Part shown: positions 1-64,000 of the stretch, one piece after another
Layout: each line of letters starts with the position of its first letter
Position numbering within the stretch: position 1 is the first letter of the stretch
DNA from: Pyropia yezoensis
Lineage: Eukaryota > Rhodophyta > Bangiophyceae > Bangiales > Bangiaceae
DNA length: 64,000 nucleotides
Reading direction: 5' to 3'
NCBI GenBank assembly: GCA_009829735.1
Contig: CM020619.1
Span: forward strand, 7,492,375 to 7,556,374
The notes under the pieces: generated by a model
Databases searched by the model: none
What the model was told of the DNA's origin: nothing
What the model saw: the letters and a program-made list of their open reading frames with translations, nothing else
Position numbers and translations under genes: made by a program

Positions 1-3000
1 AGGCTAAGCAGCTCGGCTCGTCCCCATCTCCTCTCTCGGATTCTCGCCAGGCTTCTCAAACTCCACATCTCCCCCACCCCCCCTCCCCCCCTCCCGCCCC
101 TCCCCTGTCGACCATCCCCCCCCCCCCCCCCCGTCTCGCGCACGGTGGCGTCAAGGCCAGCGTCCTCGTCGCCGCCTTTCCAACTCCTCCTCCCCAGCAA
201 GGACCCTGTCCAGTCGCCACAACTCCCGCATCCCCCACCCACCCACACAACCCACTTCTCCCTGGACCAGGCAAGCACAGCCACGGGAGAGCACAGGTGC
301 AAGACGGAAAGAGAAGCGCCGGTAATTTCAGGCTAAGCAGCTAGGCTCGTCCCCATCTCCTCTCTCGGATTCTCGCAAGGCTTCTCAAACCTCGACATCT
401 CCCCCACCCCCCCCTCCCCCCCCTCCCGCCCCTCCCCTGTCGACCATCCCCCCCACCCCCCCCCCCGTCTCGCGCACGGTGGCGTCCAGGCCAGCGTCCT
501 CGTCGCCGCCTTTCCAACTCCTTCTCCCCAGCAAGGACCCTGTCCAGTCGCCACAACTCCCGCATCCCCCACCCACCCACACAACCCACTTCTCCCTGGA
601 CCAGGCAAGCACAGCCACAGGGAAAGCACAGGTGCAAGACGGAAAGAGAAGCGCCGGTAATTTCAGGCTAAGCAGCTCGGCTCGTCCCCATCTCCTCTCT
701 CGGATTCTCGCCAGGCTTCTCAAACCTCGACATCTCCCTCACCCCCCCCTCCCCCCCCCTCCCGCCCCTCCCCTGTCGACCATCCCCCCCCCCCTCCCCC
801 CCGTCTCGCGCACGTTGGCGTCAAGGCCAGCGTCCTCGTCGCCGCCTTTCCAACTCCTCCTCCCCAGCAAGGACCCTGTCCAGTCGCCACAACTCCCGCA
901 TCCCCCACCCACCCACACAACCCACTTCTCCCTGGACCAGGCAAGCACAGCCACGGGAAAAGCACAGGTGCAAGACGGAAAGAGAAGCGCCGGTAATTTC
1001 AGGCTAGGCAGCTAGGCTCGTCCCCATCTCCTCTCTCGGATTCTCACCAGGCTTTCAAACCTCCACATCTCCCTCACCCCCCCTCCCCCCCCCTCCCGCC
1101 CCTCCCCTGTCGACCATCCCCCCACCCTCCCCCCCGTCTCGCGCACGTTGGCGTCAAGGCCAGCGTCCTCGTCGCCGCCTTTCCAACTCCTTCTCCCCAG
1201 CAAGGACCCTGTCCAGTCGCCACAACTCCCGCATCCCCCACCCACCACACAACTCACTTCTCCCTGGACCAGGCAAGCACAGCCACGGGGAGAGCACAGG
1301 TGCAAGACGGAAAGAGAAGCGCCGGTAATTTCAGGCTAAGCAGCTCGGCTCGTCCCCATCTCCTCTCTCGGATTCTCGCCAGGCTTCTCAAACCTCGACA
1401 TCTCCCCCACCCCCCCCTCCCCCCCCCTCCCGCCCCTCCCCTGTCGACCATCCCCCCCACCCCCCCCCCCGTCTCGCGCACGTTGGCGTCAAGGCCAGCG
1501 TCCTCGTCGCCGCCTTTCCAACTCCTTCTCCCCAGCAAGGACCCTGTCCAGTCGCCACAACTCCCGCATCCCCCACCCACCCACACAACCCACTTCTCCC
1601 TGGACCAGGCAAGCACAGCCACAGGGAAAGCACAGGTGCAAGACGGAAAGAGAAGCGCCGGTAATTTCAGGCTAAGCAGCTCGGCTCGTCCCCATCTCCT
1701 CTCTCGGATTCTCGCCAGGCTTCTCAAACCTCGACATCTCCCTCACCCCCCCCTCCCCCCCCTCCCGCCCCTCCCCTGTCGACCATCCCCCCCCCCTCCC
1801 CCCCGTCTCGCGCACGTTGGCGTCAAGGCCAGCGTCCTCGTCGCCGCCTTTCCAACTCCTCCTCCCCAGCAAGGACCCTGTCCAGTCGCCACAACTCCCG
1901 CATCCCCCACCCACCCACACAACCCAATTCTCCCTGGACCAGGCAAGCACAGCCACGGGAAAAGCACAGGTGCAAGACGGAAAGAGAAGCGCCGGTTATT
2001 TCAGGCTAGGCAGCTAGGTTCGTCCCCATCTCCTCTCTCGGATTCTCACCAGGCTTTCAAACCTCCACATCTCCCTCACCCCCCCCTCCCCCCCCCTCCC
2101 GCCCCTCCCCTGTCGACCATCCCCCCTACCCTCCCCCCCCGTCTCGCGCACGTTGGCGTCAAGGCCAGCGTCCTCGTCGCCGCCTTTCCAACTCCTTCTC
2201 CCCAGCAAGGACTCTGTCCAGTCGCCACAACTCCCGCATCCCCCACCCTACCACACAACTCACTTCTCCCTGGACCAGGCAAGCACAGCCACGGGGAGAG
2301 CACAGGTGCAAGACGGAAAGAGAAGCGCCCGTAATTTCAGGCTAAGCAGCTAGGCTCGTCCCCATCTCCTCTCTCGGATTCTCGCAAGGCTTCTCAAACC
2401 TGGACATCTCCCCCACCCCCCCCACCCCCCCCCTCCCGCCCCTCCCCTGTCGACCATCCCCCCCACCCCCCCCCCCCCGTCTCGCGCACGGTGGCGTCCA
2501 GGCCAGCGTCCTCGTCGCCGCCTTTCCAACTCCTTCTCCCCAGCAAGGACCCTTTCCAGTCGCCACAACTCCCGCATCCCCCACCCACCCACACAACCCA
2601 CTTCTCCCTGGACCAGGCAAGCACAGCCACAGGGAAAGCACAGGTGCAAGACGGAAAGAGAAGCGCCGGTAATTTCAGGCTAAGCAGCTCGGCTCGTCCC
2701 CATCTCCTCTCTCGGATTCTCGCCAGGCTTCTCAAACCTCGACATCTCCCTCACCCCCCCCTCCCCCCCCCTCCCGCCCCTCCCCTGTCGACCATCCCCC
2801 CCCCCCTCCCCCCCGTCTCGCGCACGTTGGCGTCAAGGCCAGCGTCCTCGTCGCCGCCTTTCCAACTCCTCCTCCCCAGCAAGGACCCTGTCCAGTCGCC
2901 ACAACTCCCGCATCCCCCACCCACCCACACAACCCACTTCTCCCTGGACCAGGCAAGCACAGCCACGGGAAAAGCACAGGTGCAAGACGGAAAGAGAAGC

Positions 3001-4100
3001 GCCGGTAATTTCAGGCTAAGCAGCTCGGCTCGTCCCCATCTCCTCTCTCGGATTCTCACCAGGCTTTCAAACCTCCACATGTCCCTCACCCCCCCTCCCC
3101 CCCCCTCCCGCCCCTCCCCTGTCGACCATCCCCCCTACCCCCCCCCCCCGTCTCGCGCACGGTGGCGTCCAGGCCAGCGCCCTCGTCGCCGCCTTTCCAA
3201 CTCCTCCTCCCCAGCAAGGACCCTGTCCAGTCGCCACAACTCCCGCATCCTCCACCCACCCACACAACCCACTACTCCCTGGACCAGGCAAGCACAGCCA
3301 CGGGGAAAGCACAGGTGCAAGATGGAAAGAGAAGCGCCGGTAATTTCAGGCTAAGCAGCTCGGCTCGTCCCCATCTCCTCTCTCGGATTCTCGCCAGGCT
3401 TCTCAAACTCAACATCTCCCCCACCCCCCCCTCCTCCCCGTCTCGCGCACGGTGGCGTCCAGGCCAGCGTCCTCGTCGCCGCCTTTCCAACTCCTCCTCC
3501 CCAGCAAGGACCCTGTCCAGTCGCCACAACTCCCGCATCCCTCACCCACCCACACAACCCACTTCTCCCTGGACCAGGCAAGCACAGCCACGGGAAAAGC
3601 ACAGGTGCAAGACGGAAAGAGAAGCGCGGGTTATTTCAGGCTAGGCAGCTAGGCTCGTCCCCATCTCCTCTCTCGGATTCTCGCAAGGCTTCTCAAACTC
3701 CACATCTCCCCCACCCCCCCCTCCCCCCCCCTCCCGCCCCTCCCCTGTCGACCATCCCGCCCCTCCCCCCCCCCGTCTCGCGCACGGTGGCGTCCAGGCC
3801 AGCGTCCTCGTCGCCGCGTTTCCAACTCCTCCTCCCCAGCAAGGACCCTGTCCAGTCGCCACAACTCCCGCATCCTCCACCCACCCACGCAACCCACTTC
3901 TCCCTGGACCAGGCAAGAACAGCCACGGGGAAAGCACAGGTGCAAGACGGAAAGAGAAGCGCCGGTAATTTCAGGCTAAGCAGCTCGGCTCGTCCCCATC
4001 TCCTCTCTCGGATTCTCGCCAGGCTTCTCAAACCTGGACATCTCCCCCCCCCCCCCCCCCCCCCCTTGCCCGCACCTCCCATGTCGACCATACTCTCCCC
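1..4100. repeat. Satellite array, ~335-bp monomer
   Basis: Thirteen head-to-tail monomers begin with AGGCTA at 1, 330, 665, 1001, 1333, 1669, 2003, 2339, 2677, 3013, 3348, 3638 and 3973. The period is about 335 bp. The monomer starting at 3348 is 290 bp because it lost the C-rich tract, and the last monomer breaks off near 4.1 kb. Each monomer has a C-rich half and a conserved half. Diagnostic variants (TCTCACCAGGCTTTC, ACGTTGG versus ACGGTGG, CTTCTCC versus CTCCTCC) recur every third monomer, giving a higher-order period of about 1,004 bp. Open frames across it on both strands are artefacts of the biased composition. The array probably continues left of the window. Confidence 0.95.
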
Positions 4101-4195
4101 CCCTCTCTCCCGCCAATTCCTCTCCTCGTCGACCCCTCCGCTATTGCGCGCTGATGAAGAAGCCGCCCTTGCACGTTTGCCGTCCGTTGTTCACA

Positions 4196-5284
4196 TCAGG
4201 GCGGTGCCAACTCAACCGGTAGGGCACGCAACACACCTTCCAGAGGGGCTCCAGGGCCGGTGAGCTCCGGTAGGTGCCGCCACATCTCTCGCCGCGCTTC
4301 CCAGTAATGGCCTTGGATGGTGGCAAGGGGAATCGAAGCGAATGATAGCACATGGAGAAGTCGGTGGGGAAGATCAGGATGATGGTACGCAATGTTGCGC
4401 GCCTCGCGGTTGTAGTCCGCAAAGGTGGGCTCCACGGCAGACAGGTTAGGGCAGTAAGGAGGCAAGCGAAGCAAAAAGACACCGTTCATAGTGATGATCT
4501 CATCTGCTAACGCTGTGTGTACAGAGGCATTATCATACAAAAGCACACAGTCATCTGGCTGATCGGCCCACAAAGGCCCCGGCACATACGCGTTCATACG
4601 TGTAGCCAGGCTCGTGCTAAAAAGCGCCCAGTCATCGCCACCTTGAGCAGGGGGCACCTCGTTGAGCGACAGCTCCAAAATTCCCCGACAGTGAGAGATA
4701 GCGACAATAGAAGAAAACCGCTTGGTCGCCCTCGGATCAGGAGCCAGCGCCTCCAACGGAAAACCCACCTTGGCGCGGCCCCGAGGTCGCACCATTGCAT
4801 CACCCTTAATGTGGGTTTCATCGGCAACCACAATGCATCTGTCAGGGATGTGCCTCATCAGCCGGCAGTGGTCCACCATCCGCTCCAGGCACCGTTCGCT
4901 CGCCAGCCGCTCCACCTTCTTGACTGAATAGCCGATCTGCCGAAGCATCAGCCCCACCGTCGTCACGCTCATCGGCCAGCTGCGGTTCCAGTCGGGAAGC
5001 TCCTCCAGTCGTTGAAAGAGAGACGATAGTTCACGCAACAAAATCTCAGGGTGGGCAGTCACGAGGCTGTTCAGCGCTCGGAGAAAGGTTGCGTTAAAGC
5101 GAGCGGAGTCCGCATGCTGATTCTGAATACAGTCATCATTCCATGGCGACCCGTTCCGCTCGAAATTCTCCCACCATTGATGGGCGGCTCTGAGGCTGCA
5201 CCCGGCGTGGTCTACAATCTAATCCAAGCCCAGGCCGCGCTGGCGATTGCGCACGACCTGCCAGCACACGGCGATAGGAAACAT
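4196..5284 (-). pseudogene. IS630/Tc1-mariner-type DDE transposase, broken
   Basis: The frame reads from ATG at 5284 to a stop at 4196, with one in-frame TAG at 5219-5221 (about codon 22). The N-terminal part reads like an IS630-family helix-turn-helix (AGCSLRAAHQWWENF). The DDE_3 catalytic region follows: VVADETHIKGD (first Asp), LLYDNASVHTA (second Asp), then LPPYCPNLSAVEP (the usual PPYSPxLNPIE site, Glu retained). All three acidic residues are present, so only the early stop disables it as written. Translation could in principle start downstream at a non-ATG codon, but that would drop the helix-turn-helix. It lies immediately after the satellite array. I found no convincing terminal inverted repeats. 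Confidence 0.8.
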
Positions 5285-5289
5285 TGCCG

Positions 5290-7560
5290 AAAATAGACAC
5301 GCCCCACGCCCCTCAGTGCGACCCTCCCCCCCCCCTCCCCTCCGGGTGCGACCAACGGAATCCGCGCGTGCCGAGGTCCCGCCCCGACCACCTGAGGCTC
5401 CGCGCGCCCCAAGCCGAAGGAGACGTCCACGTCGTCGCGGCCACCACGCGAGTGGCACACCCCCCAGATGGTGTCTCCTCGACGGTGAGGATCGGCCGCA
5501 TGGACATCGTGTGTCGCGCCGGCCTTGGTGGGACGCACCACGCCCAGTGCCCACCACCACTGTGCTCCGGCGGCCTCTGCCGGTCACTCACTGGTCGAAG
5601 AGCCATGCAAGACGCTGGTCACGAACGATGGTTGGTTGACAATCTGTGCGCTCACACAGCGGGCGGAGCACCCTCTCAGCCGCAACAGTAGAATTTTCGT
5701 CGGATACGAACGCAGCCGCGCCGCGTCGCGGCTTCCTATTGGACAGTTCCGATATTGGTGGTAAATTAGAGACAACCAGCCGGAACAGTGATTGCATTTG
5801 TGCTTGCGCGGCAGTCGTGCGACCACCAAACCACCGCACCCCTGCCAATGCTCCCCCGATTGTGGTCACCGCCACTGCTGCCATCCGAGGTGGCGGTGCC
5901 GGATTGTCTCGCGCTACCATCGCCAGCGGCCCCAACGAATGGGCCGGGGGAGTGGTTGAGCGACACTGGACTGAGGCAGTCTGTGGTGGCGGATTCGCTG
6001 TGGGCCTCAACGAGGCGGTCGGGTGGAGGTCGGGTCATGGGGCTCGCGGAACTCCTCGGAGGCGGCCGGCGGCAGCCGTGGTGGAGGAAATCTGGGGCGA
6101 CCACGACGTTGGCAGGGGATCGGGAGCGTCAGTGGCTCAGGCCTGTCCACACAAAGTTGATGGCGGACGTGCGCGACGTCCGATGAAAAATCTCATGCAA
6201 TCCAGTTTGGTGCAGTGAGAGTTGTACCAGCGATGGCACGAGCCTCACGGACGGCGTCCCGGGGGTGTGCCAGCAGAATCAGATTTGCGTCGGTGGTAAA
6301 TCAGCCGAAACGGTGGCAGGCCCTGAGCCGTCGGCCGTCATGAATGAGAGTCTGGACATTTGGTTGTGCATAGTTACGATTTTTTGTCACTTGAGCTCAT
6401 TCCATCCGCATCGAACCGACTCGAAGCACTGCTTCCGAGCAGGTTTTTTGTGTGCATGGGCCTCGAATGCAACCAAATGGCCTGCTCTGTTGCGGGGGGG
6501 GCCATGTCAGCCGCAGATGGCACCGCGTTTGACACAGCGTCGGAAAGGGTCCCCAGTCGAGCGTGATGCAGGCGCTCCTTTGTGATCAGACCGACATTTT
6601 CTTTCCCTCAAAACGCCCGCGGCTGCGTGCCGGAACCAGATCTGGTAAAGTCATCTCACACAGGGGCCTTCAGAATTGTGATGTAAAAACGGGTCTTGTT
6701 TCTGTGCTGCTGATAGTATCAAGAGGACCAATCAGAAGCCTGCAGACAAGGGGTGCAGCACTCCTTCCGAGTTCAAATCTGCCATGCATGCGTTCCTTTT
6801 CGACGGATCCCGTTCATCTCCGGCATGTTCACACATGCTGCGTCACCCGCACAGTCCAAACATGTGCACTTTTTAGCGTAAGCACAGTAGTTGAGTCCCC
6901 GGGAAACACTATATCAGTCCATGCATGTATTAGGCACAACTCTTTCCCTAAGCATGACGTTTAAGTCAGCTCCCGCCCAAGTTCATAGGAGTTAGAATCG
7001 TCCTATTCGTGGTTATACTGGCCAGGAAAGGTAGTTGAAATCTCTGGAAAAGCTTTCTCAATACTACACGTCCTCACATGAAGTCCAACCGTATTAGTCT
7101 CATCTAAGTCAAGTTCATGACGAAGAGAGGTGCTTACAAGTCATCCTGTCCATTGAACTATTTACTCTCAACCAGACGCATGCTGGATGCTCCTGCCGAT
7201 TCGCCTGCAGCATCTCGCCGGATCTGAACCTGACGAAAGCCCGAGCCCGGATCGCCCGGGTGTCTGCTCGACACATGCGCGTCCCGCCAAGTTCGGACAG
7301 CCCGGCGTCGAGTCGGGGCATTTCTCGGGAGCGCATTCGCGACGTTCTGTGCAACCGAACTGTCAGTGCTGGATTGTGGCGTCACTGCCGCGTTCTTACA
7401 TCAGAGATGCTCCCGAGGACAGCATACGTCATGTTCTCTGCTCTGGTGCACTCTCAACGGCGTTCCGTTATCGATTCGTTGTCTCGTTGAGAGGGCTTCC
7501 TGGGCGTTTCCTGGCCTGCAGTGTGTATTTCCTGGGTCAAATAACCAGCATAAAAACCGG
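5290..7560. other. No gene recognised
   Basis: This is less GC-rich than its neighbours, especially 6.3-7.5 kb. The short ORFs show no motif, repeat or paralogy. I see nothing I can support here. Confidence 0.5.
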
Positions 7561-7599
7561 GTTATTGTCCACAGGAAACGGTCCGCGGCGGACGCCGCC

Positions 7600-8135
7600 G
7601 ACGCGGTGCCGACGGCGATCGCCAGCTCAGGCTGAAAAGTCGCGCACCAGCTGGCACCGCGTGGCGGAGTGGCGGCGTGGCGGCTTGGCGGCGTGGCGGC
7701 GTGGCGGCAGCGGTGGCTGTGGAGGCGGCAAAGGAGTCGGCTGCCCTCTGCCCCCACCCATCAGCAGCAGCACCACCCTCACCGCCGCCACCACTACCAC
7801 CATCACCGCCACCAACCACTGCCGACGGCGCGCCGCCGCCGCCGCCGCCGCCGCCGCACTCGGCAGAGGCACCGGAACAGCGCCTCAACCGCCGCCGCCG
7901 CCGCCGCCACGGCGTCGGCCGCCCCCCCCACAGGTTGCGGACGGCGGTGGCAGCGGTAGCGTCGGCGATGCGTGTCGCCGCGGCACCGCGGCCCGCGCCG
8001 GCCTCCTCTGCCTCAGTGGCCGCGGCGGGCGGCCGCCCCCCCCCCACCAGTGGTGGTGGCGGTGGCGGCGGCGGCGGGCGGGGGGAAGGCCCGGGAGAAG
8101 GCGGGGGCGGGGGGCGCCAAGACGTGCGCGCCGCG
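7600..8135. repeat. GC-rich simple sequence (GGC, GCC, CCG runs)
   Basis: Runs of GTGGCGGC, CCGCCG and GGCGGC units make long open frames on both strands. Translations are poly-Ala, Pro, Gly and Arg with no domain. It adjoins the decayed Copia fragment and probably eroded or expanded its 3' side. Confidence 0.7.
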
Positions 8136-8159
8136 GCCGGTGGCGAAGGATGCGTCAGC

Positions 8160-8900
8160 GTTCGCGCGGATGCGCAGTGTCTTGATGTCAAGGGGCTTGT
8201 AGGACAGGGCTGGCCGGCCGTGAAGTGCTTGGTCGGCTTGGCCACTGTCGCCAGCCGGACGCCGACAAAGGCACCGTTGTCCCATTTGCGCTCCTTGGCC
8301 TGGAATCGGGCCAGGGTCTTCTTGGTCAGCTCCTGGAAGCTCTCGCCGCCGCCGTTAAACAGGTCGTCCACGAAGGCGCCGGTCATGCCCTGGAGCATTG
8401 CAGTGGTGGCCCGCTTGGCAAACATAGCGGGGTCGGAGATGAGGGGAACCATCCCCAAGTCGCCACGGAGGTGGGTCGACATTGTGTCACCCCAGCAGTC
8501 CTTCGCGTCACTAATGCCGTACAAGGGAAGGATGAGGAGAAGTATCTCATCGTCGGCCAGGCCGAACAGCTCCCGGTCGGCTGGGCGCGGGTCAAGGTAA
8601 ATTTCCCGCGTGAACCCCTCCTGACTCTGAAGGTAGGCCTGGGTGATATCGTGGAAGAGAATGCGGAAGTCGTTGTTGATTGAGGTCGATATGATGATAC
8701 GGGTGGAGCGTTGTCGCAGCGTCGAGGAGCTGTGCACTACGAAGGCCTTAGCCTTGTCCGAATGGCCCTGCGCCACGTAACGTGCCTTGGGCTGCTCCTC
8801 GGGGGTGTTGAACTCCTTGAGGGTGAAGACGAAGCGGCCCTTGATGACTTTGGCACCTGGCGGCAGGTCACACCGCTTAGTCTTGCGGCTGCCGCCCTAA
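8160..8900 (-). pseudogene. Ty1/Copia reverse transcriptase fragment
   Basis: Read from about 8900 downward, the frame gives the typical Copia RT entry (LPPGAKVIKGRFVFTLKEFN, then KARYVAQGH). It continues with FHDITQAYLQS, YLDPRP, LLLILPLYGISDAKDCW, a catalytic segment GAFVDDLF, and FQAKERKWDNGAFVGVRL. Near 8.22-8.25 kb the frame shifts: the sequence after GVRLATVA continues only in another frame (ALSYKPLDIKTLRIRANA). No gag, integrase, RNase H or LTR is visible around it, and both ends run into low-complexity DNA. The family's YVDD box appears as FVDD. It is a dead remnant. Confidence 0.85.
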
Positions 8901-9039
8901 ACCGGGCGGTCTTAAGGCGGGCGTCGCCCGACGGCACGTCCACGGTGAGGTGGATGGACGCGTGCTTGTTGGTAAGCCCGGGCATCTCTGGCGCCTGATT
9001 GCGGCGGCGCAAGGCCTCGGTGCCGGCCTCGTGCAATTT

Positions 9040-9908
9040 GCATAGCAGCTGCTCGCCGCGCCTGCCGCGGCGACCGTGCCGCCGCCGCCCCCCCCGCACC
9101 CCCTGGACGATGATGACGACGGGCCGCCTCCACGCCGTCCCCCCCCCCCTCGTCCCGTCCATTCAACCACCCCCCCTCCCTCGATGACGACGCGGCGGCC
9201 GCCGCGGCAGAGGCGGCGGCGGCGAGAGTCTCGCGCCCGGCCCGCGGACGGTCGGTTAGCGGGAGCCCCCCCCGGGCGGCGGCACCCGCCTGAGCGCGAG
9301 CGTCCCCTTGTGCAGCCGCACCCCACACGCGTTGCACAGGGAGCGCGGCTCATCCACGCCAGTGTAACACAGCGGCGTCGCCGTCGCCGCGCAGTGGACA
9401 CAATTGAGGGCGGGGGGTCCCCGCCACCACCGCCTCCGCCGCCGCCACCGCAGCCGCCTCTGCCTCTGCCGCCACCAAGGGAGACCGATGCCGCGGCCGA
9501 CGCAGACGCCAACGAGCCGCCTCCGCCCCCTCCGCCCCTGCCACCGGGCGCCTTGGCCGCGTTGGCCGCCGCGGGGGGGCTCATCATGCCGCGCGGGTGA
9601 CCACGAGGGCGCGGCGCCCCGCCGTTATACCCCGCCGCCGTGCGCACGGCATTGGCGCCGTGGCAGCAGCGGCAGCGGCAGGAGCGACGGCAGCAGGAGA
9701 ATCTCGGCAGAGCTGCGAGGGTGGTGGTGGGCAAGGAGCTGGCCACAATCATTTCGGGCACCTGCGGTGGGGAAGAGGGCGCGGCGTCCAACCGGGCGGC
9801 CAGCCAGGCGGCCAGCCGCGCTGTGTCCCGCCGGGCTGGCGGGCAAGCCTCTGCTGTCGCCGACGAGCCCGCGCAGGGCGGTGGCCTCCTCCTGCTGGAC
9901 TGTGTCGC

Positions 9909-9939
<31 letters not shown>

Positions 9940-10500
9940 CGGGGCGGCCATCGCCGCACCTGGTTCCCTCCGAGTCGCCGTCAGCCTCCGCCCCGCCCCG
10001 CGCCTCCTTCCGCGCGGCTTGCGAGGGCCTGTGCGTGGCTGGAGGGCAGCTACAGGCCGGGGGGAGGGGGGGCTGGTGGTGCTGGTGCTGGCAGCGATGG
10101 TGGCAGCAAGCCCGGGACCGTCACGGCTCGCCGCCGCGTGCGCGTGCATGCGGGCGTGTGTGCGGGCGTGCGGGGGAGCGACCGAGCAAGCGAGCGTGCG
10201 AGCGTGCGTGTGTCGCGGAGAGAGAGGGAGGGGGGGCTGGCTGACTGGCTGTTTGTTAGGTACCGCTCTCAGCCGGGCGGCCATGCTGGACAGCGTTCCC
10301 CGCCGGGTAGAGCGTCTGCCCAGGGCGGTGGGCGCCACGCTGTCTCGGAAGGTGGTGTCCTTTTTCCACTCCACCGCGTCAGGGCTGTGCTTGGGGCCCT
10401 GCGCCTGCACGACCGGAAACTTTACCGAGCTTCTGCGGGAGGCGGCGGTGGAGGCGGGGGGGGGGGGGGGGGGGGGGGGGGGGACGTGGGGGAGGCATGG
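9040..10500. repeat. GC-rich low-complexity region with two G homopolymers
   Basis: The region is rich in CCG, GGC and GCGAGCGT-type simple repeats. It includes an interrupted G run of about 30 at 9910-9940 and another of about 27 at 10457-10483. Several long frames cross it on both strands, but all translate to Pro, Arg, Gly or Ala runs and I do not call them genes. Confidence 0.7.
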
Positions 10501-10627
10501 GGCGGTTTTGGGTTCGAGGACTGGCGCGGGGTATGAAAGTCGTCGCGAGGGCCGGGCTCCTGCACGGGTATGCGCCGGTGAGACGGGGCAAGGCACGCGA
10601 GTGGGGAGGCAAAAGGATCGCTGTCCA

Positions 10628-10778
10628 GGACGGCACGGCTCGGTGGCCCTCCTCAACCACGTATCTTTCGTACACACACGCACACAAAACCCGCGATTGA
10701 GAGGACGGCACAGCTCGGTGGCCCTCCTCAACCCCGTATCTTTCGTACACACACGCAAAAATGACCCGCGATTGACAA
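10628..10778. repeat. 75-bp direct duplication
   Basis: Two adjacent near-identical copies begin GGACGGCA at 10628 and 10703. Both contain CTCGGTGGCCCTCCTCAACC, then CGTATCTTTCGTACACACACG, and end with CCCGCGATTGA. Confidence 0.85.
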
Positions 10779-10842
10779 ACGCTACAACGAGAAATCCGTC
10801 ATTCTTCGCACCCGTTGGCGGCAAATGCAGCACGCCTGTGCA

Positions 10843-11517
10843 TCAGAGCACTAGCAGGAGTGCGAAGATGCGGCGGTACGCATTGACGACCATCCAGTGC
10901 TGCTCGCGGCGGCCGTCTCCGTCGCCGTCGCGTGCTGCGTCGATGGGGTGTCCACGCCCCACGTGTCGACGGCGGGGAGCCACCTTCGAAAGTGCACGTG
11001 CACCTGCCGTGGCAGGCAGAGGCCCACGACGACGAGGGGCGATACCGTACGGCCCCCACACGACGCTGCTGCTTGTGGTGGCGGCGTCCATGTCAAGCTT
11101 CACGCGCACGGAGCGCGGATGCCAACAGTAGCCCGGCTGGTGAAACTGGTCGTGGTAGGCTGGGTCGGCGGACTGCCTGGCGACAGCATCCACGTGAATG
11201 GTGATCGGCAACGTCCGCACCGTAACATCTTGGAGCACCAGCGACGAGCGCGCCAGGTGATGGGGAACCCGTGGGGTGGCGGCCCCGTCGGCACCCGCCG
11301 ACGGTGTCGCGTTGACCCCGTCCTCCACCACCACCTCTTCAGCACCCTGCGCGTCAGTGCGCCCGCGTTCCGCGAGCGACGCACCGCTGTCGTCCACGAT
11401 CATATCGCCAACGTGGACGGCACTCGCTCGCACGTCATGGTCGTCGTCTGTCAAGTCGGAGGGGCACGGATCGGCCACGCTGGCGGGGCGGGGAAAAGCG
11501 CGAACCGATCTGTCCAT
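10843..11517 (-). CDS. Hypothetical protein (unrecognised)
   Basis: An open frame of about 224 codons runs from ATG at 11517 (MDRSVRAFPRP). It has an acidic N-terminal third (DLTDDDHDVRA, GDMIVDDSG). A more varied, gene-like middle follows (HHLARSSLVLQDVTVRTLPI, then HVDAVARQSADPAYHDQF, GYCWHPRSVRVKLD). The Arg/Gly-rich C-terminus looks like out-of-frame read-through, so a splice donor may lie before it. No domain is recognised. The call rests only on balanced amino-acid composition, so it could be a chance frame. Confidence 0.3.
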   Translation of the reverse strand: MDRSVRAFPRPASVADPCPSDLTDDDHDVRASAVHVGDMIVDDSGASLAERGRTDAQGAEEVVVEDGVNATPSAGADGAATPRVPHHLARSSLVLQDVTVRTLPITIHVDAVARQSADPAYHDQFHQPGYCWHPRSVRVKLDMDAATTSSSVVWGPYGIAPRRRGPLPATAGARALSKVAPRRRHVGRGHPIDAARDGDGDGRREQHWMVVNAYRRIFALLLVL

Positions 11518-11559
11518 GACGGACGTCCGAGGTAGCACAACTGGAATGGGCGGCGAACG

Positions 11560-12965
11560 ATGATCGGGTCGGGTGGCCTGAGCGGGGGGTGGTCGTCAAC
11601 AACGCCCGGTCGGGCGAGGAGGGGGGTGGGGGAAGGGGGGCAACGCGGAGTGTCGGTGGGTGGGTGGTGGGTGTGGAGCGTGGCGGGGGGGGTCCGGGGG
11701 GGTCTGGGCGAGTGCGGAAAAAACCGCGCGCCGACCGTCACACCGACAGACACGCGTGACGCGGCTCAGGCCTGTGCCTGTGTAGTGACAACAAGACTTA
11801 TGTAAACGCCGTGAAGTGCAGGGTACTTTAAAGTCCAGATTGGATCAATTCCAAAGGCCCTCCCTGGCGCTGCATGTGTTGCTCGCGCTGCTCGTGTTGC
11901 TCGTGCTCTTTGTGTTGACGGGGTTGCCCCCCCCCGCCGACCCCCCCACCCCGGGGGCCGAACCGTCTTACGGTCGCGAGACTGAACTATCAGTGGCACT
12001 ATCATTGAAAGAAGGATTGCCGAAATTCTAATTGATATATGTTTTGTCGTCACCACTGACCGCCACGTCCCGGGTGGCCGGTGCACGCACAATGCATATG
12101 CGGCGACACGGCACGGGCGGGATCCGGCCAGCCCCGCCCGCGAAAGACTTTGCCGTGGGCGACTCCGCAAGCGGCCGCGCGGCCGCAATGCGGGCAAGGG
12201 GTGGCAGGACAGGCACAGGCGCCATGCGCGTAGGAAAAACGGCGACGCGGTAGGGAAGGTGTCGGGAGAACCGCCCCTCACTCTAAAGAGCGAAGGCGCC
12301 AAAGTGGACACCTGACACACAGGGCGGGTGGAAGCCTCTGCCCTGCCACCCCCATCCATCGCCGCACACTGCCGCGCGCGGACGGAGGTGGCACACCCCC
12401 TCACCGGCATTGCTACGGGAGAGAGAAGCCACGCCAGGGACAGCGCCGCCAGCAGAGGCACCCGCCAGCCCCCGCCTCAGCTGTGATCGTGCAGCAGTCC
12501 GGCGGCGCTATGTGCCCGGCCACGCGCCAGCACATCGCCAAGAAGCGAGAAAGAGGGGGCGGCTGCCGCCACTGCCATACTGGCGAGGGGGGGAGCGGGG
12601 GTGTGGGGGCGTTCGAAGTGGGGCGGGTGTGGGCGCACCCCCAACGCTACTCCCCCCCCCCCCCCCCCGTCAACGCAGCACATAAAAAAAAAAGAAGGGT
12701 GCTGGGGATGGAGGGAGAAAAAGGGGGGTGTATGGAACGGAGGCGGCGGCCAAGACGGCCGCGGTCAAGTCGTCAATGGCAGGACGCAGCCGTCAAATGT
12801 CTGGCATGGGAGGGGGGGGCAGCAAAGTGCGCAAGGGTGCCATACAAGTGGATATTGACTGTACAGCGTACACATAGCCGGCAACAGGGCGAGCGCGGGA
12901 CGGCCATGTAGAATGGTGCAGCAAGTAGTCGTCCTTGGTCAGGCTACAAGCACCCTCTGTGGAAA
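11560..12965. other. No gene recognised
   Basis: Mixed GC-rich DNA with G runs (11.60-11.70 kb) and a C run at about 12651-12668. Short frames show no conserved feature. Confidence 0.5.
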
Positions 12966-13904
12966 ATGGGGCCAAGGAGACTGCGGCTGGGATTGGTGGG
13001 GCGACTGCCAGTCCGGTGCTCTATTCAGCCAATGGGAATACAAACTCTGACGTGGCTCCGAATGGATGCATTCTTGGCGAAAGAGTCGACCGGCGAATGG
13101 CGTGCCAACAGGGTGCATGGCGAGACGACGGACGCGATCATCCTGCAGGATGATCCCTCTTGGCATTGTAGCCTTGTCCCCTGTCCCTCGTACCATTCCC
13201 TGCGTGCACTGTCCCTGCGCGGCGGGCGGGCGGTACTCGTCGTGACCATGCCGCGTCGGTCCATGCAAACCGCCAATGGCGGCACTCTGAACGGGGCCGT
13301 CGAGTCTTTCGTGCTCGTCCTGCGGTTTTTTGGCCTGCTGCCGGGCGCCCCCGGCGCCGCGTCCTCCCGCGTCAACGACCTCACGGCAGGGAGGAGCCGC
13401 AGCGGAATGGCTGCGGCGGCGATCTTTATTGCGCTTGAATGGGACAACACGTACTCCGTTCCTGGCCGTCTCAACAACCCCCGGCCGGCGGCGCGGCCAG
13501 AGCCTGTGGCCGCCCAGTTTGTACCGACTGCCATGCTCATTGCCTGTAGGGCCATTTGTGGCTGCCTGCAGGGATCGGGTCTGACACCCCGAGGGGCGGC
13601 AGCCGACGAAGAGCTCCTGCGGCTGATCTCCTCTGTGGTGGCACTCCACGCGGCCGACGGACTCGCTGTTGCGGATGCAGAGCTCGCCCTCCGGGCGGTG
13701 TGGCAAAACGCTCACCCGCCAGTGGCTCATGTGGCACCAGCGTTTGCGGCGGACGTCTCTGCAATGCGACACTGTGTGCACGCTGCCAAGGCCCCTATCG
13801 GAGACAATGGGGACCCGCCCGCGTCGGCGCTGGACCCCCCCGCCGGCTTATTCAGTGCGAGTAGGTATCCCGAGGGGGATTATTTTTCGAATGTCCCTTT
13901 GTAG
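12966..13904 (+). CDS. Unknown protein, paralogue A of an inverted pair
   Basis: The frame is open for 312 aa from ATG 12966. The part shared with the minus-strand gene at 14852-15637 starts at the internal ATG 13248 (MPRRSMQTANGG), which may be the true start or an exon boundary. Shared blocks are LRFFGLLPGAPGAASSR, then VPTAMLIACRAICGCLQ, EELLRLISSVVALHAADGL, ELALRAVWQNAHPPV and a short C-terminal SRYPEGD. Conservation at protein level with many silent and conservative differences argues that both are or were real coding sequence. No known domain, signal peptide or clear membrane span is seen. A GTAGGT at the stop might be a splice donor extending the gene. Confidence 0.65.
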   Translation: MGPRRLRLGLVGRLPVRCSIQPMGIQTLTWLRMDAFLAKESTGEWRANRVHGETTDAIILQDDPSWHCSLVPCPSYHSLRALSLRGGRAVLVVTMPRRSMQTANGGTLNGAVESFVLVLRFFGLLPGAPGAASSRVNDLTAGRSRSGMAAAAIFIALEWDNTYSVPGRLNNPRPAARPEPVAAQFVPTAMLIACRAICGCLQGSGLTPRGAAADEELLRLISSVVALHAADGLAVADAELALRAVWQNAHPPVAHVAPAFAADVSAMRHCVHAAKAPIGDNGDPPASALDPPAGLFSASRYPEGDYFSNVPL

Positions 13905-14635
13905 GTGGGCCACGGCCCCGGCACCGTGTGGGTGGTTTGTCTGCACGACGGGTACTGGGTGTCCGTGGGGATGTATGGGTGGTTCTTCTACAAACTGTTT
14001 TCCATCGCGTTGTCCATCACGTGTCCAGGCCCCCACACGGGTGCCTGGGAAGCCCCTTGCGGGCGCCCCCACCCCTCCCTCCCTATCTGGCGCCTACTGT
14101 ACGCCATGGCCTCGTCGGGGTCCCCGGTCTTTTGTTGTGGTCCATAGGACGGACACGGAGTACCCCAGACGCCCTCGGCCCGTGTGGAGGTCACATTTCG
14201 AGGCGCAAGAGGGCAGTGACGGCCAAGCAGGTCAGCGCGGGCGCCTGGGCGTGGGCCGACGTGTCTGTCGCGTCGCCCATTGCGGCGCGGCAGCTCGCGA
14301 AGCGTAGCTGCGCGAGGACAAAAAGGTAAAAAAGTACTTGTCTGCCTGCCCCCCCCCGCATTGTGGCCCGCATTGGTGAGTAGGGCGCGTGGAAGATAAG
14401 GTTTGTTTTGTACAGGTGGTGGGCCGGGGGCACGCTACACAACGCGAACGCACGGTCGGCCAAGGACACGAACACGGACACAACGTGTAGAAGCATGGGA
14501 ATGATCTATGCAAAACATGACACGCCTCCAACCCGCCCACATCTTTCACCATAGACAGAACATGTGGTCAAGTGTTGGCACAGAGGCGTTCCACATGCGA
14601 CAAAGTAGCTATCAGTGGTGGGGCATGAGAAATCG

Positions 14636-14669
<34 letters not shown>

Positions 14670-14851
14670 ACAGAAAAGGCATCATCCTTTACATGGTTAC
14701 CGCACACTCGACCAAGAGAGTCGTCGTGTGAGCTCCCGTAGGCGCTCTTCAAACGGGCGTTTCCCGACACGGCGTGGATGTACCGGGTGATGCATGGCAC
14801 AGGGTCAAAGACAAAAGAAGGCGGGAGAGGTCTCTTGGGCCCTTGCCTCCA
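13905..14851. other. Spacer between convergent paralogues, with a C homopolymer
   Basis: No gene is seen. The spacer contains a pure C run of about 30 at 14637-14667, and both paralogues point their 3' ends into it. Confidence 0.5.
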
Positions 14852-15637
14852 CTATCGCCCTCGTGTGCTGCGCATGGCGAGGCGCAGACTCCGGCGACGG
14901 GACGGCGGGGAGGCTTCCGGGACCGCCACCTTCTCGACGTGCTGCCCTGTAGCCTCTCCCGCGACAGCGGCCGCTGTCGCGGTGGTGCCAGCTTCCAAGT
15001 CGAGGTGCATGTCAGGGTACTTACTGACAACGGCCAGGTCCGCCGGGATACAAACCGTAGACGGGCGTTCACCCGTGCCCGTGCTAGTGGGAGCCATTGC
15101 CGCGTTCACGCAACGCCGCTTGGACGCAACGTCCGAGACGGAAACGAACGAGGCGGCGCGCACGGTGGGATGCGCGTCCTGCCAAACCGCGCGGAGGGCC
15201 AGCTCGGCAATGGCGACGGACAGCCCCTCAGCCTCGTTGAAGGCCATCAGAGAGTAGATCAGCCGCACGGGCTCTTGATCGGCTTCCGCCGCGTCCGCCG
15301 CCAGGCCACAACTCTGCAGCCGCCGACAGACGGCGCGACACGCAATGAGCAAGGCCGTGGGCACGTGCTCGCAGGCCACCGGGTGCTCCCGAGCCGGAGG
15401 GCGCCCGACCCTCGCACGGGCAGCCACACAGTACAGGTTTTCCCACTGGACAGTCACGGCAACCGCCGCTAGGGCCATTCCACCGTGACAATTTGCCGCG
15501 GCGTCCTCGCTGATACGGGAGGCGGCGGCGCCGGGGGCACCCGTGAGCAAGCCAAAAAAGCGCAAGTAGTCTACAAACACATCGACAGCAAAGTGAGCCG
15601 CCCCACCGTGAAGGCTGTGCGCCGCATGCCCCGGCAT
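14852..15637 (-). CDS. Unknown protein, paralogue B of an inverted pair
   Basis: A 261-aa frame starts at ATG 15637 (MPGHAAHSLHGGAAHF). It aligns along most of its length with the plus-strand gene at 12966-13904: YLRFFGLLTGAPGAAASR, VPTALLIACRAVCRRLQ, EPVRLIYSLMAFNEAEGL, ELALRAVWQDAHPTV, SKYPDM. The C-terminus ends in a basic stretch (PSRRRSLRLAMRSTRGR). Just upstream, at 15.66-15.95 kb, is a degenerate inverted copy of the 5' exon/intron module that heads the ParB-like and helicase genes, so the transcript may begin there. Function is unknown. Confidence 0.65.
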   Translation of the reverse strand: MPGHAAHSLHGGAAHFAVDVFVDYLRFFGLLTGAPGAAASRISEDAAANCHGGMALAAVAVTVQWENLYCVAARARVGRPPAREHPVACEHVPTALLIACRAVCRRLQSCGLAADAAEADQEPVRLIYSLMAFNEAEGLSVAIAELALRAVWQDAHPTVRAASFVSVSDVASKRRCVNAAMAPTSTGTGERPSTVCIPADLAVVSKYPDMHLDLEAGTTATAAAVAGEATGQHVEKVAVPEASPPSRRRSLRLAMRSTRGR

Positions 15638-15659
15638 GACGGCAACGTTCCCCGGGGGG

Positions 15660-15950
15660 GCTGCTGCTCTCGAAAACCTGTCTCACAGGCGACACACGCA
15701 CCGCCACCACCACCCGCCGACTTGGCCACCACCTCATTAGGCGGGCGAGGGGGGGAAAGGCAAGGAGCAAGGAAGAGGCCACGCGGCTGTGGGGCGGGGG
15801 CGCGGCTCGGGGGCGGCACGCCAGCAGCGGTGCCGGCGCCGTTTGAAAAACCGCGCCGGCGGTGCTGGCGCGATCCGCCCCCCTCCCCCAACAGAGCCGC
15901 CGCGCCCGTGCTCCCCCCCCGGCCAAGCCGCCGATCCTCGTCCTTGGCGG
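15660..15950 (-). promoter_or_regulatory. Inverted copy of the shared 5' exon/intron module
   Basis: On the minus strand this matches the units at 28.9-29.6 and 42.3-43.0 kb. It has the CGGCGGCTTGGCC-type stretch, GAGCACGGGCGCGGCGGCTC, the GC-rich hairpin around a short A/T loop (15838-15868), and an exon-like segment at about 15684-15730 reading GTGGTGGCCAAGTCGGCGGG with a GGTGCGTGTG donor-like end. The polypyrimidine tract before it is eroded. It sits directly upstream of the minus-strand gene at 14852-15637. Confidence 0.6.
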
Positions 15951-16419
15951 CGCCCTCCCTCCCCCCCCGCCTCTCCCCCTCCCGCCCCAACCAACCCTGG
16001 TCACCAACAAAGTCCAGACGACGATCGGGCAAGTCGCGTAGGAGGGTCGTGGTGGTGCGACGGCGTGGGTGAGAGGCGTCCCGACAACGGCTGCTCAGCG
16101 CTCAGTGTGTCCACGAACTTAGTAGCGTAGCCAGTCTGGTACAAATGTCGACCATTCTCGATGCGATCCTTGGTCTCTGTGCACTGCATGAGATGTACGA
16201 CATACCACTTTGTAGAGGAGACTGGGGGGAGTCAGATGGTATTTTTCATTTTCTGAGGCCTCTTGTTCTCTTTCAACTATACGGAGGGAAGGCAAAAGTA
16301 CCGTCAGTTAGGTGCTCCCCCAAGTCGACCACGTCTTGGGTCCAATGAGGGCACCCGATGTGCTCACCGTCGCGGGCTGGGTGGGTGCCGGCGCGCGTGC
16401 GGGCCTCCTTTGCCGCCCG

Positions 16420-16770
16420 CCGGATCGGGACCGTTGCGCGGGGGCTTTGAGTTGCATTGCAGGCGGCTCGCCACTGAGGCGCCGTCGCTTTTTGGCTGTC
16501 CGCCGCGTCGCGGCGGGTGCTCGGCCACTTTCGGCCGGCGGTCGGGTGACCGTGGGTGGTCGGCCGCTTGTTGCCTTCCGGCTGGTCGCCGCGGGTGCTC
16601 GGCCACCTGAGGCCGGCGGTCGGGTGGCCGCGGGTGCTCGGCCGCTTGTGGTCTCTCGTCTGGTCGCCGCGGGTGCGCTTGTGCTTTTGGCTGGCCGTCG
16701 GGTAACCGCTGGTGCCCCACCGCTATTGGACGGCTGTTGGTTCCTGGCGGATTATTCCATGAGTTCTTTT
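16420..16770. repeat. 39-bp minisatellite
   Basis: At least five consecutive 39-bp units are clear from about 16519, each ending in a variant of GTCGCCGCGGGT, for example GCTCGGCCAC...GACCGTGGGT. Diverged units continue to about 17.17 kb. Because 39 is divisible by three, the plus-strand frame carries a 13-residue repeat (ARPLSAGGRVTVG, GRPLVAFRLVAAG, ARPPEAGGRVAAG). I see no domain and treat the frame as a by-product. Confidence 0.75.
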
Positions 16771-17684
16771 TGGGCGGCCGTCTGGTTGCGGCGGGTCGCG
16801 GTGCGTGCCTGGCCGCGCTTCGCCTTCTGGGTGGTCGCGGCGGGTTCTCGGCGTCGCTGTTCTGTCTGGCAGTCTGCCACGAGTGCTCGGCCACTTCTGG
16901 CCCCCCGCCCGGTCGTAGCGGTTGAGCGGGTGCATTTCGCCACCCGGCTGTTCGCTGCTGGCGCCCCGCCGCTTTCAGCCAGCCGTGGGGTCCTGGCGGA
17001 TCATGCCACGGGTGCGTTTGGCCCGCCGTTGGGTCGCTGCTGGTGCGCCGCCGCGTTTGGCTGGCGGTCGGGTTGCCGCGGAGTGCTCGGCCGCTTCTGG
17101 CCTCCCGCCCGGTCGTGGCGGGTGCGCGCGCGTCCTTGGCCTCCCGGCGGGTCGCGGCGCGTGCGCAGGCGTGCTTGGCAGGTTTGCACGGCAGAAGCTA
17201 TGGACGAACTTCCGTCGCCGGTCGACGCTGCAAGACTGCTGGGCTTCTCCCCAACGCATCCGCTGGTGTACCTTGCTCGTATCCTACAGGGGACGTGTGA
17301 GCAGGTGGCATTGCGCACCAATCACGAGGTTCTTGTGCACAGAACCGACAGGACTCGCGCGTGGACACTCTCACACCCAAGAGACGTATGCTCTCACGGT
17401 TCCGTCCACGGCGGGCGTGGTACCTCGTCCAGTGCACTGGCCATGCACCTGCTGCTACAACTGTGTGTGGCGCGGCACGCGTATCCACACAGACACACAC
17501 CGGGTAGAAATGTCGGATCGTAAACGATGCCTGTGTTTCGTTCTTGCTCTGTGAGCACAAGTGATCCAAGTACGCGTCCAGCATTCAAGTACTCACGTTG
17601 GACTCCACGTGGCATGAAATGCATACCACGATCAGTTACTACGTGTTCCGACGTTCTCCCAGACAGGAAACCAGGGCGGGTCCG

Positions 17685-18030
17685 TGTCATGTACATAACG
17701 ACACCAGTGCGTGTTGGTCCTCCAGGTCGCTCTTTGCGGCCGCACTCGTCAGTACAAAACACAAGCACATGATCCGTTCTTCATTCAACCGCAAAGAAAC
17801 GCGTGCCGCATCATGCGCCATCGTTATCGGCTACAAAAATGGGCACGACCGTCCGTATATTTTATGTCTGTCGATTTCGTTCGCGAGATCAGTCCGAGTG
17901 ATTCGCCACCGAATACACGGTCAAGCCGCCTGTGAACCACATGCATGTGATCGAGTGCCCGATCGGCTGTGTTCACAAGTCTGGGGGTTTGGTCCACTTG
18001 ATGTGTGTCGCGTTATGTACATAACAGTAC
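17685..18030. promoter_or_regulatory. Two variant copies of the GTTATGTACATAAC palindrome
   Basis: TGTCATGTACATAACGACA at 17685-17703 and CGCGTTATGTACATAACAG at 18009-18027. They are imperfect versions of the palindrome that forms the array at 50.0-50.3 kb. They lie upstream of the ParB-like relic at 18.4-19.0 kb. Confidence 0.7.
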
Positions 18031-18435
18031 CCCTCCCCCGGATCTTAATGTCTTCCTCCCCGGCACACTCGTCAGTGTAATTCGCGGTATTTGTTACTGA
18101 TAAATACCCTGAATTGGTTGTGTCATGGCATGAGCTTTGTTCGTTGTTGATTTTTTCACACCCCACAAATCGTTTGTCGGATGCGCTGCCGGGTCTTGTG
18201 AACAGGGCGCTGAGTGACACGTTCAATTGTGCTCATCCCGTTCCTGTTCACTCCCGCCAACCGCCGTCGTCCTGCCGGACACCTCCCCTTCTACTCGACG
18301 GACGTCCGCCGCCTTTCCACACCGCCTTGTTGTGGCTGGCGATTTTTTCCAGCCGAAGAACAATCCTTCCCGGTTCCCTGTTGTTCTCGACGGCGACCTG
18401 AGGCCTCTGGGCGGTTCGGGGGCATATCGACGGTA

Positions 18436-19019
18436 ATGGACGCCAACGGTGGTGGCCATCATGGCCACGAACGCGACGACAGCACCGGTAGCTCTGGTTG
18501 CGGCCGTGTTTGTCACGACGGTGGTCCATACGGCGGATGCACCCGTGTCGGTGTCAGCGGCGGTGTTGGCGGTGATGACGGAACGGGGGTGGATCTGGTA
18601 CCGGCGAAGGACACCGCCACCGTCCTACCTATGGCGGTGATCGCAACGGTGGCAACGTGGACCGCGACGTCGCTCCACTCTTGTCGTTCCATGGAGCTGG
18701 CTACGCGGCCTCGATTGACACGATGTGCGTGCATCGAGAGTTTGGTCGCTCCGTCAACGACTATGCCTTTCCTGTAGTGGACGGCTCTCATCGCCTTTAC
18801 ACGCTGCGGCGTATGCTGGTGGGGGCGGACAGTGCGCCCGCCCACGACCATGCCTTTCCTGTGGTGGACGGCTCTCATCGCCTTCACACGTTGCGGCGTA
18901 TGCTGGTGGCGGCGGACGGTGCGCCCGCCCACGACCATGCCTTTCCTGTGGTGGACGGCTCTTATCGCCTGTACACACTGCAGGGGCTGGTCGCTGGTAC
19001 AGCGTTTCTGTTGTGGTAG
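18436..19019 (+). pseudogene. ParB-like domain relic with 87-bp triplication
   Basis: A Gly/Asp/His-rich stretch beginning at ATG 18436 (MDANGGGHHGHERDD) precedes, in another frame, a segment ending at 19019. That segment contains AFPVVDGSHRLYTLRRML three times in tandem. The units start at ATGCC 18763, 18850 and 18937, exactly 87 bp (29 codons) apart. VDGSHRL matches FVDGAHRLTALREL in the intact ParB-like domain at 31.0 kb, and the preceding CVHREFGRSVND matches CADPKCPGAEN. The upstream half of the domain (VPIEAIRV) is missing. I read it as a decayed copy of the ParB-like gene, although a small expressed protein is possible. Confidence 0.6.
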
Positions 19020-19269
19020 GGGCCCCCAAATCCCCTTCGATTCTACTCTGGTACGATGGGTTTTTTATACATTGACCACCCGACGCGCCCGATTGGGCGA
19101 TGGTGACTGCCCTGTACGCGCTGTACAACTCGGACCGGGCGTCTTCGCTTGATTCATCTGTGCCCCCTTGCCGTCAACTTAACTTTGCTTCCCCACCACG
19201 ACGCTGCTCCAGCCGGAGGGCCTTCCCGGGTCGTGTAGGCAACAACGGCCAAGACAGTCACTGAGGGAA

Positions 19270-20410
19270 CTTGAGGAATGCGGGCTGGGATGGAGGGGGG
19301 AGGGGGACGGCGTGGGGGGGGGGGGCGGGCGGGCATATTCGCAAGTGGAAACCCCAAGCACTGTGCCGCCCGCCTGACTGCAGCAGCCGCACCCTCCGCC
19401 GGTACCAGCGGCCCCCCATCGGTAGCAGTCACTCCACACGCGTACCAGCCGCCCCCCCCCCCCCCCCCTCTCCCCTTCTGCAGCAGCGGGAGGAGCCGCC
19501 TCGCCCTCAGTAGCAACGACCCACCACCGGAAGCAGCTACCCACCACCGGTGGCACCCGCCGACCCCTCTCCCCCGCCAGTGCCAGCCACCGCCCCTCCC
19601 CACAGTAGCAGACGCCGCCCCGGCCACAGCAGACGCCCCTCTATGCCGAAACCAGCCGCACCCACGCCGGTAGCAGCCGCTCTTTCCCGGCTAAATCAGC
19701 CTCTTCCCGCCACGACCACCGGCCATCCTGGCCAGCGACCCTCACCGACCATCCGCACCGGTTACCGCCGCATGAAATCTCAGGTCGCCATCGCCACCGC
19801 TCATCATCGCCGTCAGCCACCCCCGCCGGCCGCAGCCTCCTGTCCCCGCCACCGGCAGCCACCCCACGCCACTGCCGCCAGCCACCACCGCTGGCCAACC
19901 ACGCCAGCCATCCCCAAGGCCACTGCCGCCGGCCACAGCCTCCTGTCCCCGCCGCCGGCAGCCACCCCACGCCACTACCGCCAGCCTCCACCGCTGGCCA
20001 ACCACGCCAGCCATCCCCAAGGCCACTGCCGCCGGCCACAGCCTCCTGTCCCCGCCGCCGGCAGCCACCCCACGCTACTGCCGCCAGCCACCGCCGCTGG
20101 CCAACCACGCCAGCCATCCCCAAGGCCGCTGCCGCATGCAAAAGCCGCCGAGCGCCGCCGCCGGCCACCCCCACCGGCCACCTCAGCAGGCCACCGCCTC
20201 CGCAGCCGCCGCAGGCCACCACCGCAGGCAATCTCCGCCGGTCACCCACGTCGGCCACCCTCGCCTGCCCCCGCCGCAAGGCACACCCGCCGGACACTGC
20301 CGCAGGCTGCTGATGCCCGCCATCTTCTCGCACCACTCCTCCCGGTTGCACCTGGGGTGCGGCAGCTCGCCTCTGCCGCCTACGTGCACGCGTGCAGGGA
20401 CTGGCACACT
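19270..20410. repeat. GC-rich repeats including a 103-bp tandem repeat
   Basis: The sequence is rich in CCGCCGGCCACC units. Between about 19.81 and 20.13 kb a 103-bp unit is repeated three times (CCCCAAGGCC at 19912, 20015 and 20118). Open frames on both strands (Pro/His on plus, Gly/Trp on minus) come from the repeat. Confidence 0.8.
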
Positions 20411-20468
20411 CTGGACTCTTAGCTTGCTCTTTAATGGCTCCTCGAGTGGTCGAACCTTCAAAACGGGC

Positions 20469-20501
20469 CCTCCCCCCCCCCCCCCCCCCCCCCCCCCCCG
20501 T
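20469..20501. repeat. C homopolymer
   Basis: About 30 consecutive C residues follow GGGCCCTC. Confidence 0.9.
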
Positions 20502-20599
20502 TACCCGACATCTAACGATGAACCTGGCACCGAGAGCTGTTATATGGAGACTTCTTTTGCACGGCGGAAGTAAACGGATGAAGTGATGGGGAGAGGGGT

Positions 20600-22260
20600 G
20601 GCCCATCCTCGGCGACCGGAACCACGCGCGATGCGTTGCATCTCCGATTTTTGCCGCTGCAACGGGTTGCAATCGTTGCAAGCCCCTGTAGCTCGCAATC
20701 GCGCGCCAACGACCACTCGACAAAATCCTGTGCTGCAATGCACGTCTTCCGTTGAACTGCATTGTGTTTGCATGCATGTCAGTGCAATACAAACTTAATG
20801 AACTGCCTCGTAGCCACGCCTCTGAACGAGCCGCGGATGACTGGTGGTGGACAGCCTGCGGCCTCCGGCTCTGTGAAAACGGACTCCCCCACAACGAGCA
20901 TTGAGCGACGCAATCGTAGAAATGACACACCCAGCCCGTCCGATAAATTGTTCTGGCGCTGCCAGATCTCGTCGTCGGGGAGGTTTGCGCTTGAGCGACG
21001 TCCCCACACCTCGTCCTAAGCTCAATAGGCAAGGGCTACCTGGAGGCATCCCGTCACGGCCACGCAGTTCCTCACGCCCACGATCACCACCGAGCTGATT
21101 CACGACAAAGGGCCTCTCCCTCGGCTCTGACTCTGTCCTGTTGCCATCAGAAAAGCGGATCCTGCCTCAAGATCTCACTCAACACACGCTGAGATCCATC
21201 AAACCCCCCCCAGAGATCCCATACTACCCAGTCCGGACGATTCTGCGACCAAGTCAGAGCATAATCGACTTGGTGCCGCAAACGCACACTAGCGGCCCAG
21301 GCGCCGACCTGACAAAGATTTGTGATTTCTATCGATCGTCTCGTCTCTCTGTGCCGTCAGCCCTTCCCACCCACACAGGCATGAAATCGCTGGCTCAAAC
21401 CTGCTCAATCAAGGTCCCCACGAGCGCCACTCCTTCCATCTTCCTCGATGTGCCGCGTTCGACCGCCGTGCTGCACGTGCTTGACCAAGTCACATCTACG
21501 CAACACCCGGAGCGAAGAAAGTGCCGAAAAAAAGAGACGGGAAGAAGATGCTTACGGCGCGCACTGATGAAGGCCGAAATACAGGTGCTCACCTCACCCG
21601 CCCTCCCCTCCCCCCGCGCGCTGGCCTACCTCCCCCACTCCCTCCCCAACTCGTCCCAACCCTCGCGTTCCTTACGTACGTGCGCTCCCGCCGCACGCTC
21701 CCCCCTGACTGCCCCCTGCCGCCCTTCGTCAATCCTCACTGCTTGTGCGGCTGCCTCGTGAGCTACAAACACACGTTCGGGGGCGCAGAGATGGCGCATC
21801 TCACACTATTGTCTGATCGCGCTCGCGGTCCGGTCGCTCCATCTGAGAGGGCGATCTCCCACTTTCTGAGATGGTACTGTTGTATTCCCTGAAAATTCCG
21901 TGGTGCGCACACGAGAAATTATGAACCGTGACGTAGGCCTCAGGAGTGTCCGGTGTCCTGTCAGATACTCTCACGTATTGTCCCAGCATGCCAAGTCTCA
22001 GGCGATGACGCTGTCTGTCTGTGAAGTATGTACACGTCCGAAGAGGGGAGACACGTGCGGGCTCTGGTTGGTGGATGCGATAAAGAACTTTGGAAGCACC
22101 TCTTAGTCGTGCTCGTACTTCGGGACTCGTGTGCAGTTACTGATGACACCTCTCCGGGTATTATTGGCTACTTAACTGGAGAAGAGTTCTTTGAAGAAAC
22201 TAACAAAATCTTCTTGCATAATTTTCGAGGCCAATCGCGTCTATCCGCCACCACGTGTGC
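20600..22260. other. No gene recognised
   Basis: Moderate GC. Frames at 21141-21761 and around 22028-22260 are longest, but they show no domain or repeat. GRHVRALVGGCDKELWKHLL and YLTGEEFFEETNKIFLHNF in the latter look gene-like and may be an exon remnant. Confidence 0.4.
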
Positions 22261-22299
22261 GCTCCCTGTTCCAGCTTCTGTGGCTATGGTCGCTGCGAA

Positions 22300-23027
22300 G
22301 GCGATGGACAGTGGCTGCCCTCTGCCTCCCGCCTTCCCCCCGCCATCCAGATCTGTGGGGGGGGTCGGCGGCCGCCCCCGTCGCCAGCCACCGCGGCCGC
22401 CACCGTCGCCAGTCACCAGAGCGGCGTCCGCGTGCAGCGGCAGGGACGTTTGGCATGGGATTGATAGCGGCAAATGCCTGCGCCACCGCCGTCGCTAGCA
22501 ACGCCGGGGGGGGGGGGCGGGGGCGGGTAGGGGGGGGTCGGCGGCCGCTAGGGTTCCCAGGCACCGTGGCGGCGAGCGCGTCCAGCAGCGACTTCAGGGG
22601 GGAGGGGTGTCAGCGAGAGGGGGGGGGGCGGGGGGAGGACATGAGAGTTCAGGCGTGTGGGGTGCGGGGGGGAGGGGGAGGGGGCGTCTGGCTGCAGCCT
22701 CCAGCACAGGGGGGCCGCTCGGACCTGCATCGGGATGCGCGGCAAGCGGCAAGTGGCGGCGGCGGTGGCGGTGGCGCCGGTGGCGGTGGCGGTGGCGCCC
22801 GTGGCGGTGGCGGTGGCGCCGGTGGCGGACGCTGGGTCTCTGCCTTGCCCCGTTCATTGCGGGGGGGGTGGCAGCGCGGCGGGAGGGCCGTGGGGTTGTG
22901 AAGGGCGCGACGACGGCGCCGCCGCCTCTGCCGCTGCTGCTGTCGCTGCCGCTGCCGCTGAAGCCGCTGGGGGAAGAACGGGAGGGGTTGTAGGCACCCG
23001 GCGGGGTTGGGGCGGCGGCGGCGGTGG

Positions 23028-23058
<31 letters not shown>

Positions 23059-24140
23059 GGCGTTTGCTGCCTGCCTTGCCAGCGGCGGCGGGGGGGGGGC
23101 GGCCGAGCTGGGGGGGTGGGGCGCCGATACGAGCGCCGGCGGCGGCGGCAGCGGCGTGCGCGGCGGCATTGGCGGCAGCTTGGGCGGCGGCAAGTGCGGC
23201 GGCCTCGGCAGCCACGCCATGGGCGGCGCCGTTGGCATGAGCGGCGGCCTCGGCGGCGGGTATGGGCATGTGGTGCGCCCCCGCACAAGCCGCCCCCACC
23301 CCCGCCCCCTTCGCACCACCACGACCCCCCCCACCCTGCCGGCATCATGCCTGTGGTGGAGGTGGTGGCGGACACTGTGGCTGACGCAATGGCGGCCACG
23401 GTGGGCGAGGCGGGGGCGGTCGCCACCACGGTGGGCGAGGCGGTGGCGGCCATGGTGGCGGAAAAGGTCGCGGCCACGGTGGGTTAGGCGGTGGCGGCCA
23501 AGGCGGCGGAGGCGGTCGCGGCCACGGTAAGGGGGGCTGTGGTGGTGGCGTTCACGCTGGGGGAGGCGGTGACGGTGGCGGCCATGGTCGCGAAGGCGGC
23601 GGCGGCCATGTGGCGGAGGTGGTGGCGGTCACGGTCGCTGAGGCGTCGGCCATCACGGCTGCGGTGGGCAAGGCAGTGGCGACCACGGTGGCCAAGACGG
23701 TCCCGGCCGCAGTGATGAAGGCGGTGGCGGTGGCGACCACGGTGGCGGAGGCCATCGCGGTCGCGGCTACGGTGGGCGAGGGTGTGGCGGCCATGGTGGC
23801 GGGGGCGGCGGCGGCTAAAGTGGCGGAGGCGGTGGCGGTCACGGTGGGCGACGCGGTTGCGGTGGCGGCTGTCGTGCGCGTGACGGTGGCGGCTGTCGTG
23901 CGCGTGACGGTGGCGGCCACGGCGGCGGAGGCGGTCGCGGCCACGGTCGGGGAGGCAGCGGCCGTGGCGGCCACGGTGGCGCAGGCGGCGGCGGCTACAG
24001 AGGTGGAAGCGGTGGCGGTCATGGTCAGGGAGGCGGTGGCGGTGGCGGTCACTGTGGCTGTGGCTGACGGCGACGGTGGTGGAGGCTGTGGGCAGCGGAG
24101 GTGGTGGCGGTGGTGACCACGGTGGCGGAGGCGGCGGCCA
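22300..24140. repeat. GGC/GGTGGC low-complexity region
   Basis: This is continuous degenerate GGCGGTGGC, GCGGTCGCGG and GGCCACGGTGG units. Every frame is open for long distances and translates to Ala/Val, Gly/His or Pro/Arg runs. No gene is called. Confidence 0.75.
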
Positions 24141-24729
24141 GCGGCGAAAATGGGTGTGGGGGTGCGGGGGCTGGGAACGGCCGTGGTCGCGGTTGTATGG
24201 GGCTTACTTGCGTCTGTGCCCACTGTCTGGCGCACGCCAGACACCGGCACTGTGCCCTGACACGAACACGGCATGTGGCCGTGTCTGTGTCGGTGTCTGT
24301 GCCCAGTATCTCGGTGATCGTGGTGCGCCGCCGCGGTGCACAATTGGCACTCGCCGGCGTGCGACGTGCTGGCAATCACCATTTCAATAAACATCAAGGA
24401 AAGTGCATAAAAATCAGACGACAATTCCACATGGACCGGAAGCGAACAGGCCGGCATCCGGTTGCTGCCGGATACTCCTTGCGATGCCTATTCAACTCAT
24501 TGTATGCTTTCTTTGCAGCTTGCGCTGCATCGCGTTGCATGCGCGGCTGCATAATCGCTGTCTTGCGTAACTTCGACGGCTTTTTCGTGCAGCTGAAATG
24601 CAGACATCGTACTGCATATGTTGCATTTCAAAAGGGGTTCAAATGCGTGAAAAACATGCAGCGAATTGCAGTGGTTCCGGTCGCCGACGATCTGAAAGAG
24701 CTTAGTCGCTCTTGTTAACTTCCTCAAGC

Positions 24730-25170
24730 CCCAGACCGCCGCTACCCACCGCCGCAGGCCAGCCCGCATTGACCGCTGCCGCCAGCCGTCACAGCTGGCC
24801 CCCACCGCCGGCCCCTGTCGCCGGCCACGAAAGCGGCCCCCTGCAGCGGCGCAACGCCGCAGTGCACCACCGCCGGCCCCTGCAGCCAGCCACCGTAGTG
24901 TACAATCGCCACAAGCCACCCCCCCCGGCACCTCCCCCCCCGCCCCCCCGCCGACCCGCCCCGCCGCTCGCCACGGCGGCCGGCCACTGCCGCACGCCGC
25001 CCCAGTCGGCCGCCACCGTACGCCACTCCTGCAGGGCGCCCCCGCGGGCGATCGCCGCGGGCAGGCCCCTCCGGCCGCCCCCGCCGGTAGTCGCCGCAGG
25101 CGATCGCCACAGTTGAGCCCCTCCGGCTGTCCTCGCCGGCCATCCTCAACGGCCGTCCCCGCCGGCCATA
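24730..25170. repeat. CCGCCGG-rich low-complexity region
   Basis: The composition is like 19.3-20.3 kb (GCCGGCCACC units). Frames on both strands are open because of composition only. Confidence 0.6.
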
Positions 25171-25929
25171 CCCCGCCTGAACGACGGCAAAACACACCTT
25201 TTCTTCCATCTTCTGGTACGCACCGTCGCTGTGCGTCTTGGCTTACCCTCATAAAAAATGGTGGGAAGGCGACATCTATAGGCTATTAACACGCCTCATA
25301 GACGAAGACAATAATAAACAGTCGGCCCGCACGGGGGTGTGGAGGGGGGTTCAGGGGGCCACGTGACAAGTCGCGGAGTGGCGTAACGGCTGAAAAACAG
25401 GCTTGGCAAGGATCTCGGCTCAAGGATCACTGCGCGGGCGGCACACGCCGTGCCCAACAGCGCAGTGGCCACACAGCATTCGGCGAGGGGATAGGGCGCA
25501 GTTTGGGAGTGTGACACCCTCTCTTGACGCAATCACGAATGTGGTCAAGCACGCCTTTCCACCCTGTGCTTGAATGAGGTCGGTCCTGTAGGCCCAGCAC
25601 AAGAAAAACGGGACGGGCTGGGGCCTTGGCATGGCATCACAGGCTACCAATCTATTGTACTAAGACCGGACCTGATCTGCCTCGTGCAAGGCGCCTCTCG
25701 GATTATCAGGGAGGAGACGCGTGGGGCCTGTAGCCTCTTTGCTAGCACCACAGTACCGTTCCCCCGCGGGCGGCCCACTTCCCAGGACGGATGCGCGTCG
25801 GCCTGTGTGGGCTCTCCGCCACCATTCCCGCCCCCCCGCCCCCCCCCCCCTTCCCCGCCCTCGTCGCCCTCCACAAACTGTTTTTTTGCACCCGCTTTGC
25901 CCGTCCCAGACCCCAGCCGGACCTGGATC

Positions 25930-26926
25930 ATGTCGGCTGACCGCAACTACCAGCCGCGCAGCTCGGATGACGACACGGGGGAGCGGCACGGGCGCCGGCC
26001 CCCCCGGCGGTCCTCACGGGTGGCCGAGCGGGCTGGGCGCTCATCGGAGAGAGCGGCGGCGGATATCACGCTCTTGACGGGTAGCGGAGCGGTCGGGTAC
26101 TCGGTGGGGGCCAACGGGGGGGGCTCCTGGTCCTCCGCCCATCATCGATTTGACCGATGACACGGCAACAGATCCTGTCGATGCCTCCCAGGGTGCAGCG
26201 GTAATCCCGGGGTCATCCACAGCCGCGACGGTGCCCGCCGGCACTTTGAGCGCCGCGCTCGTCAACCTCAGAACGGCGGCAACGACGCCCCATGGCTCGC
26301 GTGGCCAGGTTGTCTTTGTGATGGGCCATGTACCGCAGGCGGGCTCTCTCCCACAGGGGTGGTCAGCGGCGGGGGTGGTGGCGGGTGCCCCCCCGTCTGG
26401 GCCGGCGGCCAACGCCCCCGTCGCGCACGGGCCGTGGCCGGCACTGCCAGCGGGTCTGCGCGTGCCCGTGATGCACGTCGATGTCTCGCTTACGGGCATG
26501 TCCCCGGTGCCTCATGTGGGTACGATGCGTGCGGGTTCTGAGGCGACTGCCCCCCCGTCTGGGCCGGTGGCCAACGCACCTGTGGCGCACGGGCCGAGGC
26601 CGGCACTGCCAGCGGGTCTGCGCGTGCCCGTGGGGGGCGCTGGCGGCGGGGCCGGTGGCATGTGCCCGGAGCCCGCATGGGCAATGTCCATGCTCCCGTC
26701 GTTCACACTGCAGGCTGCGGACGCGGCTGGTGCTGAGGACCCGTGCAGCATCTGTTTGGACGAGTTTCGGGCTGGGGACAAGGTGCGCCGCCTGCCGTGC
26801 ATGTGCGCGTTTCACAGCGGCGAGATTGAAGAGTGGTTGTCACACAAGGGCAACTGCCCTGTGCATGTCATGCGGACCGTGGTTGAGTACCTCGGCTCCT
26901 CTGAATGCTTCACGGGGAGTGAGTGA
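25930..26926 (+). pseudogene. RING-type E3-like protein with SUMO-interacting motif, frameshifted
   Basis: Two overlapping frames make one gene of about 332 codons. The first starts at ATG 25930 (MSADRNYQPRSSDDD, then a basic, Ser-rich region). The second ends at 26926. They differ by one nucleotide, and the natural junction is the G8 run at 26116-26123. Just after it comes PPPIIDLTDDTATD, a textbook SUMO-interacting motif. A Pro/Ala-rich middle contains a duplicated block (ANAPVAHGP, LPAGLRVPV, offset 162 bp). The C-terminus has a RING finger (CSICLDEFRAGDKVRRLPC, then FHSGEIEEWL, NCPVH). Ligand positions differ from RING-H2: the fourth is Cys, the sixth Cys is Glu and the eighth is His, so zinc binding may be altered. 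SIM plus RING suggests a SUMO-targeted ubiquitin ligase (inference). The shift may be a homopolymer sequencing error. Confidence 0.75.
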
Positions 26927-26929
26927 CCG

Positions 26930-28430
26930 TTTGCATGACCTTGTGTCGCCGTCACCGGGCGGGTCGTGGAATGGGGCTGTGCAGGCGCAAGTACTTGGCC
27001 TGCCCCACCTAATCCATGGAGCACGTTGCATTGCACCGGCGGGGCGGACCAGGGGCGAAGAGTGATCTGCTGGGGCGTGGGTGTAGGGCGGGCGTGCGAG
27101 GGGGGCGGCAGGTGTTGGGTCCCCAAGCGTAAATGTAGTGCGCGGGGGGCCCACACTTTACGCTTGAGTTGATTGGCGAGTGCAAGGCTGGCGAGGGCTA
27201 CGACCGTGTCAGGGTGTACGCCCTGCCCACGTCACACTGGTGGTGACTGTCGGGCGGGAGAGGCCCGGTTTTTCACAGATGAGCCACCGCAAAAAACTTG
27301 GCACTCGTGCACGCGCACACATTAAGCGTATCGCCGGGCAGTCTTGAACTCCCGCCCGGCCTGCGACCGCTCGCGTCCCCTCGCATTCCGCTCCCGCCAG
27401 ACCGTCTGCGTGTGAACGCCCTTCTACTCGTTCACGTACTACACGCTTGCCCCGCTACGGACCCCCCCAGAAGGGGAAGCGCCGGCGAGACCCCATTTTT
27501 GTGAGGAGCATGAGGACAGCCTTGTCGAAAGGTATGCGCAGAGTTTTTTTTTTTTTTTTTTTTTTCGCCAGCACATCCTAAAAGTGCAGGAAGACGCCCT
27601 CAATCGGGTTTGCGGGTTGCGGATGCGATTGCGAAACCCCTCTCGCCGTACCGTCCACCCCAGCTTTCTCTATTTTTTTTGTGTACTTTCTGTTGACGTT
27701 TCGTCGGCCGACGCACGCACGCGCTGCATATATAGATACGACCATCATGTGAGGCATCATGCGCTGTGCTCTTTATTTACAAAAGCATATGACGCGGAGG
27801 GCGTACCTCTGTCTCCCGACCGTCCCATACATGTGCGCCCCACAGCCGCTGTCAAAACGGACCCGCATCATACTGTGGAAATGGGAAACCCGCTATGGAA
27901 GGGCTATGAACGCGCATTTCTCAGCTGGAGGAGCTGTACGATAAACAGTGCTGGCTGGCCGGTACTGACCCAGTCATCGAGACCTGACCGCGTGCTGAGT
28001 TTTTATCGGTTAATGCTCGCGAAGTCGTCACCCGGAGCCTTCCCGCAAATGTGTGTCCCGCAAATTTTCGCGTAGGGGGGGGGGAGGAGGCGAGGAGGGT
28101 GGGGTGGGGTTCGAATGGCGTTGGGCACATGCACACGCGCGTGCGGGTGTGGGCGCGCGCAGGGGGACAACCTGAAGAGGGATCCAAGCGGGGGGGTACG
28201 GAGCGCAAAGGCCCGCTTGCATTTCTGCGTTCATGGTCCACAGGAATGCTGGATGCCAATAATTTTGCCAGGCAGTGCAAGGAGTGTTGACTGACCCACC
28301 ACCTGGCGGGCACAGGCGAGCAGAGTGGAATTTATCACGTGAAGAGGAAAACATGTCCTAAAACAACCTGTGTACGTACGGTCGTTTTTCCTCGACCATT
28401 TATCAATTTGCAGCTCTGATTTCGAAACGG
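26930..28430. other. No gene recognised; one T homopolymer
   Basis: Contains a T run of about 22 at 27544-27565. Short frames have no recognisable features. Confidence 0.5.
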
Positions 28431-29640
28431 GGTGCTGTGACGCGCACGCATTCGTGCACCCACGCACGCGCGCATGCATGCGCGCGGCGCCCGATGAACG
28501 GGCATGCACGCGCGCATGCGTGCACGCGCGGCCCCGTCCCCCCACCGCCCTCCCCGCCGCGCTCTGTGTGTCCCACCCCCCACCCTCCCTTTCCCGGCCG
28601 TGCTGCGCACTTTCCCCCTCAACCTCTCCACGGTGTGCCGCGCCCCCTCCCTTCTCCCACCTTCCCTTTCCCGGTTGTGCCGCGCCCTCTCCCTCTCACC
28701 CTCTCCACGGTGTACCGCGCCCCCTCCCTTTCCCAACCCTCCCTTTCCCGGTTGTGCCGCGCCCTGTCCCCCATTCCCGACCACCCTCTCCACCTTGTGC
28801 CGCGCCCCCTCCCTTCCCCCACCACTCCCCCCTCCCCCCCCGCTGCTGATGGCGGCCAAGGCGGCGGGCTGTGTGGTGTTCTCGGCCGGACCGGTGCGTT
28901 TGGTTTGACCCGCTGTGGATGTGGGCGGAAGGGGCGCCGGGAGGGGGGGCGTGAGGCGGGGGGGGCGTGAGGAGGGGGGAAAGTGTGGGAGGGGTGGAGT
29001 GGAGGATCGGCGGCCGGCCGGGGGGGAGCACGGGAGCGGCGGCTCTGTTGGGGGAGGGGGGCAGGTCGCGCTAGCACCGGCGGCGCGGTTTCTTTAAACC
29101 GCACCGCCGCCGCTGCTGGCGTGCCGCCCCCGAGCCGCCCCCCCACCCCACGGCCGCTGATTCTCTGCCGTGCCTTTTTCGCCTCTTCCCCCCCACCCCT
29201 GCCCCATCCCCTCCGCAGGTGGCCCCGGCCAAGGCGGCGGCTTGTGTGGCGGTTGCGGCGGCCGGACCGGTGCGTTTGTTGTAGGGGGCGGGGCGAGAGT
29301 AGGGGGCGTGAGAAGTGGGGAGAGTGTGAAAGGGGTGGGGTGGAGGATCGGCGGCCGGCCGGGGGGGAGCACGGGCGCGGCGGCTCTGTTGCGGGAAGGG
29401 GGCAGGTCGCGCCAGCACCGGCGGCGCGGTTTCTTTAAACCGCGCCGCCGCCGCTGCTGGCGTGCCGCCCCCGAGCCGCGCCCCCACCCCACGGCCGCTG
29501 ATTCTCTGCCGTGCCCTTTTCCCCTCTTCCCCCTCACCCCCCTCTCCCACCCCTCCCCTTCCCCCCCTCGCAGGTGGCAGCGGCCAAGGCGGCGGGATGT
29601 GTGGTGTTGGCGGTCTGTGTGGTGCGCGTGGTGGCGAGGC
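28430..29640 (+). repeat. Tandem 5' exon/intron module heading the ParB-like gene
   Basis: A C-rich tract with repeated CTCTCCACGGTGTGCCGCGCC elements (28.6-28.84 kb) is followed by units of about 350 bp. Unit exons are 28849-28893 (starts with ATG; 45 nt), 29219-29269 (51 nt) and the start of the long exon at 29574. The first two end at a GTGCGTTTG donor, and the last two follow a C-rich GCAG acceptor. They encode MAAKAAGCVVFSAGP, VAPAKAAACVAVAAAGP and VAAAKAAGCVVLAV. The introns (about 325 and 304 nt) share a G-rich half, GAGCACGGG, and a hairpin with 12-bp arms at 29421-29432 and 29437-29448. The same module occurs at 41.96-42.97 kb. Confidence 0.75.
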
Positions 29641-32600
29641 CGACACCACTTGGTAGCTCTGTAGGAGCGATGGCTCCGGGAAAGGCCGGTGGCGGTGCCC
29701 GCGGTGGTGGCCGTGGCGGTGGTAGCGGCGGTGGTGGTGGCGGTGCCCGGGGTGGTGCCCGGGGTGGTGCCCGGGGCGGTGCCCGTGGAGGTTTCCGTGG
29801 TGGTGGTAGTGGTGGTGGTAGCGGTGGTGGGCGTGGCGGTGCCCGCGGTGGTGGTAGTGGTGGTTGTAGTGGTGGTGAACGTGGCGGTGTCTCTAGTGGT
29901 GGCAGCATCGGTCACGGAGCCGATAATGGCGACCGAGGATTCGCCCTGCGTAACGCTGATTGCGATGGACGTGCTGACGATGACGGCGGACGTCGGGATA
30001 GCGGCGGCACTGACCGACTTGGTCACGCTTTTCGCGACGCCTGCCGGCCTCGCCAAACGTTACGTGACGCTGCTGATCGTGGTCGCGGTCACACTCGAAG
30101 CACCGATCGCGGTGGACGTGGAGGCGATGACGGCGGACGTCGAACTGATGGCGGTGGTGACCGACCTCGCCCGACTTCCCGTGACACTACTGATCGTGGT
30201 CGCAGTCGGGCTCGTAGCACTGATCGTGGTGGAGGCGCAGGGGATGACCGCGGACGTCGGCCTGATGGCGGCGGACGTCGAGCTGATGGCGGGGCTGACA
30301 GACCTCGCCCGAATTCCCGTGACGCTACTGATCGCGGTCGCGGTCACGCTCGAAGCACCGATCTTGGTGGACGCGGAGGCGATGACGGCGGACGTCGGGC
30401 CGATGGCGGGGCTGGCCAACCTCGCACGACTTCCCGTGACACTACTGATCGAGGTCGCGGTCGTAGCGCCGTGCGTGACGGTCGGGATGGCGGTCGCTGT
30501 GGCGGTGGTGGTGGCGGAATTGGTGCATCAGCGGAAGCGGGTGGGGTAGGCCGACCAGGCGGCGGTGGAGACAGCGACGAGCGTGGCGTCGCTGGCGGCA
30601 GTTCCGGTCGTCGTACTGGCATCGGCGGAGCAAGTGGGTCCGGCCGACCGGCCAGTGGTGGAGACGGCGATGGCCGCGGCGTCGCTGATGACAGTCGTTC
30701 TGACAGCAACTCTCGGGCACCGTCTGACGATGAGCAGCTGCCACCAGCACCAGGGGATGATCCAGTACCACATATGGACAGAGGCGTGGTGACGGCGTCG
30801 GCGCCTACATGGGTTGGTCCTACCAGCGACTACGGTATCGCGTCGAAGCGGTATGTACCGATCGAGGCCATTCGCGTTGCCCCGCAGACGGTGCGTACTA
30901 TCAACCGCGGCACTGTCGACGAACAGCTGCGATCGTACCGCGACTTTGGTTATACGACCACGTACGGAATGATATCCGTATGCGCAGACCCAAAGTGTCC
31001 CGGGGCCGAGAATAGCTTTTTTTTCGTGGACGGCGCTCATCGACTGACGGCGCTGCGGGAGCTGCACAACGAAGGGCACGCCAACGCTGTCAGTGAGGTG
31101 CAAGTGGCGGTCATCGTTCGGCGTGACGGGCAACCCTTGACGCTAATGATGGCCCTCACGTTGGGTGTGCGCGCCAACTCGACGGCGGCCAAGGCCACAC
31201 CTACGTGGTCAACCGCAAGCAGGACCCCATGGACGTGGACCTTGCTCACCGTGAGTCCGATGAGGTGGACCGTTAACAAGAGGACCAAGACGACGCGACC
31301 GCCAGGGGCGGCCCGGAAACGTCCCGTATTGGCAAGGCCGTCTTGCGACGCATGACCAAGATTGCCCTGATCTACATTGAGGACGAGCGGTCTGGCGAGT
31401 ACATTATCAAGCGCATCACCGACTCTGTGGGCTAACAAGGCGATCATGCCTTGACGACCGACTCCGGCACTTTGCACTTTGTTGGGCGTACCGCTGCAAG
31501 ACTGCAATGAGGTGCGCCTGTGGATGCTTCAGGTCGGTTGGGAGTGGACAGGTCGTCGCAATGCGGGCAACAATGCCATCCGGCGGCTGACACGGGGCGC
31601 CGACTCTGCGTTCTTTGCAAATCTTGTCTATTTTGTGCGCTTCGCGATCAACGAAGCGAAGATGCGGCGCACCCTTCTTCGCCTCGCGTCGGCCAAGGAC
31701 CGTGCAATCGCAGAGGCGCAAGCGCTTACGGCTGAGTGTGCCGATTTCACACAAAGAGCGCCTCTGACGGACGTTTTGAAGCAGAAGCGTCGCCGACAGA
31801 ATCTCTCGCTGCTGAACGAGCTGCAGGTGTTGGTCCTCGCCGATTACGACGCTCCACAGCCACCGGCCCGAGCCGTCTTGGCTGCGGGTGGCGGTGGCGG
31901 CGGCAAGGGCAAGGGCAAGGGTCACCCCGGAAGCAGGGGCACGGCGGCGTCGGGTGGTGCAGAGGACCCTTTCAGGTTTGTGGAAGACCTTTCGTTTCAC
32001 GAGCTCTTCTTCCCCGAGTGGGCAGCCAAGGTGCGGGCCTTCATAACCCGTCCCCCGGATGAGCAGGACCGCCCCCTCCCTACCGATTCAGCCACCGCGT
32101 CGGGTACGGCGCCGGCGGCTACCAGGGCCGGTTTACGTGAAGGGGGTGGCAATAGTGCCGTCTCGGGGACAAGGCCTGATGCCGATGCCCGCATGGGTCG
32201 CCGTACCGGTGGCGATGGTGACAGCGACGGTGCTGGGGGTGGAGCTGGGAGCGGAGCTGGGAGTGGAGGTGGCGAAGGTGATGGTGGGGTCGGTGGCGGA
32301 GGTGATGGTGGGGTCGGTGGCGGAGGTGATGGCGAGGTTGGAGGCGACCACGTGACCGGCACCGACGGGGCCCCTGGTGGTGACGGTGACGACGGTGGTG
32401 ACGGTGGCGACGGTGACGACAATGGCGACGGTGGCGACGGTGACGACGGTGGCGACGGCGGGGGCGGTGGCGACGGCGGGGGCGGTGGCGACGGCGGGGG
32501 TGGTGGTAGCGGTGGCGACGACGGGGGCGGCGGGGGCGGTGGTGACGGTGGCGACGGCGGGGACAAGGCACCTGCTGTGCCTGACGTTGCGGGCACAGCC

Positions 32601-33931
32601 GGCCCCGCGGAGCCGGCCAACGGTGGCGACGGTGCCGCCGGCGACGCGGGCGCTCGCAAGTCAAACCGACTCTCGCGCCCGCGCAAACCAGCAGCGGAAG
32701 AGGACGATTCTGAATCTAGTGACGGAGCGCCCGTGCCACCGCCCAAAGAGAAGCGTCGCCGGACGGCGCCGGGAAAGAAGGGGAAGAGTGGTTCTGGTGC
32801 TTCCGGTGGCCGCGGAAGCGCTGGCAGTGGAGCGGGTGGCCGTGGACAAGGTGGCGGTCATGGGGCGTTTGCACGCAAGCGTACTGTCACACTAGGGCGT
32901 CCAAGTGTTCCAGGAGGCTCTCAGGAGGAGGACGACCAGGCGTATGAGGATACCGTACCCGACATCCCGGACAGTATGAAGGAGGCGGCCAAGGAGAATC
33001 TCCGAGCATTGGACCTCTCTTCCGGGCCTCGTGATACTGCTGTGCCGACGCCGCTGCCGCCCTTTGCTCTCCTGCTACCCCAGGAGCACCAGAGCCGCGA
33101 CTTTGTTCCGCGGTCCACGTGGGACGCAATGGGTAATGCGGCCGAGACGCTCATGTGTAACCGTGGCTTGGCGCGCCTTAACTACACATACCTGGCCCTT
33201 GACATGCCCACCGCCCCCCCCGCCGCGGTGGAGCGCGATCGACATATGCCCGACACCCGTTTGCTGCTGACCAACCTCACGCGTATCCAGTACGGGACTG
33301 AGCTTGTCGAGCGAGGCTGGACGGTGGTCAAGCACGCAATGGCCTGCATGACCCGTGTGGAGGGTAAAGGTGGCGCGGAAGTCGGCGTCGACGGCGCTGC
33401 TGTCTCGTCTGGATCATCTACACCCCCGACCAAGATGGACCCCGTCGGCGATTTCCTTTATTCTGTGATCAACAAGTTCCCAGGTGAAGCCGCGCTCAAG
33501 GACGACGACCCCATGTGGACGCCCATTCACACCGTCGACCTTGGCAAGGTTGACGAAACCGCAATGAAACGTGGTCAGGGGCGGCTCACCGTGCGACAGT
33601 CGGCTCTGGCCGCGAATGGGGACGATAAGGACTCGGACGTCTTGTACAAGACCAAGCAACACTGTGACATGCTGATGGCTGCCATGGCTCACCAAGTGCT
33701 GGTACCGACCACGGTGCACAGACGGCGCAGCAGCCCAATGAGCGCTCACTGGTGCAAGTGCTTAAGTCCGGCGCCCGGGTATTGCTGACCACCTCTCGAG
33801 CGGTGCGGCAACAGCCACACGTGGACGCCACTGTCCGTGCCGGGAAACCAGACCCCCCTGCTGACCAGAATGCGGACGACAGCCGCCGAGCGCCGCTGCA
33901 GACGTTCTCGCGCCCGCGCAGCCACAACTAA
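28849..33931 (+). CDS. ParB-like domain protein, multi-exon or partly decayed
   Basis: Proposed gene with leader exons 28849-28893 and 29219-29269 and a long exon from 29574 (first internal ATG 29670, MAPGKAGGGARGG). A Gly/Arg-rich region precedes a ParB/sulfiredoxin-like domain at 30.84-31.20 kb: RYVPIEAIRVAPQ, SFFFVDGAHRLTALRELH, LGVRANST. Frames then change. A coding-like segment (MTKIALIYIEDERSGEY) lies in frame +2, and the original frame resumes through the ORF ending near 33787. Candidate short introns are 31251-31336 (GTGAGT donor, GTTAAC branch) and about 31427-31511. The downstream part has a helical segment (FFANLVYFVRFAINEAKMRR), a Gly/Asp repeat (32.27-32.57 kb), a Lys-rich stretch and a globular C-terminus. 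Near 33.71 kb a frame change gives a tail ending at TAA 33931. Exon structure is unresolved; role presumably DNA binding. Confidence 0.55.
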
Positions 33932-33937
33932 TTTGCC

Positions 33938-34678
33938 ATGGCAGCCGGTAAGGATAGGTTCACTGTTGCCGTGTATCCCGGCAGCTTTCACGTTGTCCAT
34001 CGCCTGGAGAAGAAGCTGCATGTCCCGCATCTGGTGAGACCTGAGACGGTGGTTGTGCCTGCGGGTGGTCTCCTCGTCGTCCGCGCGGACGTTGCTCACT
34101 GTGGTGCCGGTCACGAGGACGATCTCTGGCGTCTGCGCGCCGCGCCGGCAGAGCTGTCCTACTCGCACTCCGTCCGGCTGCACCTCTACCTACAACGTTT
34201 TGACAAGCCGCTGCAGAACGCCATATACAAGGTCCCTGGGTGGTTGTTTGGTGAGGGCACTGGCGCCCCGTGTCTCGAGGCGAGCAGGTGCAAGAATTGT
34301 TGCGAAATGGTCTACGCCAGTGACGTGGAAGATGGCCACTCTGCAGAAGGGGCGGACATGTCAGACACCTCGTCCGGGGACAAGGATGATCAAGATGGTG
34401 CAGAGGACTCTCAGCAGTCGAGCTCGTCGGATGAAGACTACGATTCTCGAGGGCCGCCCAGGGTTGTGTACTACTTGACAGCGTTGTCTCTCTTGTCTAC
34501 AACTGCTTTGGTATTGTTGTTTTCTGTCATTTGTGGAAAGGTGGAGGACGTGGCCCGTCGGCTTTGTCATGGGATAATGTCTCCGTGCGGTGTTCACGCC
34601 GACGTTCCAGATGTCGATTTTCATAACGAGAGCTCTGGACGGCTCGCCGTACTGTCCACGACACAATCACGCTGCTGA
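33938..34678 (+). CDS. ORF with C-terminal half of a 2OG-Fe(II) dioxygenase-like fold
   Basis: A 246-aa frame starts at ATG 33938 in a good context (GCCATGG). Residues about 8-90 read FTVAVYPGSFHVVH, then VVPAGGLLVVRADVAHCGAG and SVRLHLYLQ. This resembles the distal part of a double-stranded beta-helix dioxygenase, where a late His (VAHCGAG) and an Arg-x-His strand are expected. The early HxD iron-binding pair is absent, so this is a fragment, a missing upstream exon, or a different cupin. An acidic Ser/Asp-rich linker and a hydrophobic segment (LTALSLLSTTALVLLFSVI), possibly a membrane span, follow. A strong GTAAGG at 33947 could instead be a donor. It starts only 7 nt after the TAA of the upstream frame. 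Confidence 0.4.
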   Translation: MAAGKDRFTVAVYPGSFHVVHRLEKKLHVPHLVRPETVVVPAGGLLVVRADVAHCGAGHEDDLWRLRAAPAELSYSHSVRLHLYLQRFDKPLQNAIYKVPGWLFGEGTGAPCLEASRCKNCCEMVYASDVEDGHSAEGADMSDTSSGDKDDQDGAEDSQQSSSSDEDYDSRGPPRVVYYLTALSLLSTTALVLLFSVICGKVEDVARRLCHGIMSPCGVHADVPDVDFHNESSGRLAVLSTTQSRC

Positions 34679-34732
34679 TGAGACGACACAGTCGGCGTCC
34701 GTGCCTCTTGTCGTTGGGAACACCCCCTGGTT

Positions 34733-34970
34733 CGCGTTATGTACGTAACGCGAGCACTGGACGGGCGCTCGTGCGACGGGGCAAGAAATATCTGACAGGA
34801 TTTTATTTGCACAGCAAAGATGGGTGGACAAGCCCGCCGCTGTGTCGTCGCGCGAAGCCGCCCCACCGGGGCCAGAGTGCATTGCAATCCCGTGTGACGC
34901 GTTATGTACAGAACGCGAGCACGGGCTCGGCGCGGGTGCTCTGAGACCTCGCGATGTTATGTACGTAACA
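34733..34970. promoter_or_regulatory. Three copies of the GTTATGTACRTAAC palindrome
   Basis: CGCGTTATGTACGTAACGCG at 34733-34752 (near-perfect 20-bp palindrome), CGCGTTATGTACAGAACGCG at 34898-34917, and TGTTATGTACGTAACA at 34955-34970. They lie upstream of the DNA methyltransferase-SET gene that starts at 35220. Confidence 0.85.
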
Positions 34971-35219
34971 AACCCATGGTTCCGATGCTGTAATTCTGTT
35001 AAATGCTTGGGAGATATGTTGGTAATGGACCAATCGGAAGAGGCGTTCCCTGTACTAAAAGCAAATTCATTTGTACTTAAGATACGATCGGTGTCAGTCT
35101 CCTTGCCGGTCTCCTCTCGGCACCGTCATCGCCGTTCCTCTCCACGTCTACTGTTCGCACGGTGCGACCTTGGCTGCGTTCTCTTCCGCGGTTTGTGGCC
35201 CCTCCTCCGCGTCACCACA

Positions 35220-38200
35220 ATGCCGTCAAGTGATTCTGTAGAGGTGGTCAACCTGGCCACAATCTTCGCAGAGCGTGCCGCGTTGGCGGTAGCGCGAGCA
35301 TAGACGTCTTCACCATCTTTGCCGTATCCTTGTGGGGTTGTCGTCTACGTCCTTGGGTCTTTGCGCGATCTGTTTGTCCTCCATTCCCTGGAGGGCAGGG
35401 GAGGGCTTTTGCTACGCTCTGGGACATGGGTTGATCTTGTCGACTGGTGCGAGCACCATTCCCGGCCTATGGTTGACGTGGATCCGGTCTATCTGTGGGA
35501 CAGAGTGGGCCAACCCAGGCTACATTCCCGCACTCGCTGGCTGCACGATAGCATCGCGCACGGGGTTTATGAAGCCGTGTGGGTACTGAAGCGGTTCATA
35601 GCAGTACCGCGTGCTTCCTTCAGTCTTGGTCGGGTACTGCGCTTTGCATCCGGGTCGCGGTGGCACACAGTGGCAACCGCGAGTGGAACTGTCCGCCGTG
35701 CTGGCGCCGAACACCCCTCGGATGACAAGGACATGCACCGGCAGCGGAACGTTAGGCTGGTGCCCGTCCCCGTGGACGATGATGTTGACCTGAGGGTGTG
35801 GCAACTGCTGCTTGTACTGGGCGGCGAGGTAGATGGCGTTGCCGTGCTCTGTCGTTGGGCGTCCCGCCGGCGGTGTCAGACGGAAGAGGAGGATGCCCCA
35901 GATCACATTGTAAGGGAAAGTTGGCGCGCGTGTCCCGGGCTAGCGCACCACCTACTGCTTCGCGACGTGCTCGGTGTGGGTGGTCGCCTTACCCCTTCAG
36001 ACACTGTGGACGACGACGACGACGACCTGTCCACTTTCCGTGCATTTGAGCGCGTTTTGTCCATGACGTGTTACTCCTGTCTTGAGCAACATCTCCGACG
36101 GGAATCCCGGTCTACATGGACTCCACACACGAGCGAGCAGGAAAGGCAGTACGAGGAGCGTCCAGCCGGCTGTTTGGACGGCGTGGCAGCCCGAATTCGG
36201 ACTATTGTTCGCGACGTCGTTTCTGGTTGGGATGTCGTGGCGCGCAGTCGGGGTTTTCGCTCCGCCGAGGGGATGCTGTCTACGCACACGCTCTGGTGCC
36301 CGTCTGTGGGCTTCTTCGTGGCGCTGTGGCGGCCATTGGACGCAGAGGATAACCTCACATCACCCGACGGACAGGCAGTGGACCTGCACACCAGCAAAGG
36401 GCCGGTCTGTGGTGGCACTGTCCTGGTACAACGGCAGAGCGCATTGTCAGGACTGCAGTCGGATGAACAAGATGATGAGCAGAACGCGGTGGGGAGGCTG
36501 ACGCCGCTTGCAGATGATCAGCTCCGTGCTGCCGCTGGCACCATGCTTGAGCACGTACACGTGTGCATCGGCGCAGACCGCGTGGGTGTTACGGTGACGC
36601 GCGGCCTGCTGGGCCGCGGAGGTCAAGGTAACGCGAGCGCCGCGACCCCTGCGGGCGACGGTGACGACGCATCCCACACTGGACAGCGGCGTCGTAAGCA
36701 GCGCAAGGTCGTGGGCTTCTTGACCGTGGAAGACTTCAGGCACCCAGAGTGGGACCGTTTGTCTGGCAATGTGCCTAGAGTACTGCGCAGCGTCTTGGCG
36801 GGGCTGATTGCGTTTTCAAGCCCCCCCCCCGCTGGCCGCGGGGTTACGGCGCCTGCGTGGGCGACGGCGTCTACCGTCGCTCGTCGGGGGCTGTCACCTG
36901 CGCCCGACCGTTGTGCATCTTCCGCCAGAACGATTGAGTTGGCGTTTCGTGCTGACTGCAGAGTGGCTGGCTTGATGGCGGAGCAGCAGGTGGTGGGAGG
37001 GTGTCAATCCGGGCTGTCAATTGGCCGAGGGGCGGCGTTGCTGTGTGGGGATGGCCGGCGATACCGGCCGTGTCAGCAGCCTCAGCGGCCCGACGGCCCC
37101 GGTGATGCTCCGCAGGCTGACCTGGGGGAAGCCTGGGGAGTGCTGGATGATGCCATGGGCCAGGTATGTGCGACCTACGCTTGTGGGTTTGATGACTTGC
37201 TCTCGGCACATGCCACATAAGTGGCGACGCGGACCAACGCGTCTCGTCGCAGGGGAGGTGGCGGAGCGCGTGGCATCCTCGGGGACGGTAGCGGCGGGGG
37301 GGGGGCGACGACACCCTCTACACCGACAGGCGAGCACACCCTCCCTCCCTTTATTATTTCTTCGGTACAGCTGGTGCTCTGTGATCCTCCGTACAACATT
37401 CGGGCGGACAGGAGCCTGGAACAGTCTGCACATGACGTGTTTACCTCTGACAACATGCAGCGTGCCGCTCGGTTGTTCCAGACCGTTGTCCGCCCTGGCG
37501 GCCATGTGCTCATTTTTTGCTCTGCGGTACAGCTGGGTCCGTGCATGGACACGCTCAAGGCGCTCAAGGATATGGACCCGGTGGGGAGGAAGAGCCTGTC
37601 GGCGTTTCGAGTGGACGGCCACCCGCTGGTGGCGATCAAGGACGCACACGCGGTGAACTCGCTGCGGCAGAGCACGACCAACCTGTCCAACAAGGTCGAG
37701 TTTATTGTCCACGCCACGCGCGCTGGGGTGTCCCGGGAAGAGTGCTACGCCATGGTCAACTACCGTACTTGGAACGCTGTGCCGTCGCGGTTCCTGGCAC
37801 ACGACAATGTTATTGACAATGTGAGACCGCCACACTTTAAGGAGGTGGTGCTTCGATGGCGGGACGGGTCGCGGCAATGGATACGACCAGAGCGAAAGTG
37901 TCTTGCCTTCATCCTCGAGCTCATATTGCGGTTTTCCCAGCCCGGGGACATCGTACTGGACACGCATGTGGGGACGTGTGTGACGGCGGCAGCGTGTATA
38001 CGGGCCGTCCTGGGCCAGCACCGTTTGGTCATCAGCTGCGACTCGGATGCTGTTGTCATGGACGCGCGTCGGGCTCGTCTGCGTCGGGAGTTTGTCAACC
38101 AGGTGCTGGTGGGGGGCTACGAAAGCTCGGGGGTCGTCACATCCGATGTCATTGCGGCCGCACGGACAATCGAAGCCGCGTCGGTCGCTGCTGCTACAGC

Positions 38201-39470
38201 TACAACAGCAGCAGGGGCGGTGGGGGAGACCGGCAGCGAGGGTCGAGGCGGTAGTGGTGCTGCTGTCGAGGAGGAGGTTGAGCTGATGATCAACCCACCC
38301 TCGTCTGTCATGGGAGATGCTGCTGCTGTCTGGGAGCCCCCCCCCGGGCTGCCCTGCCATTCTGCCTTGTCGTTCGAGCTGGTGCGATACTTTGCCGGGC
38401 GGTGGGCCATGCAAGCAGACGCTGAACGGGTGGGCCGCGTGGCACAGACGCCCGGGCTGCCGCGACCTGGGGCAGATGTGGGTGTCGAGATGGCCCGCCT
38501 GGAAGGCGTTGGCGTCGGGAGCTGGCCGCGCCTGTACCAGTGCGCCCTCGCCGTGGAGGACGCGGAGGTAGCGCTGCACGTGTCGGCCGCACACCTGGGG
38601 CTGTACGTTGCCCAAAGCCGCTTGGCGGGTGGGACGGACGGTCGTGGCGTCTTTGCGTTGCGCCCGTTCAAACGACAGGACGCGATTGGACCTTTTTGGG
38701 GGGCCATTGTGTACGCTGACCTCACAAAGCAGCGGGTCAAGACGCCGCGGTATGCCGCTTCTGTGCTGAGTGCCCACGGCCCCACGGCGCGGGAGTCTTC
38801 GGAGCGCGCGATGGAAGTGGTGTTTGACGAACTGGACGTAGATGGCCCGAATGACGCGGTAGAGGCGGACGTCGGGGGGGGTGGGCCGGGTAACCAGGAG
38901 CACGCTGACGTTCGCCCTCGCCACCACCGCCGCCGTCGGTACGATGGCGAAGAAGGGGGGGGGGGTGGTCGCACAATGCGAAAGCGACACAACCAAAAAG
39001 GCCACAACCACGGCGGCTGCGGCCCTGCTGCTGACCTCGGTACCGGAACATTGGCTGGATGCAGGGGCGTGCCGATATCTCTGTTTATCGTATCGTCACC
39101 ACTGTGTGTGACGGGCTATGTCAATGACGGACGGGCAACCTCCCCGGTTGATGCCGAAGCGACATTGGCCCAGACGGGCGCCGGGCCCGCGGACAGTGAT
39201 GGGAGACGAGGCGGCGCCGGCGGCAGACGTGGCGACCGGGGAGACGTCTGGCTGGTGCGACCAAACGTGGTCATCGTCGCCAATGTCGACGACGCGCAGC
39301 CGGTACGGCTGACGCCTGCACACTTTGTCAGGCCCGACATAATGGTGGTCATCGCGCTGAGGGACATTGCCGTTGGTGTGGAGCTCGTTGCGGATTACGG
39401 GCCGGACTATGTCTTTTCTTCGGCGACTGGGAGTGACGCGGCCGGGCAAGTGGGGCGGGCGTGCTCCTGA
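35220..39470 (+). CDS. DNA N6-adenine-type methyltransferase fused to a SET domain
   Basis: Model: exons 35220-35288, 35394-37163 and 37371-39470, about 1,312 aa. The start ATG (CACAATGCC; MPSSDSVEVVNLATIF) is in the same frame as the rest. In-frame stops at 35301 and 37218 fall inside the candidate introns. The second intron is strong: CAG/GTATGT donor, pyrimidine tract and TACAG acceptor, 207 nt, phase 0. The first (105 nt) is tentative. Residues 24-613 match nothing I recognise. The methyltransferase follows: DPPYN at 618-622 (motif IV), then VLDTHVGTCVTAA at about 808 (motif I). This order is typical of beta-class N6A/N4C enzymes, and DPPY favours adenine. The C-terminus (about 1035-1295) resembles a SET domain: GVFALRPFKRQDAIGPFWG, then IALRDIAVGVELVADYG, with a low-complexity insert. 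Likely a nuclear chromatin writer. SET is the less certain part. Confidence 0.8.
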
Positions 39471-39547
39471 GCCTTTCGACACCCCACACGTTTGCCCCCA
39501 TGAGCGGGTGAAGAGTGGGGTGGGGTGTGCCCGCTTTTCGTTCGCAC

Positions 39548-39596
39548 TTTGGATGGGGGGGGGGGGGGGGGGGGGGGGCGGGGGGGGGCGGGGGGC
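39548..39596. repeat. G homopolymer
   Basis: About 40 nearly uninterrupted G residues lie between the convergent ends of the methyltransferase-SET gene and the minus-strand coiled-coil gene. Confidence 0.9.
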
Positions 39597-39751
39597 GGTC
39601 TTGCAGACACGCAGGTGAGGGAGGGAAACGTGTGAACATCAGCCACGCATACGCACGGAGAAAAGCTACGAAGAAAAGCGAGGATGAAGAAGAAAACAAC
39701 AGAGAGACAATACAAAGCCGACGCCAGCCAGCCGGTGGCTGTGGCTCCCTG

Positions 39752-40843
39752 TCAACGGCGGCCAGGCTCCGGCCCTGCCGGCTGGTTCAAACGCCCACCC
39801 CCACCCAATCCGCCCCCGCACCCGCCCCCACCGGAGTCATCAGACCCCTCAAGGGAGTCGTCGTCGTCGCCCCGCTGCCGTGCAGCGTCTGCACGCGCGA
39901 GTGCGTCGCGGAGCTCCTCGTTACGGCGCCTCTGGTGTGCCAAGTCGTCGGACATCGTTTGTAGATTCCTCGAGGATTCGAGGAGCCTCTCCGACATCCC
40001 GGCCAAGATGCTCAGCGCCTCAGTGACGTGAGGAGTGGCGGGGTCGGACTCCCGGGACACGCGCACGGGACCTACCTCCGTGCATGGTCCGCCAGTGAAC
40101 ACCACGTTGGGTACGTCAGTACGCAGCAGCGCGGCCACATTGTTGGTCGTCTGCAGCAGGTTCTGTACGAGTGCGGCTTGCTCTGCCACCCGGCGGTTGA
40201 GGTCCTCCATCACCCCACGGCGCGCGCCCGTAAGTCTGCGACGGAGGAGCTGCCTCTTGGTCACTCTGCCCGCCTGGCCATCCTGTTCGGCGGCCCCCCC
40301 AGCCCCAGTGTCCGGTTCGAAAAAACTGATGCGCGTCAGCACGTCTTTGTTGCTGGTAAGGGGTGACTCGTCGAGTGCGGGGCCCGCCCCACCTGCCCCC
40401 TCATCCTCGTCGTCGTCAATGGCGGCATCATAGCACGGGGGCGGCTGCGCCGCCGCCGCACCCATTCCTCCGCCCGGTGCGGCCGCCGCGGAGTCGATGG
40501 CGCGCTCACCTGCCGCGCCGCCCTCGCCGGCCCAATCGGATGGCGCCCGTTTCCCGCGCGTCGTAGACACGCGCCGCATGACATTTAGCACGGCGTCCTT
40601 GACGGCCGTCGACAGGTCCAGCCGACCCGGGTTCCTCAGTTCGACTTCATGTCTGGTCCTTGCCGGTCCTGCCCCACTGCCGCCGTCTGCCTCGCTATGG
40701 GCCTCGAGTGCCAGGCGCCGAAAAGACGCCACAGCTTCATCGGCAACGTCAAAGACAGTGCGGAGTACATCTGGGTGCACATCACACGCGACGGCCAGCC
40801 AGGTCTCGGCGGCCGAGACGCGGCGCGCAGGGTTCCGAGGCAT
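39752..40843 (-). CDS. Coiled-coil protein of unknown function
   Basis: 363 aa from ATG 40843 (MPRNPARRVSAAETWLAVAC). The frame opens further upstream only through non-ATG codons. The N-terminal part is well mixed (DVHPDVLRTVFDVADEAVAS). The middle is Ala/Gly-rich with an acidic patch. Two helical stretches rich in heptad Leu/Met/Arg follow: one around residues 195-240 (LNRRVAEQAALVQNLLQTTN), the other around 272-322 (ILAGMSERLLESSRNL, QRRRNEELRDALARADAA). The C-terminal tail is Asp/Ser/Gly-rich. No catalytic motif is seen. It is tail-to-tail with the methyltransferase-SET gene and head-to-head with the helicase gene. Possibly an oligomeric partner (inference only). Confidence 0.6.
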   Translation of the reverse strand: MPRNPARRVSAAETWLAVACDVHPDVLRTVFDVADEAVASFRRLALEAHSEADGGSGAGPARTRHEVELRNPGRLDLSTAVKDAVLNVMRRVSTTRGKRAPSDWAGEGGAAGERAIDSAAAAPGGGMGAAAAQPPPCYDAAIDDDEDEGAGGAGPALDESPLTSNKDVLTRISFFEPDTGAGGAAEQDGQAGRVTKRQLLRRRLTGARRGVMEDLNRRVAEQAALVQNLLQTTNNVAALLRTDVPNVVFTGGPCTEVGPVRVSRESDPATPHVTEALSILAGMSERLLESSRNLQTMSDDLAHQRRRNEELRDALARADAARQRGDDDDSLEGSDDSGGGGCGGGLGGGGRLNQPAGPEPGRR

Positions 40844-41691
40844 GTCTGCGTAGGAGGGCCCGCCACCGCCGCCGCCGACGACCACACACCGGCAAACGGC
40901 GCGTCCAGGCAACGTTTGCCAGTCGCACGCAAGCCAGCAGCAGCAGTGCGCCCGTCACTACCCGCCTGCCCACCTTCAGACACCCCTGCGGTCGCCGCGC
41001 ACCCGTGGCGGCGGCGGCTACGGGCCCTTGAACTTGAAGCGCCCCTGCTGTCGCCGCCACCCGTGGTGGCCGCGGCCAAGAACGTCCCGGGGGCCGCTCC
41101 TGCCCACCTGGCAAATGCAAATGCTGTATGTACGCGCAGGGGGTCGCAACCGCCCAAGGGCAACGGAAGAATAAGTCGTCCAGTTACCGCCGACAGGCCA
41201 CCGGGCCAGGAATGCTCCGTGTCGGACGGTCTGGTCGGTACATACACGCTGCTGTCGGCGCCGCCTGCTCGAAATGGCTGCGCGAGCACGGGCTTGACGT
41301 CTCAGGGCCGTGACAGGGAATGCGAATCAGAACAAAGCGATATTTTGGCTGCCTTTAGTTCCATGCTAAATAGCCACGGGTAAGTCCCGGCATGTGTCCG
41401 GTGGTCTATGCCAGGACGAAATTCCGGTAGTCTATGAGGTTTCGATTCTGCAGGCTTGTCCGGCGAGTAGTCTTATTTTCACTTCCTGTGACAACCGACG
41501 GCGGTCTATATGCATAATACCGGATACACCGCGTTTCCCAGTCCATTGATCGATTGGAGTAGGGGTTACACAAACTCCGCGCTTTTTCAGATGTCCGCGC
41601 ACACGGAGTTTGCTCTACGATTTATCCGTCTGTCGATCTTACGAACGATTCTCCATTGTGGGCCCACAGCTCACACCCTTGCCACGAACCC

Positions 41692-41911
41692 TCCCCCCCC
41701 CCCCCCCCCCCCCCCCCCCTCTAAAGGAACCGCCCCCTCCTAATGTATCGCCCCTCCTATGTAATGAACCACCCCCTCCGATTGAACCGCCCCTCACTCT
41801 GATCTTGGGGGCGACGATCGCTAAGGGATGCGCTGAAAAGGCTTGTGGCTTTTCCGCAAACTACTAAGGGATGTGCTGAAAAGTCTTGTGGCTTTTCCGC
41901 AAACTACCAGT
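41692..41911. repeat. C homopolymer and 43-bp direct repeat
   Basis: A C run of about 27 at 41692-41719. Then two copies of a 43-bp unit begin CTAAGGGATG at 41821 and 41864, each containing TTGTGGCTTTTCCGCAAAC. No gene is seen between 40.85 and 41.96 kb. Confidence 0.85.
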
Positions 41912-41959
41912 GTGTAATACGCAGGACAAAAATCGTCGGGACAAAAATCGTCGTTTCCC

Positions 41960-42964
41960 GGGGCGCACGTCTCGCGGGCGTGGGCGCGCGAATGCATGCG
42001 CGCATGCGCGCGAACGCCCTCCCGCGCTCTCGCTCATGCGTGTGCGCGGACCGTGCGCGTGCATCCACGGGCATGCACGCGCGCATGCGTGCACGCGCGG
42101 CCCCCACTCCCCACCGCCCTCTCCACGGTGCGCCGCGCCCCTTCCCTTCCCCCACCTCTCCCTTTCCCGGATGTGCCGCGCCCTCTCCCCCATTCCCGAC
42201 CACCCTCTCCACGGTGTGCCGCACCCCCTCCCTTCCCCCTCCCCCACACCCCCCCCCCCGCAGGTGGCAGCGGCCAACGCGGCGGGCTGTGTGGCGGTTG
42301 TAGCGGCCGGACCGGTGCGTTTGTTGTGGGGGGGGGGGGGGCGAAAGAAGGGGGCGTGAGGAGGAGGGGGGAGAGAGTGGGAGGGGCGGGGTGGCGGATC
42401 GGCGGCCGGCCGGGGGGGAGCACGGGCGCGGCGGCTCTGTTGGGGGAGGGGGGCAGGTCGAGCCAGCACCGGCGGCGCGAAGTTTCAAACCGCGCCGCCG
42501 CCGCTGCTGGTGCGCTGCCCCCAAGCCGCGCCCCCACCCCACGGCCGCCGATTCTCTGCCGTGCGTTTTTCGCCTCTTCCCCCCCACCGCCCTCCCCCAC
42601 CCCCTCCCCCCCCGCAGGTCGTAGCGGCCAAGGCGGCGGGCTGTGTGGCGGTGGCGGCGGCGGCACCGGTGCGTTTGTTGCGGGGGGGGTGTGAGGAGGG
42701 GGCGTGAGGAGGAGGGGGGAGAGTGTGGGAGGGGCGGGGTGGCGGATCGGCGGCCGGCCGGGGGGGAGCACGGGCGCGGCGGCTCTGTTGGGGGAGGGGG
42801 GCAGGTCGCGCCAGCACGGGCGGCGCGGGTTCTCAAACCGCGCCGCCGCCGCTGCTGGTGTGCTGCCCCCAAGCCGCGCCCCCACCCCACGGCCGCTGAT
42901 TCTCTGCCGTGCCCTTTTCCCCTTTTCCCCCCACCCGCCTCCCCCCCCCCCCCCCCCCCCCCAG
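41960..42964 (+). repeat. Tandem 5' exon/intron module heading the helicase gene
   Basis: The organisation matches 28.43-29.6 kb: GCATGCACGCGCGCATGCGTGC, then CTCTCCACGGTGTGCCGC elements, then units with exons 42264-42314 and 42618-42668 (both exactly 51 nt) and the long exon at 42965. Each follows a C-rich tract plus CAG, and the short exons end in a GTGCGTTTGTTG donor. Introns are 303 and 296 nt. Peptides are VAAANAAGCVAVVAAGP, VVAAKAAGCVAVAAAAP and VVAAKAAGRVVLLCLA. No ATG-bearing first exon is evident here. Confidence 0.75.
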
Positions 42965-45900
42965 GTGGTAGCGGCCAAGGCGGCGGGCAGGGTGGTTTTG
43001 CTGTGTCTGGCGGCCCAGCCTGCGGGTGTTGGGGCGGCAACGAGGCCGGTGGGTCCGCTGGTGGGGATGGCGGTCACGCCACCGGTGGCTGACCCGGCTG
43101 CCGCGTCGGCGGTGGCGGTGTCGGCAGTCGAGTCAGTCGCGTCGGCGGGTACGGTGCCCGCCGCGTCGGCGTCGGCCGCGGCAGACGTGGTGGCCGAGCC
43201 GGCCGGTGTGGCGCCGGCGGAGCCGACTGTCTCGGCTGCAGCGGCGCCACCGGCAGAGTCGTTGGAGGCGGCGTCGGCGGGCAAGTGCACGGCAGCCTCG
43301 GTGGGTGTGGCGGCGACCGTCGAGTCGGCCGTGTCGGCGGGCATGCGGACGGCGGCGTCGGGGGGCGTGGCGCCGGCGGAGCCGCCGGCCGTGTCGGCGG
43401 CTGCGATGCCGGTCGCCGAGTCGGTTGCTGTGGTGCATGAGGCGTCACAGACTGACCCGATGGTCGAAGCGGAGGTGCAAATGTCGGGCGTAGCCCAGCT
43501 GATGGGGTCACCAGTGCGGGCGGCCGATCCGTTGGGGCGGCTGAAGGAGATGGACTTTGACGTCGACGAGATTGTGCCGGTGCGACCGGGCGGGTCTGCG
43601 CCTGTAGTGGCAGACGAGCCGGCGGAGACCATGCTGGACGTCATTCACCCAGTGGTGAGGTCCGCGGTGACGGGAGCGGCGGCCGTTGGTACCGACCCGG
43701 CGGGGGGTGCTATGGCCACGCGGGGTGACACGACGAGTGCCCTCGGACTGGTGCATGCTTGTGACACCCTCTTTGCTCGCATGGGCCCGCAGGCGACGTC
43801 CCAGGCCGACGCCTTGTGTGTCATCCAGACCATGTCGGCCCTTCTTCGTTGCGACCCGGGTGTACGGGTTGGCAAAGCCGCTGATGCCCACCTGTCCCGT
43901 CTGTACCAGCCGCACGCGAGTGACCCGGTCGTGGTACGTGAGATGGCAACCACTGTGAGGCACGCCCTTCGCGGCCCGGGCTTGGCCAACCTGCCGCGCG
44001 CCAACCTCGAGGCACCCGTGGACATGTTTGTCATCCCCATCATGGTTCCGAACGTGTGGCGGGCAAGAAAGGCAATCGACGACCTGTCTCTTCGGGCGGC
44101 GGCGGCGGTGGCAGCAGCGCCCACCCGGATGATGATCACCGGCGGGTCGGGGCAAAAGCAGCTGCGTCTCACCGCGCCTGGTGGTCCTGGTGGCCCCGCG
44201 GGTCCGGCTGCGCGTCTCACCGCGCCCGGTGGTCCTGGTGGCCCCGCGGGTCCGGCTGCGGCGCCGTCTCCCCGGTTTTTGGCGCTGACCCCCCCCCGCG
44301 CGGCCGGTCGTCGACCTGGGGCGGACGCGCCGCCGGCGACGCTTCCCGCGCAAGGTGCGCGTGCAGCAGACGCTGGCAGTGGGGGTGGTCCGGAGCTCGC
44401 CCACTTCAGCCGCGAGATGGTCGCTGCCGTCGGCGTCGCCTGCTCAAAACTGTTGCACGATCACGGGTCGCTGGCCGATTCTCCCTCCTGGCCGCACCAA
44501 GTGACCTTTTTTCGCACCGCCTGGTCCATGGGTGTCTGGCCCCCCGAGGCCCAGAGGTTCCTACTGAGCGCGTGTAGCGCAGACACTGCCATCGTCCACC
44601 GCGCGGTGCTGGCGGGCAAGGGAGGTGGTGCGGTGCCGCAGCCACAGCCGTTGAATCTACACACCCGCCTGTGGTCGCATTTGGTCGAGTCTGGCCGCAG
44701 CCTTTCCGCCCTGGGGCGGGGTCATGGCGACGGCAAGCTTGTTTCGGAAGGCGCAGGCAGCCCCGACGACGTGGCCCTGCTGATGTCCATGCCCGGGTCG
44801 TTGGCAATGTTGCCGACAGACTTCTTCGTCGCCTTTAAAGAGGTAGACGCATGGACAACCGTCACATGCGACATGACGGCGTTGCTGTTTTCGTCCGTTC
44901 TTGGCTCTCCGGGTGCTGGTACTGCTGTCGCGCCGGCTGCGGCCCTGCTCTCACGTGTTGCGAGTGTGACAGCATCAAACACTGGCGTCGGGTGGCTGGT
45001 AGCCCCCAGTCCACACTTCCGACGGACCGCCCGGCAGGTCATCCGCTGCCTGTCCGGTGTGGGTGGTCGGGGGGGCGGTGGGGCTGATTCGTGGTCCATC
45101 ACGGACCTGATGGATGGGTGTGCACCCGTCCCGTCCGATGAGGGGTGGCGCGCTGTGTCCGCCCGCGAGACCACCAGCGCTCCCGCCCCGGGTGTGTCGT
45201 CGGGTGGCCACCCACGGCCTTTTGACGCCCTGCGCGTCATCGAAAACGCCCTGCACTTGCTGGACGTCTCGGTGCGCGCTTGCGGGGAAGATCGTGCCTG
45301 GAACGGTGTCCCCCTGCAGCAGTTTGCCGTATGTACGGCGTTTGTGCGGAGCAGCCGGCAAGTGTTGGCGGACGTGGGCGCGGGGAGCCCGCCTGCGAGC
45401 TCACCCGGCGAGTCGGTCAAGCGGCGGGCGAGCGGAGCGCTCGCCCGTGTCTTGCACCTGCTCATGCGGCTGGACATCCACCGAGACGTGAAGCGCACAC
45501 GGGGTGTCGTCCAAAGGGCCTTGGTCTCGTGCCTCATCCTACTCTCCGAGCACAAGCGGTTCTGCACGCACTTTGATATCATGGACGCGGCAAACCTGGC
45601 CCCCGTTGTCAACGAGTGCATGGAGGCACTCCCGTGGCTTTGGGAGGTTCTTGTCGGGCACGTGGAGGCGGACCGGTCACTATACAACTGGTTGTACTTC
45701 GTGGCCGTCCATAACCTGGTGCGGACGCCTCTTGCGGTTGGCGTGTGGGCATCTCGGCGGGTGTTGTCCCAGTCAACGTTGGATTGGTTGCCGTCACCGT
45801 TGGACCTGCGGCCCTGGGTCGGAGAAATCGGTGGTACGACCTGTTCGGAGGTCCTCCACGCGCTGAAGGGTGCGCTCTGTCCGCCGGCCAGGCCTGGCAA

Positions 45901-48900
45901 GGGGGCCAGCCCCCTGGTCGTACGACTACGTCAGCGCATCGACAAAGTACTGAGCGGGTATGCTGTGCCAGACGACGCAGAGGCGGGTGTGGGTGCAGCA
46001 GCAGCTGCCGCCGGTGCTGGTGCGGTTGCGGCGGCTGCCGCTGGGGCGGGTGCAGCAGCTGCCGCTGGGGCAGGTGCCGGCTCAGGAGCCGAGCACGATG
46101 GACCGCCACCCGCAACGCCCGGTGTGGACAGTGCGAGCCCACCAGGTGACCCAGACGCCTTTTCCATTGGCGACGACGCGGGGGGCGAAGTCGAGTTTGT
46201 GTGCTACCTACCCGCAGTGGCCGTCCCAGACAATGTGTTGGCTGCGCAGGCAGTTTCCCCTGTCTACAATGCTGAACCCTGCAACGTCATTGTGTTCATT
46301 AACGACGACGATAACTGGAATGACGCAGAGAACGATGACGTGACTGTCGTCAGTGTGGCCCGGGTGGTCGGGGCCGGCCAGCTGGTCGGGCAGCGGCGGA
46401 CGTCCTCCGCCACTGGGGCGGCCGCCCATGTGGCAGTAGCTCAGAGTGCTGCCACCTCTGTCGCGACGGTAGCTGCCACCTCCTCCGCGACGGCTGCCGT
46501 CCCAGGCGGGCCCTCTACGCCCGAGGTTGCTGTTACAGCTGCTGCTCCCGATGCTCCATCGGCAGCGGGTATGGCCACAGGCGCGGTGGATGCTGTGGCT
46601 GTGGGTGCTCCTGGCGTTGGTGGGGCTCCTGCGGGCACGGCGGCCGTGGCCGACGCGGGTGTTGGCGGAGGTGCACCTGCTGAACATGGTACTGCTGCAG
46701 CAACCGACACCGCGGGGGTGGCTGCTGTGGGCACGGCAGTGGCTCGGGGGGAGGAGCCCTCTCCCGCTTTGCCTGCAGTTGCAGACTCGGGGGCAGCTGT
46801 TGTTGGAGGTGAGACTGCCAGCGTAGGAGGCCCTTGTATCGGTTCCCCGGATGGTGGGGCGGACGCGTCTCCCACTGCTGCACCTCCGCCCGCGGCGGCG
46901 GCGGCGGCGGCGGGGGGTGATGCCAGCCAGGCCAGTCCTCCCACACTGTGCGGCGCGGATGGTGATCGGGTGGCGCTCGGTCAGCTGACGCTCTGTACGT
47001 CCGAGTCGGGGTGGAAGGGAGTCCCAGCCCACCTGCGCCCTTCCCCGTTGTACGCAGGAGGACCTGAGGGCCACTGGCAGGCCATCGTTGTCGCCACCTT
47101 ATGCCAGCTCGCCGCCCGCGGTCCAGAGGCGGTGGCGCAGTCTGTCGAAGGGAGCAACAAGGGCCATGGCGGCGGCGGCGGACGCAGTGGGCGCGTGACC
47201 ACATCGCCATTGTGCTCCCGCTTTGGCGTGGCTCGCATCGACGCGCCCAACACCCTGTCGTCGCCGCAGGTGGGGGGCTCCATCCTGGACGACCCGCGGG
47301 CGTGTCGCATGTGCAACGTGCTCGTGCGTATGCCCGCCCCCCGGGGTGGTCCCCCCGGTGGGGGCGGCCGCCCTACCGGGGGATCCGCTGGGCGCCACCA
47401 CCGCCGCAACAAGGACCGCGGGGGAGAGTGTCAAGTGGACCCCACAGACGCCACCCTGGGTGATTTGTGTGCCTTTTGGGTACCGGAACCCGTCGGCTTG
47501 GTGTGCAGCACCCCCGTGGACGCCGTGTTTATTGGCCGCTGCGAGGACAAGGAGGGGCAACCCGGCGGGGGAGTTGGTGGCCCACCGCCCGCGGGGGCAG
47601 GCCAGTGGTGGGTGGACAAGACGCCTGGCCCGGGGCTGGACGAGCAGGACGATGACGCCGGCAGGGCGCGCCACGGTGGCGCATCCGGTCCCCCCCGGCG
47701 GTGGTGGTTTGCGGTGCGTCGTTCAGACGTGCGGCGGATGCTCAATCGCCGGACGGCAAATGTGGTCGTCACCCTGTCTCATAGTGTCCTGTCGGACAGC
47801 CGCGAACTTGGCGGCCTCGGCCACTGGGAGCTTCTTTTGCCAGTCATGCAGAGGGCGCTCGCCATCCACGCAACGCCTCCGCACGTGGGACAGCAGGTGG
47901 TACCTGTACCGGCACCGGGGCCTCCCCCCCTGCAGAGTGCTCCTCCACGCTACGCCCACCTGGACAAGTTCCAGTGGCGCGCAGTCGATTGCATGCGCCA
48001 GGGGCTGTTGTCGGACGAGTGTGACGTGCAGCTGGTGACGGGCCCCCCCGGGACGGGCAAGACACGCGCCATTGTCTCCATGGTGGACATGGTACTTGGG
48101 ACCCTGCCAGACGGGCGGCTCCTGCTGACGTCGCGCACCAACACGGCGTGCGACGAGCTGTTGGACGCAGTGCACGAGTTGTTTTGTCCGTCGGGGGCTG
48201 CCAGTCGACACGGCGTCGCGAAACCCGATGCCGTGACGCTCCTCCGTGTGGGTGAACCCATTCCGGATGGCCACCGTGCCAAGACAACGCAAATTGACGC
48301 CGTGGTGGACGAGCGCCTTCCTGTCGCCTACCCGTCCGTGACAGCCGCGGTGGAACGGGCAAGGGCACGGGTGGCCGATGTGGGCCGTCGTGTGGATCGT
48401 TTCCGCGCCCAGGGTGCAGAGCCGGGCGCGGGTGGGTCACAAATCCTCCTCGAGGAATGTGCCGATGTGGAACAAGCCCTGGAGGCTGCCTTGCGTCGCC
48501 AGCAGCGTGCGGAACGGGAGCTCCGCAAGCGCATCGTGGGCGGCGCGTCCGTCATTGTCACAACAACGTCAACGTCGACGGGGGCGCTCGTGGGGGGTAA
48601 AGGCTTTGACGTCATTATCATTGACGAAGGGGCGGCAACAAGCGTCCCTGCGTCTGTCGCCGCCAATGTTCGCGCCAAGCGGGCGGGGCGTGCGGGTGGC
48701 TCGTCAGACGAGGAAGAGGACGGTCATCCGGCAGAGCGGACCAAGTGCATTGTCCTTGTTGGCGGCAATGCCCAGCTGAGGCCGAGCGCCGGCATGGAGT
48801 ACAGAGGCGAGACACGGCCGATGACATCAAGCGTTTTTGAGCGGCTCGCCAGGTTTCTGGCCGCTTGCGTCATCCTCTCCGTGCAGTACCGCATGCGGCC

Positions 48901-49543
48901 GCTGTTATGGTCCCTCCTCCCGGAAGTCTTTTACCGGCACATTCGCGCATGGTTGGACGGGCGCGGGCCCAAGGCCCGCCATGAGGAGGGGTTTGGAACA
49001 CCCGCGTGGCTAAACCATCCAAGTCGGCGTATTCGCTTTGGAGGGCTGCAAGTGACAGACACTTCCCGCCTGCCGGCCAACGATCGGGCGCACAAGTCGG
49101 GTTCCACCACCTGCAACAACAAGAGCCTGATCAACGTTGCAGAGCTTCGGTTGGTCGAGATGGCTTTTACGGATCTACTGCTGGCGTGGGCGACGTCCAG
49201 CGGGGCTACCGAGCTCGAGGTGATGCTCATCACCCCGTACACGGCGCAGCGGAACAAGCTTAATGAAGTGGTGCAGTCGGTGAGAGACAGCAGGCGGCTG
49301 CCCCGCAGACCATGTGCCGACGTCAGGGTGTCCACCGTGGGTGGCTGCCAAGGCGCTTCTGTGGACTGTGCCATACTCTCCCTCGTGCGGTCAGAGCCTG
49401 GGGCGGCACCCGGCGGGAGCACTGACTTTTTGTCCGACGAGCGGCGCGTGAACGTCATGATGTCGCTGGCACAGAGCCATCTCCACGTGATTGGTGACAT
49501 GGACTACCTTTCAAGCTCTGGGGGTGTGTGGAAGAGCTGGTGA
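42264..49543 (+). CDS. UPF1-like superfamily 1 helicase, very long
   Basis: The terminal exon 42965-49543 is open for 2,192 codons (TGA stop). The first ATG in it is 43067 (MAVTPPVADPAAASAV), and the in-frame 51-nt exons at 42264 and 42618 may be spliced on. Counting from 42965, roughly the first 400 residues are Ala/Val/Pro-rich and include a 48-bp duplication (LTAPGGPGGPAGPAA, 44165 and 44213). A long unrecognised region follows. The helicase core occupies about 1670-2190: GPPGTGKT (1693, Walker A), IIIDEGAA (1887, motif II, Gly for the usual Ala), GGNAQLRPS (motif III), QYRM (1974), ITPYTAQ (2089), VSTVGGCQGASVDCA (motif V), then NVMMSLAQSHLHVIGD where most members have NVALTRAK. The core is that of the UPF1/SMUBP2/ZNFX1 group of RNA/DNA helicases. 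Motif VI lacks the usual Arg, so activity is uncertain. Confidence 0.85.
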
Positions 49544-49629
49544 GACAACGTCCGCCATAGGTGGAGCCGTCCAGATCGACCGGGCCGCGAGCACATCAAC
49601 ATTGTGGCTCCCGACAGGGTGTTCTAGTC

Positions 49630-49680
49630 GGGAGTATGTGGGGGGGGGGGGGGGGGGGGGCGGGGCGGGTGGGAGGGGAA
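49630..49680. repeat. G-rich tract
   Basis: A G run of about 21 at 49640-49660 lies just downstream of the helicase stop. G runs also occur at 49.85-49.88 kb. Confidence 0.8.
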
Positions 49681-49923
49681 GTGGGACTGTACGGCACCCC
49701 CTCTTTTTTTTGCTTTGAAGGTGTCGCTGGTCATGTGGTGGCCGGTTGTTCCCCAGTGTAGTTGACAACTGGTATAGTTGACGTTTTGAGTTGCGTGACG
49801 TGTTGGTGGAGGTTCACATGGCAAGGCACTCGTGTTGGGCGATGGGGAAGGGGGGGGGGGGTTTTGGGGGGGGGAGGGGGCGTGTGTGGCCCATGGTACC
49901 ACCACCAGTCTTGAGTCACGCCA

Positions 49924-50299
49924 TGTTGTGTGCATAACGCAACAGATGGGTAGGTTCCATGGTCGGATGTTGGCCGGGACTTGGCCAAGGCAGACCGGGT
50001 CGCGTTATGTACATAACGCGTCTGGCGAGCACTTGGCGTCGTCCCGACCGATTGCCGAGGCTGACCGTGTGGCGTTATGTACATAACGCGTGAGGTGAGC
50101 CTTTTTGAGAATCTGGTAGGTGTGGTACGGTAGACAGACCGTGGCGCGTTATGTACATAACGCTCTAGTGATGTTTGTCGAGATAGTTCGCCAGAGCTGA
50201 TCGTGTCGCGTTATGTACATAACGCGACAGGTGAGCCAATGGTGAATCTGGGAGTCGTGGCTTGTCAGAAGGACCGTAGGGCGTTATGTACATAACGCT
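49924..50299. promoter_or_regulatory. Array of CGCGTTATGTACATAACGCG palindromes
   Basis: There are five near-perfect copies centred at 50010, 50080, 50155, 50217 and 50289 (spacings 70, 75, 62 and 72 bp), plus a degenerate copy at 49924-49943. The copy at 50001-50020 is a perfect 20-bp palindrome, and the others keep at least GCGTTATGTACATAACGC. The spacers differ more than the palindromes, apart from recurring elements such as TTTGTCGAGAT and GGTGAGC. Such arrays are typical of protein-binding sites (operator, iteron or centromere-like). An RNA hairpin or 3'-end role is an alternative. Confidence 0.85.
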
Positions 50300-50579
50300 C
50301 TTCGGATCTTTGTCGAGATTGCTATGTGTCGACGCGTGAATAAGTGTTTTCCGATTGCGTCATGATTTTGATGCTTTGGTATTTGTTAATTTCGTTTCGG
50401 CAAATTGACTACTTTCATGAGGGAAAGGGGGGTGGTGGGGGGCGAGAAGTTGAACTTGCCTGTTCACCATTTACGAGTCGGGTGCGGTGCCGTTTCCAGA
50501 CATGTGATGGCCTCGTCGTCTGATCGATTCGATCGTTTGACCTCGTCGGCGATGGTGTGGGCTGCCGCCAAGCGACTTG

Positions 50580-50660
50580 GCCCCCCCCCCCCCCCCCCCC
50601 CCGCACCCTCCTGCCGCCAAGGGACTTGGCCCCCCCCCCGCCCCCTCCTGCCGCCAGGGG
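50580..50660. repeat. C homopolymer and 39-bp-type duplication
   Basis: A C run of about 22 at 50581-50602 is followed by repeated CTCCTGCCGCCAAGGGACTTG-like units (CCGCCAAGCGACTTGG, CCGCCAAGGGACTTGG, CCGCCAGGGGACTTG). Confidence 0.8.
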
Positions 50661-51089
50661 ACTTGCTCTCACGCCTCACTCACGCCTCACTTTCCCTCAA
50701 ACACTCACACACGCACTCGTGCGTCACTGCCTCTCAAACAGCCCACAAGGCGCACATCACCAGGGCGGTGACGCGCCACTGCTCAGCAGGTGGTGGCTTG
50801 GTCTGCGATGAAAATTAGGGTCATTAAACCCACCACTCAGTGTCACAAAAATGACTCGGACACACGCAGGACCCACCATTCGCTCATTAAAAGCTCCATA
50901 GATCATTTGACATCTAATCGACCCCTCAATGGGCGCGCACACCTCTAGTGATGAACGCCACGCGCTCTAGCCCGGGTATGGGCATTTCGCACGGTTCACA
51001 TAATCTTCTTGCATAGCTACCCTTTGGTGGGCAGGAGGACATCCCTGGGGGCAGGCTCGAATGCGCTCGAGCACGCTCACAGAAGAAAG

Positions 51090-51350
51090 TCAGGTGGGAG
51101 TGGGGGGGAAACCATAAACAGAGTGCGAGGGGCGGGGGAGGGGGCACGAATTGAATTTCGAATTCCAAGGAGCCCGATCACCGACCGACACCGACGCTAA
51201 ATAGATAGGGTGGGAGGGCCGTCTTTGTCAAGAGGGGCGGGGTGGAAGTGGCGGGGAAGCCATAAAGAGAGGGCGACGGGCGTGGGAGGGGGGACGAATT
51301 GAATTTCGAATTCCGAGGAGCCCGATCACCGGCTGACACCGACGCGGATC
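51090..51350. repeat. 148-bp direct repeat
   Basis: Two diverged copies are placed by ACGAATTGAATTTCGAATTC at 51146 and 51294, followed by GAGCCCGATCACCG and CACCGACGC. The AT-rich core GAATTGAATTTCGAATTC is nearly palindromic and stands out in GC-rich DNA. No gene is seen between 50.3 and 52.5 kb. Confidence 0.85.
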
Positions 51351-51884
51351 AAACGGGAGGGGAGGGGATTTGGGCGGCGGCGCGAGATGATGTTGAATTG
51401 GACGGTGACGTGGGCGTCCGGGGATGGGTGCTCTCATCCGTCGGCCGCACGTTCAACCACAGGCAGGTCAGGTCAGTCGCTTCCCTCGGCGCCCCCCGGG
51501 TCTGACGAGAGCCGTAGGTCCACGCGGCCCGCACGGTGTCGTGTGCTGGTGTCAGGCCATTTGGATGCCCCACGCGGTGAGCTCGCAGCATGGCAATGCC
51601 GTCTGTGGCGGTGGGTTTGAGGTACACGACTGCCCCCCCTCCCCCCCCCACCAAGACGTCCAGGATGACATTTTTCCCAAACGGTGCTCGTAGTGCATTG
51701 CAAACGGACGGGGCCTACCGGAAGCACCAAAAGTCTGGGTGCCCGCGTCCCGGCACGCCGCTCCACATGCACCGTGGCGAGCAGGCAGTGCCGAGCGTGG
51801 GTTCAATTGCAGTGTTGCTATTGCCCCACAGCACGGTGGCGGTCGCGTTCCCAATACGTGCCGTCGGGAGGGGGGGGGGGAGGG

Positions 51885-51930
51885 GGGGGAGCGGGGGGAG
51901 GGGGGGGGGGGGGGGGGGGGGGGGGCGCTC
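51885..51930. repeat. G homopolymer
   Basis: G-rich tract of about 40, the last 26 uninterrupted (about 51900-51925). Confidence 0.85.
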
Positions 51931-52486
51931 GCTCGCCATGGTTGGGCGAGCCGCACGGATGCTGGCGTGTCAGTCGGCTCAAATGCCACAGTGCATGCGG
52001 TGCACTCCGTCCCGCACCCACCGTCGCGCTACTGGCGGCTGCCATGAGCACAGAGTCTGTGCGCGGTCTGCAATTGGGCCACCAACCCCATCACCACCAC
52101 CGCCGCCGCCACAACACCACCGCCAGCCCCACCACCGCCACCGCCGCCGCCGCCGCGACACAGGACACTCTCACGGCAACCACCGTCGGCCACGGGTGCC
52201 GCGGAGATGAGAAGGACCTTTCATTTCCGGGGCGGCGAGCTAAGGCCACGAGACAGCCCAAAGGGGCACGTGGCGGTGCGAGCATCCTCCGCTCTGCCCC
52301 CTGCCCGAGAGGTAGCGTCGGTTGGGGGGTGGCGGGGGGCGGGCGGCGGGGGGGGGAGGGGGGGGGCGGGAGGGGGTTGGGAGGACCTGGACCGCCGGCC
52401 TCCTGACGGCCCGTGCAGCCCTTCGCCAGCGTCTACAGCACGCGTACGGCATCGACTGAGGACCCCGGCCCGGATGGTGCCTTGCC

Positions 52487-52503
52487 AGACAATAAATAGT
52501 GCG
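52487..52503 (+). promoter_or_regulatory. Possible TATA-like element split from its gene
   Basis: ACAATAAATAGTGCGG lies 65-80 bp before the retrotransposon insertion point. If the insertion is removed in silico, the ATG of the zinc-knuckle gene lies about 190 bp downstream of it. The assignment is inference from position and sequence only. Confidence 0.3.
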
Positions 52504-52567
52504 GTAGGTGGTGCCCCGAGGCTCCCCATCTTTGCCAACCCCGTCAGCCACCGTCGACAATCCCTCC

Positions 52568-53038
52568 TGTGGCAAAAACCACAAGCACACACGGCACTCA
52601 AGTTGGGGCGGTGTGCTAGGGCTGCCTCCCGTGTCGGGGGAAGCGGAAGAAGTGCAAGTCGCACACACTCTATCCCTGTTGTGGGGCAAACCCCCCACGG
52701 ACAAACAAGAGGATGGTGTGTGGTCCAACAGTTTCTTGGTCGGGACGGGGACGCAGGGCCAAGCCCCGCTGTCCCTCCCCTTATCCCCCCAGGGTCCACT
52801 CAGAATCTCGCCACTCAGAATCTCCCACCCCAGCACCTGCCCACCGGGCCACACGAAAATTCAAGACGATAAATGCAGAAAACCCTCACATCCAAGTTGG
52901 ATTTACTACTAAGCTAACTATCCCAAACTTAGGGAATATGGACCCAAATTCAGGGGGAGGAACGGATCAGGCTAGTGGCCTGCCGCCCCTTGCATGGCAC
53001 GTGTTGCCCCCCCCTACCTGGGGGTCAACACTGCCACA
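52568..53038 (-). repeat. 3' LTR (471 bp)
   Basis: Terminal TGTGGCA/TGCCACA inverted ends. It is preceded, in element orientation, by a polypurine tract. It differs from the other LTR at five positions that I can see. Confidence 0.97.
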
Positions 53039-53053
53039 CTCCCCTCTCCTCAG
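53039..53053 (-). other. Polypurine tract
   Basis: The minus strand reads GAGGAGAGGGGAG directly against the 3' LTR, as expected for the plus-strand primer of reverse transcription. This fixes the element's orientation. Confidence 0.85.
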
Positions 53054-53377
53054 TTCCGACCGACCCGGTCGGCCCTGTGAGGGGGTGCGTAAACGCACGT
53101 CTCGGCGATGGGGGCGCGACTTGCTGTCCCCTCCTTGAGTACGTAACGCGGATGTGGAGGCGGTCACGTTGACCGCCCCTCTCCTCAAGCTTGCCCACTC
53201 GGCAGCTTGCTCTCCTCAGTTCACACTTCACCATCACCACCACCTCCCCTTCACCTTCCATTGGGCCGCCCCACGCTGGGGAGGCCACCCGTATACCCAC
53301 GATCCGAGTCCCCCTCAACTCGAGGCGGGTCTCGTGCTGCGATAGCCAGAGTGTCTCTCCCCAACTTGGGGAGAGCC

Positions 53378-55321
53378 ATGGCGACTCCGGGAGTGGTGAC
53401 GGACTCTCTTGACGAGCGCATGGAGGACACCTCCTACGGGGCAGCACCCGCCGGGACTTCCGGCGGGGGCTCCGCGATCGCTCCGGGGGATGGGACTCCC
53501 GCGTCACCCGGCTTTGGGTTGACGGCGGGGTCTCCCCCGGAGGCGGGACAAGTTGTCCCGCGTGAGGCCTTGGGGTGGTGGTTTTACCCCGCTTGGCCTC
53601 TCTATGAGGAGGGGCTGACTGTTCTTCGCTGTGGCCGACTTGGCGCAGCGATGGGCCGGGTACGGGACCGCCTACGGGAGAAGTATCCCCGTAGAGTCGG
53701 GTTCCCTGCCGGCTTCAGGACGGACCAGTTTGCCTTCCTGGACGATGAGGAGGTTGAGGACGTTCAGCGGGCCAAGGCCATGGTGGACCGCGGGGGAACT
53801 ATCCCGGGTCCCGGCGACTTGCCGACGTTCACGTGGGACGCTGTGGCAACTCGCCCACCGTACCTCCACGAGGCCGATCCGCACACTCATCACTTTGATG
53901 TGCGGATGGAGAAGGACTTCCGGCGAGGTCCCTACTTGGTGACCTCGGTTCAACTTGAGTTTCCTCAACAGTCTGCTGCCAGTAAGGAGCAGTACTATCC
54001 GAAGAAGCCCGAGTGGTGGCCTCAAGATGAGGTCCCCTACGGGTTCCCGGCGTTGTTGCCACGGTTGCTTGACCACTTCGGCTCCGTCATGTTCACGGCT
54101 GCTCCTGATCACCTGGTGTGGGCCATGTTGGCCACCCAGTGGCTCCTCGAGGTCATGTCGACCTGGGTGTCCTGTGTTCAGCGGCGGGGGATGCTCTGGC
54201 ATCTCCCCCTCCGGCTCATCCAAGGTTTGGAACAGCTCACCCCTCAGCTAGTTGCTGAGGGGTGCTCATCAGGACAACTCACTCTACTTGAGGAGATGCT
54301 CCGGCTCCATAAGTTTATCGAGTGGGAGAGCATTGAGCACAAGTTGCGCCGCCCCACTCGTGGGCCCAAGGACGATGGCGCACTTCGCCAGCTCGTGTGG
54401 GTCGCTCGTGAACTTCACGACGGCCGTGTGGTCCTACGAGAGGGGTTGGGCATCGGGGACTACCCGTATGCCCCGGGGGTGGATCGCCACACTGCGCCAC
54501 CCCCGGACAAGCCCATAGTTATGGCCGTGCCGTCCTATGATGACCATATGACTCAACCCACTGCGGGGGCCCCAAGTCGGGGTCGCAGTTACACCCGGGT
54601 ACCGCCACCTCGGCGGGCCCCTCCGCTTCCTCCTGTTCCTTTCCAACCTCACGGGAACATCCCGATCAGCGTGGCCGTGGAGTCTTCCACCCCGGTGTCC
54701 CCCAACTTGGGGGCCACCCTCCTGACGGTATACCCCAAGTTGGTGTTGCCGCCCACGCCTCTAACCTCAGAGATGATGATCACCACGTTGGTGCGCACCA
54801 TTTCCTGGTTGGCCGCGTCGACCGCAACCCTACAGAGTTCCGAGACTCCTCAACTTGAGGAGCGCGTTCGTACTGCAGTGGCGACCGCGAGTTGCGAGTC
54901 GGTGGCGGAGTTTATGACAGCCGAGTTGGCTCGCATTGGGGCTATTATGCCCCAGCCAGCCCCACTTGGGCGTGGCAAACGTCGCGCGAGCCGGGCATAC
55001 TCGCCTCCTCGCCGTCGTCGCCGACACTCGCGGCGCTCTCCTTCCGTATCGGAAGACGAGTTGTCTTACTCCGTTTCGGAGTCCTCTACCCCGTCGGAGA
55101 CGAAGTCTGTCCAGCGTCTGCGTCGCAAACTTGCGCGCAAGACCAGGCAGAAGAGTGGCCACGGTCGGCGCCACTTGCGCGACCGTGAGGGGCGCGACGG
55201 TTCCGACTTGGAGCCGCCGCCCCCTCCAACGAGTGGAGACCGTTATCGACGTGGGTCTCGCCGCTCGCCTCCACGTGAGGGCGAGAGCCGTGGAGTGGGA
55301 GAGTCTAGCATGCGTGCCTAG
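53378..55321 (+). CDS. Extra antisense ORF of the retrotransposon
   Basis: This intact frame lies between pol and the 3' LTR on the strand opposite to gag-pol. ATG 53378 (GAGAGCCATGGCG; MATPGVVTDSLDERM) gives 647 aa; an upstream in-frame ATG at 53207 would give 704. The N-terminus is Gly/Pro/Ala-rich. A globular middle follows (GWWFYPAWPLYEEGLTVL, YPKKPEWWPQDEVPYGFP, HLVWAMLATQWLLEVMSTW). The Pro-rich linker is followed by a basic Arg/Ser-rich C-terminus (PPRRRRRHSRRSPSVS). It has no RT, integrase or envelope-like motif and no signal peptide. The RS-like tail suggests RNA binding or nuclear localisation (inference). Extra ORFs in this position, in sense or antisense, are known in some plant Ty3/Gypsy lineages. 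It is open although pol in the same copy is broken. Confidence 0.8.
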   Translation: MATPGVVTDSLDERMEDTSYGAAPAGTSGGGSAIAPGDGTPASPGFGLTAGSPPEAGQVVPREALGWWFYPAWPLYEEGLTVLRCGRLGAAMGRVRDRLREKYPRRVGFPAGFRTDQFAFLDDEEVEDVQRAKAMVDRGGTIPGPGDLPTFTWDAVATRPPYLHEADPHTHHFDVRMEKDFRRGPYLVTSVQLEFPQQSAASKEQYYPKKPEWWPQDEVPYGFPALLPRLLDHFGSVMFTAAPDHLVWAMLATQWLLEVMSTWVSCVQRRGMLWHLPLRLIQGLEQLTPQLVAEGCSSGQLTLLEEMLRLHKFIEWESIEHKLRRPTRGPKDDGALRQLVWVARELHDGRVVLREGLGIGDYPYAPGVDRHTAPPPDKPIVMAVPSYDDHMTQPTAGAPSRGRSYTRVPPPRRAPPLPPVPFQPHGNIPISVAVESSTPVSPNLGATLLTVYPKLVLPPTPLTSEMMITTLVRTISWLAASTATLQSSETPQLEERVRTAVATASCESVAEFMTAELARIGAIMPQPAPLGRGKRRASRAYSPPRRRRRHSRRSPSVSEDELSYSVSESSTPSETKSVQRLRRKLARKTRQKSGHGRRHLRDREGRDGSDLEPPPPPTSGDRYRRGSRRSPPREGESRGVGESSMRA

Positions 55322-55432
55322 TTGGCAGCTGCCTTTGTTGTGAGAGTGTGAGGGTTAGGGCTGTAGTTATAAGCCACTCTGCGTACCACTTCGACTTGAA
55401 GCACTCTCTTGGCACTGTTGCTCGGCCTTCCC

Positions 55433-58400
55433 TCACGTTGAGGGAGGGCTGTTAGGGTCTATCTCATTCCGGGCACAGTACGCCCGGACCTTCTCAGCGG
55501 GAAGGTCCTCCACATACTCCCACGTATCATCCTTGGCCTTGTAGCCAAACCAACGCACCCTCAACATGAGGCGGTCAGTGTCTTCATCCCATCCGTGGTC
55601 GATGAACTTATCGAACACGTACTCCTGTGGGCCCTGTTTGGCCGCAGGCAGTGAGGGGAGGCGCCAAGATTCCAACGCACGCGCCCAAGCTGGGTCGCCT
55701 GCAGGCGGTGGTGCAACTTTGACCACGTCCTGTCCGTTCACTGTGCGGACCCCATCGTCACTTTCGATGGTGAAGCGCCGCCCATCAGTACGAAGGACCT
55801 GGTACGGTCCCTTCGTCTGGAATACCAGCTTACCCCAAGTTGGGGTGTGCGAGTGTACCAGCACCCAGTCACCCTGCTCGGGGACGTGCTTAGCATTGCG
55901 TACCTTTTTGTCAAAGGTACGCTTGTAGCGCTTTTGTGCTTTGTCCATCTCAGCCCTGACTTTAGGGATGAGGTTTTCAAGCCTAGCAGCGAGCTCCGCC
56001 TTACTCTCAGTAGGAGTAGGCGTACTGCCACCATCCTCCCTGGTTGGGAGCGACCGCCGCACGGCAATAGACCGCACACGACGGGGGGTCACAAAAGCGA
56101 GGGGTACTTCCCCTGTAGATGAGTGAACCTGCGAATTGTAGGCAGTAGTAAGGATAGAAATGTATTGGTCCCACGTCTTCACGTGCTCACTCACATAGTG
56201 GCGCAGCTGCCTAACAATAGTTTTGTTGAAGCGCTCCACCTGCCCATTAGTTTGTGGGTGGTAGGGGGTGGCATAGTTTGCCTTAACCCCCAACATATCC
56301 AGCACTCCCTGAAACAGTACAGACGCAAATTGCGGTCCATTGTCCGATAGTGTACTATCTGGGATGCCATACGCGGCAACCCAGTGATCTAGGAAGGCTG
56401 ACACGACCGACATGACCGTGATCTCTGTCAGTGGGATCGCTCGCGTAAGTTTCGTGAAGCGGTCACAGATGACCAGGAGGTACTGGTTGCCCTCCTCCGT
56501 CACTGGCAGTGGCCCAAGGATGTCCATCGCCAACGCGGCGAAGGGCTCCTTGGCCGGGAACAATAACATAGCCGTACTAGGCCGCCGTTCCATCAGACGG
56601 TTCTGTGCACAACTTGTGCAGGCAGCCACCCAACTGTAGATGTCCACCACCATGGACGGCCAGTAGTACCTGGTCCTCAGGGTCTGGTACAGTTTACTAG
56701 ACCCCAGGTGTCCACCCGTGGGAGCGTTGTGCTCCCTCTCAAGGATACTGTCCTTGAGGGATGCGGGGACGACAAGTTGTTTGGTCCCCTGGAATACTCC
56801 CCTCCTCATGAGGAGGCCATCGTCTCCCAGAAAGAAACGCGTCTCTACCACTGTATCCAGTATATCCCTCTGCGACTTGCAGAAGGGATCCTCGGCCTGG
56901 GCCTTCACCACCTCGTCCAGGGACAGGGGCAAGTACTTCTTGTTCCCTGGCGCCTCGGAGTTCAACGCCTGACCCGAGCGCGTGACTACCCCCACGATGG
57001 GAATGTCCTCATCGACTGGGTTAGTGTCCAGCCCCTCGGTAGGTACCCGAGAGAGGCCGTCGGCAAGGGCATGTTGCCTGCCAGGTCGGTACTCAATGTC
57101 AAAGTTGAAGGGTGCCAGTCGCACCCTCCACCGGTTGAGACGAGTGTTCGTACAGTCCGTCTTAAAGATGAACTGCAACGCGCGGTGGTCACAGCGGATG
57201 AGGAACTTGTCACCCTCCAGGTAGTGACGAAGTGACGTCACCGCCCACACCACTGCGAGTCCTTCCAACTCGGTGACTCCGTAGTTCTTCTCGGCCTAGT
57301 TCAGCCCGTTACTAAAGTATCCCACCGGCAAGTACTCCTTGTCCGGCTGCTGCTGAAGCAACACACAACCAAGTTGGTCGTAGCTAGCGTCCACATCCAG
57401 GATGTAGTGGCCTCCCAACCTGGGAATAGCCAAGATGGGGGGCTTCAGCAGAAGGTCCCGAAGAGTCTCAAAGGATTCCTGCTCCACCCGACTTGGGGGA
57501 GGCAGGTTCTTCGGTAGCGTTGAGCTCACTAGCTCATTCAACGGCTTCGCCACCTTGGCGAAGCCCTTGGTGAAACGTCGGTACACGTTACACATCCCGA
57601 GGAAGCTCCTCATCTGGGTCTGGGTCCGGGGGTACTGAGCCTTACGAATGGCCCTCAAGTTCTTCTCGTTAACACTGAGACGCCCCGGACGGACAACATG
57701 TCCCAAGTACTCCACCTCTTGAGTAAAGAGGTGGCACTTACTCGCCTTCAGTGACACACCGGCGTCAGCAAGTAGCTTGAACACCTGGCCAAGATGGCCA
57801 ATGTGTTCCTCCGGACTTCGGGAGAACACAATGATATCGTCTAGGTACACAAGACAGATCTGCCACCGTACTCCGGCCAGAATCATGTCCATAGCGCGCT
57901 GGAAAGTTGCCGGCGCGTTACACAGACCAAACGGTAGGCGCTTGCACTGGTAGGTACCACAGTGACAGGTAAAGGTAGTTTTATGCCTGTCCTCCGGGGC
58001 AATGGGAATTTGTCAGTACCCCGCGTTACAGTCCAGGGTAGAGAACACGTTTGCCTCCCCCAGAGAGTCCAGACAGTCATCCATCCTAGGTAGGGGATAA
58101 CTGTCCTTCACCGTGCTCTCGTTGAGCTTACGGTAGTCGATACAAAACCGGGGGGTCCCATCAACTTTGGGGACGATAACCACCGGACTCGCCCACTCGG
58201 CGTTGCTGGCCTCGATCACATCGAGGGCCTCCATGCGAGCAACTTGCTCCTTAACGAGGGCCCTTGAACGAGGTCCTCCCCTATACGGTTGTTGGCGTAT
58301 AGGGGGTGCACCGGGCTTCAACTCGATCCGGTGTTGGGTGGCTCTCATGAGTCCCAATTGACCATCCCACAACTTGTGATATTGGTCCAAGAGGCGTTCA

Positions 58401-59416
58401 ACTTGAACCCTCAACCTGGGGGGGACACCCTCCATGTTCACATGGGGTCGAGGAGAGGCGGCCGACTTGGCTTGATGCTTCTCCTTTCCGGACTTCGGGT
58501 CGCTACTTGCGCCCGCGTTGAGGGTGACCGCTACTACCGGTCCCTCGTGTTGGTCGATATAGCCGAACTTGGCTCCCGACTTGAAGTACTTGGGCGTCGG
58601 GCTCAGGTTCATCACCTGGATCCTCCACGGGACTCCGGCTTTGGAGTCCATCGTGCCAAGGGCAACATGCACTTGGTGCTTGCGAGCAAGACGGGGGTGA
58701 GGGTGCACCAACCCGTTCCCCGTAAAATCAGTTACAACAGCAACGTGCGCCACCGAGTTGGGGGGCAACGTGACTTTGCGGGCTAAACGCAGGGTAGCAG
58801 TAAACCCTTCCCTCACCGAACAAACAGGCTTCGACTGTGAGACTGTCACAGGAGCCACAGACTTTCCCTTACCAAGGATGGGGATAGTCTCCCCATTCAT
58901 CAACTTGACCCAGTACTCAGGGCCACAAATCAAAGGCACTTGTGTAACAACATGAAGGGTACCCAGAAGCAGGGGTACCGATATATTCTCAACTACGCCA
59001 TAGGTCACGTCGACCTCATGGGTCCCCAACCTAGTTGGTAGGGTCACGGCACCAACGATGGGAAGTACCCCACCATTGATGTCAATCATATGGTCAGCTT
59101 TGGACCTCCAGCGTTGGAGCTTCACCTCCTTCGGTAATAGCGACTTGCGTATCTAGGAGGCTCCTGACCCGGTATCAAGTACGATACGGGCACAACAGGC
59201 GCGGCCGGGGGCAAGTTGCACCCGTCCAGCCACCTGGAAGTTCTCACCCGTCAGCACCGCGATGACTCGACGTGGGCTTACGTTCTTTGGGAGTCCTACC
59301 CGAGGTGGGCGGACTCCCTTAGGTCGCCGCAGTATCCGGCACGGTTCGTTCGTCCTCCTGGCCCACTTGGCCGAGGCTGCCGTTGTGAGCTTCGGACGAC
59401 CAGCCCCAAAGGTCAT
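55433..59416 (-). pseudogene. pol: Ty3/Gypsy pol with three in-frame stops
   Basis: A single frame of 1,328 codons starts at an ATG overlapping the gag stop (ATGA, 59413-59416). Domain order: protease (VLDTGSGAS, ending at TAG 59153-59155); reverse transcriptase (VIEASNAEWASPVVIVPK, FCIDYRKLN, FSTLDCNAGY, TGA at 58013-58015, then QIPIAPEDRHKTTF and YLDDIIVFS); RNase H (LDVDASYDQLGCVLL, TAG at 57296-57298, then AEKNYGVTELEGLAVVWAV); zinc-binding integrase head; integrase core (MDILGPLP, LSDNGPQFASVLFQ, TPYHPQTNGQVERFNKTIV); C-terminal chromodomain (RLMLRVRWFGYKAKDDTWEY). There are no frameshifts. At 58013 the family usually has Trp (GYWQ), so TGA fits a G-to-A change. The chromodomain suggests targeting to modified histones (known for chromoviruses). 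Confidence 0.95.
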
Positions 59417-61359
59417 TCGTTTCCCGCCGACTTGGCGTCCGAATCTGAGGGCGGGGAGGAAGACGACGAGTCCGAGGACGACGAGTCCGCCTCCTCCGCC
59501 GAGGGTGTGGCGACCGCGACGACCGGTCGAGACCCACCCTCGCGGCGTGAACGTACTTCGTTCGTAGCCGACTTTTTACTCGCATTCCTAACAAGTTGTT
59601 GGATGCGTTTACTCAACTTGGGGCAATCATATGCCCAGTGACCATCGGAGTTGCAGTTCCAACACCGATTGTCCGTTCCGGGGGGGTTCTTCCCAACTGG
59701 GGAAGACGAAGGGATACCCTGGGAAGTTCCCACGGCAGCTACCACCCTCTCCTTGCGGATTCGGCGTGCCTCTCTCAACTCTCTGGCCTGGCGCGCCTCC
59801 TCCCGTTCCTTGGCCAACTCGGCCTGACGCTCCTGGCATTGTTCCTCCCGCAACTTGCGGTAGGCCTCGCCTCTGCGATAGGCGAACCTGGCCAACTCGG
59901 CCAGGGTCGCCCGGGCAGTGTTATGCTCCCGGGTCTCCATCCGGACTGACCAATGGAGTCCCTCCACAAACCGACTCTTCACCACAGCTTGTGGATGAAG
60001 AAACCCACAAAGATTGTTGAGCTTACGGACTCGCTCCGCAAAGGACAACTCGTCCTCCGCCTCTTCCTGATGGGCTTGCGTAAACTCCTCGACTTGAGAA
60101 GCCAACGCTGCCTCATCAACCATGGCTCTCAACAACCAGTTGACGAGCTCCAAATAGGACGTCACCTCCCCAGCGCCTCCACTTGAGGAGCTGGGCATGA
60201 CGGACATAAGTTCTGTCCGTAGGTCACCCTTCGTAAACTCCTGTAGCATGTAAAAAGCCATGCCTTCACTTATGGCATTGTCGTCACAGGCTTTTGTGAA
60301 ACGACGTAGGAACTCAAAGACACGGAGGGGGGGAGTTCCGTCCCACTCCGCTTTGTGCCCAAAAGGATGAAGTGCATTCTTCTTGGTACGGCCCATGGCT
60401 CGGGCCTGGTCAGGACCATACGCCACCGACTTGTTGTGGAGGGCGTAGGTCTCACAGTGAAAGATCCTCTGGTAGACCGGGTTGGCTACCTGGATCTTGG
60501 GCGGCACCTCACGTTGAGGGAGCAGCCGCTGTGGCACTGGGGTAAGTTGACCCTCAGCGCCTGTAGTCTGGTACGGCGAGCTTGGTGTAGCCGCCGGCGT
60601 TTCCGAGGGGAACTCCCCCGTGAAGGGCGTGCGCCCCACCGAGAATGGGGCGGCTCCCACGTTGGGAGTCACAGGGGTCCCCCCCTGTTCGGGGCGACCC
60701 GGAATAGGCGTCAGGAGAGATTCCCCCTGCGCCTGCGGGCTCGAAAGCCCCAGTCCGGTCTGGACATTAAGGCCATCTGGCAAACTCGCTACAATCTGAT
60801 TCAGAATAGTATTCGTCATCGTGACCACCAGGTCCGGCAAAGTCTGCCGCAACACCTTGGTCGCCTCCCGACGGACAGTTTCCGCGAAGAGTGGATTGAC
60901 GACTCCAGTTGAGTCTCGGTCCGCCTCCGGGAGTTCACCTGAGGGGTAACCACGTTCCTCAGGGGTCTCAACCGGGGGCATGGGCGCGAGCCCATCGCCG
61001 ACCAACGGAGGTCCGCCGTCCTCCGAAAGCCTAGTTGGCGACGGCTCCAAGCCAAAATTGGCTCCAACCCGAGTGGAACCCGCGGGGACAGTCCTCACCC
61101 CTTGGGACGTTCCCGTTGAGTACACCACGCGGTGGCCAGACTTCGGCCGACCCACATCAGAAGTGTCACCCGAGTGAACTCCCGACTGAGTCGGGGTGGC
61201 CTGTTGCCCGCCCGTACTTCCAGTCCTGCTGGCTTGAGGGACCTCTAGTCCCTCTGCGACCCCAGGTAAACCCACCTGTGTCTCACCAGTATTCAAAGGC
61301 ACTGAAGTACGTGCGTCACCCGTGTACTCCCCGGACGACGGGGGGTCCGAACTAGCCAT
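59413..61359 (-). CDS. gag: Ty3/Gypsy gag polyprotein
   Basis: 648 aa from ATG 61359 (MASSDPPSSGEYTGDAR), and intact. A long Pro/Ser/Thr-rich N-terminus is followed by the retrotransposon gag domain (WDGTPPLRVFEFLRRF, MLQEFTKGDLRTELM, FAERVRKLNNLCGFLHPQ). An Arg/Glu-rich helical segment (LREEQCQERQAELAKEREEA) follows, then one CCHC zinc knuckle (CWNCNSDGHWAYDC), then a Ser/Asp-rich tail. The stop TGA overlaps the ATG of pol, suggesting termination-reinitiation or a -1 shift for pol expression. Confidence 0.93.
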   Translation of the reverse strand: MASSDPPSSGEYTGDARTSVPLNTGETQVGLPGVAEGLEVPQASRTGSTGGQQATPTQSGVHSGDTSDVGRPKSGHRVVYSTGTSQGVRTVPAGSTRVGANFGLEPSPTRLSEDGGPPLVGDGLAPMPPVETPEERGYPSGELPEADRDSTGVVNPLFAETVRREATKVLRQTLPDLVVTMTNTILNQIVASLPDGLNVQTGLGLSSPQAQGESLLTPIPGRPEQGGTPVTPNVGAAPFSVGRTPFTGEFPSETPAATPSSPYQTTGAEGQLTPVPQRLLPQREVPPKIQVANPVYQRIFHCETYALHNKSVAYGPDQARAMGRTKKNALHPFGHKAEWDGTPPLRVFEFLRRFTKACDDNAISEGMAFYMLQEFTKGDLRTELMSVMPSSSSGGAGEVTSYLELVNWLLRAMVDEAALASQVEEFTQAHQEEAEDELSFAERVRKLNNLCGFLHPQAVVKSRFVEGLHWSVRMETREHNTARATLAELARFAYRRGEAYRKLREEQCQERQAELAKEREEARQARELREARRIRKERVVAAVGTSQGIPSSSPVGKNPPGTDNRCWNCNSDGHWAYDCPKLSKRIQQLVRNASKKSATNEVRSRREGGSRPVVAVATPSAEEADSSSSDSSSSSPPSDSDAKSAGNE

Positions 61360-61460
61360 GTTGGCTGACGATCCGTATGACACGGTCCAAGTCCACCGTT
61401 CCTCTGAGACAGAGGGCCCCCTACACCCGGGTGCACCCGGAGGTAAAGTTTACCTCTGTC

Positions 61461-61476
61461 CCCTGCTCCTCCACCA
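61461..61476 (-). other. Candidate primer-binding site
   Basis: Two bases inside the 5' LTR the minus strand reads TGGTGGAGGAGCAGGG. It starts with TGG as a tRNA-3'-end complement should. The tRNA is not identified. Confidence 0.4.
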
Positions 61477-61478
61477 AA

Positions 61479-61949
61479 TGTGGCAAAAACCACAAGCACA
61501 CACGGCACCCAAGTTGGGGCGGTGTGCTAGGGCTGCCTCCCGTGTCGGGGGAACCGGAAGAAGTGCAAGTCGCACACACTCTGTCCCTGTTGTGGGGCAA
61601 ACCCCCCACGGACAAACAAGAGGATGGTGTGTGGTCCAACAGTTTCTTGGTCGGGACGGGGACGCAGGGCCAAGCCCCGCTGTCCCTCCCCTTATCCCCC
61701 CAGGGTCCACTCAGAATCTCGCCACTCAGAATCTCCCACCCCAGCACCTGCCCACCGGGCCACACGAAAATTCAAGACGATAAATGCAGAAAACCCTCAC
61801 ATCCAAGTTGGATTTACTACTAAGCTAACTATCCCAAACTTAGGGAATATGGACCCAAATGCAGGGGGAGGAACGGATCAGGCTAGTGGCCTGCCGCCCC
61901 TTGCATGGCACGTGTTGCCCCCCCCTACCTGGGGGTCAATACTGCCACA
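61479..61949 (-). repeat. 5' LTR (471 bp)
   Basis: Same ends and length as the LTR at 52568-53038; five mismatches seen. It carries the element's promoter by position. Confidence 0.97.
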
Positions 61950-62009
61950 CCTCCCACCCACCCTCCTCACAGTCGTTCGCACACACACAACCCGCTCATC
62001 CGCCTCCGC

Positions 62010-62055
62010 CCCCCTCCCCCCCCCCCCCCTCCCCCCCCCCCCCCCCCCCCCCCGC
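62010..62055. repeat. C homopolymer tracts
   Basis: C14, a T, then a C run of about 24 ending 15 bp before the ATG of the downstream gene. Confidence 0.9.
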
Positions 62056-62067
62056 CCCGTATTCACG

Positions 62068-64000
62068 ATGAACGATGATGACGACGGCAGCGACCAAGAC
62101 ATTGGCGTGGACGGGCTGGACGGCGACACCACCTCAGACGAGGAGTGGGACCCGGCACAAGAGCAGGCGTACGTTCAAGACGCACGCAACGTGGTGACGC
62201 TCAAGCGGGCGGTGCTCGCCGCCAGCCTGAGCCGCCTGCAGGGCGTGTCTGCACCCCACGTGGGCGACGCGGCCTCGTCGGCCGACTGGTCTGCCGCCGT
62301 CGCGCAATTGCAGCAGGCGGCCAAGGATGAGGAGGCGGCGGGCCCCCTCGACGGCGCCGGCGAGGACCTCGTCGCGGCCATCACAGGCGCGGCACAGGCG
62401 GTCAGCGTGTACTGTGGTGGTCGGGCGGCGCCAAGCGAGGCCGAGGTGGAGCTCGCCGCACGCGCCAAGACGGCCGCTGGGCTGATTGGCGTGGCCGCCG
62501 CGGGCTTGCCCCGGCGCGAGGCTGCCACTGACGCACTGCCCGCCCGCAAGGGGCGGACGCAAAAGTGTAGCGGATGTGTCGAGCCCGGGCACAAGGTCAC
62601 CTCTTGCAAGGCCCCGGCTCATGCAGGGCCGGCGGCCGCTGCCGCCGCCGCTGCCGCTGCCGCCGCCGTCCCGGCGGCGGCGGCGGCGGCCGCGTCCAAG
62701 TGTCGCGACTGCCTGGGAGGGGGCCACAGCAGCGGGGACGCCGCCTGCCCGGTGCAGCGGCACTGTGGGGGCGTGCCAGCGGCCTACGACCGCGGCGTCG
62801 ACCCCGACTGCAAGGACCCGCTTCAGAGCACTGGACGGCAGACGCGGGCGTGTACCATGCCGGTGGGCGTCCTGGCAAGGGCGGTGTTGGGGGACGACAA
62901 GGACGACGCCGACACGCGCGCGGCGGTGGAGACGGCGCTGCAAGCAGAGCTGGAGGACCTCTCTGGGGCGGCTACCAAGCTCCGCTTCCTTATGCTCCGC
63001 GTCCTCGACGTGGCATTGCGCCGCCTGGTGTCGACCGTCGCGGACGCAGCCGCCGACGACGCTGATTGGACGGGGGCCGTGCCCGCAAATTGGGCGCCCG
63101 TCTGGCTGTGGTTGGCCTACGCCTGCGGCTGCGAGGGTGTGTCTGGCAGTCCCCTGCAGGCGGGCACCGTGTGTGCGGGGTGTGGCAAGGGGAGGACCAA
63201 CACGCGGATGGCGCGCGCCCGCTCTGTGGTGACGACGAGCCACCCGCTGCTGGCAGAGGCGCTCTCCTACGCCCTGACGCAGGTGATGGCCGTGACGGCA
63301 GCTGCGTGCGACCGGTATCTTCCGGCGAGCAACAACACGGCACGATGGGAGCCCGTCGCCACCATCGTGGCCACCCACGCCGGGCGGTGTGTGGACGCGG
63401 CGTGTCACAAGCTGGGCGCCAAGGCGGCAAAGGACGCGCTGGCCACCCCCCCCGCTGCCACGGCTGCTCCAGCGGGCGGATCTGCCTGGGCCACGGAGCG
63501 GCGGCTGACGCGGTGGGCGGCCGCGCGCTTCCACGCGGGTACCGCGGACAAGGCAACGCCGGGCCGGCGGGGCCTCGACGGCGTCCCCCAGCACCTGGTC
63601 CAGGCGCTGGCGCAACGGGTGGCCGTCATGCGGGCGGCCATGCCACCCTCTGTGGCGGGCCTCTTTCCAGCAACGCCTGTGAAGAAGCGCCGCTGGTGGG
63701 CGTACGTGCCGTTTCTCCTCCACGTCCTGAATGTGGGTGTGGGGTGCCCGTACGCCCTCATCCCTGGCGCCCGAGCGGTGCTCCACGGTCACGGCACGCT
63801 GGTGCCGGACAAGATGCTCGCCCTGTTGCGGGCAGTTTCGGCCGCCACTGGCGTAGGGGTGCGTGGCCACCCCAGTCTTCGGGCATTGCCAGAGCTGCGA
63901 ACGGGCGGTGCAGCGTTGCTGGCCGCCATGGCTGGTGTCGGTGGCCGCGCCAACCGGGCCGCCTCCCAGCTGTCTACCGACGGCGTGGCGGTAACGTTTT
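62068..64000 (+). CDS. Zinc-knuckle protein, 5' part (runs off the window)
   Basis: The frame from ATG 62068 (CACGATGAAC; MNDDDDGSDQDIGVDGLDGD) is open without a stop to the window end: 644 codons, still open. I checked it codon by codon. An acidic N-terminus leads into a helical, Ala-rich region. A CCHC knuckle follows at about 169-182 (CSGCVEPGHKVTSC), then an Ala linker, a second knuckle-like CRDCLGGGHSSGDAAC, and later a paired-Cys motif (ACGCEGVSG, VCAGCGKG) at about residues 352-373. The remainder is well mixed (KKRRWWAYVPFLLHVLNVGV). A large open frame on the opposite strand is its shadow. The family is unknown. The Ty3/Gypsy insertion ends 118 bp before the ATG. Confidence 0.8.
   Translation, partial: MNDDDDGSDQDIGVDGLDGDTTSDEEWDPAQEQAYVQDARNVVTLKRAVLAASLSRLQGVSAPHVGDAASSADWSAAVAQLQQAAKDEEAAGPLDGAGEDLVAAITGAAQAVSVYCGGRAAPSEAEVELAARAKTAAGLIGVAAAGLPRREAATDALPARKGRTQKCSGCVEPGHKVTSCKAPAHAGPAAAAAAAAAAAAVPAAAAAAASKCRDCLGGGHSSGDAACPVQRHCGGVPAAYDRGVDPDCKDPLQSTGRQTRACTMPVGVLARAVLGDDKDDADTRAAVETALQAELEDLSGAATKLRFLMLRVLDVALRRLVSTVADAAADDADWTGAVPANWAPVWLWLAYACGCEGVSGSPLQAGTVCAGCGKGRTNTRMARARSVVTTSHPLLAEALSYALTQVMAVTAAACDRYLPASNNTARWEPVATIVATHAGRCVDAACHKLGAKAAKDALATPPAATAAPAGGSAWATERRLTRWAAARFHAGTADKATPGRRGLDGVPQHLVQALAQRVAVMRAAMPPSVAGLFPATPVKKRRWWAYVPFLLHVLNVGVGCPYALIPGARAVLHGHGTLVPDKMLALLRAVSAATGVGVRGHPSLRALPELRTGGAALLAAMAGVGGRANRAASQLSTDGVAVTF

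Follow-up and report, generated by a model that had tools for sequence, protein, structure and literature searches.

A giant repeated element of Pyropia yezoensis has as cargo a multi-copy gene joining predicted DNA amino-methylase and SET domains, decayed at the locus studied

Could a single gene of a red alga code for a protein that methylates both DNA and histones? In eukaryotes, the two kinds of methylation are usually coupled via distinct proteins, each of which recognises the mark made by the other. A first-pass annotation of a locus of Pyropia yezoensis, made from the sequence alone, had proposed one intron-containing gene that encodes a beta-class DNA methyltransferase followed by a SET-like C-terminus. 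If both folds are active, such a protein would offer a compact single-polypeptide system for testing the coupling of DNA and histone marks. We analysed the locus within a stretch of 64,000 nucleotides, hereafter called the window, whose main features are collected in Table 1. The 749-residue open reading frame (ORF) that covers the second part of the gene (37221-39470) has as its nearest named relatives the hypothetical P. yezoensis proteins P0001-P0003 (84-94% identity in local alignments), and a hypothetical protein of P. vietnamensis, P0006, is 44% identical to it. Mobile DNA is abundant around the locus. Rfam models gave no matches in the window at the gathering score, and no tRNA was found in it.

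Table 1. Features of the window (bases 7492375-7556374 of contig C2, 107.5-Mb assembly of Pyropia yezoensis); positions are counted from its first base.
Feature	Position	Strand	Basis or remarks
DDE_3 transposase	4196-5218		Pfam
Copia-type reverse transcriptase (RVT_2)	7562-8896		Pfam
Giant repeated element, part within the window	15547..64000	.	Right end ~2.4 kb past the window
Repeat X, nested, 4.1 kb	20605..24689	.	Inverted repeats at its termini, with AT at each junction
Element ORFs 31455-33788 and 33938-34678	31455..34678	+	Match parts of one 1816-aa ORF of copy L019
Methylase-SET fusion gene, decayed copy (pseudogene)	35220..39470	+	Two ORF pieces: 35220-37217 and 37221-39470
Premature stop TAG, frame of the fusion gene	35301..35303	+	Sense codon in 9/9 other fetched copies aligned
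Premature stop TAA, frame of the fusion gene	37218..37220	+	Sense codon in 10/10 other fetched copies aligned
Predicted beta-class DNA amino-methyltransferase domain (PF01555)	37365..38003	+	Pfam and relatives
Motif IV, DPPYN	37383..37397	+	Sequence and copy alignment
AdoMet motif I, VLDTHVGT in the window copy	37953..37976	+	Family pattern D-x-F-x-G-T
Predicted SET domain	38601..39398	+	GRGVF 38640-38654, ND 39123-39128, E..Y 39381-39398; profile and predicted fold
2282-aa ORF, UPF1-type SF1 helicase (AAA_11/AAA_12)	42695..49543	+	Pfam; element gene
Ty3/gypsy chromodomain LTR retrotransposon, nested	52567..61955	-	LTRs 52567-53038 and 61479-61955

The proposal of a beta-class methyltransferase with DPPYN ahead of motif I is borne out. 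The Pfam N6_N4_Mtase model matches residues 49-261 of ORF 37221-39470 (E=1.2e-9), and the order of motifs, DPPY ahead of FxGT, is also that of the family described below, in which 68 of 72 proteins harbour the D-x-F-x-G-T pattern. In the window copy, HV replaces the F-x of this pattern, whereas Phe is found in all ten other fetched copies (17 alignments), indicating that its motif I is degraded. Among PDB sequences, the family profile retrieved the methylases M1.HpyAVI (2.1e-13) and CcrM (3.7e-8). The best folds and profile matches favour adenine as the substrate, and the target exocyclic amino group is therefore more likely to be the N6 of adenine than the N4 of cytosine. The matched PDB methylase chains, of 232-366 residues, are too short to correspond to the fusion.

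The C-terminal region has a long low-complexity insert that divides the predicted SET domain. The Pfam SET match of the window ORF is restricted to 23 residues (705-727; E=2.9e-4) and its score of 21.7 bits is below the Pfam cut-off of 22.4; both N6_N4_Mtase and SET are nevertheless detected in the same ORF. The fold given by structure prediction for this region agrees with a SET domain, although a Foldseek search with the SET model returned no match at E <= 0.001; fold searches with the whole model of P0015 were filled with methylase rows and are thus no test of the SET part. The family profile also matched SET proteins among PDB sequences, namely MLL3 (2.6e-6), SETD8 (6.7e-6), an EZH2 chimera (2.1e-5) and PBCV-1 vSET (2.5e-3). 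Profile search, predicted fold and relatives thus agree on a SET-like C-terminus despite the score of the window ORF. The GxG motif and the E..Y pair, with its catalytic-type Tyr, are invariant across 23 alignment rows. NHxC is a canonical SET motif, and ND stands at the site of its NH in at least 90% of alignment rows, so that SET catalysis is not assured.

To delineate the family, three protein searches were pooled into a set of 72 proteins. The window ORF yielded 17 relatives and the methylase-SET part of P0012 yielded 62, each among ~8000 candidates scored, while the search with alignment A2 returned 2 matches alone among 8000 candidates scored. According to precomputed labels, the 62 relatives all carry PF01555 and 22 of them carry PF00856. 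All 18 proteins picked from the 72 for alignment A4 match both Pfam models at E <= 0.01, and P0023 matches the full-length SET profile with 28.5 bits. Using a family SET profile built on 21 labelled members, which gave no matches with shuffled sequences, we detected a SET region in 59 of the 72 proteins at E<1e-5 (38 of 51 when the seeds are set aside). The combination claimed by the first-pass annotation, DNA amino-methylase plus SET domain within a single predicted polypeptide, is thus found well beyond the window, and these comparisons show that the predicted fusion is no isolated case but belongs to an old family. Intact proteins have a conserved, mostly helical N-terminal half, then the methylase and finally the SET domain. 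The fusion has been retained both by a red-algal repeated element and by many metagenome proteins.

The 13 proteins in which no SET region was detected at E<1e-5 are P0003-P0005, P0007, P0011, P0016, P0025, P0061 and P0068-P0072. Some are fragments, either truncated where a contig ends or frame-shifted, and others (P0069-P0071) seem to have the methylase alone. Beyond these searches, scans of IMG/VR with single proteins gave no relatives. With A4 as the query, 17 loci were obtained from GTDB and at least 75 from IMG/VR. Both sets match the methylase domain alone, within query residues 248-569, and none of the IMG/VR matches listed reaches the SET part. The methylase-SET fusion therefore looks eukaryotic.

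Two in-frame stop codons interrupt the gene in the window, and they had been explained as lying within two phase-0 introns of a functional host gene. The proposed introns do contain both stops and have GT..AG-like borders. Excision of the second was said to restore the frame exactly; this carries no information, since the stretches are 105 and 207 bases long, each a multiple of three, and ORF 35304-37220 already shares its reading frame with ORF 37221-39470, so that removal of the stretches restores nothing. At the protein level, both stretches are conserved in further copies and also in other species. The putative intron 2 (37164-37370) reads VCATYACGFDDLLSAHAT, a stop, then VATRTNAS, and this segment is uninterrupted in P0001, P0003 and P0005; distant relatives retain its C-x-F-x-x-L pattern, followed by VQLVL.DPP. 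(The first codon of VATRTNAS is GTG, displayed as M in the ORF list.) The putative intron 1 (35289-35393) is translated as SPSLPYPCGVVVYVLGSLRDLFVL, with SPALPYPGKVVCLCVAELRDLFIL as its aligned counterpart in P0011. At the first and second stop positions, every other fetched copy that could be aligned has a sense codon (9/9 and 10/10; 17 alignments with overlapping loci merged, at least 12 listed loci of the window subfamily lying outside the fetched sample). As judged from these alignments, both proposed introns are coding sequence, contrary to the earlier intron-containing model. That model also leaves the damaged motif I aside, and we regard it as extremely improbable.

With two premature stops and a damaged motif I, the window copy is, as read from its sequence, a pseudogene; in addition, its last residues are unlike the tail of intact copies. 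Intact copies exist elsewhere in the genome, with stop-free frames of 1530 residues at C3:27340253 and 1502 residues at C2:12173205. Of 11 other near-full-length matches in the subfamily, 5 lack stops and 6 contain one to three, indicating that other copies decay too.

ORF 37221-39470 has at least 72 matches in the genome, which we grouped by hand into at least 23 loci of the window subfamily (best piece 82-100% identical) and at least 26 diverged loci (32-62%). We compared the 20-kb neighbourhoods of ten copies with the window. Similarity to the window goes well past the gene in nine of them, for instance over uninterrupted stretches of 10.1 kb (93% identity) and 9.7 kb (94%); in the tenth (C1:8115k) the shared sequence corresponds to 35820-40588. 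Many copy loci also repeat the helicase, the right flank and the right end, and the helicase part of the 2282-residue ORF has 82 genome matches. The element has a well-defined right end: among 62 rows, 32 cover the query from base 1 to 930-935 and one reaches 952, the other rows being fragments or matches elsewhere in the query. All 11 copies read share ..ACCGATAG at this end, after which the flank differs copy by copy. Its reverse complement, which we compared with CACTA terminal inverted repeats, begins ACTATCGG in 10 of the 11. Nine of ten copies with fetched junctions contain a methylase-SET match, and none is listed inside C1:35.2M. A giant repeated element, which presumably moves as one unit, thus has the fusion gene as cargo in many of its copies.

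At the window locus, the element is at least 50.4 kb long including the nested repeat X (4.1 kb) and the gypsy element (9.4 kb), its own DNA amounting to ~37 kb or more. No left end was located; sequence shared with other copies could be traced at least as far as window position 15547. We rejected a start at 24690: ten other copies continue leftward, and the sequence resumes at 20509-20606, the gap to the left of 24690 in the window copy being due to repeat X, which lies between. A Helitron assignment based on the helicase was set aside, as the Pfam matches are to UPF1-type AAA_11/AAA_12 and not to a Helitron model. Among the element ORFs scanned, a part that stops short of the left end, no transposase was matched, EnSpm types included. 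A stop-to-stop frame of 1579 residues near the right end contains DEFNTSQACSEC..CYTCS..NRDDVAARNIAW and, by eye, is reminiscent of TnpB/Fanzor proteins at their RuvC/zinc-ribbon end. It scored 17.4 bits (part) and 11.4 bits (whole) against Cas12f1-like_TNB, whose Pfam cut-off is 26.3; it gave no NCBIfam match, and no TnpB/Fanzor-type match in the PDB. At three loci (C1:21515332, C2:19559468 and C3:19669066), the same helicase (91-94%) and right end accompany methylase-SET genes that are 37-42% identical, which argues that the gene has been kept in more than one element lineage.

A big repeated unit with many unusual ORFs might, instead of being a transposon, represent an endogenous large DNA virus, and algal viruses likewise carry ParB-, helicase- and SET-type genes. 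We find this origin unlikely: the Pfam matches of the subset of ORFs scanned include none to capsid, packaging or DNA polymerase families, and the IMG/VR matches listed share the methylase domain alone. The reverse transcriptases found are in nested or neighbouring retroelements.

Next, we estimated selection by comparing the intact copy L007 with L126, a member of the diverged subfamily. In this single pair, which covers the SET domain up to its middle part, short of the E..Y end, dN/dS is 0.14 for the methylase (248 codons), 0.20 for the linker and N-terminal SET part (157 codons), 0.33 for the short middle part of SET (30 codons) and 0.27 for the N-terminal half (452 codons); these figures are rough because dS is high (0.87-2.0), and the L126 ratios are inflated by decay of this copy, which holds a stop. 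No ratio could be obtained for the putative intron 2 region (57 codons), where dS is saturated. The methylase and the linker with the first SET part have evolved under purifying selection between the two subfamilies. When L007 is compared with its near copy L005, dN/dS is 0.58-0.76, and the window pieces give 0.60-0.64 against L007. These ratios fit element lineages that are kept functional while individual copies decay.

Purifying selection between subfamilies would also suit a domesticated host epigenetic gene family amplified via segmental duplication. Such a family is contradicted by the dispersed copies with a common right end and unrelated flanks, by the stops in 6 of the 11 other near-full-length matches and by the high ratios between near copies, and we hold it to be very unlikely. 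The main rival reading concerns the SET domain itself, which might be a dead scaffold or a reader-like part, the DNA methylase alone working in self-marking or anti-silencing, as in algal ParB-methylase proteins. The replacement of NH by ND, the weak SET scores and the lack of a SET match (E<1e-5) in P0069-P0071 all go in this direction, as does the existence of the Ectocarpus transposon Sola1-1_Ec32, which is reported to carry ParB and an N4C/N6A methylase (PMC12477816). The invariant GxG and E..Y in 23 rows and the dN/dS of 0.20 in the linker and N-terminal SET part speak against a dead domain, and we deem this rival improbable, if by some way the most serious of those considered.

We favour as probable the reading that the locus is a pseudogenised cargo copy, whose intact relatives encode a transposon-borne dual methylase marking both the DNA and the chromatin of the element. 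The methylase half would add a methyl to an exocyclic amino group in the element's own DNA, and the SET half may act at that site on a lysine residue in a chromatin protein. Targeting could be aided by the N-terminal half or by the SET part; that the element copies themselves are the targets is what we infer by analogy. The joint mark might enable copies to move by keeping them expressible or by shielding them from silencing; alternatively, the marks may settle element copies with the host. The pairing of methylase and SET suggests mobile DNA that marks both its own DNA and its own chromatin. If true, mobile elements would write chromatin states, beyond merely escaping them. A broader proposition, that widespread eukaryotic mobile elements encode a single-chain dual writer that sets a heritable chromatin state through 6mA or 4mC on their own DNA and histone lysine methylation in their own chromatin, is one that we put forward tentatively, as somewhat less probable than its converse. 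With the family, intact members and conserved residues identified, the question of a dual writer is directly testable.

How does this predicted fusion compare with known systems? Its methylase half is similar to the beta-class adenine methylases CcrM, M1.HpyAVI and RsrI, which are bacterial. Its SET part shares a predicted fold, a profile, GxG and E..Y with SETD8, PRDM9, MLL, EZH2 and viral vSET, but differs from them by ND in place of NH, a long insert and an attached DNA methylase. Several eukaryotic transposon families were reportedly described by Iyer in 2011 as having acquired adenine and cytosine methylases. Closest in setting are Sola1-1_Ec32 and the green and red algal relatives cited with it, for which ParB and N4C/N6A methylase accessory proteins are reported (PMC12477816). 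Both they and the Pyropia element are algal giant transposons with such a methylase as cargo; the available description of the Sola1-1_Ec32 type names ParB and the methylase, and no SET. We found no Pfam match to ParB in 8 relatives, in 19 members (E <= 0.1) or in the N-terminal part of the window copy; by eye, P0041 has a ParB-like appearance. In bdelloids, the methylase N4CMT is joined to a chromodomain (PMC8885841). N4CMT is a host gene with a reader domain, whereas the Pyropia fusion has SET, a writer; no chromodomain was matched in the 19 + 18 fusion-family members scanned. Oomycete HarbingerS and MuDR transposons include SET genes, a likeness in transposon-encoded SET, although these are other types of transposons and no DNA methylase is named in the accessible part of their description (PMC12730594). 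In the open-licence literature searched, we found no description of a DNA methylase-SET fusion in a transposon. Transposon-borne methylases and transposon-borne SET genes are each already known.

The helicase part of the 2282-aa ORF, carried by the giant multi-copy element, has 82 matches in the genome, and in some elements this helicase is paired with a methylase-SET gene (element cargo fusing a beta-class DNA amino-methylase and a SET domain) at 37-42% identity. Close to the methylase-SET gene copy at C1:8113868, part of the gene occurs once more, in inverted orientation (L024:9571-9971, ~C1:8125.7k). The N-termini of four relatives of its product (P0041, P0044, P0046 and P0050) appear ParB-like by eye, but no Pfam match to a ParB domain was found in these proteins.

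Features within or adjoining the giant element (L019 and L033, fetched stretches around element copies)
Feature	Window	Other coordinates	Remarks
Repeat X, 4.1 kb	20605-24689		terminal inverted repeats; within the element
RING-finger ORF	26078-26926		within the element; zf-RING_2, 2.2e-9
1816-aa element ORF (tail in the window)	33938-34678	L019:3-5450	
2282-aa ORF	42695-49543		UPF1-type SF1 helicase
1579-aa stop-to-stop frame	straddles right edge	L033:1406-6142 = C2:7553905-7558641	adjoins right end of the element

The terminal inverted repeats of repeat X consist of CCTCGGCGACCGGAACCAC and its counterpart; AT is present at each of its two junctions, and its end point is common to its other copies. 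Two coding-looking stretches of the giant element harbour related repeat blocks (28939-29613 and 42225-43009), which cross-match between element copies. By eye, the tail of the 1816-aa ORF resembled a 2-oxoglutarate oxygenase, a candidate assignment supported by neither Pfam nor NCBIfam.

The gene portion of the 1579-aa frame lies right of window position 61956, the base immediately following a nested Ty3/gypsy retrotransposon. Below the Pfam cut-off, this frame shows a putative RuvC/zinc-ribbon signature similar to those of TnpB/Fanzor proteins.
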